Part shown: in pieces, positions 1-60,180 of the stretch
Layout of the letters: each line of letters opens with the position of its first letter
Position numbering within the stretch: the first letter of the stretch is position 1
DNA from: Gammaproteobacteria bacterium
Lineage (GTDB): Bacteria; Pseudomonadota; Gammaproteobacteria; SZUA-152
Direction: 5' to 3'
Assembly (NCBI GenBank): GCA_021647505.1
Contig: JAKIUN010000016.1
Span: 1 to 60,180, forward strand
DNA length: 60,180 nt
Position numbers and translations under genes: made by a program
The notes under the pieces: generated by a model
Seen by the model: the letters and a program-made list of their open reading frames with translations, nothing else
Database searches by the model: none
What the model was told of the DNA's origin: nothing

Positions 1-128
1 CCCCTCACGGGTTGGCCCTTGCCATTCGCTAGTAGTTGGCATCTAATAGCAGCATATACCGCTAAGGATGGTGACCTTCCTACAGAGGACTTTCACCTCA
101 TTAGTTCATGCCCATGCTGGGCGTACAC
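1..128 (-). mobile_element. 5' end of a group II intron (partial, cut by window edge)
   Basis: On the minus strand the sequence from 128 downward starts GTGTACGCCCAGCATGGGC and soon runs into GAGGTGAAAGTCCTC. I recognise this as the start of domain I of a bacterial group II intron: a GUGYG-like 5' end followed by short hairpins. Just outside the proposed 5' splice site is a hairpin with arms GATTGTG and CACAATC (about 137-162), the kind of target that some intron classes insert behind. The reverse transcriptase gene would lie beyond the left edge. The same stretch is open on the plus strand, but that reading looks like a shadow. Recognition is by pattern memory only; no secondary-structure model was run. 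Confidence 0.55.
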
Positions 129-184
129 AAACGGTTCAGATTGTGGTTCGTTCCTCACACAATCTAACCTAATTCGTTATGAGT

Positions 185-748
185 TTATATTGGAACTCCA
201 AGCTCTTGTGGTGACAAGTACCCTGTAGCCTTTTTAATTCCATCAAGATTTCCCCATAAACTATTCAAATCAAGGTTTTTTCCATTGAATGTCATTTTGT
301 GATCTTGTTTTAGCGTTTGGTTTGAATTCGTTTTATCACCAACCAATATTAATAGTAAGCCCCATAGCAATTGGTCAGTTACGATAAATTTTCCGTTTTC
401 CATGCCAGTTACTGCGCCGCTTTTGAATACAACCTGGTTAGATATGTCTGCTTCGTGTAGAAGGTCGCACCTTATTGATTTATATAAAACCTCGCCTAAA
501 TCTCCTTTATCTCCATATGACACTCCTTCTGTTGCGAATATTCTCAACTGCCCCGCCATTGATAAGTGAGTAATAAGATCTTCGTATTCACTGACAAAGC
601 TTTTTACTCTTTTTCCCACTTTCTTTTCATTATTGAATTTCTTCTTGGCTGTGGCATCAATCGCAATTGACAATTGAATTAAAGCGTTTTCTAAGTCACC
701 TGCCAGCAATTTCATATACGCTTCATCAACGCGATTGCCAATGGACAT
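185..748 (-). CDS. Hypothetical protein with a HEPN-like R-x4-H motif
   Basis: A 187-residue soluble protein with no signal peptide or membrane segment. The ATG is preceded by AGGAG seven bases upstream, so the start is well supported. I do not recognise a named family. The N-terminal half is helical, and residues 93-98 read R-C-D-L-L-H, matching the R-x4-6-H motif of HEPN ribonuclease folds found in many defence and toxin proteins. That link is only suggestive. The gene sits alone beside the group II intron end and points toward it, a typical accessory position. A role in stress or phage defence would be inference. Confidence 0.6.
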   Translation of the reverse strand: MSIGNRVDEAYMKLLAGDLENALIQLSIAIDATAKKKFNNEKKVGKRVKSFVSEYEDLITHLSMAGQLRIFATEGVSYGDKGDLGEVLYKSIRCDLLHEADISNQVVFKSGAVTGMENGKFIVTDQLLWGLLLILVGDKTNSNQTLKQDHKMTFNGKNLDLNSLWGNLDGIKKATGYLSPQELGVPI

Positions 749-1336
749 TATTTACTCCTAACAGTTAATGAACTCCAAAGTGGTGCATAACCCCACTCAG
801 AAATCCGGCAATTCATTCGCCGGTCATTCCCGCCCTCACCAAATATTCCTATAAACCTATAAAATAATCAATCACTTATCACCGTTGCATTTTCCGCTAG
901 GATTGTGTGACCCGCAATCCCCACCGAATATTGAACGGGTAAATAAGACATTTTGAGGGATATCATGTACGGCGCTTCCAGTGCACGTTTGTTGATTTAG
1001 CGTGTATTCCCTTCTCTGCGTCCGTTGAAAATCTATTATATTCAACAGCTTGAAAAGTCTTCCAAAGCTTTTCTCCTCGCAATATTGGGCTGTGCAAGGG
1101 ATATTGGATGAGGTAACACCTCAAAGTGGGGAAATATACCGCTTGCAAAAACAACAGGGTAGAGTAGAGAGCAGGTACCCCACTCTCTAGACAAAACCTA
1201 TCCATTACCACCTCTTTCATTTGGCAGATAAACCAAAGGAGGAGAGGTGAAATAATCGAGCAGATGCCGAAGGATTTAGAGATGCGCCGCTTTATAGGCG
1301 GGGATCATTAATCCTCCGCAAGGAAAAATATTTATA
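749..1336. other. Intergenic stretch, no firm gene
   Basis: This gap contains an 85-codon minus-strand frame at 963-1220 preceded by a GGAGGAGAGG-like tract on the wrong strand. The frame has no recognisable motif, so I do not call it. A short inverted repeat around 1288-1304 (GCGCCGC and GGCGGGG flanking TTTATA) could act as a weak terminator. Nothing else was recognised. Confidence 0.4.
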
Positions 1337-1858
1337 CTATCTTCCGAAACCATGAATTTCTTTATAAGAACCTGGCGCTGATTTATGCATCAATGCCGCT
1401 TCGATTGGCCTTCCCTCCAGAGGGGTCTCAGCGAAACGAATCAGGGCATGATCATTCTGCAATAATCTTTTGATATCCTTTTGTCGCCAGTTACTCTCCC
1501 AATTCCCAATCAATGCATTCCAAACTTGGGTAATCGCGATCAATTCCGCATCCGTGAAATTCTTAATCGTTTCAGATTCAAGATTGTTCAATTCGATATA
1601 CTTCCTCATAGAATGGGAGACCACCACAAAAGGTGGGCCGCATCGAGAACAATATTGGAGTATTTTTCCCGCCTCATGACAGGTCGTACATCTGCTGTAA
1701 GCAAGAGTAGTTGCCTCTTCCGGAGAATAAGGTAGATAACCCATGGACTTGGCCTCTGCGAGAACCTGCTGGCCAACGGGGTTGGGGATGAGTAATACAC
1801 CCGCAGCCACCACTAAGACGGCGAGAAAAAGGCCAAGCAACCAAAAGCGCTTTTTCAT
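1337..1858 (-). CDS. Small membrane-anchored mono-haem c-type cytochrome-like protein
   Basis: A 173-residue protein. Residues 5-26 form one hydrophobic segment (signal anchor or uncleaved signal), placing the rest in the periplasm. Residues 57-61 read C-T-T-C-H, a covalent haem c motif; a second cysteine pair (C-S-R-C) follows ten residues later without a histidine, so only one haem is expected. A SHSMRKYIEL segment could supply a methionine ligand. It is the last gene of the minus-strand denitrification island and lies 58 bases downstream of a Vgb-like propeller gene. I infer a role as electron carrier for the island's redox proteins; the family is unnamed to me. Confidence 0.7.
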   Translation of the reverse strand: MKKRFWLLGLFLAVLVVAAGVLLIPNPVGQQVLAEAKSMGYLPYSPEEATTLAYSRCTTCHEAGKILQYCSRCGPPFVVVSHSMRKYIELNNLESETIKNFTDAELIAITQVWNALIGNWESNWRQKDIKRLLQNDHALIRFAETPLEGRPIEAALMHKSAPGSYKEIHGFGR

Positions 1859-1916
1859 CAGTCACAACCCCTTATATTCGAGCACACTACAGAGAAAACT
1901 ACCGCCGCAATCAATC

Positions 1917-2927
1917 TCACCTCAGCCATAACTTAGCGACTGCATCACCATCGAGCCGATACAGTGCATTCTTTGCTGTATCGGCGAACCAAATATTGCC
2001 TTTTGAATCAACCTTTATACCATTAGGTCGGCTTTTACCCATCTCCACCCGGATCTCCAGGAACTCTTTTCGAATGGAGTTGTATCCTCCAATCTTATTA
2101 CTGGTTCTAAATGTAAAGAAAATATCTCCATTAAACCCCATTGCCAGACTTTCGATCACACCACGATTAGGAATAGGATATGAGTCGAATCTTTCTTCCC
2201 GAGGGTAAAAGACCATCAGACTGTGCCCCTTGCGCCCACCAAACCAAATCGCGCCGGCATCATCGATAGCAATATCCGTGGGAACTTCAAAAGGTGTCGG
2301 CAAATCATACTCACGGATCGATCCATTTTTTGGGTCAAGCCTGCCAAGCTTATTTCCCTGCGTCTCCATAAACCATATAGAACCATCTCGATCAACAGAT
2401 ATTCCAGCAGGCCGGCTTGAGGGTGTAGGGATCGGATACTCCTTAAAAGTCTCCCTAACAGGATCGAATCGCCCAATTTTATTCCCATAAAATTCCGTAA
2501 ACCAGATATTCCCTTGCGCATCAATTGTAATCTTATATGGAGAGCTGTCTATTGTTGGAATATTATATTCTTTGAATGAAAGAGAGTCAGGACTGAAGAC
2601 CGCTAACTGATTTGAATCCTGCTCAGTAAACCACACCTTGCCTGTTTGGCTCACTGTAATATCTGAGGGCATGCTTTGTCGGGTAGGGATGTCATATCCT
2701 GAAAAGACATCTGCAGAGGGCTGGTAACGACCTATCCTGTTAAGATTCGATTCAATAAACCAAATATTGTCTGTTTTATAGATGGCTATACTAGTGGGCA
2801 AAGAGTAAGCCGTTGGTATTTCATAGGATTGGAAGGCATCTTCACTCCATGACAAAGAGCAAGAGAAGCCAAGAATGATAAACATAATAATGTTTGTATT
2901 TTTCACTGAGACATTCATTCCAATCAT
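1917..2927 (-). CDS. Exported seven-bladed Vgb-like beta-propeller protein
   Basis: A 336-residue protein with an N-terminal signal sequence (hydrophobic residues about 12-27). Seven repeats of about 42 residues follow, each centred on a [NKSA]-[IV]-WF core with NKIGRF-like strands, the repeat pattern of virginiamycin B lyase (streptogramin lyase) propellers. The known lyase needs two histidines, but this protein has only one histidine in the mature part, so true lyase activity is unlikely. The second in-frame ATG at 2918 is an alternative start. It is the partner of the larger propeller at 3226-4461, in the same orientation. In this setting I infer a periplasmic scaffold or redox-complex subunit rather than antibiotic resistance. 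Confidence 0.75.
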   Translation of the reverse strand: MIGMNVSVKNTNIIMFIILGFSCSLSWSEDAFQSYEIPTAYSLPTSIAIYKTDNIWFIESNLNRIGRYQPSADVFSGYDIPTRQSMPSDITVSQTGKVWFTEQDSNQLAVFSPDSLSFKEYNIPTIDSSPYKITIDAQGNIWFTEFYGNKIGRFDPVRETFKEYPIPTPSSRPAGISVDRDGSIWFMETQGNKLGRLDPKNGSIREYDLPTPFEVPTDIAIDDAGAIWFGGRKGHSLMVFYPREERFDSYPIPNRGVIESLAMGFNGDIFFTFRTSNKIGGYNSIRKEFLEIRVEMGKSRPNGIKVDSKGNIWFADTAKNALYRLDGDAVAKLWLR

Positions 2928-3225
2928 TCAAATTACCCAAAATATGTCGCATAGTGACACGAATAAACCACCTCGTAGCAAGATATTTCGCTACGCGAAA
3001 GCGGGGTATTACACGGCCAGTTCAAACGCTTAGGCGCTCGAACAAAAAATCGACGCCGTTCGTAGGGTGGGCATTGCCCACCCTACAAGATTATTCCTTT
3101 TGCAGTATCAGCAACTAGGTTGGGGTAACATTCGCAGCACCAAAAGTAGGCGCTTGAGGCGAGCTGCGGGGAATTAAACCCCCAGAGATTAAAAAACTAA
3201 ACACTAGACAATCCACACTGATATA
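2928..3225. other. Intergenic stretch carrying dispersed repeats
   Basis: This gap holds the GTAGGGTGGGCA palindrome listed separately and, at about 3134-3160, a copy of a CACCAAAAGTAGGCGC repeat that recurs near 20161 and, degenerate, near 36386. No coding frame is convincing. Confidence 0.5.
3062..3086. repeat. GTAGGGTGGGCA palindromic repeat
   Basis: Perfect 12-base inverted arms GTAGGGTGGGCA (3062-3073) and TGCCCACCCTAC (3075-3086) around a single T. Full or partial copies occur near 20387, 31508 and 51904, all in gaps between genes. It resembles REP-type elements. Confidence 0.8.
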
Positions 3226-4461
3226 TTAAGAACTGCGTACGCCTCTGGAATATTTAAACCACCCTACAATGATAAATATGACAACAACAATCAGGGAAAA
3301 AATAAACCAATTAAATGAAGTTGATGAATGATCATCCACTGGCAATATCCGTTTTGAAGAGGATTTCTCAGTGGATAATTCTTGCCCACCGTTCCTCAAC
3401 AATGCATCAGTTAAGGAAAGCATTCCCAGACTCTTTGCTTCCGTATTACTTTGGGTAAACCACAGAATAGAGCGCTCATGGTCTATGACCAATTCTCCCG
3501 GCAAGCTGCTGTAGGTGGGGATATCGTACTCATAAAATACGGCGGTTGTTGGATTAAAAACGCCCACTTTATTTCCACGGTATTCCAAGAACCAAATATT
3601 TCCATCTTTATCGGCCGCAATTGAGTTTGGTGAACTTTTCGACGTCGGGATAAGTGCTTCGTCAAATCTTAAACGATCAGGATAAAAAACACCCAGCCTA
3701 TTTGCCGCTGTTTCAACAAACCACACTCTGCCGTCCTTATCAATAGCTATTTCTCCCGGGCTCGAAAAACTTGTAGGTACATCATATTCGTAGAACACTT
3801 CATCTTCGGGAACAAATTTTCCAATTTTATTTGCGTTAATATCGGAGAACCAGATATGCCCCTTAGCGTCGGCAGTTAAGCCTCCTGGTGAAGCGTTTTC
3901 AGAGGGAAGTGAATAGCCCTTGACCTTGAAACTGACAGGATCAACGCGATACAGGCTATTTTTGTTGGCGGCTAAAAACCAAATTTCGCCGTCAGGGCCT
4001 ATATATAGATCTTTCGGAATAGCATCGATAGAAAGGGCATATTTTGTAAAGTAACCATCTTCAGGTGAGAAACGCCCCAGCATATTTGGCTCTTTTACAT
4101 TTCCGGTTCCCCTGCGCATGCTAAACCAAATATCCCCACCCGGGCCTGTAATCACTTTAGAAAACCCCAGGTCACCCCATGAGGATGGGAGAGGAAATAT
4201 TTCGAATTTATTGTTCTTTGGATCAAAAACAGCTAGTTTGTTACCAATTTTTTCTGAAAACCAGACTCGCCCCGCTGCATCAACAGTAATCGACTGAGCA
4301 GAACTGAGCGCCTCAGGTAACGCCACTTCTCTGATTAGATCATTTGATGCCAGAGAAGTCCCGCCAAAGACGGCCACCCAGACAATGATAACGCTGCACA
4401 ATAGTCGGTATATACTACCTTTTGCAATGGATTCCATCAGCTTGGGACTCACCATTAGCAT
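3226..4461 (-). CDS. Membrane-anchored seven-bladed Vgb-like beta-propeller protein
   Basis: A 411-residue protein with an N-terminal signal segment (about residues 17-38, ending near SLAS), seven WF-centred propeller repeats of the streptogramin-lyase type, a low-complexity serine/lysine linker, and a C-terminal membrane helix (NWFIFSLIVVVIFIIVGW) followed by a short basic tail. The propeller is therefore held on the outer face of the inner membrane. Very few histidines occur in the propeller, which argues against lyase chemistry. It lies between the small lipoprotein (98 bases upstream) and the second propeller (299 bases downstream), probably in one operon driven from the FNR-type box at 5186. 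I infer a structural or electron-transfer-associated role. Confidence 0.75.
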   Translation of the reverse strand: MLMVSPKLMESIAKGSIYRLLCSVIIVWVAVFGGTSLASNDLIREVALPEALSSAQSITVDAAGRVWFSEKIGNKLAVFDPKNNKFEIFPLPSSWGDLGFSKVITGPGGDIWFSMRRGTGNVKEPNMLGRFSPEDGYFTKYALSIDAIPKDLYIGPDGEIWFLAANKNSLYRVDPVSFKVKGYSLPSENASPGGLTADAKGHIWFSDINANKIGKFVPEDEVFYEYDVPTSFSSPGEIAIDKDGRVWFVETAANRLGVFYPDRLRFDEALIPTSKSSPNSIAADKDGNIWFLEYRGNKVGVFNPTTAVFYEYDIPTYSSLPGELVIDHERSILWFTQSNTEAKSLGMLSLTDALLRNGGQELSTEKSSSKRILPVDDHSSTSFNWFIFSLIVVVIFIIVGWFKYSRGVRSS

Positions 4462-4558
4462 GTCATTGTTGGCTCATATCTGTAAAATTCTCCATATTCG
4501 CAGGAGGTAGTGCCTGCCTGACTCCCCTCATGGGATTGTGGTGCGCTTGCATCCATGA

Positions 4559-5068
4559 CTACTTTCCTTGATGAGCCATTTCTTTGTAATTTTTCGTGAC
4601 GGCCTCTCTATCCATATCATCTGTTTCTCCGGTAAAGTCTACCTTCCAGGAATTGGTTTTTTTATCCAAAGTCAGCGGAATAACCTCATTCACTGTATAA
4701 TGCCCACCAAAACTTGAAGCCATTTTATAGCTTATGGCTACCGTAGCTTGTGTTCCATTTCCATTTATTTCCGCCTCTCCAACTTCGACTTGAAAATCTG
4801 GCGGGTACTTTTTAACAACTTCGAGAAACTGCTCCACAATCAGTTGAGAGTGCTCAGCATCAATCAACTTAAAGGCCTCACGAGCCGGACTGGGCCCGCC
4901 CTTCAACTTTGCCTCTTCTATGTATCCATAGAACTTCTTCAAAACCTCGGCAGGGCCTTCGCTTGGAGCGGAACTTGACACGCCAGCCTGTCCACAGCCA
5001 GCTATGATGGCCATGGCGGAGATAAAAAATGCTCTCACAATAAAATAACCTATATGCTTTATTTGCAT
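4559..5068 (-). CDS. Small lipoprotein, DUF4878/NTF2-like
   Basis: A 169-residue protein with a signal sequence and a clear lipobox (I-I-A-G-C, modified cysteine at residue 25), then a serine-rich linker and a compact alpha+beta domain starting PAEVLKKFYGYIEEAK. The helix-then-sheet pattern resembles DUF4878/NTF2-like lipoproteins, which are often of unknown function. It is the first gene of the lipoprotein-propeller-propeller-cytochrome series and lies directly downstream of the best FNR-type box in the window (5186-5199), about 120 bases before its start. A binding or assembly role is inference. Confidence 0.65.
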   Translation of the reverse strand: MQIKHIGYFIVRAFFISAMAIIAGCGQAGVSSSAPSEGPAEVLKKFYGYIEEAKLKGGPSPAREAFKLIDAEHSQLIVEQFLEVVKKYPPDFQVEVGEAEINGNGTQATVAISYKMASSFGGHYTVNEVIPLTLDKKTNSWKVDFTGETDDMDREAVTKNYKEMAHQGK

Positions 5069-5185
5069 ACGCTCCGCCCTCTAATAAAAAACAGTCTTTA
5101 GGTTGAACATAAATAACGTACACTAGCCAACCCAATTTATACAGCACATCTTTGGTTAGTCTAGCAGACTAAGCGACCTTGTTCA

Positions 5186-5199
5186 TTGATCTGTATCAA
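5186..5199. promoter_or_regulatory. FNR/DNR-type box, perfect TTGAT-N4-ATCAA
   Basis: TTGATCTGTATCAA matches the FNR/DNR consensus exactly in both half-sites. It lies in the gap between the cytochrome b-c gene (ending 5258) and the lipoprotein gene (start 5068), centred about 124 bases before that start. It would place the propeller operon under anaerobic or nitric-oxide control. Confidence 0.7.
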
Positions 5200-5257
5200 T
5201 TATTCAGGCCACCCTCGGTGAAGAAACAGCCCTGACAAGAGACCTAAAAGTACATGC

Positions 5258-6409
5258 CTACCAAATTACCTGTGGGTAATACCAGTGTTGCATCATCCAC
5301 TTATTGTCATCAAGTAAGGGAAGTATTTCTCTATTTTTGAAATCTTCCGGGGGTATTCCCATCCTGACCCCAGAGTAGGTGTTATGGCATGAATTGCACC
5401 CCATCGTTGGAGATTTATAGTTTCCTGCATACAGTGCCCCAAATACCGTCATTGCCACCAGACTAACACTGAAAAAGGCCATAAGCTTGGTTTGATTATT
5501 CAGGGTGGGTATCTTTGAAAATAGCCCTCTAATCTTCATTAATGCGTCACTTTCCTGAATTCGAGACTCTGTCGCATCCCTGCGCTCCCTTCTGAGGTAA
5601 TAGGGGAAAATAGCCAACAGCAAAAACAGGAAAAATGGGAGATAGAAACTGAGGAATGTGGCTAGAAACCCCTCAAAATGCATATAGGGCAGGAAGAATG
5701 TCAGAACAAACCACTCAGCTGTTGGAATGTATGTACCATCCAATGGCATCGGTATTATCTCTGGATCCTGGGAGGGCATAGGCAAGTAATATGCCAGAAA
5801 ACCGATTACCAAAAGAAAAGGTAGCGTAACCATGCCATGCCTCATGATATAGCCGGGAATACCACCACTTCTTTTTCGGATTCTTGCAATGGAGTGAAGC
5901 TCTATTAACACAAGGGTAATAACCGGCAGCACAAGAACATGTGCAATAAAATTTCTATTCATGGTGAATGCATTAAGGAAAAAATCCTTTAAGGCAGGCC
6001 CAACCAAAGCGATATTGCCGACATAATTAGGCACCATCTCCATAAACCAGTATCCCCTCCACTCCCATGGAAGAATAAACCCAGTCACCAAAAAACCCAG
6101 TAGAGGTAGAAATAACAAAACTCCCGTCAACCAAAATGTTTTCTTCTCCCTGTTAAGGTAATCCATTCTCAAAAAACTTCTGATAAAGTGCAATATAATA
6201 GACACTACCAATAAAAATGCTGTCCAGCGATGCACATCCCTTATCCACGCCACAAACTCGATCTGATTGTAGATATTCTGTATGCTCGAATAGGCCTCAT
6301 TCAGGTGAGGCTTATAAAACATGGTCAAAACTAGCCCTGATAATAATTGGAGTAGAATAAGAAGAAGGGCTACACCTCCAAAAAAATGGCGCCAATTATA
6401 ACGTTTCAT
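5258..6409 (-). CDS. Cytochrome b (bc/b6-type) with fused C-terminal haem c domain
   Basis: A 383-residue membrane protein. The N-terminal 175 residues are a four-helix cytochrome b module with two haem b histidine pairs: H60 and H74, H157 and H172. Residues 229-236 (PTAEWFVL) occupy the place of the PEWY quinol-oxidation motif, followed by further membrane helices. After a cytoplasmic loop and another membrane helix (about 309-328) comes a short periplasmic tail with C-N-S-C-H at 338-342, a covalent haem c site. No Rieske protein gene is nearby. It probably passes electrons from the quinone pool to periplasmic carriers of this island. Upstream, 183 bases away, is the LivK-like gene. The fusion layout is unlike the classical bc1 complex. 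Confidence 0.85.
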   Translation of the reverse strand: MKRYNWRHFFGGVALLLILLQLLSGLVLTMFYKPHLNEAYSSIQNIYNQIEFVAWIRDVHRWTAFLLVVSIILHFIRSFLRMDYLNREKKTFWLTGVLLFLPLLGFLVTGFILPWEWRGYWFMEMVPNYVGNIALVGPALKDFFLNAFTMNRNFIAHVLVLPVITLVLIELHSIARIRKRSGGIPGYIMRHGMVTLPFLLVIGFLAYYLPMPSQDPEIIPMPLDGTYIPTAEWFVLTFFLPYMHFEGFLATFLSFYLPFFLFLLLAIFPYYLRRERRDATESRIQESDALMKIRGLFSKIPTLNNQTKLMAFFSVSLVAMTVFGALYAGNYKSPTMGCNSCHNTYSGVRMGIPPEDFKNREILPLLDDNKWMMQHWYYPQVIW

Positions 6410-6591
6410 ACTATAATTCTCCTCGCCACCAACCCTTTAAAAGTTAAGGACATTCATGGCATTCAATTGCACGTCACTAAGGATGCCGTCACTTCCTCTT
6501 ATCTAAACAAGACATCTCGGCAACATATTCTTCGAACATGATGTACAAACATAGAAATCAGGTATGCATGAAAAATATTCGTTTGCCCTTA

Positions 6592-7866
6592 TTAATGTTC
6601 CAACAGCACGAATCCTTTCTCACCTCCGCCAACCTTTGTGCCATAGATGAAAGGTCGCTTTATTGGTATACCTTCCGATGTGAATTTCGTATTCCCCGTC
6701 ACACCGTCATATCCCTTTGACTCGATCAGGGCATCTCTTACCTTAGCGCTATCCGTCGACCCTGCTGCTCTGATAGCCTCTGCCAGCAACATAAATGCGT
6801 CATAGGCCAAGGCAACAAATCGATCAGGATTTTTTTCACGTATATCTTCAATGAACTCATCCATCATGGGAGAACGGATTAGCGGCGAATAAGAGGCATA
6901 AATCAAAGAGCCGCTTACATCACCACCTTCTTTCAGGTAGTCCTCTACAAGGAGATCTTCACCACCGATGATAGGAAGGTTCAATCCGGCATTTTTGAGG
7001 CCTTTTGAAAGAAGCACTCCTTCATCCGCCCCCCCTGTAAAAATCACCGCCTGCAACGCCTGCGGACTATGCTTGATTATATTTATGACGCTTTCTAAAT
7101 TTCGCTTGGCCAAATAGGAGTCATAAGTGTCAGCCTCTACCCTTATTGTCCCACCATACTTCATGACGGCTTTCTTAAATAAAGAACTGATATCCAGTGA
7201 ATAGCTATAATCTGAAGACCCGACCAGGGCAAAGTTTGTATATCCGAGTTCTTGGATAGCGTAGTGTACAAGCCCATCAGTGGCTAACTCATCCGACAGG
7301 GCTGCGCGAAAAATGTATGGACCACTCCTCTCAATGCGCCTCCTCGAGCCGATAGACAAAAATATTGTTTTGGAGCCATTGACTTGATGAATGGGCGCAA
7401 AAGTTGACCACCCGGTAGGTGCTGAAAATATCGCAATCACTCCCTGACTGATGAGATAGGCTACGCCCTGGCTCGTTAAGCCAGGTTCGCCTTTAGTGTC
7501 AATATTTATTACTTCAATATCTCTGCCATCTATCCCACCTTCGGCATTAAAGCGTTTGGCAGCCGCCGTCACGCCGGTCAGAACATCGATGCCATAGATA
7601 GAGTCCGCACCAGTCTCTGGGCCAATGATGCCGATTTTTAATGGCCTTTCCCATGTTTTCTCTGCTTCTGAGGGAACTGCTTCTGAGGGAACTGCTTCTG
7701 AGGGAACTGCTTCTGAGGGAACTGCTTGATGAGGGACACTTGGAGAACCGTTTATTTTTTTAGTCGCTTGCGCTGCATTCTCCTCATTATTTCCCGAGCA
7801 TGAAAAAAGCACGGCCCCTAAAGTCAGCGCCAACACGATATATAAAAATTTTTGCAAGGCAGCCAT
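6592..7866 (-). CDS. LivK-type periplasmic binding lipoprotein
   Basis: A type I periplasmic binding protein of the branched-chain amino acid/amide family. I chose the ATG at 7866 (424 residues); a TTG lies two codons upstream. The lipobox is L-F-S-C near residue 23, followed by a linker with a tandem AVPSE repeat, then the two-lobe domain starting at PLKIGIIGPETGADSIYG. No LivHMGF permease or ATPase genes are present; instead it follows the DUF4340 gene by 49 bases and ends the Gld-type ABC operon. It may act as a sensor or as an accessory to that exporter. Its ligand cannot be read from sequence. Confidence 0.8.
   Translation of the reverse strand: MAALQKFLYIVLALTLGAVLFSCSGNNEENAAQATKKINGSPSVPHQAVPSEAVPSEAVPSEAVPSEAEKTWERPLKIGIIGPETGADSIYGIDVLTGVTAAAKRFNAEGGIDGRDIEVINIDTKGEPGLTSQGVAYLISQGVIAIFSAPTGWSTFAPIHQVNGSKTIFLSIGSRRRIERSGPYIFRAALSDELATDGLVHYAIQELGYTNFALVGSSDYSYSLDISSLFKKAVMKYGGTIRVEADTYDSYLAKRNLESVINIIKHSPQALQAVIFTGGADEGVLLSKGLKNAGLNLPIIGGEDLLVEDYLKEGGDVSGSLIYASYSPLIRSPMMDEFIEDIREKNPDRFVALAYDAFMLLAEAIRAAGSTDSAKVRDALIESKGYDGVTGNTKFTSEGIPIKRPFIYGTKVGGGEKGFVLLEH
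7662..7721. repeat. Four exact 15-base tandem repeats inside the LivK-like gene
   Basis: The unit CTGCTTCTGAGGGAA is repeated four times without change and followed by a decayed fifth copy. It encodes the five-residue unit AVPSE in the linker between the lipid anchor and the binding domain. Exact identity suggests recent expansion by slippage; copy number would set the tether length. Confidence 0.95.
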
Positions 7867-7915
7867 ATTCAAGATGTTTTGGCTTTTACCGTCGTCAACC
7901 AGGAAATACCCATAA

Positions 7916-8863
7916 TTACTCCAACCATTTCCCCATATTTACAATGATGCTATTTACCAGGGTTTCTTCAATGACAAACAGGTTCTCTGCCTGGTTGGTT
8001 TTTGCAAAGTAGCCTCTTCTCTTTCTATCCTTAGCGCCTATATAGAGCACTTCCGGAAGCTCTTTTTTATCCTCATAGATCGTCACAATTAAGTCAGGAG
8101 CGACGAGGCCATACGAGGCAAGGTCTGATGAAGGCTCATTGATGAAATCTTTTATTTGTGAATTATTTATTTCATACAACGACTCCAGAACCTTTTCCAT
8201 TGATGCTCTACCTATTTTTGGCTCAAGCATATTCCATTTGCCTCTGTGGTGCTCAATAACCACTCTCGCCACCCCTTTTCTTTCCACCTCAAGGCGTCTT
8301 AATTTTACAGGTTCAATATCAAGGATATTTTTATCACGTAGCGCATAAACACTTTGTGCTGCCTCTTTTTTCACATCTGAATGCACACGATAGACTTCTG
8401 GACGGCCTTTAAACATGATGTAGGAAACATTATGAGTTGGCCCCTTTTCACCAAACAAGAGAGTAATAGACTCTGCTCCTGCACTAATCCCCATTTCCAC
8501 ATCAGGTGGCGCCAAACCGAGTTCTTGTAATTTGTCGGAACTCGGTTGTGTAAACAGCGTTGCATCCTTCCTGGCTTTTACAATATTGATCAGGATCCGT
8601 TCGATGGCTTCATCATCTCCCTTCACCGTCAATGGCTGGGTCATATCCCACCCATCAGAACCACGAACAAGTTTTATCTTCTGCCCCGCGCTCTTATCAT
8701 TTATCCAAAACTCTGTTATCTCACCGATGGAATACGGCAAAAGTTTCAAGCTGGCTTCAGTAATCCGCTGATTATCTTCCGCCTGTTGATCCAGAAAATA
8801 AAAAGAACCACTCAACATAATCAGAACAAATACCCAAAAGAGTGTCTTCTTTATTAAATTCAC
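7916..8863 (-). CDS. DUF4340 domain protein
   Basis: A 315-residue protein with one N-terminal membrane helix (about residues 8-24) and a periplasmic region of repeated alpha+beta units (DMTQPLTVKGDDEAIERIL, KWNMLEPKIGRASMEKVLESLY) typical of DUF4340. This family commonly follows GldG-type genes in ABC exporter clusters. It starts with GTG overlapping the stop of the upstream GldG-like gene (GTGTGA), so translation is coupled. It presumably forms part of the membrane complex made by the three genes upstream. The biochemical role of DUF4340 is not known to me. Confidence 0.85.
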   Translation of the reverse strand: MNLIKKTLFWVFVLIMLSGSFYFLDQQAEDNQRITEASLKLLPYSIGEITEFWINDKSAGQKIKLVRGSDGWDMTQPLTVKGDDEAIERILINIVKARKDATLFTQPSSDKLQELGLAPPDVEMGISAGAESITLLFGEKGPTHNVSYIMFKGRPEVYRVHSDVKKEAAQSVYALRDKNILDIEPVKLRRLEVERKGVARVVIEHHRGKWNMLEPKIGRASMEKVLESLYEINNSQIKDFINEPSSDLASYGLVAPDLIVTIYEDKKELPEVLYIGAKDRKRRGYFAKTNQAENLFVIEETLVNSIIVNMGKWLE

Positions 8864-10428
8864 ACTCCCCGCCTCCTTTTGGCAGTTACTCCAATACCCA
8901 CCATCAGCACTAACGATGGAACAATGATCACTGACAGCCAGAAAACAAACTTTCCTTGAGTTGCTGTCAACATCACGGGAGTCAGGCCAGGCTCTTTTTT
9001 CCGTATCGATATCAACATATTTTCTTCGGCAAGCCAGTAGAGCATATTCAAAAAAAAGTCTTTATTACCGGCCAGTTTCATGTGCGTATTACTGGGGAAG
9101 TCTGAGTCGCCTGTGACGACGATTTTTCCCCATTTTTTAATGCTCTCACCCCCCTTGTCACCTTTCTCTTCATTTTCGGTATTGCCCAATATTTCTATCA
9201 CTGTTACCGATACGACATTAATCGGCCCCTGCTGGTGTTTTTCAGGGTCAAACTCCAGATTATCTTCATTGAGATCCCCCGTAATTGACCAACTGTTCTC
9301 GCTTGTTTTCGCAATGTTAAAGCTGCCTTTGCTTGGTTCTTCTCTTATATGTACAGAGCGTGCGGCGGGAAAGAAGGTTGCCACCTCAAAATCTCGGGTG
9401 ACCGGGTGCTTTTCATGGTATTCAACAACAACAGGGGTAAGATAATTTGCACCATAAACCTGACTCAGTTTGTCGATGATAAGATCACCTCCCAGCTCAA
9501 AGCCGAAGCCCGCAAGGTAATTCACCAGCCCTTCTGGAGAACCAGGATCAAGCATGAACAGAACGCGTCCACCTCGGTTTATGTAGTTGCTTACCTTATC
9601 CAGCTCTCCTTGCAAAAAGTCGACTCTGGGGCCACTTATCACCAGTACGGCAGCGTCTTCAGGAACCTGTTTTACATTGGTCAATGCCAGTTCACGAACC
9701 TTATGATTTTCCTTTTCGATGATCTCCCTGACTTGACCGTAGCCATCATTTTTCATACTGCTAATTTTCTTTTCCCCATGGCCCTTGATAAAATAAATAG
9801 TTTTTACTTCATCACTAACAAGTCTAATCATCGCATTGGTTAATCGGCTCTCTGACTCAGTACCAACCACCTCCTTCTTATCCCCGTAATTCAATAATGT
9901 GGTTCGATAGGAAGTAATTCCATATTTCACGGCCTCTGCGGGGTTTCTGTCTGGATCGACAAAACGGAAATTAAAGTTTGATGAATAATAAGAGTATTCA
10001 TTCAGCAGGTCATACATCGTTTGCCTTGTCCGCTCATCACTGCGATAAAAGGCGATGACTTCCATATCATTCTTAAGTGATTTAAGGATCTTGACGGTTT
10101 GAGGAGAGGGTGTATAGCGACTATTTTCGGTCAAATCGACTCTTACTTTGTACTTGACCGACATCACACCAATAAGAACAATTATTACCAAAAAAACCAT
10201 ACTCATAATGGCTGTGTTAAAAGCATATCGAGTTGATCGCTTGGTGATAAACCTCCTGAGTTCAGGAAAATAGGTATAAAAAAGTACCAATAACGTAAGG
10301 AGACCTATCCATATCAAGGAAAGCGGAAGGGTTCCCATTTCACCACTTATTGCGTAAACAATGCCTCCTGTGGCGATAAGAATCGGAGACAGTATTGCCA
10401 GCGGTAAAAATAATCCCCGGCCCTTCAT
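8860..10428 (-). CDS. GldG-like ABC transporter auxiliary membrane protein
   Basis: About 522 residues from the preferred ATG at 10428, which has AGGTGGTGA just upstream; two GTG codons lie just before it. There are two N-terminal membrane helices, a third near residues 70-95, a large periplasmic GldG/ABC_transp_aux region (KVRVDLTENSRYTPSPQT, later VLVISGPRVDFLQGELDKV) and a C-terminal membrane helix. In Bacteroidetes GldG works with GldA and GldF in gliding, but the same trio is widespread outside gliding bacteria. Here it is encoded between the permease and the DUF4340 protein with overlapping or nearly touching ends. I infer one exporter or mechanotransmission complex serving this island. 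Confidence 0.85.
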   Translation of the reverse strand: MKGRGLFLPLAILSPILIATGGIVYAISGEMGTLPLSLIWIGLLTLLVLFYTYFPELRRFITKRSTRYAFNTAIMSMVFLVIIVLIGVMSVKYKVRVDLTENSRYTPSPQTVKILKSLKNDMEVIAFYRSDERTRQTMYDLLNEYSYYSSNFNFRFVDPDRNPAEAVKYGITSYRTTLLNYGDKKEVVGTESESRLTNAMIRLVSDEVKTIYFIKGHGEKKISSMKNDGYGQVREIIEKENHKVRELALTNVKQVPEDAAVLVISGPRVDFLQGELDKVSNYINRGGRVLFMLDPGSPEGLVNYLAGFGFELGGDLIIDKLSQVYGANYLTPVVVEYHEKHPVTRDFEVATFFPAARSVHIREEPSKGSFNIAKTSENSWSITGDLNEDNLEFDPEKHQQGPINVVSVTVIEILGNTENEEKGDKGGESIKKWGKIVVTGDSDFPSNTHMKLAGNKDFFLNMLYWLAEENMLISIRKKEPGLTPVMLTATQGKFVFWLSVIIVPSLVLMVGIGVTAKRRRGV

Positions 10429-10430
10429 AT

Positions 10431-11210
10431 TCACCACCTTTTAGACTCCAGGCTTCGGAGGGTTAAGAAAAGAAATAGAACAATAAAACATAAGTAATAA
10501 ATGATGTCCTCCGTATCCAGAACACCCTTGGCTAAACTTGCGATATGTTCATTAATTGATAAATATGACAGGACTTGTCCAAAAGCGGGGGACACAAAGG
10601 GAACCGAATAGCTAATCAACCAGAAAAAGAAAAGGATTCCAAAGGACATTGACGCCGATACGATCTGATTTTCTGTTAGTGATGAAGTAAATATCCCTAG
10701 CGAAATAAATGCAGCACCGAGTAAGAATAAACCCAGATAGCCTGTAAGAATAGGCATAACCTCTGGCTCACCCAGGCCAAGCAGGAGAATGGGGTATGTT
10801 GCCGTCAGCAAAATCATGACTAGAAAGACAAACAAACAGGCCAAGTACTTTCCCAGCACCACATCAATGTCTTTCACGGGAAATGTCAGTAGAAGCTCTA
10901 TTGTTCCAGACTTCTTCTCTTCGGAGATAAGCCTCATCGTCAGGAGCGGTGTCATCAACAACATAATAATACTGATGTTGCCAAAAAGCGGCCTCACAAC
11001 GGTTTCGTTAATATTTAGCAGTTGATACTGCTTCGCTAACATGGGATTGACTTGCGCCTGAAAGCTGATGACAGAGAAGGTGGCGAGAAGATTGTAGAAG
11101 AAATATCCCGTGATCAGCAAGAACATGACAATGACCACATAAGCGATCAATGAGCTGAAATAAGATTTCAGCTCTCGGTTGAGGATAAGCCCGACACTAC
11201 GAACATTCAT
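10431..11210 (-). CDS. ABC-2 type permease, GldF/NosY-like
   Basis: A 259-residue integral membrane protein with about six helices and the ABC-2 pattern: an N-terminal LILNRELKSYFSSLIAYVVI helix, a cytoplasmic RLISEEKKSGTIELLLTFPV coupling segment, and a C-terminal pair of helices. It overlaps the upstream ATPase by an ATGA junction. NosY of canonical nitrous oxide reductase clusters belongs to the same superfamily, as does GldF. The adjoining GldG and DUF4340 genes favour the GldF type. It forms the pore with the ATPase encoded at 11207-12142. Confidence 0.88.
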   Translation of the reverse strand: MNVRSVGLILNRELKSYFSSLIAYVVIVMFLLITGYFFYNLLATFSVISFQAQVNPMLAKQYQLLNINETVVRPLFGNISIIMLLMTPLLTMRLISEEKKSGTIELLLTFPVKDIDVVLGKYLACLFVFLVMILLTATYPILLLGLGEPEVMPILTGYLGLFLLGAAFISLGIFTSSLTENQIVSASMSFGILFFFWLISYSVPFVSPAFGQVLSYLSINEHIASLAKGVLDTEDIIYYLCFIVLFLFLTLRSLESKRW

Positions 11211-12142
11211 GTCGATTCCTTTGTGACCAGTTTAATGAACACATCTTCAAGGCTCATCTCCATGGGTCGCATTTCTATTAAATCCCATCCATTCGTATCA
11301 ATTACAGAGTGAACGCTTTTCCTTGCTTTCTTCTCATTATCAAATGTTACAATGAAACCACAGGCATCCTTCGCGGTTGTCAGCTCTCTCTCAACACCCT
11401 TAATCTCAGTGAGACTGGAAAGCGCCTTCTCCACCTTAACCACATCTCCACTGATCCGTAAAAACATTCTTGATACACTTCCTGAGGTTAAATTTTCAGG
11501 CGTATCAACCGCAATCAGTTTCCCTTCATTAATAATGATTACCCTGCTGCACAGAAGGCTGACTTCGGGAAGGATGTGGGTACTTAAAATAACGGTATGC
11601 TTTCCTGCCAGTTCCTTGATGAGATTTCTGATCTCTTTAATTTGTTTCGGATCCAGGCCGACTGTAGGTTCATCAAGAACCAGAACCTCGGGGTCATTGA
11701 CCAAGGCCTGAGCAATCCCAACCCTCTGCCGGTATCCCCTGGAAATCGAACTTATCATTTTTTTGGATACGTCACCGAGCCCGCAATCACCCATGATCTG
11801 GCTGACCTTATGCTTTGTATCCCGGCTTGACATACCTTTTATTTTTGCCACAAAAATCAAGTACTCATCAACTCTCATATCCTCGTATAGCGGAACCCTT
11901 TCGGGTAAGTATCCGATTTTCCGGCGGACATTCAGTGAGTCCTCAAAACAGTCATACCCTGCCACCATCACCTTTCCCTTTGTGGGTGGTGAATAGCAGG
12001 TCAGTATTCTCATTGTAGTGGTCTTGCCTGCCCCATTGGGCCCAAGAAATCCCAGTATTTCGCCCTTTTCCACAGAAAAACTGATGTCGTCCAAGGCCCG
12101 GTAACCACCATAGTCTTTTGTTAAATTTTCAACGTTAATCAT
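11207..12142 (-). CDS. ABC transporter ATPase, GldA/NosF-like
   Basis: A 311-residue ATPase. Walker A is GPNGAGKTTTM (about residues 34-44), the Walker B region reads VLVLDEPTVGLDP, and the signature loop is ISRGYRQRVGIA, slightly off the usual LSGGQ but normal for the CcmA/NosF/GldA group. A C-terminal extension of about 80 residues is typical of these exporters. It is the first gene of a five-gene minus-strand operon (ATPase, permease, GldG, DUF4340, LivK). NosF performs this role in canonical N2O reductase maturation, so a maturation or export function for the NosZ-like enzyme is plausible but unproven. Confidence 0.9.
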   Translation of the reverse strand: MINVENLTKDYGGYRALDDISFSVEKGEILGFLGPNGAGKTTTMRILTCYSPPTKGKVMVAGYDCFEDSLNVRRKIGYLPERVPLYEDMRVDEYLIFVAKIKGMSSRDTKHKVSQIMGDCGLGDVSKKMISSISRGYRQRVGIAQALVNDPEVLVLDEPTVGLDPKQIKEIRNLIKELAGKHTVILSTHILPEVSLLCSRVIIINEGKLIAVDTPENLTSGSVSRMFLRISGDVVKVEKALSSLTEIKGVERELTTAKDACGFIVTFDNEKKARKSVHSVIDTNGWDLIEMRPMEMSLEDVFIKLVTKEST

Positions 12143-12681
12143 GGAATATCATTACCGGTTTGCATTTCATTAATCACCTTTCACTAAGAGAAACTTAGCA
12201 GCATTTTCCCAGTAACGCTATTTAATCATTCTACATCTACAATTTGTATGCAGGCTTTCTATCATACGCACAGTATCCGAGTGTCAGCGTGTTTTTTTTC
12301 GAACACGAAATGACCGAATTTCAAGGTGCCGCCATACATCCAGCCATTTCCACCACAACCCATACTAAGGAACATACATGTCCCTCATCAGTGCCAAAAC
12401 AGGGACACTGACCGGTTCTTGTCTATGTATAGGTGCATGGCACCTGGCGGTGAATGAGGAAACCATTAAGAGGCCAATGAAAAAAAATAGCGGTCTATCC
12501 GATGCAGCTGAAGATGAGTGTTGCAAGCTAAAACACTAGCCATACTCTAGTGTAGCGTGGGTTCACAGCTCCTGAAAAGCATCCTGAGCCGATGCAGATA
12601 TTTACCTCATACGATATTTATTAGACATTATTTACTGATTATTGCCGTAAATTATTATGCCCCAGATAGTGCAAAAAGTGA
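12143..12681. other. Intergenic stretch with inverted repeats
   Basis: No convincing gene is present. Visible structures are AGGTGC/GCACCT around 12430-12444, TGTCCCT/AGGGACA around 12379-12407, and ACACTAG/CTAGTGT around 12532-12552, the last possibly ending the gene at 12682-13371. I found no FNR-type box here, so the promoter of the Gld-type operon is not identified. Confidence 0.5.
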
Positions 12682-13371
12682 TTACTTCGTACTTTTTGCA
12701 CAGCGAAACCCTACGTATTGCTTGCTGTCATCTGGAATACTGCGAAGAGCGCTGGTCACTTTGGCATAACTGCTGCCTTCAAAATACGACCCTCCCCGGA
12801 GAATCGCATAACGGTCAATATAACTGTCCGTCCATTCCCACACATTGCCGGACATATCCATGACACCAAAGGGACTGGCCCCCGTTGGCCTTGATCCTAC
12901 CGCCATTGGTTTGCTTGCTGTTTCAGACGTTACCGCAGCAGATTCATCAAATTCATTTCCCCACGGGTATATCCTGCTGTCGGTACCACGCGCGGCCTTT
13001 TCCCACTCCTGTTCCGTGGGAAGCCTCTTGCCGATTGTCTTGCAGTACCCGCCAGCATCTATTTGAGAAACCCAACCTGCCGGAAAATCCCCCTCTCCGG
13101 GCTCATATTCATGATGATGACCTGGGTTTATTTTTGCATACTGGTCATTTGTCACTTCGTGTTTGTCGATCATGTAGCTTGGCAGATCAATCTCCTGCTT
13201 CGCCTCACCGTTCCCATAGATAAATTTTCCACCCGGTATAAGCACCATTTCATTATATTTTGATGCGCCATTGCTATTCTCCAGTGTCGCTTCTGGCGCC
13301 GCACTTGCAGAATGCCATACCACACCCGTCATCATAATCACCAACAATCTATTTGCTTGTTTTCTTTTCAT
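12682..13371 (-). CDS. Exported SUMF1/FGE-like (formylglycine-generating-enzyme fold) protein
   Basis: A 229-residue protein with a signal sequence (residues 1-24, ending SASA), then a FGE-sulfatase (SUMF1/EgtB/PvdO) domain: MVLIPGGKFIYG, IDKHEVTNDQYAK, RLPTEQEWEKAARG, YPWGN, MSGNVWEWT and a final RGGSY...FRCA block. The order and length match a minimal SUMF1-like domain. True FGEs oxidise cysteine to formylglycine using copper; many relatives do other chemistry or none. The active-site cysteine pair cannot be confirmed by eye. It is a lone gene with an FNR-type box about 230 bases upstream (13600). A role in modifying or assembling a copper enzyme is inference. Confidence 0.82.
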   Translation of the reverse strand: MKRKQANRLLVIMMTGVVWHSASAAPEATLENSNGASKYNEMVLIPGGKFIYGNGEAKQEIDLPSYMIDKHEVTNDQYAKINPGHHHEYEPGEGDFPAGWVSQIDAGGYCKTIGKRLPTEQEWEKAARGTDSRIYPWGNEFDESAAVTSETASKPMAVGSRPTGASPFGVMDMSGNVWEWTDSYIDRYAILRGGSYFEGSSYAKVTSALRSIPDDSKQYVGFRCAKSTK

Positions 13372-13810
13372 ATACCCTCTCTCTCATTGAAAAAGAATTT
13401 TAGTTAATGACAACCAGTCGGTTGGCTCATTCTAATTTAGGAAGGGTGGATAGATAGATAGCGGGAGCATAAAAAATCATGTCGAAGTATTCCTCAGCAG
13501 GGAAAAAGGAAACGGTGCTGCCACTCTCCCGAAATATAAGATATTGGTTACACCCTTAACCCCTAGTGAACAAAGTGGCGTAATCATCATGAAACAGCCT
13601 TGACTTATATCAATTTTGAATCACGAGCGCATCACTTACGAACAACAGGGTATATTAAGTAGTTCTTCCTGTCCTGCCCTCCACGGCAAAAAAAGAGCCC
13701 GTATTAAGTGTATATTGCACGCAGTAATCCGCTGTTCGGAACTTTTCGATGGTGACAATGCATCCCTACAACGAAGCAACCCACCAAAATCAGTACATTT
13801 AGCCAAGTCA
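13372..13810. other. Intergenic stretch with one FNR-type box
   Basis: No gene is supported. The notable content is the box at 13600-13613. A plus-strand open frame at 13616-13855 ends inside the opposing permease gene and has no family features. Confidence 0.5.
13600..13613. promoter_or_regulatory. FNR/DNR-type box TTGAC-N4-ATCAA
   Basis: TTGACTTATATCAA has one FNR half-site (ATCAA) and one DNR/NNR-style half-site (TTGAC). It lies about 230 bases before the start of the SUMF1-like gene on the minus strand and is the second of four such boxes in the island. Confidence 0.6.
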
Positions 13811-14635
13811 CTAGAGGAGCTTTTTCCTGAGAAAAAGACTCAGGTTATCCACTAGATTCACCATGATGAAGACAATGATGATCAGGGTCAGGACTCTGTC
13901 CGAGTGAAATAAACTGATGGACTTATAGAACAACAGGCCGATTCCACCCGCGCCAACAAAGCCCAGGATGGCCGCCCCTCTAATATTCATTTCCCATCGG
14001 TAGAGGGTATAGGAGAGGCATTGTGGCAGGGCTTGTGGAAGGATGCCATAAAAGAATATCTTCATTCTCCCTGCACCCGTCGAGGCAATAGATTCCACCG
14101 GCCCCGGATCGACATTTTCCAGCACATCGGCATAGAGCTTTCCCAGCACGCCCCCGGTATGGAGGGCAAGCGCTAATACTCCCGCAAACGGGCCTAAACC
14201 GACGACTAAAATAAAGATAATCGCCCAAATCAATTCCGGTATGGAACGTAAAACATTCAACACGATTCGGCTTATGAACACGATAAAACTGCGCAGTAGG
14301 CTGCTCTTTGTGCTCTGCTCACCCGATAGCCAGCCACCAACAGACATCGTTCTTATGGCAAAAGGCGTGAATGCGATAGCGATTATGATGGCGAAAAAGG
14401 TTCCCATGATTGAAATGGCCAGGGTTTCTACCGAAGCTATGAGGGCTTCTCTAAGGAACCCCCCTGAAAGGTCAGGAGGATAAAGATCGTAAAAATAGGA
14501 GAGGATCTGTTTAAGGGCATCTGTGCTGAACAGCAGGGAAAGATCAAGATCAAGCCCTTTGATGCTCAGTACAGTGATAAGAAACAGAATGACGATAACC
14601 GTCAGGGCTGGAGGACATTTTCTTTCGATGTCCAT
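13811..14635 (-). CDS. Phosphonate-type ABC permease (PhnE-like), second copy
   Basis: A 274-residue membrane protein of the PhnE family: an N-terminal helix, a periplasmic loop containing YPPDLSGGFL, then the permease core with the EAA-like coupling loop (STGAGRMKIFFYGILPQALP). It abuts the first permease gene with no gap and is last in the order binding protein, ATPase, permease, permease. PhnCDE-type systems import phosphonates, phosphite or related oxyanions. No C-P lyase or phosphite dehydrogenase gene is in the window, so the substrate is open. The pairing of two unequal PhnE proteins suggests a heterodimeric channel. Confidence 0.85.
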   Translation of the reverse strand: MDIERKCPPALTVIVILFLITVLSIKGLDLDLSLLFSTDALKQILSYFYDLYPPDLSGGFLREALIASVETLAISIMGTFFAIIIAIAFTPFAIRTMSVGGWLSGEQSTKSSLLRSFIVFISRIVLNVLRSIPELIWAIIFILVVGLGPFAGVLALALHTGGVLGKLYADVLENVDPGPVESIASTGAGRMKIFFYGILPQALPQCLSYTLYRWEMNIRGAAILGFVGAGGIGLLFYKSISLFHSDRVLTLIIIVFIMVNLVDNLSLFLRKKLL

Positions 14636-15505
14636 TTAGATAATCTTCCTGCGCAACCAGCCGCTAATAATGTCGGCCATACCCACGAGAAGGCAAAGGA
14701 TGATCAAAAGTGTCGCCACCTCACGATAGTCAAACATCCTCATTGAGAGCTCCAGCTCCTGGCCGATCCCGCCAGCACCGACAAAACCCAATACGACTGC
14801 GGCCCTGATACCACATTCCCATCGGTAAAGCGTATAAGCGGTGAGATCCGGCAATGCCAGTGGAATATAGCCGTACAGCACAACCTTCATCTTTGACGCC
14901 CCTGATGCATGAAGTGCCTCAATGGGTTTTGGGTCAACTGAGTCAAGTATTTCAGAATAGAGCTTGCCCAATACACCGGCATAGGCGATGCCCAGGGCAA
15001 GTACACCGGCAAGAGGGCCCAAGCCCACCGCCCTCACAAAGATAAGGGCCCAAATCAGTTCGGGGATTGATCTAAAGAGATTTAAAACCCCTCTGGCCAT
15101 GATGAAAGGAGCAATCCTCAGCAATCTCTTCAGCGCCGAGTCCGCTTTGCCGGAAGAAAAAATACCTCTGTGCACCAGGGAACTGGTCGCAAGGAGGCTG
15201 AGCGGGATGGCGATGAATACGCCCAGCAGGGTTCCAAGGATAGCGATGAAAAGTGTATCCAGTGTAGGCTTAATAACAAAGCCAAGAAATTCCCGGGAAT
15301 ATTCAGGGGGGTACAAGCCAAGCAGAAAATCTCTTGCACCCTCGGCGCCTTCTTCACTCCAGAGAAGAGAGATGTCTATTTCTGAAATCTCGTAGCTTCC
15401 CCCAAGAATAAGCAGTCCCCCGAGGATAAGCAGTCCCTTCAGCGTTGAATCATATCTTGACTCTTGGTGCACAACAAAGGGGTATGACGGCACTTTTTTT
15501 TGCAT
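14636..15505 (-). CDS. Phosphonate-type ABC permease (PhnE-like), first copy
   Basis: A 289-residue membrane protein homologous to its neighbour at 13811-14635. It shares the YPPEYSREFLGF loop, the LRSIPELIWALIFVRAVGLGPLAG helix region and the coupling loop SGASKMKVVLYGYIPLALP. It starts one base after the ATPase gene's stop and ends one base before the next permease start, so the operon is very compact. It would form the membrane channel of a PhnCDE-type importer with the second permease. The substrate is unknown. Confidence 0.87.
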   Translation of the reverse strand: MQKKVPSYPFVVHQESRYDSTLKGLLILGGLLILGGSYEISEIDISLLWSEEGAEGARDFLLGLYPPEYSREFLGFVIKPTLDTLFIAILGTLLGVFIAIPLSLLATSSLVHRGIFSSGKADSALKRLLRIAPFIMARGVLNLFRSIPELIWALIFVRAVGLGPLAGVLALGIAYAGVLGKLYSEILDSVDPKPIEALHASGASKMKVVLYGYIPLALPDLTAYTLYRWECGIRAAVVLGFVGAGGIGQELELSMRMFDYREVATLLIILCLLVGMADIISGWLRRKII

Positions 15506-16258
15506 CTATGCCCCTTGATGATCATCACCGTATAACTGTTGCAAGCGCTCGGGCGTTACCTGGCCCGTTGGGAGATCAAAAAATATCGTGCCATTTTTTA
15601 ACGCAATGATTCTGGGAAAGTTGGCAAGGGCAAACTCCAGATGATGAAGCGTAACAATCAAGGTCTTATTCTTCTGTTTGCTCCAGCCAACCAGAATTTC
15701 GATCAATTTTTCGCCACTGCGAGGATCAAGAGAGGCGAAGGGTTCATCGGCCAGCAGCAGATTTGGATCCTGAAACAGCGCCCTGGCAATAGCAACCCGC
15801 TGCTGCTGGCCGCCACTCAACCTATCGGTTCTCCAATATATCTTGTCTTCTATTCCGGTCATTTCCAACACTTCTCGAACACCCACTTCCTCAAGGGGCT
15901 TTATCAGTAATGAAAACAATGCCTTTGATGTTGACCAGGAACCCAGCTTGCCGGAAAGAACATTGTTAATAACCTTAAATCGGGGAATGAGATTGTGTGA
16001 CTGATAAACTGTAGCAATGCCCCGCCTCACTGTTCGCGCTTCCCTTACACCAAGGCCGGTGACTTTCTTTCCGGCTAGTTCAATGCTCCCTTGATCTGGA
16101 AAGATCATCAGATTCAACAGCCTCAATAAGGTGGTCTTTCCCGACCCATTGGGGCCTATGACAGCCACTCTCTCACCCTCTTTCACTGTGAGACTAACGG
16201 CCTTTATGACAGCCTCACCGCCAAATCCCTTTTGAAGATTATTTACACTAACTTCCAC
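15506..16258 (-). CDS. Phosphonate-type ABC transporter ATPase (PhnC-like)
   Basis: A 250-residue ABC ATPase with Walker A GPNGSGKTTLL (about residues 36-46), signature LSGGQQQRVAIA, Walker B LLLADEP and the switch histidine in LIVTLHH. The length and the RTVRRGIATVYQSHNLIPRF Q-loop region fit the PhnC class. It lies 71 bases after the binding-protein gene and directly before the two permeases. It energises import of the unknown ligand bound by the protein encoded at 16330-17205. Confidence 0.88.
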   Translation of the reverse strand: MEVSVNNLQKGFGGEAVIKAVSLTVKEGERVAVIGPNGSGKTTLLRLLNLMIFPDQGSIELAGKKVTGLGVREARTVRRGIATVYQSHNLIPRFKVINNVLSGKLGSWSTSKALFSLLIKPLEEVGVREVLEMTGIEDKIYWRTDRLSGGQQQRVAIARALFQDPNLLLADEPFASLDPRSGEKLIEILVGWSKQKNKTLIVTLHHLEFALANFPRIIALKNGTIFFDLPTGQVTPERLQQLYGDDHQGA

Positions 16259-16329
16259 AGAAAAATTGTACGCCTTGATCGTGCAACAGGCTCATCCCCT
16301 CATCGACAATCATGGCTCTCATAAAACTC

Positions 16330-17205
16330 TCATCTCAAAAGCCCTGCCGACTTTGCGGCCTGCTCAATGCCTTTATAGTTTCCAGGGTTAGTGGCGATAT
16401 AACTCTTTGCCCTCTGCAAATCCATAATTTTTCTGTGTTCAGGCTTATCATAATCAAGCACCAGGAAGGCGTCTCTTATCTTTTCCCGAAGAGCCTGGCT
16501 GATGTTCTTGCTGACCGCCCAGTTGTAGTCGTAATAGGGAGGCGTGGTCCATATAACCTTGACCTTCGTTGTATCCACGGCCCCTTCGTTGACGAGTCTT
16601 TTCCACACTGCCTCATTCAGGGTGCCGGCATCCACCTTGCCCGACTCTACCCATTTCACCGTGGCATCATGCGCACCGCTAAAACTGATACGTCTAAAAT
16701 CATTTTCAGGGTCAATTCCATGGCGCAGAAGATAGTGTCTTGGCATCAGGTGCCCTGACGTTGAGCTGACACTGCCGAAGACAAACGTATGTCCCTTGAG
16801 ATCATCCAACCCCTTGATTCCGCTCTTTACGCTGGCAATGAATTTGCTATGGAATTTTGTGTCCACGGCCCGTTGCACAATCGGTATACTCCCCGCCCTT
16901 TTCATCGCCTGAACCGTTGTAAAACCACCGTACCAAGCCATATCCAGCTTTCCTGCCGCCATCGCTTCTACCGTGGCGGCATAATCCAGAACAGGGAAAA
17001 ACTTGACCTCCATGTTCAGTGTTCGCTCAAGATATTCGACGAGGGGCTGATATTTCCTGAGCAACATCGTAGGGTTTTCGTCGGGTACTGCCGAGATTCT
17101 TAACACTGATGGGTTCCCGGCCAAAAGTGTACAGGGGAGGAAAACCAGGATGAGTATGATAAGGATGCGGCACTTCTTGAGAAATAGCATTATCTTACGC
17201 TCCAT
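16330..17205 (-). CDS. PhnD-like periplasmic binding protein
   Basis: A 291-residue type II binding protein with a signal sequence (hydrophobic residues about 12-28, ending near LLAG). The PhnD-family hallmarks are visible: RISAVPDENPTMLLRKYQPL, MAAGKLDMAWYGGFTTVQAM, and the SVSSTSGHLMPRHYL ligand loop. It heads the four-gene transporter operon, and an FNR-type box lies about 150 bases upstream (17347). PhnD-like proteins bind phosphonate, phosphite or other oxyanions. The regulation and position beside a NosZ-like enzyme hint at a respiratory or cofactor supply role, which is inference only. Confidence 0.85.
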   Translation of the reverse strand: MERKIMLFLKKCRILIILILVFLPCTLLAGNPSVLRISAVPDENPTMLLRKYQPLVEYLERTLNMEVKFFPVLDYAATVEAMAAGKLDMAWYGGFTTVQAMKRAGSIPIVQRAVDTKFHSKFIASVKSGIKGLDDLKGHTFVFGSVSSTSGHLMPRHYLLRHGIDPENDFRRISFSGAHDATVKWVESGKVDAGTLNEAVWKRLVNEGAVDTTKVKVIWTTPPYYDYNWAVSKNISQALREKIRDAFLVLDYDKPEHRKIMDLQRAKSYIATNPGNYKGIEQAAKSAGLLR

Positions 17206-17655
17206 CAGCCATGGTCATTTCGGTCACAGACAGCCTTCTCTTCCTTACCTTCAGCCTCTTTCTCGCAAAAAATATTAATTCTTGCAATACCCTGCTCACA
17301 TGGTCAGACATTTGAAATATATCACCTTGCATACCGACACCTTGCATTGACATGCATCAATTTAATCAAAAACTTTCATTTGAGCATGGCCAATAATCAT
17401 TGAACAGCCCATCACCTCTGCAATCGAAGATATACTATTTTCGCTAAAGTTTCTCTCATCATCAGTGGCTTACCATGGGTAAGCCAGCATACAACGGTAT
17501 TATCAAGGATAAAATTGGCTTCAGCTAACCGCTTGGCTCTATACTGACACATGTCATCAGGCCACATGCATCATTGGGTATATTATGCACCAGGTTGAAC
17601 CTTCCTTCGTAGGAAGTTATAACAACTCCAGGTAACCGGAAGGAATATCAATACC
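17206..17655. other. Divergent promoter region between the Phn-like and Sco-TlpA operons
   Basis: This gap separates the minus-strand transporter operon from the plus-strand Sco and TlpA genes. It contains the FNR-type box at 17347-17360 and a weaker dyad CTGAC-N4-GTCAT at 17544-17557, about 105 bases before the Sco start. No coding frame is supported. Confidence 0.55.
17347..17360. promoter_or_regulatory. FNR/DNR-type box TTGAC-N4-ATCAA
   Basis: TTGACATGCATCAA is centred about 148 bases before the PhnD-like start and about 300 bases before the Sco start. It is the third of the island's four boxes and could act on either divergent operon. Confidence 0.6.
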
Positions 17656-18342
17656 GTGAAGAAAAGAGGGGTTTTTTCCATCGGAAGCTTTGCGCTTATA
17701 CTGGTCGTTACAGTGGTGGCCGCCGCCTTTTTCACCTGGAAGACAAACTCCAATGAGCCTATTAAAGCACCAGAGGATCTTGAAGATTATCTCTTTTGGC
17801 AGGCAAAGCAATTAAATGACTTTACCCTCATTGGAGCCAACCGACAGACCCTCAACCTTGACAGTTTAAAGGACAAATGGAGCTTCGTATTTTTTGGCTA
17901 TATACAGTGTCCGGATGTCTGCCCGATGACCCTTGGAGTACTGGCTTCTGCCTTTGCTGATCTCAAACAAAATCCGGACATTTATGAGGAAATACAGGGT
18001 ATTTTCGTATCGGTCGACCCGCAGAGGGATACCCTCGAACTTCTAAAGGAGTATGCATCCTACTTCGGCAGCGAGTTCTCAGGATTTACGGGTAGTACAG
18101 AACAAATAGATGCATTTACACGGCAAATGGGCGCCTTGTACGCCATACACGACGAAGAGCCCGGGGAAGACCCGGACGCCTACGTGGTCACCCATAATTC
18201 AGCCGTATTTCTCGTTGACCCCCGCGGTAGGCTCTATGGGCGGTTCCCACCACCTCATGATGCTCAAAACATTGCAGACACTTTCATCAAGCTCCGCGCA
18301 TTTTATAAAGAGCAGGATGACAAACGATGGGGTTTTTTCTGA
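17656..18342 (+). CDS. Sco1/SenC family copper chaperone
   Basis: A 228-residue protein starting at GTG with GGAAGG upstream. One N-terminal membrane helix (about residues 8-26) anchors a thioredoxin-fold domain in the periplasm. The copper ligands of Sco proteins are all present: C85-P-D-V-C89 and H180 in VVTHNSAVFLVDP. Sco proteins deliver copper to, or reduce cysteines of, CuA sites in cytochrome oxidase and in N2O reductases. With the NosZ-like gene 3 kb away, the natural reading is CuA assembly for that enzyme. It is followed after 97 bases by a TlpA-like gene. Confidence 0.92.
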   Translation: MKKRGVFSIGSFALILVVTVVAAAFFTWKTNSNEPIKAPEDLEDYLFWQAKQLNDFTLIGANRQTLNLDSLKDKWSFVFFGYIQCPDVCPMTLGVLASAFADLKQNPDIYEEIQGIFVSVDPQRDTLELLKEYASYFGSEFSGFTGSTEQIDAFTRQMGALYAIHDEEPGEDPDAYVVTHNSAVFLVDPRGRLYGRFPPPHDAQNIADTFIKLRAFYKEQDDKRWGFF

Positions 18343-18439
18343 AAATTTTTCTCACAGTAGTCGTTCACGAGCACTTGGCCCTGCACTTCAGCAGACAATT
18401 TTTTCCTCGTCGATCAGATACTGAAAGGAGGCAAACCCT

Positions 18440-18949
18440 ATGTTAAGTCCTGACCGTCATATTGTCTTTTTTGTATTTATTATAGGGTGTTTATTGTTTT
18501 TAAATAGCTGTAGCGAAGACAAATCAGCATTGTACACCGAAGTAGAAATCGCCCCTGACTTTACTCTGGAGCTGTTTGATGGAGGGACTTTTCAGTTAAG
18601 CGACATGAAAGGAAAGGTCGTCGTCATCAACTTTTTTGCCTCCTGGTGTGTCTCCTGCGGTGAAGAGACACCAACCATTGAAAGGGTCTCTCAAGACTAT
18701 GCAAAAAAGGGAGTCGTATTTCTGGCGATTGCCGTCGATGACACGGAAAGGAAGGCGAAGGAGTTTATTAAGAAATATGGACTCACTATTCCAGCGGGCC
18801 TGGATAGGGCAGGAGAAATCAAAGAGGCTTATGGCCTGTACGGCATGCCTACGACCTTCTTCATCGATAAGGAAGGGATGGTCAGTTATTTCCATGCAGG
18901 CGTCGTTACAGAAAAGCTTCTGGAGCATGAAATAGAAAAATTACTGTAA
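18440..18949 (+). CDS. TlpA/ResA-like thioredoxin lipoprotein
   Basis: A 169-residue protein with lipobox L-N-S-C (cysteine 24) and a TlpA-type thioredoxin domain. The redox pair is C70-V-S-C73 in FFASWCVSC, and the cis-proline loop is GMPTTFFID. AGGAGG sits upstream of the ATG. It probably keeps the cysteines of a haem c or CuA apoprotein reduced in the periplasm. It forms a two-gene operon with Sco and is a close relative of the protein at 26115-26663 (both share LELFDG, FFASWC and FLAIAV stretches), so these two are likely duplicates within the island. Confidence 0.9.
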   Translation: MLSPDRHIVFFVFIIGCLLFLNSCSEDKSALYTEVEIAPDFTLELFDGGTFQLSDMKGKVVVINFFASWCVSCGEETPTIERVSQDYAKKGVVFLAIAVDDTERKAKEFIKKYGLTIPAGLDRAGEIKEAYGLYGMPTTFFIDKEGMVSYFHAGVVTEKLLEHEIEKLL

Positions 18950-19406
18950 CACCTAGACTTCATGTATTTGCCAACAATTGCTCCAGGATAAAGCCTTCTG
19001 GAACAATTGCTTGCAAGTTAATACAGATCAGGTAATTAGTTCTACGCTGTTACTTTAATCTCTGAGGGCTCTCCACAAAAACCTGGTAGGGTGGGCAGGC
19101 TTTTCATACCCACGTGGAATATGCGCCAACCGCGTCGTGGGCACAAAAGACGTGCCCATATATGGTCTCCTCCCATTTTGCAAGATTTTGTGTGAGCGAT
19201 GTCAGGGACAGGATTGCTCTCATATATCCGGCCTGTTGGTGAGGAATACTCATTCCTCTGGCCTCGATGAAGTTCGCGCGTATCGTCCTTATCACCCTAT
19301 CGGCTTCGTTGAGCCTCTGGGCACGCCAGGTTTTCAATACGCCGGTCTGACCTGTTGTGTCATCACTTATTCAAAATCTTCGCAATCGTTGGCAGGGGGC
19401 TCCTTC
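18950..19406. other. Non-coding flank of an IS110-type remnant
   Basis: The stretch contains an imperfect TAGGGTGGGC repeat near 19086 and sequence that looks like the downstream end of the IS110-type element. Both strands have open frames (19137-19499 plus, 19104-19337 minus) without family features. I call no gene. Confidence 0.4.
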
Positions 19407-19910
19407 TTACCTTTTTGCTGCTCTTTGTTCAAGCCTGTACGGCAGGCTTGTAAGTCGTGTGGTGCGCCAATACAGCCCATCCTGCATATTCTTGGCTAAT
19501 GCGACCGTCGCTTTGTTCATCCCGCGCGCTGCCCGAATCTTGTTGATCCACCGACTCATCTGTGGTCGTGTGACCGCTTCACTGATGGCCAGGGCATCGT
19601 TGTAGTCATTTTTGTTGCCGCGCACATAGGCTTTCACATATTGCGCCGGAATCAGTTTGACCTCATGACCCAGTGCCTCAAGCTGTCGGGCCCAGTAATG
19701 GGCGCTTGCACAGGATTCCATGCCGATCAGGCAGGACTCTAACGTGGCAAAAAACGTGAGCATTTCTCGACGCTTGAGCTTTCGCTTTTTGACCACTTTG
19801 CCTCGGTCATAACAGCACACCAAATGAAACACATTTTTTGCCAAATCCAGTCCAGCTGTCGTAATCTTGATCACGGTCTTCTCCTTTCTTTCGCTGATGG
19901 TCGTTAACAC
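19407..19910 (-). pseudogene. IS110-family transposase with internal deletion
   Basis: A 167-residue frame. The first 140 residues are the IS110 DEDD N-terminal domain (TAGLDLAKNVFHLVCCYD with the first Asp; IGMESCASAHYWARQL with the Glu; NKNDYNDALAISEA with an Asp). It then jumps directly to a terminal GMNKATVALAKNMQDGLYWR segment normally about 150 residues further on. The C-terminal serine-containing transposase domain is therefore missing, so the protein cannot be active. It lies between the TlpA gene and the cytochrome c gene, splitting the island. The true start may be the GTG-initiated VIKITTAG. Confidence 0.8.
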
Positions 19911-20479
19911 TCTCCATCATGGCGCATTACGACGCCGTTTTTAAAGGCGGGAGGAGACCATCTCATCACTCTACATGGCTGTAACGGAGTAGAATTAGTC
20001 TGTGTTTGTTCGTTCTGATTGCGTAGGTAAGGAGCGATAGCACGACTGCATGGACGCAGGAGGTAGGGCAACGCAGGAGCAGTTGCCGAGGACGCGGTAG
20101 CTTTGAACAAAAGCGCAGGAATGGTTATTTTATTTTGAGTTTTTGTAATTGGATAACGGACACCAAAAAGTAGGTGCTTTAGGCGAAGATGGCTGAAGAT
20201 GACGACTGTATGGATGTAGGAGGAAGAGTGACTCAGGAGACAACGCCGAGATGCAAGATTGGGAGGTTATTCCGTGCACGCTCCCTAGATCCTGCAAGTG
20301 CTCGCACTCACTCAGCACACCCAAATTAGGCGTTTTTCTTAAATATCTACTTTTATCAAGAAAAGACCAACCGAAGAGAACAACCACGTAGGGTGGCATG
20401 TTTCATGTCCACCCTACGAGAGTTCTCGATCATTTTCTCCTTGCCAAGGGCTATCTTAGGAGCCTTGGAAACACCTCTA
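19911..20479. other. Intergenic stretch of decayed repeats
   Basis: This gap contains two related blocks, about 20025-20110 and 20155-20260, in which ATGGATGTAGGAGG-like phrases and CACCAAAAAGTAGGTGC recur, plus an inverted repeat CGTAGGGTGG (20387-20396) / CCACCCTACG (20409-20418). Frames here are repeat-derived and not called. Confidence 0.5.
20387..20418. repeat. CGTAGGGTGG inverted repeat
   Basis: Perfect 10-base arms separated by 12 bases, belonging to the same family as the element at 3062. It sits just downstream of the cytochrome c gene (ending 20480) and may also serve as its terminator. Confidence 0.7.
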
Positions 20480-21439
20480 TTAATATCCCTGTTTAACCTT
20501 TGCGGCGACGTCTTGTGGCCTCTTTCTCAGGCCGCCATCAACATATTTACCACCCACTAGGTTACCACCATCACGCCCTGCGAGTTCTGCTTCCATGAGC
20601 TCCTGGGCATCGGCAAAGTCTTCACTGTCCGCTACATTCAAGGGATTCACATCACCCGCAATCGGCTTGAATGTAGACTTTGGATTCAGATACTCATCCA
20701 GATCCTTGGGGCTTTTTACATCCTGCATAGCGCGAATCCAGGCGACAATATTCCAGATATCCTGATCCTGCATATAGTTGCCCCACGATGGCATGGATGA
20801 AGAAAGAGAAATCGCTTCACCACCACCTTTGATAGAAATGAACAGTTCAAGATTGCTCTTCTTGTTCATATACTTACCGGCAACCAAGGTTCTCGGTCGC
20901 GGATCCAGGTCGATGGCCACTGGCCCATCACCCTGTAACATCCAGCCATGACAGGCGATACAGTATGAATAATACCACTGCTTTCCTTCATTCGGGTCGG
21001 CACCAGGAACACGGGTTTCAGTAAACGTGGGTGACCAGTTATTCGTCCATTGATTATAAATTTCCTCGCCTTTTGCCGGTTCCTTCACCCGATCCCACAG
21101 CTCCGTCCTTCCTGTACCTCCACCGCCATGTCCACCGTAACCACTTTCACCCTCCGTCAGGGTCGTCTTGTCGGTTCGCTTACCAACGCCCGTCAAGTAG
21201 TCAAACGGTGCAACACCATAGGTGCTGCCCGCCTTACCCATAGCCATATCCATGGCTTCCTTTTCATAGGCCTTCGAAGCCTTTTCCAAAGCCTCGTCAC
21301 TCAGGGTGGGACACTCAACCTTCGCACCCTGTGCTTTGCACCGCTTCTTTTTTTCCGCAGCGAAGGCAGACGAACCTGCCCACACGGCGACCAAACCTGC
21401 CATTGCGATCACGCATATTTTCAGATACTGATTCTTCAT
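20480..21439 (-). CDS. Periplasmic mono-haem cytochrome c associated with the NosZ-like enzyme
   Basis: A 319-residue protein from the ATG at 21439, with GAGG upstream; a GTG lies one codon earlier. Signal peptide: residues 1-28, ending AFA-A. A long N-terminal extension rich in Lys, Glu and Gly (GGHGGGG near 103-109) precedes a class I cytochrome domain: C161-I-A-C164-H165 (full-length numbering) and axial Met in SSMPSWG. The C-terminal tail of about 80 residues is also unusual. It is 157 bases downstream of the NosZ-like gene on the same strand, so it is the obvious candidate electron donor to that enzyme, analogous in role to NosC. Confidence 0.88.
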   Translation of the reverse strand: MKNQYLKICVIAMAGLVAVWAGSSAFAAEKKKRCKAQGAKVECPTLSDEALEKASKAYEKEAMDMAMGKAGSTYGVAPFDYLTGVGKRTDKTTLTEGESGYGGHGGGGTGRTELWDRVKEPAKGEEIYNQWTNNWSPTFTETRVPGADPNEGKQWYYSYCIACHGWMLQGDGPVAIDLDPRPRTLVAGKYMNKKSNLELFISIKGGGEAISLSSSMPSWGNYMQDQDIWNIVAWIRAMQDVKSPKDLDEYLNPKSTFKPIAGDVNPLNVADSEDFADAQELMEAELAGRDGGNLVGGKYVDGGLRKRPQDVAAKVKQGY

Positions 21440-21596
21440 CACTCATTTCCTCGCTGCTAAAAAAGGCCTTATCTCAACCACGGTTTCGGCGGAGTCTCGA
21501 ATAAAGCACTTTTTCCTCCCTAGGAGCCTGAGCCAGCCCAAAATTCAAGGGTTGACCCAGCTATTCATAAAGACTTCACACTGCATGAAGAAAGAG

Positions 21597-23354
21597 TTAT
21601 AGGCTCTTTACACGCTCGGCTATCGTTAACTCGCCTTCTTGCACCAGGCCTGGGAGTCTTTGTGCCTCTTCATAATCACCGACGGCCAGACTGGATGCCT
21701 CTTTGTTGGGATCATCCACAAAGAACGACCCTCTCATTTCCAAATGCAGGGGGCCGCAGAAGTGCTGACAGAAGATCGCATACTCACCGGCGATATCCGC
21801 AACAAATTCAGTGACCGCCGTCACTCCGCGCGGAGCAGCCAGATTAGTCCTCAATCCATAGGGACCATAAATTGTAAAGCCCATGGTGACGTCCGGGTTC
21901 TTCGTAATACCTGCTGCCTTGTCGATATTCGTCACAAACAACCGCACCTTATCGCCCTTGTTCACCCTGATCTGACGAGGGATATAGCCATAACTGAAGG
22001 CCTTGATGTGAATTTCCTTGACGCCATCAACGACCCGGATTCCCGGCTGCTCATTAGACTTGGGCATAAAATACCGTTTCGCCTTGGCCTTATTATGAGG
22101 ATAGATGGCCGGTGTCAAGCCAGCCTTGAGCAAGCCGCCTTTCTCTGCCTGACCCATGGTCCAGTCCTTTATTTGATAGGCATAGATAGTCTTGGCATTG
22201 TGCGGCTCACCATCCACGGGGATAAGCTTTAAGGTCTTGCCATAGGTGGGGCTATCCTCTCGTGCATCCCACATTTCGAAGTTTACCGGATAGACTACCC
22301 CCGTAGGACTGAACAATCCTGTTGAGAATTTATTTAGAGCAATGACATACTTGTTGTCTGCACTAATGGCGATATGTCCGGTTCTGTAGTGGGTTGGGAT
22401 CTCATCGACCACCTCAAGCGTTTTGAGGTCTATCTTTACATTGGAATCCGCCACAAAACAGCTTTGATAGGCGTACTTGGAAGTCAGCCCTTCTGGACTA
22501 TCCTTCCCCGGCTCATAGGTGCCACCGTCCTTATCATAGACATCCATCACCGTGTGGAGCGGGCCGGCACAGGTCGGCAAGACCTTTTTAACCGCCAGCG
22601 TTTCGATATCAATCACCGTCATCGTCGCCGACAGCTTGTCGCTCACCAAAGCCACCGTGCCCTCGGGTATGACGTCAACGCCGTGTGGATTTTTTCCGAC
22701 GGGAATTGCTTTAATAAACTTAAAAGGGTTAGCGGAAAAGACACCCACCGTTGAATGATAATAATTACCGGCAAAGACATATTTTCCCTTCTTGCCGACA
22801 TCCAGGTAATCCGGTGCGCTCGGCGCCGGCCCCCAGTCAATTATTTGCGTCTTGCCGGTGGAGATCTCGGTCTTTGACATCTTGCCGGTATACTCACCAG
22901 TTCCGAACAGATACTTGCCATCCGTACTCAGCGCAATGTGGTGGAGACCAAAGGGAAAAGGAAGCGCAATCAATCTCTCCAACATGCCGGTTTGTAAATT
23001 TATTTCTCCAATAGTGTTGGCACCCTTATCATTGACATAAAGATATTTTCCATCCGGCGTGCCATTTTTGTTACCTGCGGGAGAACCACCGTAAACAACC
23101 TCATGCAAATCTACGCCGACAGAAATATGCCGATAGGTTTTCATGCTTGGAAGCCCTATCACCGCCACCTTACCATTTAGACCACCCGCGTTATAGAGCA
23201 GCATTGGATCATGTAGCGGTGTATCTTTATTGTCTACTTCTGCATTTTGCCACGATGGCACCTGTTCCTCGGCACTTGCTGCCGCCCCTCCCCCAACTGC
23301 CAAACAAACTGCCGAAAGAAGCTTCACTATGAGAAACTTGTGATTGCAATGCAT
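21597..23354 (-). CDS. nosZ: Divergent nitrous-oxide reductase (NosZ-like), Sec-exported
   Basis: A 585-residue protein with a Sec signal peptide (no twin arginine), ending near ASAEE; AGGAGG precedes the ATG. Residues 50-440 form the seven-bladed propeller and 445-547 the cupredoxin domain. CuZ-type histidines can be aligned to known NosZ: DLHE (H84), LHH (H138/H139), NPHG (H224), GPLHT (H267), RTGH (H327), EPH (H385). The canonical second His of DxHH is Glu85. The CuA motif C529-x3-C533-x3-H537-x2-M540 is intact, but the usual upstream His of the THGF motif is Met491 (VTMGF). The LNKFS segment also matches NosZ. Homology is clear; N2O as substrate is likely but unproven. Confidence 0.85.
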   Translation of the reverse strand: MHCNHKFLIVKLLSAVCLAVGGGAAASAEEQVPSWQNAEVDNKDTPLHDPMLLYNAGGLNGKVAVIGLPSMKTYRHISVGVDLHEVVYGGSPAGNKNGTPDGKYLYVNDKGANTIGEINLQTGMLERLIALPFPFGLHHIALSTDGKYLFGTGEYTGKMSKTEISTGKTQIIDWGPAPSAPDYLDVGKKGKYVFAGNYYHSTVGVFSANPFKFIKAIPVGKNPHGVDVIPEGTVALVSDKLSATMTVIDIETLAVKKVLPTCAGPLHTVMDVYDKDGGTYEPGKDSPEGLTSKYAYQSCFVADSNVKIDLKTLEVVDEIPTHYRTGHIAISADNKYVIALNKFSTGLFSPTGVVYPVNFEMWDAREDSPTYGKTLKLIPVDGEPHNAKTIYAYQIKDWTMGQAEKGGLLKAGLTPAIYPHNKAKAKRYFMPKSNEQPGIRVVDGVKEIHIKAFSYGYIPRQIRVNKGDKVRLFVTNIDKAAGITKNPDVTMGFTIYGPYGLRTNLAAPRGVTAVTEFVADIAGEYAIFCQHFCGPLHLEMRGSFFVDDPNKEASSLAVGDYEEAQRLPGLVQEGELTIAERVKSL

Positions 23355-23985
23355 CTTTGTTTCCTCCCGTATGCGCCATTATCATTAACTGTTGACTGTA
23401 ACCGTTAAATAAATAGCAAGATGTTGACGCCGAGCCCCCCTGGGATTTAGCTTTAACCCAGAGATTTACTAAGACTCAAAATTTATTTCAATCGGTGCGG
23501 CCTCCGCAGCACACAATATGACCTTTTCTTTGCTTAATAATGGTTGTACTGACTCGACCTTACACAGCCGGTAACATTGAGCCATCCAATTTCTTGCAGT
23601 GAAAAAAACGCTCTAACTTAATACCCATCATCCCGCTGCGGCATTTTGACGCACTTCCACGCTACATCTATATCTCCAGCCACACTTCCATTCCTTGACA
23701 TTGGTCAAGAATGCCTGATATAGCCTGCCTCCCTCTACTTTAGTGGGTCAATCTATTATAAATAACTGTCGCTAAATGTTATTTTTAACCACGCTGGGAT
23801 AAAATATCCAAACTCCCTGTATATTTACATCTAACCCATATCAGAGATATTTACCCGGGAATTATTTATTTATCCTGTCTTGATAAGTCTATTCATGAGT
23901 GCCACGCTATAGTATCGGCTCTGGTAATATCAGTATTGGGTACTTAAGCTGGTACTCAGCTTACGGCAATGAGGGTTAACGCAGA
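23355..23985. other. Divergent promoter region of the NosZ-like gene and the maturation operon
   Basis: A 631-base gap with no supported gene. It contains the FNR/DNR-type box at 23695-23708, between the minus-strand NosZ-like gene and the plus-strand lipoprotein-CcmH-TlpA-CcdA operon. The long untranslated stretch in front of the NosZ-like gene (about 340 bases from the box) may hold a further promoter that I cannot identify. Confidence 0.55.
23695..23708. promoter_or_regulatory. NNR/DNR-type box TTGAC-N4-GTCAA
   Basis: TTGACATTGGTCAA is a perfect palindrome of the NNR/DNR style in the divergent region upstream of the NosZ-like gene and the maturation operon. Its centre is about 347 bases from the first start and 284 from the second. 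Confidence 0.65.
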
Positions 23986-24825
23986 ATGAATTTTACGAAC
24001 GGCTCCCTACTGCTCTTCATCACCTTGCCCCTCCTGACCTTCAGCACCGGATGCGAGAGAAACACAGGAAATTCATCGGCTATTAACGAAGAGACAGAAG
24101 GACTCTCCATTGGAAGAATGAGGGTTGCTATCTGGCCTGAATACGACGACCCCAGCCTGCTGGTTATTTATGATGGGAAGTTTGATGAAGATTCCCGATT
24201 TCCCATTAAAACGAGCTTCCTAGTCCCTAAGGGCGCCATTATCAGCGATGCTTGCAGCCTTTCACATGAAGGACAGCATTTTTGCCAGCTTTATAAGGTC
24301 TTTGACCGAGGGGCATACGATGAAGTACGCCTTTTACTGCCTTACCCAAATTTTTACCTCAGTTTCCACACTCCGGCATTCTCAGGGATAGACAGACAGC
24401 GAGAATTTCCATATCAGATTAAAGCCAATCATCCCATAAGATTTATGGAAATAGACATCCAGCAGCCCTTGCGGAGCAGTGAATTCAAGATAACACACGC
24501 AAATAATTCATCATTGACCCATGAGGTTCCTGCAGAAAGCGAGGTAAAGGGATTCAATCATTTCTCTTACAAACTGGAGAATGTCGAGAAAGACAAGGAA
24601 ATCACCTTTACGATTAACTACATCAAGAATGACCCAAAACCATCAGTCGACATTAAGTATTCACGCATGGGTGAGAAAAATACCTGGGAATCGCCGTATA
24701 AAACTCAAAAAAATGTTAAAAAGTTTGTATATATATTAGCCGGAAGCGGAATTTTCGGCATATTGGCTGCCGTCAGTGGATTTATATGGCTGCGAAGAAA
24801 AAGACGGCGCAAGGAACTGGCATGA
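23986..24825 (+). CDS. Lipoprotein with C-terminal membrane helix, unknown family
   Basis: A 279-residue protein with a signal sequence and lipobox F-S-T-G-C (cysteine 23), a periplasmic beta-rich domain of about 200 residues starting MRVAIWPEYDDPSLLVIYDG, and a C-terminal membrane helix (about 245-268) with a strongly basic end (RRKRRRK). I do not recognise a named family, although similar WPEYD-containing proteins seem to accompany cytochrome c maturation genes. It overlaps the CcmH-like gene by an ATGA junction and heads a six-gene plus-strand operon. A chaperone role for haem or copper insertion is inference. Confidence 0.72.
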   Translation: MNFTNGSLLLFITLPLLTFSTGCERNTGNSSAINEETEGLSIGRMRVAIWPEYDDPSLLVIYDGKFDEDSRFPIKTSFLVPKGAIISDACSLSHEGQHFCQLYKVFDRGAYDEVRLLLPYPNFYLSFHTPAFSGIDRQREFPYQIKANHPIRFMEIDIQQPLRSSEFKITHANNSSLTHEVPAESEVKGFNHFSYKLENVEKDKEITFTINYIKNDPKPSVDIKYSRMGEKNTWESPYKTQKNVKKFVYILAGSGIFGILAAVSGFIWLRRKRRRKELA

Positions 24826-25268
24826 AAGAAATCCTTAGCCGAAGGGCCTTTCTGTCACTCGCCTTTTATTTTACCCTGGCTTGCAGCTTGATCTCACCCC
24901 ATGCTTATGCACTAACCGTAGCGGAAGTCGTCAAGGATTTGGCCTGTCCCTGTGAATGTCCGTTAATCCTCGAAGACTGCAACATGAGTTGTGGCCTTGA
25001 ATGGAAGGAGGAGGTAGGTGAACAAATTAAAAAGGGGATGAGCAAAGATCAAATTATGGAATACTTTATTGGGAAGTATGGAGAAAGTGCTCGCCTGACC
25101 CCCATTCAGAGAATACAAGGGAAAACTTACCAATATACACGGAGTTTCGATACAGTAGACTGGGTACTGTTGTGGGCAGGCATAATCGGATGGATGGCGC
25201 TAATGTTCTTGGCCGTCTATATAAGCATCAGAAAACTTTTTTTTAAGAGCCCTAAAAAACCCGTATAA
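24822..25268 (+). CDS. CcmH-like thiol protein with unusual cysteine pattern
   Basis: 148 residues from the ATG at 24822, which overlaps the previous stop (ATGA). It has a signal sequence (to about residue 30), a short domain LTVAEVVKDLACPCECP and a C-terminal membrane helix (about 115-138). The helical KKGMSKDQIMEYFIGKYGE segment matches CcmH/NrfF apocytochrome-binding domains. The family's usual LxCxxC motif is replaced by C42-P-C44-E-C46 plus C53 and C57 (EDCNMSC), five cysteines in 16 residues. That could bind a metal such as copper or thiol-link to an apoprotein. It sits in an operon with three other redox-fold genes. Confidence 0.8.
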   Translation: MKEILSRRAFLSLAFYFTLACSLISPHAYALTVAEVVKDLACPCECPLILEDCNMSCGLEWKEEVGEQIKKGMSKDQIMEYFIGKYGESARLTPIQRIQGKTYQYTRSFDTVDWVLLWAGIIGWMALMFLAVYISIRKLFFKSPKKPV

Positions 25269-25300
25269 CTCCAGAAAGATTGACTGCATAAAAGGCACCC

Positions 25301-26131
25301 GTGAAATCCTTACTCATCAGCATTGGCGTATTTTTCTTGCTGTCGGTTCCAGCTCTGTTTCTATTATTTATGTACTTGACCGACATGCCTCCAAGACAAC
25401 TGGCTAATAACATTTATACCGAAGGAAAACTCTTTCTGTACAAGCAGGATATGATCGGAAAATTATCTCCCGATGAAATGACTCAGCTATACCAGGCAAC
25501 ATGTACCCGACAATGCCATAGCAGGGATGTCATCGAAGATAAACCCAGGACTGCCTTGGAGTGGGAATGGATAGTCACCCGCATGAAAACGCCAGATCTC
25601 GCAGATATATCAGACAAACATGCTGATGCCATTACTCGATACCTTCAGGAACACTATCTGAGTAATGTACCCACCGTCCTGCCAGCAAAGACTATGCGAT
25701 TTATAAAGCGGCACCTCTGGAAAAGTGATTTTGGTGATAGCGACCTGTATCTCGATATCATTTACATTCCCCGCGAACACCTCAGCCTGTTGCCGTACTT
25801 GGTAGCAAGAAAAATACCTAAGCAAAAATCAGGTGCTATTTTCATAGTTTATGTCAACACCCACCAAGGAACAATCCCGCCCTGGAACCTTGCTGAAATG
25901 TCTACGCTACATGACGGCAATGGCAATACACAACATGCAAATGGCTGGGAAATAATCTATGAAGACGGCCAAAACCATCACAAGCAAGGAATACTGACTT
26001 TCCCGGCTATTGATGAAAGAAAACCGGCTATCATAGATGTTGCCATTCACCTGCCAGGAATAAGGGAAAGGGTCTTCCAATGGAATCTTCCTATCGCACG
26101 TTTTACAGACAACGATGATGCAAAAAACTAA
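25301..26131 (+). CDS. Membrane-anchored protein with CX3CH motif
   Basis: A 276-residue protein starting at GTG. One N-terminal membrane helix (about residues 3-26) anchors it. Residues 68-73 read C-T-R-Q-C-H, so a haem c-like motif with three rather than two spacer residues, followed by ALEWEWIVTRMKTPDL, the pattern seen after the haem motif in small cytochromes. The remaining C-terminal 170 residues are beta-rich and unknown to me. If haem is bound, the unusual spacing could need the special maturation proteins encoded in this operon. It overlaps the following TlpA gene by 17 bases. Confidence 0.7.
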   Translation: MKSLLISIGVFFLLSVPALFLLFMYLTDMPPRQLANNIYTEGKLFLYKQDMIGKLSPDEMTQLYQATCTRQCHSRDVIEDKPRTALEWEWIVTRMKTPDLADISDKHADAITRYLQEHYLSNVPTVLPAKTMRFIKRHLWKSDFGDSDLYLDIIYIPREHLSLLPYLVARKIPKQKSGAIFIVYVNTHQGTIPPWNLAEMSTLHDGNGNTQHANGWEIIYEDGQNHHKQGILTFPAIDERKPAIIDVAIHLPGIRERVFQWNLPIARFTDNDDAKN

Positions 26132-26663
26132 GCGCTACAAACTATTCCTTATTGCGGGTGCCACGGGAATATTCATTGCCATCTCTCTGGCTGCAATGCT
26201 ACTGACGCGAGGTGATACAACAAAGGGGTTCTTCACTCAATCGGCAATAGAAACTAGGGAGCCAGCGCCTGATTTCAGCCTTGAATTATTTGATGGCAGC
26301 ACTTTTCGGCTAAGTGACCACAAGGGAAAGCCAATATTGATCAATTTCTTTGCATCCTGGTGCGCACCCTGCAAAGAGGAAATCCCCGACCTTGAAAATA
26401 TCGGCCAAGAGTACGGGCCAAAAGGTGTGGTGTTTTTGGCTATCGCCGTGAATGACAGCGAAGAAAAGGCGAGAACCTTTTTGAATGAGCTTGGCCTTAG
26501 CTTTCCTGCGGGGATCGATAAAACAAACAGTATCCAGGAGTCTTTCGGCGTGTATGGCCTACCAACCACCTATTTTATAGACAAAGAAGGTATTACGAAC
26601 TATCTCCATGCAGGCATTGTTACTGAGGAGTTATTGCGATATGAACTCGACAAGCTTCTTTAA
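26115..26663 (+). CDS. TlpA-like membrane-anchored thioredoxin
   Basis: A 182-residue protein with an N-terminal membrane helix (about residues 9-31) and a TlpA thioredoxin domain: FFASWC83-A-P-C86 and cis-proline loop GLPTTYFID. It is very similar to the protein at 18440-18949, including LELFDGSTFRLSD and the ending HAGIVTEELLRYELDKLL. Translation is coupled at both ends by overlap. It likely supplies reductant to apocytochrome or CuA cysteines in the periplasm, fed by the CcdA-like protein encoded two genes downstream. Confidence 0.9.
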   Translation: MMQKTKRYKLFLIAGATGIFIAISLAAMLLTRGDTTKGFFTQSAIETREPAPDFSLELFDGSTFRLSDHKGKPILINFFASWCAPCKEEIPDLENIGQEYGPKGVVFLAIAVNDSEEKARTFLNELGLSFPAGIDKTNSIQESFGVYGLPTTYFIDKEGITNYLHAGIVTEELLRYELDKLL

Positions 26664-27153
26664 GACTCTCGCTACTCTGTTCATCCTCACTGTCTTCCTT
26701 GCCGGTTGCAGCGAAGGCGGAAGAACATTATTGCAGGTTGGAGAAAAGGCCCCGCCATTTACCCTTACCCTGATTGACGGCAAACAAAGTCATCTTGACA
26801 TGTATGCCGGAAAAGGACTGGTTATAACCTTCATGTCCTCCTGGTGCCCCTGTTCAAACGAGTCCATTCCTCTGATAAAAAAGGCATATTTTAAGCATCG
26901 AGACGATGATGTGGTCTTTCTCATGATCGGCATCCAGGATGCCCGGTCAAAGTTTAAAAAATTCGTCGAAAAATGGAAGGTACCATTTTCTGCGGGCTAT
27001 GACGAAGACGACAAGATTGCCAGAGACTACGGTGTTGGCTCCCCGCCAACGACAATTTTCATCGATAAAACCGGGGTCGTAAAACGGGCTTTCTACGGAA
27101 ATATCGCGGATAAGGTGAAAGAGTTTCCACTATGGGTAGAGGAGATACGGTAA
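26641..27153 (+). CDS. Redoxin-family lipoprotein with CPC active site
   Basis: 170 residues from the ATG at 26641, which lies inside the end of the preceding gene. Lipobox L-A-G-C (cysteine 23), then an AhpC/TlpA-like redoxin domain: GEKAPPFTLTLIDGKQSHL, SSWC69-P-C71-SNESIP, and cis-proline loop GSPPTTIFID. The active site has one residue between the cysteines, where TlpA proteins have two. This may change redox potential or favour metal binding. The stop overlaps the next start (TAATG). Expected to act on the outer face of the inner membrane with the neighbouring TlpA. Confidence 0.85.
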   Translation: MNSTSFFKTLATLFILTVFLAGCSEGGRTLLQVGEKAPPFTLTLIDGKQSHLDMYAGKGLVITFMSSWCPCSNESIPLIKKAYFKHRDDDVVFLMIGIQDARSKFKKFVEKWKVPFSAGYDEDDKIARDYGVGSPPTTIFIDKTGVVKRAFYGNIADKVKEFPLWVEEIR

Positions 27154-27851
27154 TGGGAGCTAGCACCGCACTATGGGGAGGGTTCAGCTCTTTTTTCTCC
27201 ATCTGGCAAATATGTATCCTCCAGATCAGTCCATTCGTTATCGCCTTTCTGCTTGGTCTGTATCTGGCAACCCTTGAGCAAAAACCCAATGCGAGTATAC
27301 GCCAATGGGTTCTTGTTCCCTATGCTGCCTATATCTTGGGTTTCTGCCTATTTTATTCTCTGTTAATTGCCTCCGGATTAACCATCAGCCGATCCATCCT
27401 CTATCATATCGGCAACCTGAGAGTGGCTTCAGGCTTTATTATTCTCTTTGTGGCATTGTATCTGATTTTTCTCAATCGACTGTCTGTCCTGGGAGAAAGA
27501 CACAGCCCTACCGTGTCGAGCGTGCTTTCCCTGCTGATAGGCATGACCTTCGCCATCATCTATTCGCCCTGTATTACGCCAATCCTCTCTGAGATCATGG
27601 GCCTGGCGGCACAAAGAGGGACAGCCATCGAGGGCTGGTTCCTGGCATTTTTTTACGGGCTCGGCATCAGCCTCGCTCTGGGGGTAACGGCCGTCACCCT
27701 CATCCTGCTTCTCAGAAAACGCCAGATGGTCAGGCACCATGCCCGCTTGATCATCGGCATTTGCGGTCTCATCGTACTCGTGCCGGCACTGCTGAACATT
27801 ACCGGTCAAATGCGGCACTATAAGGCATTCTTTCTCGGCTTTCTGGTGTGA
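27153..27851 (+). CDS. CcdA/DsbD-type membrane protein
   Basis: 232 residues from the ATG at 27153 (TAATG junction with the upstream gene). About six membrane helices are visible. A YSPCITPIL motif in the middle is the hallmark Cys-Pro region of the CcdA family; the partner cysteine is less clear (ICILQISPFVIA near the N-terminus or LGFCLFYS). CcdA carries electrons from cytoplasmic thioredoxin to periplasmic TlpA-like proteins, matching the two thioredoxin genes just upstream. The frame stops at TGA (27849-27851), yet the same frame stays open for another 60 codons encoding two more membrane helices; see the next entry. Confidence 0.8.
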   Translation: MGASTALWGGFSSFFSIWQICILQISPFVIAFLLGLYLATLEQKPNASIRQWVLVPYAAYILGFCLFYSLLIASGLTISRSILYHIGNLRVASGFIILFVALYLIFLNRLSVLGERHSPTVSSVLSLLIGMTFAIIYSPCITPILSEIMGLAAQRGTAIEGWFLAFFYGLGISLALGVTAVTLILLLRKRQMVRHHARLIIGICGLIVLVPALLNITGQMRHYKAFFLGFLV

Positions 27852-28034
27852 CATGAAGGCCGGAAAGGGATTAAAAAACAGGTTTTTGGTGGCATGCTTA
27901 TCGGCCTTGGGGCCATCACCACGCTCTTGTCCAGGGTGACCGGGTTTGAGCTGGATATTTTTTACCTTGTTATCAGTGTCGTCGGCGCCAGCCTGGTTCT
28001 CATCGGCGTTCTGCAGAAAAGACCCGTGTCTTGA
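27852..28034 (+). pseudogene. In-frame continuation of the CcdA-like gene past a TGA
   Basis: Directly after the TGA, the same frame encodes HEGRKGIKKQVFGGMLIGLG and two hydrophobic helices ending in QKRPVS before a TGA at 28032. It could be the tail of a longer protein cut by a nonsense mutation, a separate small membrane gene starting at ATG 27894, or a sequencing error. No ribosome-binding site precedes 27894, which favours the first or last. Confidence 0.5.
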
Positions 28035-28049
28035 TAGCAAGAGAGTGCA

Positions 28050-28690
28050 TCAATTGTCAACGTGAATACTAAATGGCTCCTGCTGTTTGAATCGGGCCAG
28101 TGACAGATTCCAGGGATCCAGTGGTTCCCCCTTGGTCGCAGCAGCCAATTCAGAGAAAGCCCTATCTACATCGTGCCGACTGAGAAGAAGGCCCATCTGA
28201 GCATTGGGTAACACCACCATTTGCACCGTCCGCATTAAATTGCCATAGCCATCGTCCCAGCCATTTCCCGTAAACAACCGGTTCAGACGCCGACTCATGT
28301 TTATCACCGGGGGATTGACCGGGCGTTCCTCGTTGCCTACTGCAGACTTTTCTCCAGCCTCGGCGGATTTCTGTACCGCATCCTTTTCCCAGTCACTGTC
28401 AGACCATTGCCAGGCAACCAACTCGGCCAGCTTTTGCTGGTAGAGAAACTCATACCAGAACAGGCCATGCAGAAGATGCTCGACCCACCGGACATCCACT
28501 GGCCCGCCTTCACGACTGTGACGATACCCCTTGAGCAAACGGTAGGAATTGCGCAGGCGGATGAGCTGGCGCGGATTGTGGAACCCTATATCACGGGTCA
28601 ACCCGGCAAACAGATCCCGTTCGAAGGCGGTATCCTGCATCACCGCCTCCCGTTCTTGCCTTTTCGTCTCATCCAGGCTCCATGCCTGAA
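28050..28690 (-). pseudogene. C-terminal remnant of a KAP-type P-loop NTPase
   Basis: The minus-strand frame gives EREAVMQDTAFERDLFAGL followed by IGFHNPRQLIRLRNSYRLLKG, which resembles the C-terminal helical part of KAP-family NTPases (FxNPRxLxRLxN motif). No Walker A or B is present, so only the end of the gene survives. Upstream the frame runs into shadow sequence of an E3-binding-domain fragment, so the natural start is lost. KAP NTPases are often linked to phage defence or membrane-anchored signalling; nothing can be claimed for this remnant. Confidence 0.5.
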
Positions 28691-28925
28691 TCAACTTCTG
28701 GCTTGGGCAGCGCCGTTGGGGCCTCAACCCTTCCGGCCCTTTCCGTCTCGGTGACAGAGGTATTTTGTAGATTTTTTTCCGCCGCCGACTGGAGAAAAGC
28801 GACCACATCCCGCTTTAGGATCCTACCTTTATCGCCACTACCGGTGATTGCCGTGGCATCCAGGTTTTGCTCCTTGATCAGAGTGGCCGCAGCGGATGAG
28901 ACCGTCGGCAAAGTCAAGCTGCCAT
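28669..28925 (-). pseudogene. E3-binding-domain fragment (2-oxoacid dehydrogenase E2 type)
   Basis: The minus-strand frame reads LPTVSSAAATLIKEQNLDA then ITGSGDKGRILKRDVVAFL, a clear peripheral-subunit-binding domain as found in dihydrolipoyl acyltransferases, followed by a proline-rich linker. There is no lipoyl or catalytic domain. It is joined in frame to a truncated transposase on one side and, after a frame change near 28680, to the KAP-like remnant on the other. I read it as debris from rearrangement, though a domain embedded in a once larger NTPase gene is possible. Confidence 0.5.
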
Positions 28926-29257
28926 TGATTGACCTGGTGTGGATAAACACCTTGTTTGCGACAGTATTCGCTCTTTTCTTCTTCTCCCAACAAAGCACAT
29001 GCCATCACCATTTCAAGCCGATCCTCCAGACTCCAGTCCTGGGGCCTTTTCTCTCTTCTCTTGCCGCTTGACATTAAAGTACCATCATCTGAAGTGCATT
29101 CCAGACCATTGTTCCTTGCAGCTCTCATCCACTTTCCCAATGTTGAACTGCCTATTCCAAGTTCATCTACTATCTCTTTAAGGGTAATCCCAGCAGCCCG
29201 GCTCAATGCCTTTTCGACTGCCTGCATCTTAAATGATTGGGTATGTCTTGTACTCAT
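28838..29257 (-). pseudogene. Truncated IS3-type transposase OrfA (HTH)
   Basis: From the ATG at 29257 the frame encodes an OrfA-type helix-turn-helix (ITLKEIVDELGIGSSTLGKW) and a second conserved block (LLGEEEKSEYCRKQGVYPHQ), then continues into foreign sequence after about 28930. OrfB is absent. Upstream on the minus strand is a likely element end: TGTCAGGATAGATGTCGCC (about 29287-29305) plus a hairpin CTCTAAT/ATTAGAG at about 29273-29290. So one end of the insertion sequence survives and the rest was lost in a deletion. Confidence 0.7.
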
Positions 29258-29579
29258 TTTGCCCACCTCTAATGAAAATTAGAGGCGACATCTATCCTGA
29301 CACAGGGCATTACTGATGGCGAGACGCAATATCCCGGCCCTCAAATGCTCGCTTATCGTAGCGGAAGTTGGGCCAGCCAGGCTGTTGCCATATTCATTCC
29401 ATGGCGTGATTGTAGTACCTGCTCACGCCAGCTACCAACCAGGAGAGCGGGCAGTCAAGGTGGCACCGTAGCAAGCCATGGCGCGTGGCATTGTTGATAC
29501 AGATGCCACTAAAGAACAAAAATATTGATAATGATCATAAGTGAACATATTATAGGGGGTGCCTATTGGAGAATCTGCC

Positions 29580-29990
29580 ATGAATACACCCAATCCCCAG
29601 TCTGCGGTGAACGAGAGCGAAATAAGCCGTGTGGCCGTCAAACTGTTCTTTGGTATCGCCGATGAATGGGATTTGACAGACAAGCAGCGCTGCACACTGG
29701 CGGGGCTTGGAACCCGGACCACCCTGTATAACTGGCAGCGTAGGCTAGAAGCAGGCACGCCAATCAAGCTGTCCAAAGACACCCTGGAACGGCTGTCTTA
29801 TCTTGCTGGCATCTACAAGGGCGTTCAGTTGTTGTTTTCAGACCCGAACCAGTGGAAAACCTGGGTTCGCAAGCCGAATCGTGATTTTGGCGGACGGTCA
29901 GCCCTTGATCGCATGCTGGCTGGCCGGGTGGTGGATCTGGTGGATGTTCGGCGCTACCTGGATGGGTGGCGTGGTGAGCAGTATGTCTAA
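29580..29990 (+). CDS. Xre/MbcA/ParS-type antitoxin (DUF2384)
   Basis: 136 residues from the ATG at 29580, with GGAG nine bases upstream. The N-terminal part is a helix-turn-helix region (VAVKLFFGIADEWDLTDKQR, then TLYNWQRRLEAG); the C-terminal part is a DUF2384 (MbcA/ParS) domain: LSYLAGIYKGVQLLF, NRDFGGRSALDRMLAG and a final VRRYLDGWRG. This is the standard antitoxin architecture paired with RES toxins. Its stop overlaps the toxin start by 8 bases. It probably represses its own promoter; AT-rich sequence around 29520-29550 would hold the operator. Confidence 0.9.
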   Translation: MNTPNPQSAVNESEISRVAVKLFFGIADEWDLTDKQRCTLAGLGTRTTLYNWQRRLEAGTPIKLSKDTLERLSYLAGIYKGVQLLFSDPNQWKTWVRKPNRDFGGRSALDRMLAGRVVDLVDVRRYLDGWRGEQYV

Positions 29991-30642
29991 AGTAGACGTA
30001 CAGGGCGACTCATACCGCCTGATCCCCAGCCACTTCCCCCCGATTGGACTGTTCGAGAATCTACTCGACCCACAGGAACTGGAAGCGGCCTACGCATTGG
30101 AAAGCCTGACCAATGATCGATTGCAAGATGAAGTGGGGAATATTGCCTTGGTTGCACCAAAAGATCGCGTAACCGGGCCAGGCACGACAGCCATCATGGC
30201 GGCGTTCACCCATACGGGTACGGAAAGCCGCTTTACGAAGGGGCAATATGGGATATATTACGCAGGCCTCGATCTGGACACTGCTATTGCAGAATCCAGA
30301 TTCAGCCGTAGCCGGTTTCTGCAAGTGACGAGCGAAGGCCCTCAGGTACTCACGATGCGTTGCTACCACTGCGTGGTGGATGCGGCGTTGGTCGATGTGT
30401 GCGGAGACCCTAAAGTGCATGACCCTGACAGTTTTGTTCATGCCCAGGCGGTTGGGGAACAATTGAAGCAGCAAGATGAGTTGGGGATTCTGTATCGCTC
30501 TATCCGGCACGCAAAGGGCGAATGCGTTGCCCTGCTGAGACCGAAAGCGCTTACCCCGCCCGCTGTCCAGGCAGGGCATTATCAATTCCATTGGGATGGC
30601 AACAAGATTACTAACGTGCTCTCGGTCTCGGAGTACACATAA
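29983..30642 (+). CDS. RES-domain toxin
   Basis: 219 residues from the ATG at 29983 inside the antitoxin stop region. RES-family landmarks are visible: DSYRLIPSHFPPIGLFENLL at the start, SRFTKGQYGIYYAGLDLDTA followed by IAESRFSR (the Arg and Glu of the signature) and ECVALLRPKAL near the end. RES toxins degrade NAD+ or ADP-ribosylate a cellular enzyme, depending on the subfamily. The overlap with the antitoxin gene gives translational coupling, and the last base of its stop is shared with the next gene's start (TAATG). Confidence 0.88.
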   Translation: MSKVDVQGDSYRLIPSHFPPIGLFENLLDPQELEAAYALESLTNDRLQDEVGNIALVAPKDRVTGPGTTAIMAAFTHTGTESRFTKGQYGIYYAGLDLDTAIAESRFSRSRFLQVTSEGPQVLTMRCYHCVVDAALVDVCGDPKVHDPDSFVHAQAVGEQLKQQDELGILYRSIRHAKGECVALLRPKALTPPAVQAGHYQFHWDGNKITNVLSVSEYT

Positions 30643-31250
30643 TGCTGCGGTCTGTAGTGAAAGCTGAACTCATTAATCAACTGCTATGGCCATTCAAGAA
30701 TCTCCCAGAGTCCTATGTGGTCGTCGATACCGAGACGACCGGGCTGTTTGATGAACAAGGTGCGCCAGGTATTGTGAGTCTTGGGCTGGCCATGGTGCGT
30801 AAAGGCAGTGTAGCCGAGGCGACCGAATATCGCTTCAGGCCGCATCGCCCGATGACGGAGGAGGCCTTCAAAGTCAATGGCATCAGCAATGAACAGGCCC
30901 AAGGCTACCCATTATTTTCATCACATTGGACGGAAGTCTACAAATGGCTGACCAGCCGATTAGTGGTCATTCACAACGCGGAATTTGACTGGCCTTTGAT
31001 TATTGACCATGTAGAAAGGTATCAAGTAGAACCACCGTTCACAGCAGGTGTGTTTTGTTCACAACGGGCAGCACAGCCCTGGGCAAGGGCAATGGGGCTT
31101 AAGTGCTCGGAACGAGGTCCATCCCTCGATACCCTAACCCAAGTGCTGAAGGTAGAAGATTTTCGCCGTGAGAATAGTGGCATTCACGGGGCGACTATTG
31201 ACGCGAGGCAAACAGCGGCGGTTGTTGAAGCTTTGCGGGATCGTGAATAA
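30642..31250 (+). CDS. DnaQ-like DEDDh 3'-5' exonuclease
   Basis: A 202-residue protein with the exonuclease motifs in order: Exo I VVVDTETTG (Asp and Glu), Exo II VIHNAEFDWPLI (Asp) and Exo III HGATIDARQTA (His and Asp). No polymerase or GIY-YIG domain is fused. The domain is like the proofreading subunit of DNA polymerase III, but substrate could be DNA or RNA. The start codon overlaps the RES toxin stop (TAATG), so it is the third gene of the toxin-antitoxin operon. Its role there is unknown; it might act as a second effector or a regulator. Confidence 0.88.
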   Translation: MLRSVVKAELINQLLWPFKNLPESYVVVDTETTGLFDEQGAPGIVSLGLAMVRKGSVAEATEYRFRPHRPMTEEAFKVNGISNEQAQGYPLFSSHWTEVYKWLTSRLVVIHNAEFDWPLIIDHVERYQVEPPFTAGVFCSQRAAQPWARAMGLKCSERGPSLDTLTQVLKVEDFRRENSGIHGATIDARQTAAVVEALRDRE

Positions 31251-31485
31251 TCTGAGGTGAATTAATTAATCGTGGGCTGTCCCGAATGGCACACAAAATA
31301 TCATAACCGTTCTTGATTACAAAGACTTCACAAATAATTAGCCAAAATCATCTTTGCCCAATCGGGTAGCGGTTGTTTTTGTATTTTCAGATCACCGTGG
31401 TTAATAAATGTAACCGAAGTAAAAGGCTCATCATGTGACGAGTTATCATATAGCTGAACAGTATCGGCTAATACTAATGTATCGA

Positions 31486-31525
31486 CGGGATAGCGGTGGG
31501 ATAGCGGTGGGCAATGCCCACCCTA
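31486..31525. repeat. Tandem GATAGCGGTGGG plus partial GTGGGCA palindrome
   Basis: GGGATAGCGGTG occurs twice in tandem, followed by GTGGGCA-A-TGCCCACCCTAC, a partial copy of the 3062 element. It lies at the 3' end of the glycosyltransferase gene and overlaps its last codons. Confidence 0.7.
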
Positions 31526-32497
31526 CTTGGCTTTTCGTGTTGCCGGTAGACGACTCTTGCCAGGATCGATCAGGTAGTGCGGCCTTGCCTTGATTTCGTC
31601 ATAGATACGCGCAACGTAGCTACCCAGCAGGCCGAGGCTGAACATCAGTACGCTGCCGATGATCAGCAGCAGCAGGATCACGGTGGTGAAACCATCCAGC
31701 GCCTGGCCGGACAATTTGTCATACAGGGCCTTAGCACCGAGCAGCAGGCTAATAAGAAATGTCACTCCGCCTAGGAGGGTCACCAGTTGCAGGGGCAGTG
31801 CGGTAAAGGAGGAGATGGATTGCCACGACAGCTTCAGCAAACGCAGTGCACCCCACTTGCTTTCGCCCGCCTCACGCGCCGGTTCTTCGAAGGGAATCTG
31901 CGCGGCGGGAAAATGCATCCAGTTCACCAAGCCGCGAAAAAAGCGCGTGCGTTCCGGCAATGAACGGTAAGCTTCAATGACCTTGCGGTCGAGCAGTTTG
32001 TAGTCGGAGTGATTGTGCAGGCCGAGACCGGTAAGGGCATCGAAGAGTCGGTAAAAGGTATTGGCAAAATAGCGGTATAGGCCACTACGCGTATTGCGGG
32101 AGATTTTCACCGCCTCCACCACATCGACGCCGCTTGACCATAATTCAACCATCTTTGGCAGTAGCACGGGCGGGTGTTGCAGGTCACTGTCCATCACCAC
32201 CACGGCATCGGCATCAGTATGATCCAGACCGGCCATGATGGCGGCCTCTTTGCCAAAATTGCGATTCAGTACCAGCAGCGCGATATCACTGCGTTGTGCG
32301 CACAATGCCTGCACAATGCCAGGCGTGGTGTCCGTGGAGCCGTCATCGACAATGAGCAGGTCTGTACTGACAAATGCCGGCAGGGCTTCCAGCTGGCAAA
32401 AAATCTCGTCGAGGTGCCGGCGCAGGCCGTCGGCTTCGTTGTAGACCGGAATAATGAGGGTCAGGTGGCGCGTCGTCGGTGTGTCTTGTATTGTCAT
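31523..32497 (-). CDS. GT2 glycosyltransferase, polyprenyl-phosphate type (GtrB/ArnC/DPM1-like)
   Basis: 324 residues from the ATG at 32497. A GT-A domain (LTLIIPVYNEADGLRRHLDE, LLIVDDGSTDTT, then VVVMDSDLQHPP with the DxD-like metal site) is followed by two C-terminal membrane helices, the layout of enzymes that load a sugar onto undecaprenyl phosphate. The downstream sugar acceptor is not visible. It follows the YfhO-like gene by 65 bases on the same strand, so the two likely cooperate: one makes the lipid-linked sugar, the other uses it in the periplasm. Confidence 0.88.
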   Translation of the reverse strand: MTIQDTPTTRHLTLIIPVYNEADGLRRHLDEIFCQLEALPAFVSTDLLIVDDGSTDTTPGIVQALCAQRSDIALLVLNRNFGKEAAIMAGLDHTDADAVVVMDSDLQHPPVLLPKMVELWSSGVDVVEAVKISRNTRSGLYRYFANTFYRLFDALTGLGLHNHSDYKLLDRKVIEAYRSLPERTRFFRGLVNWMHFPAAQIPFEEPAREAGESKWGALRLLKLSWQSISSFTALPLQLVTLLGGVTFLISLLLGAKALYDKLSGQALDGFTTVILLLLIIGSVLMFSLGLLGSYVARIYDEIKARPHYLIDPGKSRLPATRKAK

Positions 32498-32562
32498 TGC
32501 TTTACCATTACCTGCTTGAGAGAAATGAGCAAGTAGCGGGATTGAGCGCCACAAACCCCGGG

Positions 32563-34710
32563 CTACCTTCTGACACTGCTTCGCGGTTGAAACCGCTCCC
32601 ACAAGTTTTTAAGCACTGATGGCCGCGTATTGAAATACACTATTGCCAGCAGCATCAGGGTAATCGCCATCAGGCCCAGGCCGAAATAGAAATTATTGGG
32701 CACGAACTCGAATACAAGCTCATGCTCACCGTCCTCCAGCCACACGCCGTTGAACAGATGATTGGCGCGCACCACCGTTTGCTTCTCACCATCGACGTAT
32801 GCCCGCCAGCCGGGATAATAGGATTCGTTCCACACCAGCAGGCCACGGCCTTCGACCTGCACCCGTACCGCCATTCGGTTGGGTGACAGGCGTTCGCTGC
32901 TCAACACGCGGCCGTGCAGACCCGCTTCATCACTGCCAGACGGCGTCAGCGCGAAGGCGCTTTGACCAACAATCATGGCGCGCTCTTTGCTCGCTATTTG
33001 CAGGTAGTCGCTGTCACGATTCAGCACGACGCGGGGGAAATACAGCATCGGCCGCGGTTGACCCACGTCCCACAGCCGTGGTGTCAGCTGTCGTGCCGAC
33101 TGCTTCAGCCAACGGCTGCGCTGAAACAACGACATGTCGGTCATGATGTAACGCACATTGAGGAAGGCCAAATGTTGCAGGAATTGGCCATTGGGCGGCA
33201 GGCTGTCGAGCAATCCGGAGATCAGCGCGTGGTCGCGAATGACCAGCCCTTCGGTTCCCTGCGCATAGCGCACGCCAGCGAGGGTGCCGATATGTGGCGA
33301 CAGCTGGCGGCGGTATTCACGGTACACTTCACGCACGCGATCCGGCTGGTCGCGGTAGTCAGGGCGGGTGTACACAAAGCCGGCCCCCTCTTGCCCCAGC
33401 CAGCGGGTCTCGGGGATGTCGTCCAGCGTGTAGTAGTCGCCCGGCGCCTCGAGGTTGATCTCGCCGTTGAATCCGACCAGGTCAACCATCATGACCAGTA
33501 CCGCCAGCACGGCGGCCAGCAACCAGCGCGGCTGCCGGGCATATTTCCTCAACCAGGCATCCACGCCCAGACCCACCAGCATGACCAGGCCGACGTGCAG
33601 CAAGACCACGTATTTTTCCGGGTAACGGAAAATGGCGATGGTTTCGTAGACCCACATGGCCGCCGGATTATTGCCGCCCAGGGCAAGAAATACCCCGACA
33701 CCACCCAGAGCCAGCCAGAAGAGGGCCGGCCCGCGCCGCGCCCAGAGGGCAAACAGGGAGAAGGCGATGGCGACCCAGCCAATATACAACGACAGAAACA
33801 GGGGTACATAGCCACCACTGTAGACCTCGGCGATACGCCAATCTTCGCGCGACAGGGCCGGCGGCAAAATCAGGCTCAGCAGTTCACCGAAACGCAATGA
33901 ATAGCTCTGGATTTCTTCCGTCGACAGACCGACTGTACGCACCGACTGACTGTACAGTTCATAGGTCGCCAACAACTGTGGACTGGCCAGCAACAAGGCT
34001 GCAAGGTAGGCCGCTGCCACGCGTGGCAGCCAGGCCAGTCGCACACGTAATCCACCCTGCGCCAGCATAATCTGCCGCCCGACCACCACCAGGCCGGTCA
34101 TAATGCTCACGTCCGGCGCGCCGGCGAGGGTCTGCAGGCCCACTGCCAGTGCGGCCAGCACCCAGCTGCATGGCCCCGGCGTGCGGGCATCACGCTCAAA
34201 GGCCCATAGCACCCACGGCAGCCAGGCCAGGGCTTGCATGAAATTGATCATATTGACACTGCTGAGCATACAGCCGCCGAGGCTGAACACAGCAGCACTG
34301 GCGAGCGCAGCGGGGGCCGCCAGCCCCATGCTGCGCGTCAGACCGTAGGCCCCGGCGGCGGCCAGCAGCAGGTGGAAGGCCAACAACAGGCCGATGCCGT
34401 GGTTGCCATCGGCCAGCAGTAACAGCCACGAGGCCGGATACAACACAGCGGTCTGCATCTCGGCGAAATACGGCGTGCCCATGGACACGCCGGGGTTCCA
34501 GAACGGCAGCTCACCTCGCGCCAGGGCGTCGGCAAGAAATTGCTTAAGCGGTATAAAGAATACCTGCAGGTCACGGAAATACAGCGCATGACCGTTGACC
34601 AGCGGCCCCCACACCAGCCACAGCACGGCCAGCGCCAGCAGGCCCAGGGCGACGACATCGGTACTGCGGCGGGTCATCCAGTGAGGTAACGGAAAGGGTG
34701 TCTCGGACAT
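32563..34710 (-). CDS. YfhO-family polytopic membrane protein (probable glycosyltransferase)
   Basis: 715 residues from the ATG at 34710; the frame is open further upstream but without a better start. It has about a dozen membrane helices and a large periplasmic loop carrying FRDLQVFFIPLKQFLADALA and FWNPGVSMGTPYFAEMQTA after the first helix, typical of YfhO/GT-C proteins. The C-terminal periplasmic domain contains WNESYYPGWRAYVDG, another YfhO hallmark. GT-C enzymes use lipid-linked sugars, so the GT2 gene downstream is a fitting partner. The target, perhaps a cell-surface polymer or lipid A, cannot be told. Confidence 0.82.
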   Translation of the reverse strand: MSETPFPLPHWMTRRSTDVVALGLLALAVLWLVWGPLVNGHALYFRDLQVFFIPLKQFLADALARGELPFWNPGVSMGTPYFAEMQTAVLYPASWLLLLADGNHGIGLLLAFHLLLAAAGAYGLTRSMGLAAPAALASAAVFSLGGCMLSSVNMINFMQALAWLPWVLWAFERDARTPGPCSWVLAALAVGLQTLAGAPDVSIMTGLVVVGRQIMLAQGGLRVRLAWLPRVAAAYLAALLLASPQLLATYELYSQSVRTVGLSTEEIQSYSLRFGELLSLILPPALSREDWRIAEVYSGGYVPLFLSLYIGWVAIAFSLFALWARRGPALFWLALGGVGVFLALGGNNPAAMWVYETIAIFRYPEKYVVLLHVGLVMLVGLGVDAWLRKYARQPRWLLAAVLAVLVMMVDLVGFNGEINLEAPGDYYTLDDIPETRWLGQEGAGFVYTRPDYRDQPDRVREVYREYRRQLSPHIGTLAGVRYAQGTEGLVIRDHALISGLLDSLPPNGQFLQHLAFLNVRYIMTDMSLFQRSRWLKQSARQLTPRLWDVGQPRPMLYFPRVVLNRDSDYLQIASKERAMIVGQSAFALTPSGSDEAGLHGRVLSSERLSPNRMAVRVQVEGRGLLVWNESYYPGWRAYVDGEKQTVVRANHLFNGVWLEDGEHELVFEFVPNNFYFGLGLMAITLMLLAIVYFNTRPSVLKNLWERFQPRSSVRR

Positions 34711-34860
34711 GGGCTTCACGGTCGAAATAAAGGGCACAGAGAATAACACGCCACTGCGGGCATGCTGACGTACTGAGAGGAGTATTAGCCCCCCTAAAGT
34801 TCCTGGCGCCCGCTGCCGAAACCACGGTGACGAACCCACGACCGAGTCCAGCCTGTCCCC

Positions 34861-36366
34861 GTGAGCAGCAGCGCCCCCATTACCATCGACGAAATCACCG
34901 CACGCCCCCTGCCGGTCTTCGCCCATTCCGTGCGCAGCTTTCAACGTCTGCGCTCTGAAAAGACCGCGCCATGGGAGAAATACGGTGACATCATTCTAAA
35001 GGATCCGGGGCTAGCGCTACAGACACTGAAACAATTGCAGCAGGCCTCCGACAAACCCCGCGAACAGGAAATCGCCAGCATGGAACAGGCCGCCATGCTG
35101 CTGGGCATGGAACGCGTGCAACGCCTGCCGACGGAATGCCCACAGATCGACGAGGCTCTGCAAGGCCAAGCCCGTGAGGGTTATCAACGCGCCGTGGCCC
35201 GCGCCTTTCACGCCGCCTACCAAGCCTGGGACTGGGCCCATATCAAACGCGACTCAGCACCGGACGAGGTGCTGCTGTCCGCATTGATGCACGATTCGGC
35301 GGAGCTCGCCCTGTGGGTCAATGCTCCCCAACGCATCCATCAACTGCGCCGCCTCACCATCCGTGATCGCATGCCCCCGGCCGAGGCCCAATATATCGCC
35401 CTGGGCGACAGCCTGGAACACTTTGGCCGCCGATTGGCCGAAAAGTGGAACCTGCCACAACTGGTACACGAGGCGCTGCGCCCAGAGTACAGCAATGAAC
35501 CCCGGGTACGCGGCGTGGTGCTGGCCGTGCAACTGGCCCGACAGGTGGAATGGGGCTGGTACAACCCGCAGGTACGGGAAACACTGACGATGATTGCGGA
35601 TTATCTGGATGCCGGTCTCGAAGAAACCACCCTCCACGTCCACCGTGCTGCGGTGCGTGCCGCGCACGAAGCGGCCTTTTACCGCGCCAGCGCCCCGGCC
35701 GCCCTGTTGCCACGGATGCCTGGTGATGAGCAATTTCTCATCGACGAAGAATTCCTGCCGCAGGCCGATGACACATCAGCCCGGCATCAGCCAGTCGGTG
35801 CAACAGAATATCGTGGACTGGAGACAGGTGCCGCCGTCGTTTGCCTGTCACCCCAACCTGCGGTTTTCGACGCCCTCCTGCAAGAAATGCAAGCAGGTAT
35901 TGGCAAGCTGGAAATCAACGATATGCTGCGTAAGGCCATCCACGGCATGCACGATGGCGCCGGCTTGAATCGCGCTCTGTTCGCCATGCTCAGTGCCGAC
36001 CGCAACTATCTTCAGGCACGTTTCTTGATCGGCACTGACAGCGATCCCTATTTCAACCGCTTTCGTATCCGCCTCGACCAACCTCACCTGTTCAAACGCC
36101 TGATGGAGAAGCCGCAGAGCATTCGCATCCATGACGGCAACCGCGAAAAATTCTGGGGGCTGGTGCCCGACGCCGTCAAAACACTCATCAAGACCAACAG
36201 CTTTTGTGCCCAGTCCGTGCACATCAATGGCAAACCCGTAGGTCTGTTCTATGCCGACCGGCACAGCCAGGACTGCGACCTCGATGAGACTACCTATCAG
36301 CGCTTCCGCCAGCTGTGCCAGCTTGCGGTCAAGGGCATGGCCGCAAAAGCGCGTCAGCGGGCATGA
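34861..36366 (+). CDS. HDOD-domain signalling protein
   Basis: A 501-residue soluble protein starting at GTG. The first half is an HDOD domain (degenerate HD phosphohydrolase): DPGLALQTLKQLQQA, EQAAMLLGMERVQRLP, LLSALMHDSAELALW and LAEKWNLPQLVHEALRPEY. The C-terminal 160 residues look like a GAF-like sensory module (GLNRALFAMLSADRNYLQAR). HDOD proteins take part in regulation of motility, biofilm and stress and usually lack hydrolase activity. Transcribed divergently from the YfhO-like gene 150 bases away. No cognate partner is encoded nearby. Confidence 0.82.
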   Translation: MSSSAPITIDEITARPLPVFAHSVRSFQRLRSEKTAPWEKYGDIILKDPGLALQTLKQLQQASDKPREQEIASMEQAAMLLGMERVQRLPTECPQIDEALQGQAREGYQRAVARAFHAAYQAWDWAHIKRDSAPDEVLLSALMHDSAELALWVNAPQRIHQLRRLTIRDRMPPAEAQYIALGDSLEHFGRRLAEKWNLPQLVHEALRPEYSNEPRVRGVVLAVQLARQVEWGWYNPQVRETLTMIADYLDAGLEETTLHVHRAAVRAAHEAAFYRASAPAALLPRMPGDEQFLIDEEFLPQADDTSARHQPVGATEYRGLETGAAVVCLSPQPAVFDALLQEMQAGIGKLEINDMLRKAIHGMHDGAGLNRALFAMLSADRNYLQARFLIGTDSDPYFNRFRIRLDQPHLFKRLMEKPQSIRIHDGNREKFWGLVPDAVKTLIKTNSFCAQSVHINGKPVGLFYADRHSQDCDLDETTYQRFRQLCQLAVKGMAAKARQRA

Positions 36367-36512
36367 AATAAATCACCTCGCAGCACCACCAAAAGCAGAC
36401 GCTTTTTCTTAAAAAACTACATTTTTCCTTAAACATCACTCACTTCCTCTCCTCTCCGGAGCACGCAACCACTTGAGGGGGCGATGAACATGCCATGGTT
36501 GCTTGAGAGTGA

Positions 36513-39209
36513 CTAAAATCGCCACCATTTTTCAATGCCCACTGCGGTATAGATCAGCAGACCACCGGTCAATACCCATAGCCATTCCGTGATGCCTATC
36601 GGTGCGCTGCCAAACAACTGATTTAGGATAGGAGAGTAGGTGAACATAAGTTGTAACAGCACCATGATGACAACTCCCATGACCAGCCAGCGGTTGGAAA
36701 AAACGCCCAGTTTAAACATTGAGTAACGCAATGAACGGCAATTAAACAGGTAGAAGGTCTGACCGAATATGAACATATTTACCGCCACGGTACGTGCTGT
36801 TTCTATGCTGTCGCCCCGTTGTAAGGTTAGCTCAAACAATCCGAAGGCCCCTATCAATAACATCAGGCCAACAATACCGATACGCACGCCCAGCTCCCGG
36901 GTGAGTACTGGGGTGTTTGGGCGGCGTGGGGGGCGCGCCATAATGCCGGGTTCCTTGCCTTCAAAAGCCAGCATCATTCCCAGCAGTAGTGCGGTAGTCA
37001 TGTTGATCCAAAGAATCTGCACCGGGGTTACCGGTAGGGAAACACCCGCTATAATTGCGGCCAGTATCACTGCCCCCTGGCCAACGTTGGTGGGTAGCGT
37101 CCAGGTAATAAATTTAACCAGATTATCGAATACTGCCCTTCCCTCTTCAACGGCAGCCTCAATGGTCGAAAAGTTATCATCGGTCAACACCATGTCAGCC
37201 GCCTCCTTCGCCACCTCGGTGCCTGCGATGCCCATAGCAATTCCAATATCGGCCTGCTTGAGTGCCGGTGCATCATTAACACCATCACCGGTCATGGCCA
37301 CCACGTGGCCATTGGCCTGCAACGCTTCCACAAGACGTAGTTTCTGTTCTGGTGAAACCCGGGCAAAAACAGAGACCTGCTCAGCCACCGACAATAATTC
37401 GTGATCGGGTAGTGCCGAGAGCATATGACCGCTGATGGCAAAGCTGTCGTGTTCACCACCCGCCACACCGTGCAGGCCAATCTGCTGGGCAATAGCGGCG
37501 GCAGTCACAACATGGTCACCTGTGATCATTTTAACTTGAATACCCGCCCGTTGGCAGGCACGTACCGCGCTGATTGCCTCAACTCTGGGTGGATCCATCA
37601 TCGCCTGCAGCCCTAAAAAAGTGAGGCCCTCTGCGACATCAGCATGGCTGAGCAATGACATTGGCACGGTAATTTGCTTACAGGCAAATGCCAATATACG
37701 CAATCCACTGGCCGCCATTTCCTCCATTTCATGATGAATGGCGGCCTGATCAATAGCGACCTCTTCACCGTTTGATCCAACGCAAGTGGCACAACGGGCA
37801 AGTACTTTTTCAACCGACCCCTTCAGGTAGACCACGGCACCCGCATCAGCCAATTCATGCAGTGTGGCCATATATTGATGCTGTGATTCAAACGGCAGGG
37901 TATCCCGACGTGGCAGACGCTGCTCCAGCATCTCACGCACCAGCCCCGCTTTGACCGCAGCGACGATCAAAGCGGCCTCGGTTGGATCGCCTTCGATGCA
38001 CCACTCTCCGTCACTATTGAATATCCGGGAATCGTTACAGAGCACTCCTGCTATCAAACACTGCTCAAGAGCAGGGTGTGCTGCCAATTTAACGGCTGTT
38101 TCATTGAGCAACACCACCCCTTGGGGGATATAGCCCACCCCTGTAAACTGATACTCCTGGCCCGCAGAAAACAGTTGCTGCACTGTCATCTGGTTTTGTG
38201 TCAGAGTGCCGGTTTTATCAGAGCAGATCACCGTGGTACTACCCAGGGTTTCAACGGCGGGCATCTTGCGAATAATGGCATGGCTACGTGCCATTTTGTT
38301 CACCCCGATGGCCAGCATAATGGTCATCGCCGCAGGTAATCCTTCGGGTATCGCCGCAACAGCCAACGCAACGGCAGCCATAAAGGTGTCGAGCAGAGAC
38401 TCCCCGCGCAACCACCCCGCTAGTAGCGTCAACGCAGCCAGTGTCAAAATGACTCGTAACAGAATGCCACTAAAATGGGTGATCTTCTTAGTCAGGGGGG
38501 TGGCCAGTGTATCGACACGGGCAATCAATGTGTTGATATAGCCAATTTCTGTGTCATTACCGGTGGCAACCACAACCCCGATGGCGGTACCATAGCTGAC
38601 AAGAGTAGATGAATAGGCCATGTTGATACGATCTGCCAGCAACGTCTCTCGGGCGAGTTGTTGAGGCTGCTTTTGAACCGGCACAGACTCCCCGGTCAGG
38701 GCTGACTCATCAATCTGCAATTCACGGGTAGAGAGCAGTCGCAGATCGGCAGGCACCCTATCACCTGATTGCAGAAAAACCACATCACCGGGTACTAGTT
38801 CAGCCGCAGAAATCTGCTCTTTCCCCCCTGCCCGCAACACCTTCGCACTGCCCTCCAGAGTACAGGTTAGTGCTTCAATTGCTTTCAGTGCTTTTGATTC
38901 CTGAATATAGCCAATAATGGCGTTAATCAGGATCACACCAAAAATCACCCCACTGTCTACCCACGCTTGTAAAGCAAAGGTGATCACGGCAGCGCCCAGC
39001 AATATATAGACCAGTGATTGATGAAATTGCAGTAAAAACAGAATAAAGGGGGATTTATCCTTTTTCAGCGTGAGTCGATTTTCACCATAATGGGCCTGCC
39101 GGTGTGCCACTTCAAAGGTGTCCAGCCCTTTACTGGCATCCACCTCCAGTAATGTTGTTATCTCATCACGAGGTAAATGGTGCCAATGCTTCGAAAGTAA
39201 GGTTTCCAT
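36513..39209 (-). CDS. P-type cation-transporting ATPase (type II, Ca2+/Na+ pump class)
   Basis: 898 residues from the ATG at 39209, preceded by GGGGGGAGAAAAG; the frame is open 14 codons further. Landmarks in order: N-terminal cation ATPase domain, GESVPVQ, the phosphorylation site CSDKTGTLT, KMITGDHVVTA, TGDGVNDAP, and about ten membrane helices. The absence of CPC/CPx in the membrane and of N-terminal metal-binding domains excludes a copper or cadmium pump. The overall form suits bacterial calcium or sodium/lithium pumps. It is 31 bases downstream of a small frameshifted membrane gene. The ion is not determinable from sequence alone. Confidence 0.9.
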   Translation of the reverse strand: METLLSKHWHHLPRDEITTLLEVDASKGLDTFEVAHRQAHYGENRLTLKKDKSPFILFLLQFHQSLVYILLGAAVITFALQAWVDSGVIFGVILINAIIGYIQESKALKAIEALTCTLEGSAKVLRAGGKEQISAAELVPGDVVFLQSGDRVPADLRLLSTRELQIDESALTGESVPVQKQPQQLARETLLADRINMAYSSTLVSYGTAIGVVVATGNDTEIGYINTLIARVDTLATPLTKKITHFSGILLRVILTLAALTLLAGWLRGESLLDTFMAAVALAVAAIPEGLPAAMTIMLAIGVNKMARSHAIIRKMPAVETLGSTTVICSDKTGTLTQNQMTVQQLFSAGQEYQFTGVGYIPQGVVLLNETAVKLAAHPALEQCLIAGVLCNDSRIFNSDGEWCIEGDPTEAALIVAAVKAGLVREMLEQRLPRRDTLPFESQHQYMATLHELADAGAVVYLKGSVEKVLARCATCVGSNGEEVAIDQAAIHHEMEEMAASGLRILAFACKQITVPMSLLSHADVAEGLTFLGLQAMMDPPRVEAISAVRACQRAGIQVKMITGDHVVTAAAIAQQIGLHGVAGGEHDSFAISGHMLSALPDHELLSVAEQVSVFARVSPEQKLRLVEALQANGHVVAMTGDGVNDAPALKQADIGIAMGIAGTEVAKEAADMVLTDDNFSTIEAAVEEGRAVFDNLVKFITWTLPTNVGQGAVILAAIIAGVSLPVTPVQILWINMTTALLLGMMLAFEGKEPGIMARPPRRPNTPVLTRELGVRIGIVGLMLLIGAFGLFELTLQRGDSIETARTVAVNMFIFGQTFYLFNCRSLRYSMFKLGVFSNRWLVMGVVIMVLLQLMFTYSPILNQLFGSAPIGITEWLWVLTGGLLIYTAVGIEKWWRF

Positions 39210-39240
39210 ACTTTTCTCCCCCCTTTCAGGGCGCTTCGGA

Positions 39241-39685
39241 TTAGCCAACAAGCCAGATCAAACCGATTCCCAACAATACAAACAGCGTAATGGCATTACG
39301 CCAGCTAGCCAGCCACCATGCCAGTTGCAGTCTTTCAAAAAAATACAGTATCTGCTTTACCCTCTTTAAACCATATATTGTGCCAGGAGTAATATCTGGC
39401 AAGTAGCTGTTGAACCACGCGGCTACAATGAATCTTCCCTCTTGCTACCAGAGGGTGAAAATCAACCAATTGCAACGTTAACTCCTGCGGTGACAACATG
39501 AAACCAGCAACCGACAAACCGATACCCATTGCCGCAATCAATGGATAAATGAATGCACCATATTGCTGCCACCCCAGTGGATCAAGCAAGCCCAGCCCTA
39601 CCAATATGGCTATTAGTCCACAGGTGAACAGGCTACCCCAGGCGAGACGCATATTTTGCGTGGAACACTGAAAAGATCGCCACAT
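39241..39685 (-). pseudogene. Small membrane protein gene with a probable single-base frameshift
   Basis: One frame from 39685 encodes two membrane helices and the phrase LTLQLVDFHPLVAR, then drifts into GKIHCSRVVQQLL and ends at 39335. From about 39440 a second minus-strand frame takes over smoothly with GRFIVAAWFNSYLPDITPG, then LKRVKQILYFFERLQLAWW and a final membrane helix, stopping at 39241. Dropping one G from the GGG run at 39437-39439 joins them into a protein of about 148 residues. The family is unknown to me. It lies just before the P-type ATPase gene and was probably co-transcribed with it. Confidence 0.6.
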
Positions 39686-40000
39686 ACGAGCCGAAAAATG
39701 TTAGCCTCCATATGATTCATTTCAAATGCATCTTTATACTGCAGGGGGTTGATCAACGACTTGTCCATACAGACTTCTCTCGAGAAACGGCCAGTCGCTC
39801 GCCAGAAAAGGACTGCAAGGCTGTTTTGAGGCTGTCAGCTGCCACAAAAATTAACGCCTCCAGCCTGTGGCGTCAGGATAAAGGCTGGCGTATACTCACA
39901 GACGCTGCGGTTTTCAAGGGGTTGCTCGCCATGCATTACAGGCGGTGTTCCTCGAATACGTACGCAGGAATAATTTTGAAATTTAGAAAGGTTAAGTGTA
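39686..40000. other. Intergenic stretch with the long leader of the cold-shock gene
   Basis: No gene is supported. Cold-shock genes often have long structured 5' leaders, and the region before 40001 would serve as one. A plus-strand frame at 39712-40032 reads into the cold-shock gene in another phase and is rejected. Confidence 0.4.
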
Positions 40001-40204
40001 ATGGCTACAGGTACTGTAAAGTGGTTCAATGAGTCCAAGGGCTTCGGATTCATTGCTCCTGAAGAGGGTGGTGATGATTTGTTTGTGCATTTCAGCGCTA
40101 TTTCGGGATCCGGCTTCAAGACCTTGACAGAGGGTCAGCGAGTCAGCTATGAAGTCCAGCAAGGCCCCAAGGGCCCGGCCGCTGCCAACGTCATGCCTGA
40201 ATAA
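40001..40204 (+). CDS. Cold-shock protein (CspA family)
   Basis: A 67-residue single OB-fold protein of standard length. RNP1 (KGFGFIAP) and RNP2 (DLFVHFSAI) nucleic-acid-binding motifs are intact, as is the starting [17 protein letters not shown] precedes the ATG by eight bases. It binds single-stranded RNA or DNA and acts as an RNA chaperone; not all family members are cold-induced. It is a single-gene unit followed at once by a strong terminator. Confidence 0.97.
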
Positions 40205-40229
40205 GACCGACGCTGCTTTCGGCATTACG

Positions 40230-40256
40230 AAAAACCCGCCGTGAGGCGGGTTTTTT
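40230..40256 (+). terminator. Rho-independent terminator of the cold-shock gene
   Basis: Stem ACCCGCC (40234-40240) with GGCGGGT (40245-40251), loop GTGA, followed by a T run. The A run on the other side means it could also end thiC transcription from the opposite strand. Confidence 0.92.
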
Positions 40257-40276
40257 GTATCTGAGATAGCGCAACA

Positions 40277-42190
<1,914 letters not shown>

Positions 42191-42230
42191 TCAGCTGGAG
42201 GCAACACGGACGCAGAAGACGCAGAATCTC

Positions 42231-42310
42231 GCTTCCCTACGCCGGTGCTAACCGGATCAGGTTCAAAGGGTATTTCTCAGTTCCCCCGCAAAAAAAAGGG
42301 AACACCCCCA
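42231..42310 (-). ncRNA. TPP riboswitch (THI element) of thiC
   Basis: On the minus strand the conserved pieces appear in order: a G-rich 5' stem, CTGAGA, ACCCTTTGAACCTGATC and CCGGCGTAGGGAAG. The usual spacing is kept. It ends about 65 bases before the thiC ATG and should lower expression when thiamine pyrophosphate is plentiful. Confidence 0.95.
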
Positions 42311-42374
42311 GCAACGTAATAAGGGTGGATTATACAAAATATCGCCGCCCGCGTCTGCGCATCGCCGCCACTTC

Positions 42375-42516
42375 AATGTCATTAAGTTAACAAAATCACG
42401 ACTGTTTTGTAGGTTGGCGGTGACGAAGGAACCCCAACATTGTTGGCTTCGTTGGGGTTCGCAGGCTCACCACCAACCTACAACAAGCAGGATCTCAGGC
42501 TTAACTTAATGGCATT
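42375..42516. repeat. 142-base nested palindromic element
   Basis: Outer arms AATGTCATTAAGTTAA (42375-42390) and TTAACTTAATGGCATT (42501-42516) match at 15 of 16 positions. Inside are GTAGGTTGG...CCAACCTAC arms starting at 42409 and ending at 42482, and innermost AACCCCAAC/GTTGGGGTT. It separates thiC's riboswitch from pcm and looks like a small miniature insertion or REP-type element. Confidence 0.75.
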
Positions 42517-42598
42517 GGCCGCCACTCCCTTGCCACCCTCCGGCAAACCCCTTAACCTTGGCCGTTTCCCGAGCAATCAACCTAAAGGACAAGCAGCG

Positions 42599-43258
42599 AT
42601 GTCCCTGAATTTTGAACAAGCCCGTTTCAATATGATCGAGCAACAAATTCGTCCCGCCGAAGTGCTGGACTACCGGGTGCTCGACACGATTGCCGCCACC
42701 CCGCGCGAGAATTTTGTCCCCGAAGACTACCGCGAGCTGGCCTTCTCTGATATCAATATTCCCATCAGCGACGACGAAATCATGATGAAGCCCATCATGG
42801 AGGCCCGCCTGTTGCAGGCACTGGATGTGCAATCCAGTAACAAGATCCTCGAAATCGGCACCGGCAGTGGTTATTTTTCCGCCCTGCTGGCCACGCTGGG
42901 ACAGCGCATCGACAGCATCGACATCGACCCAGCCCTGCAACGCCAGGCCCAGGCGCGCCTCACGGCACAGGGTCTTAGCAATGTCAGCCTGATCGAAGGT
43001 GATGCCGCACATGGCTGGGATAAAGGCGGCAGCTACGACATCATCGCCATCACCGGCTCCCTGCCCATTCTGCCCAAAAGCCTGAAACAAAAGCTCACTG
43101 TCACGGGTCGCCTGGTCGCCATTATTGGTACCGCACCCGCCATGGAGGCCACCCTGATCACCCGCATCGCTGATGACCAGTGGTCAATCGACGTCCTGTT
43201 CGAAACGGAACTGCCGGCACTGAAAAATGCCGAACAACCGCAGGGGTTTGTGTTCTGA
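42599..43258 (+). CDS. pcm: Protein-L-isoaspartate O-methyltransferase
   Basis: 219 residues from the ATG at 42599 with AAAGGA upstream; the frame is open for 53 codons before, but that part overlaps the palindromic element and has no start signal. The family opening EQARFNMIEQQIRPAEVLD and the SAM-binding loop LEIGTGSGYFSALLA are present. The enzyme repairs isoaspartyl damage in proteins. In many gammaproteobacteria this variant sits next to the tolC gene, as here, 111 bases upstream. Confidence 0.92.
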   Translation: MSLNFEQARFNMIEQQIRPAEVLDYRVLDTIAATPRENFVPEDYRELAFSDINIPISDDEIMMKPIMEARLLQALDVQSSNKILEIGTGSGYFSALLATLGQRIDSIDIDPALQRQAQARLTAQGLSNVSLIEGDAAHGWDKGGSYDIIAITGSLPILPKSLKQKLTVTGRLVAIIGTAPAMEATLITRIADDQWSIDVLFETELPALKNAEQPQGFVF

Positions 43259-43269
43259 GGCAAGGCATA

Positions 43270-43283
43270 TTAGAATTGTCTAA
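43270..43283. promoter_or_regulatory. Candidate operator TTAGA-N4-TCTAA before the TolC-family gene
   Basis: TTAGAATTGTCTAA extends to a perfect palindrome ATATTAGA/TCTAATAT. It lies about 90 bases before the TolC-family start. Two similar dyads precede the cytochrome c peroxidase gene at 46261 and 46291, though those have five-base spacers. The regulator is unknown. Confidence 0.5.
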
Positions 43284-43369
43284 TATTACTGAGCGGCAGT
43301 CATACGCAAATAATGCCCGGCGTCCCTCTGTTCGCCGGGCGTAGTTGCCTACCAACGGAGCAAGGTGCC

Positions 43370-44701
43370 ATGTCAAAATATTTCATTCGTCTGGGGTTTG
43401 CGATTAGTTGCTGTATCAGCAGCGCCGCTCTGGCCGAAAATCTGCTCGATACCTACCAGTTGGCAAAGCAGAATGATCCGCAGCTGGCTGCCGCCGAGGC
43501 CACCTACCTCGCCACCAGCGAGACCAAGTCACTCAGTCGCGCCGGTGTCCTGCCGAGCATCAACCTCAGCGTGAATGCCTCCCGCAATACGGACGACACC
43601 ACCTATCTCAACCCCCTCTTCGACAAGAAGACGAGCTACAACAACTACGGCTACCGACTCGAACTGCGCCAGACTCTCTACCGCCGTGACAATTTCCTAC
43701 AACTCGATGAAGCCGACACACGCATCCTCCAGGCCGAGGCCGAATTTCAAACCGCCGAGCAGGGCCTGGTCCTGCGCCTGGCCCGGGCCTATTTCGATGT
43801 CCTCGCCGCACAGGACAACCTGCACTTCTCACGCGCCGAAAAAGAGGCCATCGCCCGCCAGTTAGAGCAGACACGGCAGCGTTTCGAGGTGGGCCTCACC
43901 GCCATCACTGACGTCCACGAGGCCCGGGCACGCTATGACCTGGTCAACGCCCAGGAGATCGAGGCCCAGTTCCGTCTCGATGACCGACGCGAAGTCCTGC
44001 GAGAGATCACCGGACAGTACCTCCAGCAGCCCGCCACGCTACGCAAGCAGACCCCCCTGCCCGCTCCCGAGCCGGCGGATCCCAATGCCTGGAACAAACT
44101 GGCGCTGGAGCAAAACCCGGCCTTGCACGTCGCACGCCTCGCCAGCAGACTCGCCGCCCTGCAGGTCAAACGCAGCCGCAGCGGACACCAGCCAACCCTG
44201 GATCTGGCCCTTACGCACAATTACTCCAAGGGTGGCAGCTTCGTTGATGAAGTCACCAGCAACAGCATCGGACTACAGTTCAACCTGCCACTCTACAGCG
44301 GTGGATCCACCTCGGCCGCCGTGCGCCAGAGCCAGCATCAGCACGATGCCGCACGGCAGAAACTTGAACAGCAACACCGCGCCACCGAGGCCAGCACACG
44401 CACCGCCTACCGCAGCGTCACCGCCAGCATCGTGCGCGTGCAGGCCCTCAAGCAGGCAGTGATATCCAACCAAAGCGCCCTCGACGCCACCGAGGCTGGC
44501 TACGAGGTCGGCACTCGCACCAGCGTCGACGTGCTTAACGCCCGCCGTGAATTGTTCCGCGCCCAGCGCGACTATGCCCAGTCCCGCTATGACTACATCA
44601 TCAACAGTCTGGCTCTGAAAGATGTCGCCGGCATGCTGAGTCATGATGACCTGGTACAGATCAATCAGTGGCTGGAAGACAGCACTCCTGGCCAGCCCTG
44701 A
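43370..44701 (+). CDS. tolC: TolC-family outer-membrane efflux protein
   Basis: 443 residues from the ATG at 43370 with GGAGCAAGG upstream. Signal peptide: residues 1-22, ending ALA. Two repeated OEP regions rich in long coiled helices follow (NLLDTYQLAKQNDPQLAAAE and NKLALEQNPALHVARLAS), each with a short beta stretch (YRLELRQTLYRRD and IGLQFNLPLYSGG). This is the trimeric exit duct for type I secretion and tripartite efflux. Inner-membrane partners are not encoded in the window. The order pcm-tolC-waaA is common in gammaproteobacteria. Confidence 0.93.
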   Translation: MSKYFIRLGFAISCCISSAALAENLLDTYQLAKQNDPQLAAAEATYLATSETKSLSRAGVLPSINLSVNASRNTDDTTYLNPLFDKKTSYNNYGYRLELRQTLYRRDNFLQLDEADTRILQAEAEFQTAEQGLVLRLARAYFDVLAAQDNLHFSRAEKEAIARQLEQTRQRFEVGLTAITDVHEARARYDLVNAQEIEAQFRLDDRREVLREITGQYLQQPATLRKQTPLPAPEPADPNAWNKLALEQNPALHVARLASRLAALQVKRSRSGHQPTLDLALTHNYSKGGSFVDEVTSNSIGLQFNLPLYSGGSTSAAVRQSQHQHDAARQKLEQQHRATEASTRTAYRSVTASIVRVQALKQAVISNQSALDATEAGYEVGTRTSVDVLNARRELFRAQRDYAQSRYDYIINSLALKDVAGMLSHDDLVQINQWLEDSTPGQP

Positions 44702-44835
44702 CACGCGCAAGCCCGGCTTTCGTACTCCCAAATAATCCCCGACTGCCTGACCTAGAATGGGCACCGCCTACCGGTACGTCCTGTTCTGGCTGCGATAGTC
44801 TTGTTTTTTACCGCAGCGATATAGAATCCGGACAT

Positions 44836-44897
44836 TGTGGGAGCGGCTTCAGCCGCGAACGAAATCCGCCTTTTTCGCGGCTGAAGCCGCTCCCACA
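44836..44897. repeat. Perfect inverted repeat with 24-base arms
   Basis: Arms 44836-44859 and 44874-44897 are exact reverse complements; each contains GGGAGCGGCTTCAGCCGCG. The loop is 14 bases. A partial copy (GTTGAAACCGCTCCCACA) lies near 32586. GC-rich dispersed palindromes of this type are common in proteobacterial genomes. Confidence 0.9.
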
Positions 44898-45097
44898 GAG
44901 TATGGTTGCTTTATTGGTTATTTTTCGCGGACATGGCCCGCTACACACACGGCCCTGTATGTCAGCACCGCCATACACAAGTGAACGCCTATCTGTTTGG
45001 TGCCCTGGAACACCAAACCCCGTTTCAGCGACCACCCTCTACAGGGGTCGGCGGTACTTGAGGGAAAGAGATGGTATCGACATAATTATCGGCATAT

Positions 45098-45132
45098 AAA
45101 AAAGGGAGTGCAATCTGCACCCCCTTTCGTTT
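45098..45132 (-). terminator. Terminator of the cytochrome c peroxidase gene (possibly bidirectional)
   Basis: Stem GGGAGTGCA/TGCACCCCC with loop ATC, flanked by an A run on the left and TTTCGTTTT on the right. It lies about 40 bases after the peroxidase stop on the minus strand. Confidence 0.75.
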
Positions 45133-45169
45133 TCATGGTCGGAACCCACCAACCATCATTGGAACCGAA

Positions 45170-46204
45170 TCAGTCCACCAGTGAACTGTTCACCGTGGCC
45201 GGCAGACGCGGCATAGCGATCTGCGGAAATTCACCCGTCAGACCATCCAGAAAGGCGACGATGTCCGCCACCTGCTGACCTGTCAACTCCTTGCTGAGCT
45301 GGGTCTTGGCCATCACACGCACCGCTTCGTCCAGAGTCTTCACCGCGCCATTATGGAAATAGGGTGCCGTCAGGTTTATGTTGCGCAGGGTCGGTACACG
45401 CCACAGGTGCTTGTCGGCCTCTTTGCTCGTCACCTCATAGCGACCCTCGTCGGCCTTCAGCTGATATTTGTCGTCATACTGGCTGCTGAAAGTGGGGAAA
45501 TGCCGGTAGAAGCCCTGCCCCACCGGCAACGGTGGCCCGGAAAAATTAGCGCCCGCGTGACAAACATTGCAACCGACCTCCTCAAAGGCCTTCATACCGC
45601 GCTTGGCGGCGGTGGAAAGGGCCGACTTGTCGCCCTTCAGGTAGAGATCCAGAGGTGCATTGGGGGTGATCAAGATACGCTCAAAGGCACCGATAGCCTT
45701 GGCAAGATTGTCATAGGTCATGCCATCGTCACCGAACACCGCCTTGAATTGGCTCACATAACCCGGGATCTGCTGCAGGCGATCCATCACGGCCTTTTCA
45801 CTGGGCATGGCCATTTCCACCGGATTGAGAATCGGCCCCTTGGCCTGATCCTCCAGGGTGTCGGCGCGGCCGTCCCAAAACTGCACGCTCAGAAACGCGG
45901 AGTTCCACACCGTCGGTGAGGAACGACCACCGTGCTTGCCAGCAACACCGGCTGAGGTGGCCTTGTTATCGGTACCAGAGCCCATGACATTGTGGCAGGA
46001 GTTACAGGATACCGTGCCATCCAGTGACAGGCGCGGATCAAAATACAATTGCTTGCCCAGTTCGATTTTTGCCGGCGTGCCGGGGTTGTCCGCCGGCTCC
46101 GGGGCCTTCTCCGGTAATGGCTGAAAGGCAAACGCACCGAGGGAGACTCCCGCCAGTACAGCACCCGTTACAGCTCGGGTAATGGGGTTGGGTAAACGCG
46201 TCAT
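45170..46204 (-). CDS. Di-haem cytochrome c peroxidase (CcpA/MauG family)
   Basis: 344 residues from the ATG at 46204; the preceding AAGGAG, itself part of an earlier in-frame ATG, acts as ribosome-binding site, so this start is preferred. Signal peptide: to about residue 27. Haem sites are C67-N-S-C70-H71 and C212-N-V-C215-H216. The FDPRLS start, GKHGGRSSPTVWN active-site loop and FWDGRADTLEDQAKGP are typical. The enzyme reduces hydrogen peroxide in the periplasm using cytochrome c. Two TTAGA dyads lie just upstream. Confidence 0.95.
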   Translation of the reverse strand: MTRLPNPITRAVTGAVLAGVSLGAFAFQPLPEKAPEPADNPGTPAKIELGKQLYFDPRLSLDGTVSCNSCHNVMGSGTDNKATSAGVAGKHGGRSSPTVWNSAFLSVQFWDGRADTLEDQAKGPILNPVEMAMPSEKAVMDRLQQIPGYVSQFKAVFGDDGMTYDNLAKAIGAFERILITPNAPLDLYLKGDKSALSTAAKRGMKAFEEVGCNVCHAGANFSGPPLPVGQGFYRHFPTFSSQYDDKYQLKADEGRYEVTSKEADKHLWRVPTLRNINLTAPYFHNGAVKTLDEAVRVMAKTQLSKELTGQQVADIVAFLDGLTGEFPQIAMPRLPATVNSSLVD

Positions 46205-46260
46205 CAGTAGCTCCTTCATGGTTGGTAAAATGGCTGCCGCGATCATTCTCACGGCCAATA

Positions 46261-46305
46261 TTAGAATGTGTCTAAATTATACATTCAGAATTAGATTATG
46301 TCTAA
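46261..46305. promoter_or_regulatory. Two TTAGA-N5-TCTAA dyads before the peroxidase gene
   Basis: TTAGA-ATGTG-TCTAA (46261-46275) and TTAGA-TTATG-TCTAA (46291-46305) have starts exactly 30 bases apart, about three helical turns. They lie 57-101 bases before the peroxidase start and 61-105 before the divergent acyltransferase gene, so they may control either. A related dyad precedes the TolC gene (43270). Confidence 0.6.
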
Positions 46306-46365
46306 TCAGATAAAGGAGCTGACTGTGGCCTCCGCCATCTCATGGCATAATTCCCCTTTCATTCA

Positions 46366-47304
46366 GTGAGCCCGGCAACCGTGACCCCTCCCGACTTTCA
46401 GCCATCACGTTTTCTTGCCCCTCACCACTGGGGCACCTGGGTGGCTCTCGGGCTGCTGCGGCTGCTAACCCTCCTCCCCTACCGTTGGCAGGTACGCATC
46501 GGCGCCAGCCTGGGCGGACTACTCTATCGCCTGGGTAAACGCCGCCGCCGTATCACCGAGACAAATATTGCGCGCTGTTTTCCCGAGCTGGATGCCGGGG
46601 AACAAAGAACACTGGTCAAGCGCACCTTTCGCGCCGCCGGCATCGCCATTGCGGAGACCGCCCTGGCCTGGTGGGGGAAAGACGCAGACCTTGTGACACG
46701 GGTGGAAATCGAGGGCATGGAACACCTGCAAAAGGCTCTGAAGCAGGGCAAGGGCGTGCTGCTGCTGGGCGCCCATTTCACCAGCCTTGAAATCAGTGGC
46801 CGGCTGCTGGCCCTGTTTCACTCTTGCTACGCCATGTACCGACGGCATGACAACCCACTGTTCGAGGCCATCATCAAGCAATCGAGAGAGACCCATCTCG
46901 AAGGGCTGATCGAACGCCGGGACATGCGCAAGATGATCCGCACCCTGCGCGAGGGAAAGGTGGTGTGGTATGCGCCGGATCAGGACTTCGGTACCCGCAG
47001 CAGCGTATTCGCACCCTTCTTCGGCATTCAGACCGCCAGCCTGGTGATGACCTCCAAGCTGGCCAAGGTCACGGGCGCACCGGTGCTGCCGTTCTTTTCC
47101 CAGCACACAGAGGGCAACAAAGGCTACCGCCTTATTATCCGCCCAGCGCTGGAGGACTTTCCCAGCGGCGATGACGTGGCCGACGCCACGCGCATCAATA
47201 CCCTCATCGAGGAGCAGGTACGCAAGGCGCCGGAGCAGTATCTGTGGCTGCACCGACGCTTCAAGACCCGGCCTGTGGGTGAAACACCGTTTTACGAAAA
47301 ATGA
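46366..47304 (+). CDS. LpxL/HtrB-family lipid A acyltransferase
   Basis: A 312-residue inner-membrane-associated protein starting at GTG (another GTG five codons on). An N-terminal hydrophobic segment (WGTWVALGLLRLLTLLPYRW) is followed by the catalytic H-x4-E motif in LLGAHFTSLE, and later WYAPDQDFG and FFGIQTAS, all features of late acyltransferases that add secondary acyl chains to lipid A. Whether it transfers laurate or myristate cannot be read. waaA, which makes its Kdo-lipid substrate, lies convergently downstream. Confidence 0.93.
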   Translation: MSPATVTPPDFQPSRFLAPHHWGTWVALGLLRLLTLLPYRWQVRIGASLGGLLYRLGKRRRRITETNIARCFPELDAGEQRTLVKRTFRAAGIAIAETALAWWGKDADLVTRVEIEGMEHLQKALKQGKGVLLLGAHFTSLEISGRLLALFHSCYAMYRRHDNPLFEAIIKQSRETHLEGLIERRDMRKMIRTLREGKVVWYAPDQDFGTRSSVFAPFFGIQTASLVMTSKLAKVTGAPVLPFFSQHTEGNKGYRLIIRPALEDFPSGDDVADATRINTLIEEQVRKAPEQYLWLHRRFKTRPVGETPFYEK

Positions 47305-47498
47305 TTTGCCACAGAGGCACGGAGGACACAGAGATTTTTGTGTGGGAAAACAAGCAACCCCGCCAAAGGCTTTATACCGCAAAGGTCGCCAAGGAATGCG
47401 AAGACCGTCAAGTACGCGGCACTCTCATTGCGGTACTTCCTTCGCGTCCTTGGTGGTAATTCTCTCGGTGTACTCTGTATCTCTGTGGCGAAAAAGAA
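47305..47498. repeat. Decayed inverted repeat of the GCAGAG/CGCAAAG family
   Basis: CACAGAGGCACGGAGGACACAG at the left and CTCTGTATCTCTGTGG at the right are imperfect reverse complements, with CCGCAAAGGTCGCCAAGGAA and TTCCTTCGCGTCCTTGG inside. The 54234 and 59159 regions carry related sequences. It lies between convergent genes. Confidence 0.6.
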
Positions 47499-48806
47499 CT
47501 ACGACAAGTACCTCGCCAACAACCCCAGCAGCCGTTCCAGCGCACCGCGGTTTTCCGCCACCCACTTGCGCCCGGCCTCGCCCATCTCGGCACGCAGGGC
47601 AGCCTCACCCAGCAGTTCGCCAACCACTGCCGCCAGTTGTTCGCTGTTTTCAACCCGCCGCGCGGCGCCGGCTTCCAGCAGATCTCGACTGATATCGCTG
47701 AAATTGAACAGGTGCGGACCAAATACCACCGGCACACCCAGCGCCGCCGGCTCCAGCATGTTATGCCCCCCCACCGGTACCAGGCTACCAGCGACAAAGG
47801 CCACATCCGACACCGCATAAAACAGCAGCAACTCGCCCAGGGTATCGCCGACGAAGACAGCGGTCTGTGCATCGCAGGGCAGGCCCTCACTGCGCAGCAC
47901 CACGGCATAGCCACGCTTTCGGGCCAGCGCCGCCACGCGCGCAAAACGTTCCGGGTGGCGCGGCACCAACAGCAACAAGGCATCGGGATGACTCTCGCGC
48001 AGCCGGGCAAAGGCATCCAGCACTTGCTCATCCTCACCCTCGTGGGTGCTGGCGGCGATCCACACCGGGCGTGAGACGCCCAGCTCGCGGCGCAAGGCCT
48101 CGGCGCGGTCTTCAAGGTCACCCGGTATGCGCTGATCAAACTTGAGATTGCCCATGACCGTGATGCCATCGGCACGCACACCCAGGGTACGGAAGCGTGC
48201 CGCGTCGCTCTCATTCTGCGCAGCAATCAGGCTGATATCGGCCAGCGTCTCGCGCATCAAACCACCCAGTTTTCCATAGCCCCTGGCGCTGCGCGCAGAC
48301 AGGCGGGCATTGGCGATCAGTAGCGGAATCTGCCGCCGTGCACACTGGCGAAACAGATTCGGCCACAGCTCGGTTTCCATCACCAACGCCAGACCGGGGT
48401 GAGTCTTGTCGAGAAAGCGGTTCACGGCAGCAGGCAGGTCGTAGGGGAAATAGACATGGAACACGCGTCCACCGGGCTGGCCGATGAACTGCTCGCCGAA
48501 CTTTTCACCAAACAAAGCCTGTACCCGCTCCGAGCCGGTGGGCGTGGTAGTGGTAATCACCAGCGAGCGCTGCGGATAACGTGCCAGCAATGCGCGGATC
48601 AGCGGCGCCGCCGCCAGGGCTTCTCCCACGGAAACGGCATGTACCCAGATAGGCTCGTGCAGCTCCGGTGCCTGGAAAAACCCGAGGCGTTCACCCCAGC
48701 GATACCAATAACCGCGATTACGCAGGCCGCGCCAAGCTAGGCGCGCAAATACTGCGGGTAACAGGAGGTAGAGGATAGCGCTGTAGAATAATCTCACGGA
48801 GGACAA
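47499..48806 (-). CDS. waaA: 3-deoxy-D-manno-octulosonic acid (Kdo) transferase
   Basis: A 435-residue GT30 enzyme of the expected length. An N-terminal membrane anchor (residues about 6-24) is followed by RWGERLGFF, HAVSVGEALAAAPLI with the catalytic Glu, ITTTTPTGSERV, and PDLPAAVNRF-type Kdo-transferase signatures; the C-terminal half contains VGGHNMLEPAALGVPV for CMP-Kdo binding. It adds Kdo to lipid IVA during lipopolysaccharide core synthesis. Transcribed convergently with the LpxL-type gene. Confidence 0.95.
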   Translation of the reverse strand: MSSVRLFYSAILYLLLPAVFARLAWRGLRNRGYWYRWGERLGFFQAPELHEPIWVHAVSVGEALAAAPLIRALLARYPQRSLVITTTTPTGSERVQALFGEKFGEQFIGQPGGRVFHVYFPYDLPAAVNRFLDKTHPGLALVMETELWPNLFRQCARRQIPLLIANARLSARSARGYGKLGGLMRETLADISLIAAQNESDAARFRTLGVRADGITVMGNLKFDQRIPGDLEDRAEALRRELGVSRPVWIAASTHEGEDEQVLDAFARLRESHPDALLLLVPRHPERFARVAALARKRGYAVVLRSEGLPCDAQTAVFVGDTLGELLLFYAVSDVAFVAGSLVPVGGHNMLEPAALGVPVVFGPHLFNFSDISRDLLEAGAARRVENSEQLAAVVGELLGEAALRAEMGEAGRKWVAENRGALERLLGLLARYLS

Positions 48807-49008
48807 ACGTGTGGGAACCGGCAGGTGATCATAGCATGGTGAGAGTAGCGCTTTTTAACACAAAGGATGCCCAACGCTATTCCTCCATACCCCTTATGGC
48901 CAATTGATTTTACTAATCGCAGCAATAAACTCAGTAATTGGCACTATCAAAATATGCTGATATATAATCGCTGGCTGTATTTTTGACAAACAGGCAAGGG
49001 CTTGACCT

Positions 49009-51891
49009 ATGTCGAATAACAACACCACCTCGACGCTGGAGAAGGGCGTCGAGGTCAAGAACACTACTTGCTACATGTGCGCCTGCCGCTGCGGCATCCG
49101 CGTCACCTTGCGTGACGGCGAGATACGTTACATCCAGGGCAACCCGGATCACCCTCTCAATAAAGGCGTGATCTGCGCAAAGGGTTCCTCCGGCATCATG
49201 AAACAATATTCACCGGCTCGCCTGACCAAGCCGCTGAAACGCCGCGAGGGCGCCGAGCGCGGCGCGGCCGATTTTGAGGTCATCTCCTGGGACGAGGCCT
49301 TCGACATCATGGAGACCCGTCTGCGCCACCTGCGCGCGACCGACCCAAAAAAATTCGCCCTGTTCACCGGCCGCGACCAGATGCAAGCACTCACCGGCCT
49401 GTTCGCGAAGAACTTCGGCACCCCCAACTACGCCGCCCACGGCGGCTTTTGTTCCGTGAACATGGCTGCCGGCATGATCTACACCATCGGTGGCTCTTTT
49501 TGGGAATTCGGCGGCCCGGATCTCGAGCACTCCAAGTTGTTCGTAATGTTCGGCACCGCAGAGGATCATCACTCCAACCCACTGAAGATTGAGCTGGCCA
49601 AATTCAAACGCAACGGCGGCCGCTTTATTTCCATTAACCCGGTGCGCACCGGTTACTCGGCCATCGCCGATGAATGGGTGCCCATCAAACCCGGCACCGA
49701 TGGCGCCATGATCCTGGCCATGATCCATGAGATCATCAAGACTGGCCTCTACGACCGCGACTTCCTCACCCAGTATTCCAACGCCGCGCAGTTGGTCAAC
49801 CAGGATACCGACAGTGATGAGTTCGGCCTCCTGGCACGCGGCCTGGAACTCGACGAAGGCAAAATACACCCTCACGATGAACTGTGGTGGGATCGCAAGA
49901 CCGGCAAGGCCGTGCAGACCCACACCGCGGATGCCGACCCCTTCCTGCTGGGTGATTTCATCCTGGAGGACGGCACCCCGGTGAAGCCCGGTTTCCAACT
50001 GCTGGTAGAGCGGGTCAAGGATCACACCCCGGAGTGGGCCGCCGATATCACTGGCGTACCCGCCGAGACCATTCGCCGCCTCGCCCACGAAATGGGCATC
50101 ACCGCGCGCGACAAAAAGATCGAGCTGCCGATTGCCTGGACCGATACCTGGGGTAACGAGCACGCAACCGTCACGGGTAACCCGGTGTCGTTCCACGCCA
50201 TGCGCGGCCTGGCCGCCCACTCCAACGGCTTCCAGTCGATCCGTGCACTGTCGATCCTGATGTCCATCCTCGGCACCATCGACCGCCCCGGCGGCTTCCG
50301 TCACAAGGCGCCCTTCCCGCGCCCCATCCCGCCCTGCCCCAAGACCCCCAACAATGCGCAGGATATCAAACCCAACACCCCGCTGGCAGGCATGCCACTG
50401 GGCTGGCCTGCCGATCCCAACGACCTGTTCGTCGACGACGACGGCGAAGCGGTGCGCCTCGACAAGGCCTTCTCCTGGGAATATCCGCTGTCGGTACACG
50501 GCATGATGCACAACGCCATCACCAATGCCTGGCGTGGCGACCCCTACCGTATCGACACCTTGATGATTTTCATGGCCAACATGGCCTGGAACTCCACCAT
50601 GAACACGGTGGAGGTACGCAAGATGCTCAACGACCGCGACGAAGATGGCGAATACAAGATCCCGTTCCTCATCGTCTGTGATGCGTTTCAGTCAGAAATG
50701 GTGGCCTTTGCCGACTTGGTGCTGCCGGACACCACTTATCTGGAACGCCACGACGTGATGTCCATGCTGGATCGACCCATTTCCGAGTTTGACGGCCCGG
50801 CGGACTCGGTACGCGTCCCTGTCCTGCCACCCACGGGTGAGTGCAAACCTTTCCAGGAGGTGCTCATCGAGCTGGGCTCACGTCTCGGCTTCCCGGCCTT
50901 CACCCACCCGGACGGCACACGCAAATTCCGTGACTACCCGGATTTCATCACCCATTTCGAGACCGAACCCGGCTCCGGCATCGGCTTCCTCGCCGGCTGG
51001 CGCGGCAAGGACGGCGAAAAGTCCCTGCGTGGCGAGCCCAATCCCAAACAATGGGAAATGTACGAAAAGAACAACTGTGTGTTCCACTACGAACTACCCA
51101 AGTCCTACCAGTACATGCGTAACTGGAATCAGGGGTATCTCGAATGGTCGCAGCATCATCGCCTGACACGCTACACGGATCCTATCAACATCCACATCTA
51201 TTCCGAAGTGTTGCAGAAATTCCGTCTCGCCGCGCAGGGCAAGTACGGCGGTAAGCAACCACCGGATCGCCTGCGCAAGCGCATCGAGACCTACTTCGAT
51301 CCACTGCCGTTCTATTACGAACCCCTGGAAGGCCAGCTCAGCGACAAACACAAGTATCCACTCAACGCTATCACCCAGCGCCCCATGGCCATGTACCACT
51401 CGTGGGATTCACAGAACGCCTGGCTACGCCAGATCCATGCCCACAACTATCTGTACATGAGCCCCAAGGTCGGCGCCGCCGGTGGTTTCGACGACGGCGA
51501 CTGGGTGTGGGTGGAGTCCATGCATGGCAAGGTGCGCTGCCTATGCCGCTTCTCCGAGGCCGTCGAACCCGGCACCGTGTGGACCTGGAACGCCATCGGC
51601 AAGGCCAAGGGCGCCTGGAACCTGACCCCGGATGCCAACGAGTCGGAAAAAGGCTTCCTGCTCAATCATCTGATTTCCGAGGAACTACCGGCCCACGAGC
51701 ACGGCGCCAACCTATCGAACTCCGACCCCGTCACTGGTCAGGCCGCCTGGTACGACGTGCAGGTACGCGTATACAAGGCCGACCCGGGTGAGAAGGAAGA
51801 AAGTTCACCACAGTTTGACAACATGTTGCCCGTACCAGGACAGTCTAAACGCAAATCCTGGCTGGCCTACTTTGCCGGCAAGAAAAAATAA
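49009..51891 (+). CDS. soeA: Molybdopterin oxidoreductase catalytic subunit, SoeA-type sulfite dehydrogenase
   Basis: A 960-residue DMSO-reductase-family protein, close to the length of SoeA of purple sulfur bacteria. There is no twin-arginine signal, so it acts in the cytoplasm. The N-terminal 4Fe-4S site uses C21, C24, C28 and C56. The HGGFCSVN segment (C148) is where the molybdenum-ligating cysteine sits in relatives. The C-terminal MopB binding domain contains LNAITQRPMAMYHSW. Together with the iron-sulfur and DmsC-type genes downstream it forms a quinone-linked complex; sulfite is the most likely substrate, though polysulfide or thiosulfate reductase relatives exist. Confidence 0.82.
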   Translation: MSNNNTTSTLEKGVEVKNTTCYMCACRCGIRVTLRDGEIRYIQGNPDHPLNKGVICAKGSSGIMKQYSPARLTKPLKRREGAERGAADFEVISWDEAFDIMETRLRHLRATDPKKFALFTGRDQMQALTGLFAKNFGTPNYAAHGGFCSVNMAAGMIYTIGGSFWEFGGPDLEHSKLFVMFGTAEDHHSNPLKIELAKFKRNGGRFISINPVRTGYSAIADEWVPIKPGTDGAMILAMIHEIIKTGLYDRDFLTQYSNAAQLVNQDTDSDEFGLLARGLELDEGKIHPHDELWWDRKTGKAVQTHTADADPFLLGDFILEDGTPVKPGFQLLVERVKDHTPEWAADITGVPAETIRRLAHEMGITARDKKIELPIAWTDTWGNEHATVTGNPVSFHAMRGLAAHSNGFQSIRALSILMSILGTIDRPGGFRHKAPFPRPIPPCPKTPNNAQDIKPNTPLAGMPLGWPADPNDLFVDDDGEAVRLDKAFSWEYPLSVHGMMHNAITNAWRGDPYRIDTLMIFMANMAWNSTMNTVEVRKMLNDRDEDGEYKIPFLIVCDAFQSEMVAFADLVLPDTTYLERHDVMSMLDRPISEFDGPADSVRVPVLPPTGECKPFQEVLIELGSRLGFPAFTHPDGTRKFRDYPDFITHFETEPGSGIGFLAGWRGKDGEKSLRGEPNPKQWEMYEKNNCVFHYELPKSYQYMRNWNQGYLEWSQHHRLTRYTDPINIHIYSEVLQKFRLAAQGKYGGKQPPDRLRKRIETYFDPLPFYYEPLEGQLSDKHKYPLNAITQRPMAMYHSWDSQNAWLRQIHAHNYLYMSPKVGAAGGFDDGDWVWVESMHGKVRCLCRFSEAVEPGTVWTWNAIGKAKGAWNLTPDANESEKGFLLNHLISEELPAHEHGANLSNSDPVTGQAAWYDVQVRVYKADPGEKEESSPQFDNMLPVPGQSKRKSWLAYFAGKKK

Positions 51892-51903
51892 AGATGACGC
51901 AAA

Positions 51904-51968
51904 ACCGTAGGGTGACCGTCCACCATAACAATTCCAGCACCGTTATCGGTGGGCCATGCCCACCCTAC
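51904..51968. repeat. CGTAGGGTG...CACCCTACG repeat inside the soe operon
   Basis: CGTAGGGTGACCGTCCACC and GGTGGGCCATGCCCACCCTACG flank about 20 bases. It is a member of the 3062 family, inserted between soeA and soeB. Confidence 0.7.
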
Positions 51969-51985
51969 GAAACATTGGTACCGAT

Positions 51986-52717
51986 ATGACCCAACTGGCA
52001 TTAGTGATTGACCTCAACGTCTGCGTCGGCTGTCACGCCTGCGTCACCAGCTGCAAGCAGTGGAATACCTCCGGCAGCGCCGGCCCGCTGGTGGATGAAC
52101 GCCCTTACGGCAAGGATCCCACCGGCACCTTCTTCAACCGCGTGCAGACCTTCGAAGTCGGCGAGTTCCCGCACACCGAGACCGTGCATTTCCCGAAGAG
52201 CTGCCTGCATTGTGAAGACCCACCCTGCGTGCCCGTATGTCCCACAGGCGCCAGTTACAAACGCAAAGAAGACGGTATCGTATTGGTAGATTATGATAAG
52301 TGCATCGGCTGCAAATACTGCTCCTGGGCCTGCCCCTACGGTGCACGCGAAATTGATGAAAAACAGAAGGTGATGAAAAAATGCACCCTGTGTGTGGATC
52401 GCATCTATGACGAATCTCTGCCCGAGGCCGAACGCAAGCCCGCCTGTGTACTGGCCTGCCCGACATCCGCGCGCCTATTCGGCGACGTACACGACCCGGA
52501 GTCCGAAGTCTCTGTCGCCATCCGAGAGCTGGGGGGTTATCCGCTGATGCCCGAATGGGGTACCCAGCCGAGCAATCACTACCTACCGCGGCGTAAGACC
52601 CAACTGAAAATCCACAAGGACGAACTGGTACGCGTGGACAATCCGCAAAAGAAGGAAGGTCATCTGCCCAAGGTGGACGAGAATGAGAACTTCCTCGAAG
52701 ACACGGCGAGCTGGTAA
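51986..52717 (+). CDS. soeB: Four-cluster iron-sulfur subunit, SoeB-type
   Basis: 243 residues from the ATG at 51986. Four cysteine groups each able to bind a 4Fe-4S cluster are visible: CVGCHACVTSC, CLHCEDPPCVPVC, CIGCKYCSWAC, and CTLC with the later CVLAC. This is the DmsB/PsrB/SoeB electron-transfer subunit; it moves electrons between the molybdenum subunit and the membrane anchor. A palindromic repeat occupies the short gap from soeA, and a perfect 12-base hairpin (CTGGTAAAACGC/GCGTTTTACCAG) covers its stop codon. Confidence 0.88.
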   Translation: MTQLALVIDLNVCVGCHACVTSCKQWNTSGSAGPLVDERPYGKDPTGTFFNRVQTFEVGEFPHTETVHFPKSCLHCEDPPCVPVCPTGASYKRKEDGIVLVDYDKCIGCKYCSWACPYGAREIDEKQKVMKKCTLCVDRIYDESLPEAERKPACVLACPTSARLFGDVHDPESEVSVAIRELGGYPLMPEWGTQPSNHYLPRRKTQLKIHKDELVRVDNPQKKEGHLPKVDENENFLEDTASW

Positions 52718-52738
52718 AACGCTTTCGCGTTTTACCAG
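52711..52738 (+). terminator. Hairpin over the soeB stop codon
   Basis: Perfect arms CTGGTAAAACGC (52711-52722) and GCGTTTTACCAG (52727-52738) with loop TTTC. There is no long T run, so termination strength is unclear; it could instead stabilise the soeAB message end before the inserted gene. Confidence 0.5.
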
Positions 52739-52739
52739 C

Positions 52740-53140
52740 AGTGCTTAGTGCTTAGTGGAGAGACAAAATCATGGCCAGGGATGAGCCGACGAAACACAAG
52801 AGCTACCAACTGGCGCTTAAGCTGATACGAGTAGCCAAGGCACTCCAGCAGGAACACCGGGAATTTGTGCTCAGCCGACAGGTTCTGCGTTCCGGCACCA
52901 GTATTGGCGCCAACGTGGAAGAGGCCACTGCCGCACAGAGCAAAAAAGACTTCATCGCCAAAATGGCAATCGCCTCAAAAGAGGCACGGGAAACCCATTA
53001 CTGGTTAAGACTATTACGAGACAGCGGCTATCTTGATCAGAAACAGGCCAACGAACTGATAGCGGACTGCAGTGAACTGATACGTTTATTGACCGCCATC
53101 GTGAAAACGGCCCAATCGAATAACTAAACACTAAGCACTC
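52740..53140. mobile_element. Inverted-repeat-bounded four-helix-bundle module
   Basis: The left side has AGTGCTTAGTGCTTAGTG (52740-52757), the right side CACTAAGCACT (53129-53139), an exact reverse complement of AGTGCTTAGTG. The module contains just the gene at 52771-53127 and interrupts the soe operon between soeB and soeC. Genes of this family are known from 23S rRNA intervening sequences and appear mobile. Confidence 0.6.
52771..53127 (+). CDS. Four-helix-bundle protein (23S rRNA intervening-sequence protein family)
   Basis: A 118-residue all-helical protein. The family pattern is clear: SYQLALKLIRVAKALQ, LSRQVLRSGTSIGANVEEA, KKDFIAKMAIASKEARET, and WLRLLRDSGYL near the end. These proteins are encoded within intervening sequences of 23S rRNA genes in several bacteria and, as here, scattered elsewhere; they form pentamers and their function is unknown. 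It is flanked by short inverted repeats and separates soeB from soeC, so it looks like an insertion rather than a functional part of the operon. Confidence 0.9.
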   Translation: MARDEPTKHKSYQLALKLIRVAKALQQEHREFVLSRQVLRSGTSIGANVEEATAAQSKKDFIAKMAIASKEARETHYWLRLLRDSGYLDQKQANELIADCSELIRLLTAIVKTAQSNN

Positions 53141-53155
53141 AACACTGAGGTTTAT

Positions 53156-54130
53156 ATGCATCCCGCATTCTCCGTCATATTTCTGACCACCCTGATTGGC
53201 GCTGGACAGGGCCTGTTTCTGGCCCTGATGACGGTGCAGGCCTATGCCGATATTGGCGCCCTGCCCCTACCCGACGGCGAATACTTCGGCGCCAGCAGCA
53301 TGATCGCCCTGGCATTGCTGGTGGCCGGCCTGGCCGCCTCCTTCTTCCATCTCGGCCGCCCGGAGCGAGCCTGGCGCTCAGCCGCCATGTGGCGTACCTC
53401 CTGGCTGTCACGCGAGGTCATCGTCCTGCCCATTTTCATGGGACTGGTGTTCGCCTACGGCCTGCTGCATTACCTGGGTTACAAGCCGAACCTATTCGGT
53501 GACAATGCCCCCCCGCAGGGTGAGCTGACCTACCTGGTGGGCCTGCTGGGTGTGCTCGCCGCCTTTGCCCTGTTCATCTGCACCGGCATGATTTACGGCT
53601 GCCTGAAGTTTTTGCAGGAATGGAACACACCACTGACGCCGATTAATTACACCCTGTTCGGCATTGCCTCCGGCTTTACCCTGGCCACTGTGCTGGCCAC
53701 CGGCATGGCGCCCGAGCTGGTAAAGTTCTATGGTGGCTGGGCCATCGCCTTTACCATGCTGGCGCTTTTCACCCGTGGCGCCTCACTAATTCGCAATCAA
53801 CGCATCAAGCACCGCTCCACCCAGGCCACCGCCATCGGCGTGCGCCATACACAGATCCAGCAAAAGGCCCAGGGCGCTATGGGGGGATCCTTCAACACCC
53901 GCGAATTTTTTCACGGCAAGACCGCCGCCTTCCTCAAGTCGATCAAATGGATCTTTCTGCTGCTGGTATTTCCTTTACCGATCCTGCTGCTGGTGTTTGG
54001 CCTGCAAAATGACTCAGCTACCCTGCTGGGGCTGGCCTTTGCCACCCAATACGTGGGCCTGCTTGCCGAGCGCTGGTTCTTTTTTGCCCAGGCCAAGCAT
54101 CCGCAGAACCTCTATTACCAGACTATCTAA
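53156..54130 (+). CDS. soeC: DmsC-type membrane anchor subunit, SoeC
   Basis: A 324-residue membrane protein with about eight helices and GAGG before the ATG. It begins HPAFSVIFLTTLIGAGQGL and contains FHLGRPERAWRSAAMWRTSWLSREV, the diagnostic DmsC/SoeC loop, and a long cytoplasmic segment around residues 220-255. It exchanges electrons with the quinone pool without haem. In the sulfite-oxidising direction it would pass electrons from SoeB into quinone. It is cut off from soeB by the four-helix-bundle gene, so co-transcription depends on read-through. Confidence 0.86.
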   Translation: MHPAFSVIFLTTLIGAGQGLFLALMTVQAYADIGALPLPDGEYFGASSMIALALLVAGLAASFFHLGRPERAWRSAAMWRTSWLSREVIVLPIFMGLVFAYGLLHYLGYKPNLFGDNAPPQGELTYLVGLLGVLAAFALFICTGMIYGCLKFLQEWNTPLTPINYTLFGIASGFTLATVLATGMAPELVKFYGGWAIAFTMLALFTRGASLIRNQRIKHRSTQATAIGVRHTQIQQKAQGAMGGSFNTREFFHGKTAAFLKSIKWIFLLLVFPLPILLLVFGLQNDSATLLGLAFATQYVGLLAERWFFFAQAKHPQNLYYQTI

Positions 54131-54170
54131 ATGGTAGAAACCAGCTGTCGTGGCGGTTAAACTCTGCGTA

Positions 54171-54327
54171 GGAGCGGGCCATGCCCGCGATCAGTTTTGC
54201 CAAAACAGATTGAAACGCAGAGACCGTAAAGGTGCAGAGAACGCAAAGATTTCTAAGCGGTTTTCTTTGCGTTCTCTGCGCTGATTGTCACTATCGAGAA
54301 AAACACCTCGCGGGCATGACCCGCTCC
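54171..54327. repeat. Nested palindrome before moaA
   Basis: Outer arms GGAGCGGGCCATGCCCGCGA (54171-54190) and its complement at 54308-54327 match at 19 of 20 positions. Inner arms GCAGAGAACGCAAAGA (54234-54249) and TCTTTGCGTTCTCTGC (54264-54279) are perfect. The element ends 11 bases before the moaA start, so it may affect moaA expression. Confidence 0.9.
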
Positions 54328-54338
54328 GGAAACCAGTA

Positions 54339-55322
54339 ATGCAACAGCTCACCGACCCTTTTGGCCGCCGCATCGAATACGTCCGTCTTTCGCTCACGGA
54401 TCGCTGCGACCTGCGCTGTTTTTATTGCATGCCCAAAGGTTTCAATGATTTTGAGGCCCCGGAACACTGGCTCAGCTTCGACGAGATCGAGCGCGTCATC
54501 GGCGCCTTCGCCCGTCTCGGCACCCGGCGGGTGCGCATCACCGGCGGCGAACCCCTGGTACGCAAGGGTCTGCCCGAACTCGCCGCCCGCCTGCATGCCC
54601 TGCCGGGTATCGACGACCTGTCCCTATCCACCAACGCCGTGCAGCTGGCCCGTCACGCCGAAGCACTCAAGGCCGCCGGCGTACAGCGCCTCAACGTCAG
54701 CCTCGACACCCTTGACACTACACGCTTCCACGAGATCACTGGCGGCGGCAAACTAGAGAAAGTCATCGGCGGCCTGATGGCCGCCAAGGCCACCGGCTTT
54801 TCCCCCATAAAAATCAACATGGTCGTCATGAAAGGCGTCAACGATGGTGACGTGGAGGCCATGGTCGACTTCTGCATCGAACATGGTTTCACCCTGCGCT
54901 TCATCGAAACCATGCCCATGGGTGATACCGGCCGCGAGGCCAACGCCCATTTTCTCAACTTGCAGACCGTGCGCAAACGCCTCGAACAGCGCTACGAACT
55001 GGTGCCCGATGTCATGCCCGGCGGCGGCCCCGCCCGCTACATGCGCGTCATCGGCACCGAGCTGCGCCTCGGTTTCATCACCCCCCTGTCACAACACTTC
55101 TGCGAGACCTGCAATCGTGTGCGCCTGTCCGTGGATGGTACGCTGTATCTCTGCCTGGGACAGGAACACCACTTCGAATTGCGCCCGCTGCTTCGCAACG
55201 GTATCGATGACGATACGTTGGATAATGCTATCCGCCAGGCCATCACCCTTAAACCCGAACGCCACGAATTCAACGACAAGCCCGGCCAGGTGGTACGTTT
55301 TATGTCCATGACTGGCGGCTGA
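54339..55322 (+). CDS. moaA: GTP 3',8-cyclase MoaA
   Basis: 327 residues from the ATG at 54339; 18 more codons are open upstream but lie in the palindrome. It is a radical SAM enzyme for the first step of molybdenum cofactor synthesis. The SAM cluster motif is C-D-L-R-C-F-Y-C; the second cluster motif is C-E-T-C-N-R-V-R then a later Cys in LYLC. RITGGEPLVRKGL and the C-terminal GG are also present. It fits logically beside the molybdoenzyme genes soeABC. Confidence 0.97.
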   Translation: MQQLTDPFGRRIEYVRLSLTDRCDLRCFYCMPKGFNDFEAPEHWLSFDEIERVIGAFARLGTRRVRITGGEPLVRKGLPELAARLHALPGIDDLSLSTNAVQLARHAEALKAAGVQRLNVSLDTLDTTRFHEITGGGKLEKVIGGLMAAKATGFSPIKINMVVMKGVNDGDVEAMVDFCIEHGFTLRFIETMPMGDTGREANAHFLNLQTVRKRLEQRYELVPDVMPGGGPARYMRVIGTELRLGFITPLSQHFCETCNRVRLSVDGTLYLCLGQEHHFELRPLLRNGIDDDTLDNAIRQAITLKPERHEFNDKPGQVVRFMSMTGG

Positions 55323-55405
55323 GCCCCCCACCCCGCAAAAACCGGCTAAAGATCCCCTTCTCGCCGTCGCTATAGCCTGCAGACATCCCAAGCGACAAAA
55401 AAAAT

Positions 55406-55930
55406 ATGAAAAACCGCGTCACGCCCTCCACGGTAGAACACTCGCTGGATCATGACTCGTTCATCGTTAGCAAGACCGACACCCGTGGCTGCATTACCTA
55501 CGCCAACCGTACCTTCATGCACATTGCCGGCTACAGCGAGCGCGAACTACTCGGCCAACAACACAATATTCTGCGCCACCCGGATATGCCCCGCGCCGTA
55601 TTCCAGCTGCTGTGGGATACCATCAAGCAGGGACAAGAATGCTTCGCCTTTGTAAAAAACCTGAGTAAAGACGGGAGCTTCTACTGGGTCTTTGCCAACA
55701 TCAATCCCAACTACGACGATAAGCGCGAGGTCTGCGGCTATTTTTCCGTGCGCCGCATGCCCAACCAGGAGGCCCTGAACGTCATTGAACCGATCTACCG
55801 GGAAATGCTCACCGCTGAACAGGCCGCCGGCACGCGTGATGCCGTCGCCGCCGGCACTCGCATCCTGCAATCCCGCCTGAAAGAAGGAAACATCGAGTAT
55901 GAACCGTTTATTCTTGGCCTCCAGGGCTAA
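55406..55930 (+). CDS. PAS-domain protein, Aer-like sensor half
   Basis: A 174-residue soluble protein with one PAS domain. [40 protein letters not shown] and [18 protein letters not shown] closely follow the PAS of the aerotaxis receptor Aer, which binds FAD. There is no HAMP or signalling domain. Its end overlaps the chemoreceptor gene by 32 bases, so the two are made together; I read them as a split energy- or oxygen-taxis receptor. FAD binding should be tested rather than assumed. Confidence 0.87.
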
Positions 55931-57353
55931 ACTATACCTTGTCGTCAATGCCCTGCTCATCTGGATGGCCACGATCAGCGTCTATCTCAGCGAGGGCTTC
56001 CTGCCCTGGATGTGGCTGTTTCCTCTTGCCGCCACGGTTCTCGGTATCGTCTGTCACACCCGTTTACGCGGCCCCCTGGATACCATCGCCAAAATCTGCG
56101 AGGTGCTGCGTGCCATGCGTAAGGGTGACTACAGCCAACGCATCACCAAAGTCCCCCACATGGGCGAGCTGGGGCTGATCGCCTGGGATCTGAACGAGTC
56201 GTTGGATCAAATTGAAACCTTTTTCCGCGATGTCAATGCCTGTTTTCTTAATACCGGCAAGGGACACTACCACCGCCGTACGTACAGCGGCGGCCTCTAC
56301 GGCGATATCGTCAGAAGCTTCGGCAATATCAACACCTCACTGGACGCGATGGAAAAAAATGCCATTTATATCCAACAAAATGAGTTGATGTCCAAGCTGC
56401 AAACGCTGAATACTGGCAACATGATGAAGAACCTGCTGAACAGCCAGACCGACCTGATCCGCATCACCGAAGAAATGAAAGAGGTGCACGGCATCACCGA
56501 TGAGACTGCCGAGAAAGCCCGGCAAAGCCAGCAGAGCCTGGACGAAATGGTCGCCGGCCTGCGAGACACCGTCGATATGATCGAGGCCAACAGCCTCGCC
56601 AGCGCCCAGCTGCACACCATGAGCGACGAGATCAGCGGCATCCTGTCAATGATCAGCGAGATCGCCGAAAAGACCAACCTGCTGGCCCTCAATGCCTCTA
56701 TCGAGGCCGCCCGCGCCGGCGAACATGGCCGCGGTTTTGCCGTGGTCGCCGACGAGGTTAAGCAGCTGGCTAGCAACACCAAAAATGCCACCAACGAAAT
56801 CACCAAAGTCGTCACCACTTTCCGCAAAGAAACCGGCAACATGGAAAACACCGCCAGCCGCATGCAGGAAAAGGCCGGCCTCATGCAGAACAACATCTCC
56901 GACCTGCAAGGCAAGTTCGGCGAATTCGCCGACCAAGCCAATGCCACACGCCGCTCCGTCAGCCTCGCCCATGACATCAGTTTCACCTCACTGATCAAGG
57001 TGGACCATATGCTCTACAAGCAGAAGACCTACATGGTGCTCAGCACGGGCACCGAGTCCAGCGAGGCCGAGGCGGTGCGGATAGACCACCATAACTGCCG
57101 TCTGGGTAAGTGGTATTATGAGGGTGAAGGCCAGACATTCTTTGGCAGCACACCCTCTTTCCGGGCCATGGAATCACCGCACGCGGCCGTCCACGACAGC
57201 GCCCACCGCATCCTGGCGAGCTTCGCCGGCAACCATGCCAGCGGGCGGGAGACACAGGATGACATCATTGTCCTGTACGAGAAGATGGAATCGGCCAGTG
57301 ATGACATCATGACGACCATTGACCAAATGGTGGAAGAAAAACACCACACATAA
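55899..57353 (+). CDS. Methyl-accepting chemotaxis protein with CZB domain
   Basis: A 484-residue chemoreceptor. Two close membrane helices (about residues 12-30 and 33-52) leave almost no periplasmic loop, followed by a HAMP-like region, the conserved signalling hairpin [21 protein letters not shown], and a C-terminal CZB zinc-binding domain ([35 protein letters not shown]). Without a periplasmic sensor, input must come from the cytoplasmic PAS protein encoded just upstream. CZB domains detect zinc changes or oxidants in other bacteria. Confidence 0.92.
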
Positions 57354-57444
57354 AGGGCATCGGGGACAGGCTAAACAGACTTGATTTGACTCTCGGGGGA
57401 AATGGCTGAACACTGCGGTTTTCAATCACAATTCCCCGTCCCCC

Positions 57445-58644
57445 ATGCTCAACATCGAAGACAAACCCGCATTCGACAACCGGATCGCCCTGTTTCGGCT
57501 CGCCTTCCGTCCCTTCTTCCTTGGTGCTGCCATTTTTACCGCCGCCGCCATGCTCCACTGGATGGGCGCGTTGGCCATTGGCTGGCCCTTCCAGCTAGGC
57601 GACATATCCCCCACCACTTGGCACGCCCATGAAATGATTTTCGGCTACAGTATGGCCGTCATCGCCGGCTTCCTGCTCACCGCAGTGATGAACTGGACCG
57701 GTGTACAGACTCTCAACGGAGGCCCGCTGGTGGCGCTGTTCGCCCTGTGGGTTGCCGCACGACTACTGCCACTGGCAGGGGTAGATTTGTCGCTGGCGCT
57801 GTACGCCGTCATCGACTGCCTGTTTGCACTGCTGCTGTTTGCCGCCGTGCTGCACCCTGTCGTAAAAAGTCGGCAGTGGAAACAGATCAGCGTAGTCACC
57901 AAGGTTTTTTTACTGCTGCTGAGCAATGTCCTGTTCTATCTTGGCGCCCTGGACATCGTCGACGATGGTGAGCGCATGGGCCTGTATTCCGGCCTGTACC
58001 TCGTGCTCGCCCTGGTTCTGCTGCTGGCCCGGCGCGTGATTCCCTTCTTTATCGAAAAGGGCGTCGGCTACCCCGTACAGCTGAAAAACCGCCTTTGGCT
58101 GGATCGCTCCAGCTTGGCACTGTTCACATTGCTCTGGATCAGCGACGCCTTCCTCGACAACGTCACCGCCACCGGCTGGCTGGCCGGGGCACTGCTGGTG
58201 CTGCATGTCGTACGCCTGGTCGGCTGGCATACACCGGGGATCTGGAAAAAGCCCCTGCTATGGGTGCTGTACATCGCCTATCTATGGATCGTTTTCGGCT
58301 TCGCACTCAAGTTCGCCCTATTATTCACAGACATCTCGCCCTCCCTCGCCGTGCATGCCTTCACCGTCGGCGGCATCGGCATGATGACCGTGGGCATGAT
58401 GGCCCGCGTCTCACTTGGTCATACCGGGCGCAACGTCTTCGAGCCACCGAAGATTCTCGGCTGGCTGTTCGCTCTGATACTGGTGGCGAGCGTGGTGCGG
58501 GTCATCATCCCTCTGCTAACAGCGCAGCACTATCTGCTGTGGATCGGTATTTCACAATTCCTCTGGATCGCCGTCTTCTGTCTGTTCTTCTATATCTATT
58601 TCCCCATCCTGCTGCGTCAGCGCGTCGACGGGCGTGATGGCTGA
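57445..58644 (+). CDS. nnrS: NnrS family membrane protein
   Basis: A 399-residue protein with about twelve membrane helices. Family motifs are visible: [17 protein letters not shown] at the start, [10 protein letters not shown], and the late [23 protein letters not shown]. NnrS proteins bind haem and copper and protect against nitric oxide-related stress; they usually occur with denitrification genes. This matches the NosZ-like island at the other end of the window. No NNR/FNR box was found directly upstream. Its stop overlaps the next gene by about 8 bases. Confidence 0.93.
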
Positions 58645-59110
58645 ATTGCACATCTGGGTCGATGCCGACGCCTGCCCCAAGGTCATCAAGGACATCCTGT
58701 TTCGCGCCGCCGAGCGGGTCAAGGTACCCATGACCCTGGTCGCCAATCAGCCCCTGCGCACGCCGCCCTCGCATCTTATCAAATCGGTGCAGGTGGGCGC
58801 AGGCTTCGACGTCGCCGACAACTACATCGTGCAGCAACTGAATGCGGGAGACCTGGTGATCACCGCAGACATTCCGCTGGCCGCCGAGGTCATCGAAAAG
58901 GGCGGGCAGGCCATCAACCCGCGCGGCGAGCTGTACACCACGGAGAATATTCGCCAGCGGCTCACGATGCGGGACTTCATGGATCAGATGCGTGCCAGCG
59001 GCGTCGACACCGGCGGCCCGCCCAGCTTCAATCACGGCGACCGGCAGGCCTTTGCCAACCAGCTGGATCGACTATTGACGGCCTGCACGAGTAAGGCCGG
59101 AAATCACTGA
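58637..59110 (+). CDS. YaiI/YqxD family (UPF0178, DUF188) protein
   Basis: A protein of about 157 residues. [20 protein letters not shown] and later [20 protein letters not shown] are typical of this family, which has a PIN-like nuclease fold with conserved Asp residues (DADACP, TADIPL). The biochemical role is unknown. The ATG at 58637 overlaps the end of nnrS; a GTG one codon earlier is an alternative. The overlap suggests co-translation with nnrS. Confidence 0.9.
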
Positions 59111-59334
59111 AGGGCGCAGGAACGGGCCATACCCGCAAAGGGTCTTACCATAAACGGCATGAAACGCAGGGGCCGCAGAGGACGCAGAGGACGCAAAGAA
59201 TATCCATTCAAAAGTCTTTGTGTCCTCTGCACCTCTGTGTTTTTTGCGCCTGTCGTCATCGGGTCAAGGATCGGATGGGTATTACGGGAGCCCACAGGGC
59301 CCTTGAGCGAGCGGAAGCCATCCTCAAACTGCGC
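59111..59334. repeat. Repeat-rich gap with GCAGAGGACGCAAAG copies
   Basis: AACGGGCCATACCCGC near 59118, followed by GCAGAGGACGCAGAGGACGC and, inverted, CTTTGTGTCCTCTGCACCTC. It is a degenerate version of the element before moaA. Confidence 0.65.
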
Positions 59335-59838
59335 TCACTGAAGATCAGTGGCAACCTGACTGCCTACATGGAGTTTCATGCGTGTGATCATCGTGCATTG
59401 TAAGCTTACCTTTAGTCCATCCCAATAGCGTGCATCAATAAAGGCACGATCAACGACATGGATGGCTGATTTGATGGCCATACAATCAAGCTCTGCATAG
59501 CGTAACCCTTCTTTTAAAAGCTTAATCTCAGCAATCGATTCGATCTCAACGCGGCTCATCAAAGGAATCCCTGTTCGTAGATCAAAATGCGTCAGGTGTT
59601 GATGACCTTTTTTATTGTCCGTTCCACCTTGAGAAGGTGAAATAGGATAAAAATAGCACGACTCTTTTTGGTATGTTGCATCGGTGGCGATAATCGCGCG
59701 CTTGCCAATTCCTTCGATATGAGCGAGCTTGTCAGGCAGTTTGCGCTGAGCATTATCGATGAGTTGGCCAAGTGTTTTGACGAGGATGTCACGTCGGTGG
59801 TGTGACGATAAAGCATCACTCAAGGTTGAGCGTGCCAC
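59335..59838 (-). pseudogene. IS4-type transposase remnant
   Basis: A 167-residue frame beginning ARSTLSDALSSHHRRDIL, with an RNase-H-like catalytic start IATDATYQKES and later VVDRAFIDARYWDGLK containing the second Asp. The third catalytic region (the C-terminal Glu) is missing, and the N-terminus starts abruptly, so both ends are gone. IS4-like assignment is by motif only. A fresh transposase start lies 247 bases to the right on the other strand. Confidence 0.7.
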
Positions 59839-60084
59839 GGGTGGTTTAACGGCTTATATCCATTGGCATAATAATTATTAAACTAACAAGGAGCGTTACA
59901 ATTCCAAATAAAATATAATTCCCCTTCAGATCAGAGGGTCAACATCCTCAATAGGTTAACGAGGCCAGCCCTTTCAAGGTGACTAATTAATTTGATTTTT
60001 GTGGTTAAAAAAGCAGTTGTCCTGGTTATTTGTATTTCTTTGCTGAATAATTCCCGCAAAATATTATTCAGTAAAGGATTGGTC

Positions 60085-60180
60085 ATGTTCAGCAAAATTT
60101 TTCAGCGTTTTATGAGTAAAAGCCCTGTCACTGTTATGGCTCAGATACTTTTGGAGCGTGTACTGTGTCCTAAAAAACTT
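60085..60180 (+). CDS. Start of a transposase, IS4-type (partial, cut by window edge)
   Basis: The first 32 codons read MFSKIFQRFMSKSPVTVMAQ then ILLERVLCPKKL. The phrase SPVTVM..ILLERVL is familiar from the N-terminus of IS4-family transposases. GTAAAGGATT precedes the ATG. The rest lies outside the window. The 246 bases to the left (59839-60084) hold no other gene and probably include the element's left end. Confidence 0.6.
   Translation, partial: MFSKIFQRFMSKSPVTVMAQILLERVLCPKKL

Follow-up and report, generated by a model that had tools for sequence, protein, structure and literature searches.

Known routes of electrons to N2O reductase

A nos-linked route from quinol to a periplasmic N2O reductase is said to have been described by Hein et al. 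in 2017. According to PMC11102522, electrons reach N2O reductase by way of bc1 and cytochrome c, possibly with the participation of NosR; in an alternative route, the Nos proteins of Wolinella are predicted to relay electrons that come from menaquinol. He et al. (Nature 2025, as cited in PMC13122619) introduced L-NosZ, an N2O reductase of the lactonase type that makes up clade III. There is also precedent for joining cytochrome b to a cytochrome c domain, in the Rieske/cytochrome b complex described in PMC12954380.

The protein considered here, cytB1, is encoded in a stretch of 60,180 nucleotides from a gammaproteobacterium (contig JAKIUN010000016.1 of assembly GCA_021647505.1; the whole stretch is called the window). 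cytB1 shares with the bc1 and b6f complexes a b6-type four-helix haem-b domain, a histidine spacing of 14/15, subunit-IV-like helices and a Glu-Trp loop, and is homologous to solved b6 and bc1 chains by profile and by fold. It differs from both in having no linked Rieske protein, in forming its own clade together with the b6 proteins linked to L-NosZ, and in carrying haem c on the same chain; from b6f it differs further in that the position of the haem-ci Cys in the first transmembrane helix is Phe or Tyr (18/18 aligned sequences). The known cytochrome b–c fusion likewise carries its haem c on the cytochrome b chain but belongs to a Rieske complex, whereas cytB1 has no Rieske protein and a short mono-haem tail of about 50 residues. 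As in Wolinella, a nos-linked route would lead from quinol to a periplasmic N2O reductase; a Rieske/bc complex and NosG/H serve there, whereas here the protein is a cytochrome b that has haem c fused to it and no Rieske partner. ExtP (NF040969), the b6-like protein of selenite/tellurite operons, is the second-best named match of cytB1 and the best of its sister b6 protein (see below), but the scores (127.5 and 168 bits) lie under the cut-off of 290 and the operon is different; cytB1 as an ExtP-type selenite cytochrome is ruled out. By analogy, cytB1 most likely works like a bc-type quinol:cytochrome c oxidoreductase, yet it lacks the Rieske protein that marks that family. Coverage of the literature was partial and absence from print is not claimed; within it, no recognised description of a Rieske-free cytochrome b with L-NosZ was found.

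Architecture and conservation of cytB1

The cytB1 reading frame is intact (383 aa, ATG start, no internal stops). Residues 8–174 match Pfam Cytochrome_B (PF00033, E 2.5e-29), and no C-terminal cytochrome b domain of Pfam is listed for the protein; the b6-type domain spans residues 1 to about 180 and is followed by subunit-IV-like helices bearing the Glu-Trp. The haem-b histidines are H60/H74 (14 apart) and H157/H172 (15 apart), the PEWY-like element reads T-A-E232-W233-F, in which only the Glu-Trp of PEWY is retained, and the haem-c motif CNSCH lies at residues 338–342 (C338-x-x-C341-H342). The earlier note had placed four haem-b histidines, a PEWY-like segment and a C-terminal CNSCH on one chain, and sequence, Pfam match and invariance agree on this. 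The four histidines, the Glu-Trp and the CxxCH are invariant in all 18 orthologues of an alignment of 20 loci plus the window, from which three loci were dropped (L031 and L032, cut by contig ends, and L033, with a masked stretch), and remain so in 23/23 full-length orthologues after five were added. This invariance shows that the motifs are not due to chance, and a chance haem motif is thereby ruled out. Met372 and His375 near the C terminus are likewise invariant; His375 is matched by H218 in the sister haem-c protein IVc (17/17) and, given this counterpart, is a candidate for the second haem-c ligand.

Against solved cytochromes b, the cytB1 family profile matches b6 (E 1.3e-38) and bovine cytochrome b (profile positions 10–278, E 4.7e-23). 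With the NCBIfam model for cytochrome b6 (NF002990), cytB1 scores 130.2 bits, under the curated cut-off of 325.

Hydropathy and loop charges are consistent with a topology of seven membrane helices that brings the haem-c tail to the side of the Glu-Trp loop. With helix limits set by hand, mean net charge runs from +1.2 to +4.5 in the presumed inner loops and from -3.7 to +0.8 in the presumed outer ones (18 sequences). By comparison with b6 and subunit IV, the side bearing the loop and the tail is presumably the outer one. The structure was predicted twice, from 18 and from 23 sequences, with a mean pLDDT of 62 and mostly below 50 in the haem-c tail; owing to this modest confidence, no distances from haem c to the quinol site were taken from the models. 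A fold search with the first of these modest-confidence models returned cytochrome b chains, many of them over about 290–320 alignment columns.

Relatives of cytB1 were found at 20 loci in a scan of the genome collection (42–68% identical in the best segment), in Beta-, Gamma- and Deltaproteobacteria, Rhodospirillaceae/Thalassospiraceae, Nitrospirae and others. Among 57 genomes of close relatives, a full-length match occurs only in the window's own genome, and six other genomes of the same genus score at most about 82 bits, the level of an ordinary bc1. Such patchy occurrence is as expected of horizontal transfer or repeated loss. A further kind of fusion was seen at 9691–13012 of locus L009 (G000:C60), where two tandem genes encode cytochrome b fused with ferredoxin-like and further C-terminal domains; one of them matches HdrA2 at its end, oxidase-like and SCO-like genes adjoin, and relatives occur in G070 and G069.

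L-NosZ and the shared gene cluster

The partner enzyme scores 789 bits with NCBIfam NF052460 (cut-off 700, profile positions 1–480 of 480) and can be aligned with solved N2O reductases. Strict conservation across 16 L-NosZ sequences extends to ten His, two Cys and two Met, among them the residues of the Cu-A site motif C-x3-C-x3-H-x2-M. On these sequence features, the protein that had been called NosZ-like is clade III L-NosZ, and N2O reductase activity is predicted for it. Residue 491 is Met ('DVTMGF') where known NosZ has the His of 'DVTHGF', and Met stands there in 16/16 sequences. That His is the first Cu-A histidine of known NosZ, and clade III may be distinguished by an unusual set of Cu-A ligands.

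Table 1. Genes and gene remnants of the cytB1/L-NosZ cluster in the window
Feature	Position	Strand	Remarks
cytC4, mono-haem cytochrome c (CTTCH)	1337..1858	-	conserved cluster member
Vgb-type beta-propeller b	1917..2927	-	
Vgb-type beta-propeller a	3226..4461	-	
Decayed IVc scrap	4458..4558	-	truncated, internally deleted, frame-shifted; preceding b6-like gene gone
LP11, lipoprotein-like	4559..5068	-	follows cytB1 or L-NosZ in related clusters
cytB1	5258..6409	-	b6-type cytochrome b, subunit-IV-like helices, haem-c tail
Periplasmic binding protein (Peripla_BP_6)	6592..7872	-	conserved cluster member
DUF4340 protein	7916..8863	-	conserved cluster member
GldG-like ABC auxiliary protein	8860..10437	-	
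ABC permease	10431..11210	-	
ABC ATPase	11207..12142	-	
FGE-sulfatase (SUMF1-like) domain protein	12682..13371	-	recurs beside cytB1 in many loci
SCO1/SenC copper chaperone	17656..18342	+	recurrent beside L-NosZ
cytC1, mono-haem cytochrome c	20480..21442	-	adjoins L-NosZ; conserved cluster member
L-NosZ, clade III lactonase-type nitrous-oxide reductase	21597..23354	-	NF052460; C-terminal Cu-A-like cupredoxin domain
Cytochrome-c/copper assembly-like module: CcmH, SorB-like, thioredoxins, DsbD-like	23986..27851	+	recurrent

In the window, cytB1 and L-NosZ share a strand at a distance of 15 kb, and further genes of the cluster lie between the two or next to them (Table 1). Four other loci (L095, L096, L097 and L105, the last with its L-NosZ cut by the contig end) keep one order on one strand: L-NosZ, LP11, b6, IVc, two Vgb propellers and cytochromes c, then ABC ATPase, permease, GldG-like protein, DUF4340 protein, periplasmic binding protein and cytB1. 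The set recurs in L094, where it is interrupted by additional genes and by an SCO gene in inverted orientation. In a further arrangement (L014/L101, L016, L017, L107 and L114), LP11, b6, IVc and the propellers come after cytB1, and L-NosZ lies elsewhere or was not found. In the L-NosZ cluster of L098 (G071), a NosD-like beta-helix joined to a cytochrome c domain (12582–14048) stands between b6 and IVc.

The window holds several other genes of note. An ABC transporter with a PhnE permease and a putative selenate-type binding protein lies inside the cluster (13811–17205, minus strand), and a reading frame that we read as transposase-like (19407–19910, minus strand) stands between the two cluster halves and may explain their split arrangement. 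A molybdopterin oxidoreductase operon of three subunits (49009–54130, plus strand) reached the cut-off of no model; we presume it to be similar to the sulphite dehydrogenase SoeABC.

The propellers of the window match the Vgb/streptogramin-lyase family, well under the cut-off of the true antibiotic lyases, and no haem motif is flagged in them. A propeller partner had been suggested as a possible electron acceptor; propellers are indeed present in the cluster, but nothing was found that marks them as electron carriers, and they were set aside in this role.

Co-occurrence of cytB1 and L-NosZ extends beyond single loci. In the window's phylum, with presence set at E <= 1e-60 for both, the two occur in the same 3 of 398 genomes, and with the window's own genome excluded in the same 2 of 397 (Fisher p 1.3e-5). 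Among the 21 genomes with cytB1, 16 have an L-NosZ match above 500 bits, 11 of the 21 above the cut-off of 700 bits; G074 is a seventeenth, with the gene cut off by the contig end, and three carriers (G058, G062 and G076) show no L-NosZ match above 100 bits. Among the 295 genomes of the phylum of G067 (Nitrospirae), L-NosZ is found in 8, cytB1 in 7 and both in 5; L-NosZ occurs without cytB1 in G476, G651 and G706, and cytB1 without L-NosZ in G075 and G628. Four of these seven cytB1 genomes were originally found via cytB1, and with them removed (291 genomes) both occur in 2, cytB1 alone in 1 and L-NosZ alone in 3 (p 7e-4). Two of the three genomes with L-NosZ only carry a divergent L-NosZ (34–35% identical to the window's) and the third has it in contig-end pieces; gaps in draft genomes may explain part of the exceptions. 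Distances between cytB1 proteins correlate with those between L-NosZ proteins in 16 genomes (r 0.75, a value reached in 0 of 10000 permutations), the species tree not being controlled for. The link between cytB1 and L-NosZ is strong, yet not absolute.

Search for a Rieske partner

A profile search found no Rieske domain (PF00355) on the 60-kb contig of cytB1, which bears out the earlier observation that no Rieske gene lies nearby. A search elsewhere had been advised, and it returned four PF00355 matches in the own genome, all on other contigs. As read from the sequences, with no database assignment, the match on C81 presumably belongs to a normal bc1 complex, that on C64 to a small NirD-like protein adjoining a nitrite-reductase-like gene, and those on C97 and C83 adjoin what we take to be arsenite-oxidase-like genes.

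The reading in the earlier note would have fallen had close relatives invariably come with a Rieske protein as part of a normal bc complex, and this is not what was found. In two of the 21 carrier genomes cytB1 has a Rieske match on its contig (about 5.5 kb and 77 kb away), and both of these matches adjoin a separate, ordinary bc1 cytochrome b and not cytB1; many cytB1 loci lie on short contigs, which limits the search around them. Some Rieske match is present in 19/21 cytB1 genomes, and there are none in G066 and G071, both of which carry L-NosZ and cytB1 in draft genomes that are possibly incomplete. As a control, 29 loci with cytochrome b in relatives were screened, and 28 have a Rieske-like motif nearby. 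A simple Rieske motif pattern gave no hit over the cytB1 loci, but the pattern is incomplete: it missed L127–L129, where the profile finds a Rieske domain, and the profile results were therefore used.

The sister unit and its probable loss in the window

Most clusters also carry a separate b6-like protein and a subunit-IV/haem-c protein (IVc). The sister b6 has a Cys (Cys32) at the haem-ci position in 19/19 aligned sequences; IVc is a subunit-IV protein with a haem-c tail akin to that of cytB1 (17 aligned, including the IVc of L095), in which the P and W of PEWY are kept in 17/17 and the E in all but one. The sister b6 occurs in 17 of the 21 cytB1 genomes and is missing in G000, G062, G066 and G075.

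A tree built from 66 N-terminal domains gathers the 18 rows of cytB1 in one clade and the 19 rows of the sister b6 in another, and unites the two in a single clade (100/98) apart from bc1 and the other sampled Rieske-linked rows; the rest of the tree consists of 4 Rieske-linked b6 rows, 7 others and a selection of 18 from the bc1-type rows found, and placement is unsure for one long-branched Rieske-linked b6 row. From this joint clade, the Rieske-free lineage appears to be split into a fused form without the haem-ci Cys and a split form with it. The separate clade and the lack of a linked Rieske protein rule out cytB1 as an ordinary bc1 subunit.

Neither a sister b6 nor an intact IVc was found in a search of the own genome. 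The IVc profile there finds cytB1, one chance-level match (E 0.2) and a broken match at 4463–4567 (E 3.6e-4, two stops), which lies in the roughly 100 bp between neighbouring genes. Three-frame translation of this scrap gives pieces of the IVc haem-c tail in two frames, and 17/17 intact IVc proteins match it at E up to 10 (best 2e-5). It lies between LP11 and the first propeller, exactly where L014 has its b6/IVc pair. These results indicate that the pair was most likely once present in the window and then deleted; cytB1 and L-NosZ stayed intact.

A proposed route from quinol to L-NosZ and its alternatives

We consider it likely that cytB1 acts as a quinol:cytochrome c oxidoreductase without a Rieske protein, being the membrane subunit that oxidises quinol in a module dedicated to L-NosZ. 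The observed basis consists of the architecture, the conservation, the lack of a linked Rieske gene, the cluster and co-occurrence, the sister relation and the deletion scar; from homology to bc complexes we infer quinol oxidation, the direction of electron flow and the identity of the acceptor. Quinol would be oxidised at an outer-side site of cytB1 bordered by the Glu-Trp loop and the cd1 segment. The haem c on the tail of cytB1, which lies on the outer side too, would receive the electrons and hand them to the mono-haem cytochromes c of the cluster (cytC1, cytC4), from which they would reach the Cu-A centre of L-NosZ. The two b haems would provide a cross-membrane path to the inner side, and no Rieske protein would take part. 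In most relatives the sister unit (b6 with the haem-ci Cys, plus IVc) stands beside cytB1, and in the window, after its probable deletion, cytB1 would act alone. No NosR-sized FMN-binding protein was found in the own genome, where the two matches to the family lie in frames of 223 and 270 aa. Counting against the proposed role are the PEWY motif, of which just half is retained, the genomes that have one of cytB1 and L-NosZ without the other, and the bc1 complex of the own genome.

cytB1 travels with the L-NosZ gene and is therefore probably a dedicated electron feeder for this enzyme. The earlier note had suggested that cytB1 may be the quinol entry point for the NosZ-like enzyme; the identity of L-NosZ, the co-occurrence and the conserved cluster support the pairing, and the flow of electrons between the two is deduced. 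As the own genome has a complete bc1 elsewhere, cytB1 would be a dedicated route and not the sole possible outlet for quinol.

This bc1 complex also leaves room for a role in maturation, in which electrons from cytB1 would build or re-activate copper sites (e.g. by reduction of copper or Cu-Z) and bc1 would feed turnover. bc1 could feed the same cytochromes c, and many genes of the cluster are of an assembly type (SCO, ABC/GldG, DUF4340 and, in G071, the NosD-like beta-helix with cytochrome c). However, two cytochrome b units and at least two cytochromes c, as most clusters have, would be much for maturation alone, and in G066 and G071, which pair L-NosZ and cytB1 with zero Rieske matches in possibly incomplete drafts, a bc1 feed is not in evidence; maturation as the role of cytB1 is unlikely.

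Retention of the PEWY Glu-Trp and of the cd1 region might instead point to an ordinary Q-cycle in which cytB1 uses a Rieske protein encoded elsewhere, such as that of bc1, and the 19 carrier genomes with some Rieske match could supply one. Against such borrowing stand the linked Rieske genes, which lie only beside separate bc1 genes (2/21), the two carriers with none (G066 and G071) and the clade that cytB1 forms with its sister, and we hold it to be very unlikely. It is highly improbable that cytB1 runs in reverse, from cytochrome c to quinone, or is a vestige decaying after loss of the sister unit: that unit did decay next door, but cytB1 is intact with every invariant residue kept, and L-NosZ is intact too.

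Beyond the proposed dedicated oxidoreductase, we tentatively raise the possibility, itself rather doubtful, that L-NosZ organisms have a Rieske-free bc complex, a heterodimer of cytB1 (fused, no haem ci) and b6/IVc (split, with the haem-ci Cys), in which a tethered haem c would replace the mobile Rieske protein; the window would then hold its minimal, single-chain half.

Implications for clade III N2O reduction

N2O is a strong greenhouse gas, and reductases of clade III have lately been recognised as a sink for it; the electron supply of these enzymes decides the energy gain of the hosts and the conditions under which they work. If the proposed role is true, NosR/bc1 and NosGH would be joined by a third kind of electron supply for nos systems, a dedicated quinol route without Rieske protein, and its genes would serve as markers for finding complete L-NosZ systems. 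It would also provide a natural setting in which to test whether a bc-type site can oxidise quinol without a Rieske protein, and the deletion in the window would offer a ready-made experiment on which sister unit is dispensable.

Follow-up and report, generated by a model that had tools for sequence, protein, structure and literature searches.

The gene at positions 21597-23354 (minus strand) of the window, the whole 60,180-nucleotide stretch of DNA, encodes a 585 aa protein which, judged by its family-model score, phmmer matches, fold and ligand census, is a member of a known but young and already named family, the clade III, lactonase-type N2O reductases (L-NosZ). We consider it likely that the protein is a working clade III N2O reductase ending NirS-type denitrification, with a CuZ site whose seven histidines are kept by a shift between propeller blades, a CuA site with Met in place of the gating His, and maturation free of NosD and NosL. 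A fuller picture of the branch as a whole, in which the CuZ pair lies on another blade with Glu in its place, Met replaces the gating His of CuA, assembly is by a GldA/F/G-type ABC transporter and propellers without NosD or NosL, and control is of the FNR type, is put forward tentatively, with a chance a little short of even. NosZ-type enzymes form the principal biological sink for N2O, a strong greenhouse gas. Should the branch prove functional, CuZ and CuA would withstand changes at positions whose mutation in the laboratory costs the site, and NosD and NosL would be dispensable for making CuZ; which ligands and which sulfide and copper delivery machinery are required would become directly testable questions, and genome surveys that rely on clade I/II nosZ or on nosD to recognise N2O reducers would overlook such organisms. 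Three features seem to merit further work: the reciprocal His/Glu swap, the methionine in the gating position of CuA, and the lack of NosD and NosL alongside a conserved alternative module.

Family membership and fold

The protein consists of a Sec-type leader, a seven-bladed propeller of lactonase/YncE-type repeats and a C-terminal cupredoxin domain. It scored 789 bits against the NCBIfam L-NosZ equivalog model NF052460 (cut-off 700; model positions 1-480), and the canonical models TIGR04246 and TIGR04244 returned 177.8 and 131.7 bits, respectively, both below their cut-off of 625. The phmmer comparison with solved N2O reductases (N2ORs) gave 2e-24, and the cupredoxin domain was assigned by sequence. 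A first AlphaFold2 model, built from close relatives only, was dropped (pLDDT 44); the nearest solved fold to the second model (pLDDT 82.7) was N2OR, with the propeller matched at Z ~38-42 over 322-331 residues and 2.0-2.4 Å. In a tree of 47 rows, the 24 L-NosZ rows, picked because they resembled either the window protein or NF052460, formed a single clade with 100/100 support, far from clades I and II and separated from canonical NosZ by a very long branch; the window protein was nested in neither canonical clade. The earlier note on this DNA had suggested, as one option, a NosZ lineage of its own whose centres are modified, and the distinct clade bears this out, although the lineage is not new, being already represented by NF052460 and by the family published by He et al. 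2025 (Nature 646:152), as cited in PMC13033781 and PMC13122619. Lactonase-type NosZ-like genes of Nitrospirota were recorded earlier and called distinct from clades I and II in the text of PMC11033732 that deals with them; their products resemble the window protein in having a lactonase-type propeller and a cupredoxin.

The window protein shares with clade II, Sec-dependent NosZ (TIGR04246) the Sec-type leader, the propeller and cupredoxin, the single-blade His residues, Cx3Cx3HxxM and the catalytic Lys, but is only ~27-30% identical to it and has DxHE and VTMGF where clade II has DxHH and THGF. Clade I, TAT-dependent NosZ (TIGR04244), which includes the solved structures, has the same fold, but differs in its TAT leader, the Trp in CxWFC, DxHH and THGF. 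No L-NosZ relatives were found among viral contigs, and plasmids carried canonical NosZ only, among the matches listed. One genome (G020) has two L-nosZ genes on separate contigs (L002/L033 and L038); their products share 91% and ~94% identity with the window protein, and the second gene runs into a contig end. Another genome of the same class (G040, locus L009) encodes a very divergent 640 aa NosZ with THGF and DTHH but CSHFC, whose long branch (1.38) falls outside the rows of clade I.

Copper-ligand positions at CuZ and CuA

The propeller carries the motifs DLHE (82-85), LHH (137-139), NPHG (222), GPLH (264), RTGH (324) and EPH (383), and the cupredoxin carries VTMGF (489-493) and CQHFCGPLHLEM, which supplies C529, C533, H537 and M540. 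The candidate CuZ ligands are H84, H138, H224, H267, H327, H385 and, less certainly, H139, which makes seven His if His139 is counted, with Glu85 nearby in the DLHE motif. The canonical DxHH pair of blade II is absent (DLHE), and at CuA the (T/S)HGF His is replaced by Met491 while the other four ligands, those of Cx3Cx3HxxM, are kept. The earlier note had read all of these motifs exactly, to the letter. It had also described the gene as altered by one ligand at each copper site; the letters are correct, but they characterise the whole branch rather than this gene. In a single alignment of 45 sequences (22 L-NosZ and 23 canonical NosZ), Glu85, His139 and Met491 were present in 22/22 L-NosZ, and His, Gly and His occupied the equivalent positions in 23/23 canonical proteins. 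Ligands 84, 138, 224, 267, 327 and 385, together with C529, C533, H537 and M540, were invariant in 45/45, as were Lys307 and Lys342, the latter being the catalytic Lys of LSKFS. Asp182, the ligand-equivalent position of blade IV counted along the repeat, is Asp in both groups. The same letters occur in a relative at 96% identity and in another 21 distinct L-NosZ, and DxHE, HH and V(T/I)MG were found in relatives from Chromatiales, Gallionellales, Mariprofundus, Rhodospirillaceae, Sedimenticola and a record titled Deltaproteobacteria, as well as in a deeper branch at 62-69% identity.

An intact DxHH- or THGF-type His placed elsewhere in the protein was sought in the 45-row alignment and none was found: the only extra invariant His residues absent from canonical NosZ were H76, H139 and H200, all in the propeller, and within the cupredoxin domain no His besides the ordinary ligand H537 was invariant as a stand-in for Met491 (H449 and H531 vary).

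Point variants of the window protein were scored against NF052460 as a probe of the model's columns. At position 85 the order was E > D > Q = N > H > A, indicating that the family has Glu there and that His does not rise above background. H84A, H138A and H139A each cost 4.6 bits, and this equal cost indicates that His139 is conserved as strictly as two canonical ligand positions. At position 491, His (192.1) scored above Met (191.2), and both scored above L, A, T, K and Q (189.3-189.9), which suggests that the model was built from both kinds of sequence. Glu85 and His139, matching the model's preferences in a shared lactonase/YncE-like propeller plus cupredoxin architecture, are probably characteristic of all of clade III, and Met491 is probably the mark of one branch; the window protein differs from the model in having Met at a CuA gate where NF052460 accepts His at least equally. 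Given this preference, characterised L-NosZ enzymes may differ from the window protein at CuA. The His491 form is deduced from the variant scores, as every sampled L-NosZ has Met, and a second, larger draw for His491-type clade III members from the phyla of genomes G461 and G453 gave no new lineage.

In solved N2OR, blade II provides two adjacent CuZ His, blade IV none and the other blades one each, and metallation is lost when any one of six among these seven His is substituted (PMC11573801), so that a His-to-Glu change on its own would call for compensation. In L-NosZ the second His of blade II is lost and a His is gained right after the blade III ligand, bringing the count back to seven. 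CuZ would therefore most likely keep seven His, with the adjacent pair shifted from blade II (DxHH to DxHE) to blade III (xHG to xHH), and His139 standing in for the lost blade II residue, in agreement with the earlier suggestion that an extra His may restore seven. Glu85 could then act as a second-sphere or proton-relay group, or as an extra ligand. At CuA, Cu1 is held by a mobile His (H583 in P. stutzeri, H579 in M. nauticus), proposed as a gatekeeper, and a Met (PMC11573801). With the gating His replaced by Met, the Cu1 site of the window protein would be sulfur-rich and probably of higher potential and non-switching. The metal content of both sites and the roles of Glu85, His139 and Met491 are predicted here from the conserved letters.

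Alternatively, Glu85 itself may bind copper, giving a carboxylate-containing CuZ with six or seven His plus Glu. We know of no such cluster type in clades I and II. Glu85 lies exactly at the second His of DxHH, is invariant in 22/22 and is preferred by NF052460 with no sign of His, all as this reading would have it; His139, however, is present in exactly those proteins that lack His85, which is the simplest sign of compensation, and we regard a Glu ligand as unlikely and favour the seven-His site.

The L-nos module and maturation genes

The gene lies in a ~22 kb minus-strand module (~1.3-23.4 kb) that is common to other L-NosZ loci and rearranged in the window, with SCO1, ResA-like genes and a PhnCDE-like transporter interposed. 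The placing of L-nosZ in a shared ~22 kb module with FNR-type boxes, and the lack of NosD and NosL in its genome and in nearly all relatives, may be new here. The open reading frames around 24 L-nosZ genes were clustered into families, and in about half of these loci a recurring order was seen: L-nosZ, a small lipoprotein, cytochrome b in one or two pieces, two Vgb-lyase-like propellers, c-type cytochromes, and then GldA/GldF/GldG-like ABC genes with a DUF4340 protein. In the window, the c-type cytochrome at 20480-21442 (minus; one CxxCH, CIACH; Pfam Cytochrome_CBB3) belongs to a family, f2, found near L-nosZ in 23/24 loci, and is a probable electron donor. The genes that follow, all on the minus strand, are a GldA-like ABC ATPase (11207-12142; homologues lie beside L-nosZ elsewhere, and that at locus L050 matches GldA at 315 bits), a GldF-like ABC-2 permease (10431-11210) and a GldG-like protein (8860-10437), both with homologues at other L-nos loci, and a DUF4340 protein (7916-8863; the L050 homologue matches PF14238). 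A petB-like cytochrome b with a C-terminal CNSCH part (5258-6409, minus), homologous to the f13 cytochrome b, is the probable quinol-side electron input. Next to it are a small lipoprotein of family f6 (4559-5068, minus), held by 13 loci and placed directly after L-nosZ elsewhere; two Vgb-lyase-like beta-propellers, the first (3226-4461, minus) with homologues in 14 other L-nos loci and a PF24684 match in L050, and the second (1917-2927, minus) with homologues at other L-nos loci; and a small c-type cytochrome of family f7 (1337-1858, minus; CTTCH ... CSRCGPP) with homologues in 13 other loci. SCO1, of the CuA-type copper chaperone family (Pfam SCO1-SenC, 123 bits), and a ResA-like thioredoxin are encoded at 17656-18949 (plus). 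A divergent block at 23986-27851 (plus), encoding a 279 aa protein, a CcmH-like protein, a SorB-like cytochrome, two ResA/TlpA-like proteins and a 239 aa membrane protein, is kept in whole or part beside L-nosZ in four other loci (L032, L049, L091 and L045). Neighbourhood ties these module genes to L-NosZ, as a candidate association read from gene order.

Several further neighbours were observed. The PhnD/C/E/E-like phosphonate-type ABC transporter lies within the module at 13811-17205 (minus), preceded by an FNR-type box at 17347, and such genes adjoin L-nosZ in L032 and L049 too. An IS110-like transposase fragment (19407-19910, minus) between the cytochrome c gene and ResA/SCO1 may be linked to the rearrangement of the module. 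A second conserved neighbourhood, seen at L037:4612-9347 (plus) and in six other loci, consists of genes immediately upstream of L-nosZ that encode a cytochrome bd-like protein, a c-type cytochrome and a dicytochrome-EB_dh protein. On the downstream side of L-nosZ, Gallionella-like genomes and Mariprofundus have PCP_red/Usp, radical SAM/PCP_red and amine-oxidase genes (L037:13052-18459, plus).

CuZ maturation is considered to require NosDFY, and NosL is counted among its components (PMC7660919, PMC6530538). NosD (TIGR04247) was found over cut-off in 21/21 genomes with canonical NosZ versus 2/25 L-NosZ genome handles, among which at least one genome (G316/G463) was apparently counted twice (Fisher P ~7e-11, the two hits counted as present). 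NosL matches were seen in 20/21 canonical-NosZ genomes and in three L-NosZ genomes. The window's own genome, 98% complete, had no NosD over the TIGR04247 cut-off and no NosL match, differing in the former from clade II genomes, which carry NosD, and in both from a Nitrospirota MAG for which the relevant text of PMC11033732 lists a lactonase-type NosZ-like gene with nosDFLYX. Many L-NosZ genomes are incomplete metagenome assemblies, in which single absences weigh little but the overall contrast does count. Maturation would accordingly be expected to proceed without NosD or NosL, with the GldA/F/G-like ABC transporter, the Vgb-like propellers and SCO1/ResA-type proteins as likely substitutes.

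One of the two NosD hits (L087) adjoins a canonical clade II nosZ; the other (L086) belongs to a nosD cluster of clade II type that is cut off at a contig end, with no nosZ visible, as that gene would fall beyond the end. A NosD-like right-handed beta-helix fused to a c-type cytochrome was seen inside an L-nos operon (L088:6363-7961, minus; genome G685), between two cytochrome b pieces, scoring 58 bits against a cut-off of 300.

Regulation, pathway and function

Four FNR/DNR-type boxes (TTGAYNNNNRTCAA) occur in the window against 0.43 expected, and 0/100 shuffles reached four; each of them lies within the module, upstream of one of its units. All are on the plus strand: TTGACATTGGTCAA (23695-23708) lies 341 bp upstream of L-nosZ, between that gene and the divergent block, and the other three are TTGACATGCATCAA (17347-17360), TTGACTTATATCAA (13600-13613) and TTGATCTGTATCAA (5186-5199). 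Across 17 Pseudomonadota loci, 10 have the box within 400 bp upstream of L-nosZ, compared with a chance rate of 1.6% (P ~1.6e-14, a somewhat flattering value as the loci include close relatives). The window's own genome carries nirS and its relatives on another contig, and no canonical NosZ was found in it. Together with the boxes, this fits a role in the last step of denitrification: L-NosZ would be the periplasmic N2O reductase that ends NirS-type denitrification in a Chromatiales-like bacterium. Electrons from quinol would probably travel by way of the module's cytochrome b and c-type cytochromes, enter the enzyme at the cupredoxin (CuA) and finally reach CuZ in the propeller; we infer both this path and the N2O-reducing activity from sequence.

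The branch could instead do another job, as a copper propeller enzyme with a different substrate, or as a sensor or electron-transfer protein derived from NosZ, an option akin to the other substrate allowed for by the earlier note. The very long branch to canonical NosZ, the Met at the CuA gate, unusual neighbours such as the Vgb-like propellers, and the lack of NosD and NosL in most L-NosZ genomes would suit such a role. The window protein nevertheless clears the L-NosZ equivalog cut-off and retains every CuZ blade position and the catalytic Lys, FNR-type boxes mark the locus, nirS is present in a genome with no other NosZ, and the published family, going by the title of and citations to He et al. 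2025, reportedly reduces N2O. A different job is therefore improbable, slightly more so than a Glu ligand at CuZ, and N2O is favoured as the substrate. An assembly error or degenerate pseudogene, which the fragmented source assembly (117 contigs) might suggest, is refuted by a second genome that has a copy at 96% identity, by 21 other relatives that share these letters and by strong overall conservation.

Elsewhere in the window, a gene at 57445-58644 (plus) encodes what we take to be an NnrS-like, nitric-oxide-related membrane protein, which would fit an N-oxide regulon. Three genes at 49009-54130 (plus) resemble molybdopterin oxidoreductase, ferredoxin-type and NrfD-type subunits, possibly SoeABC of sulfite oxidation.
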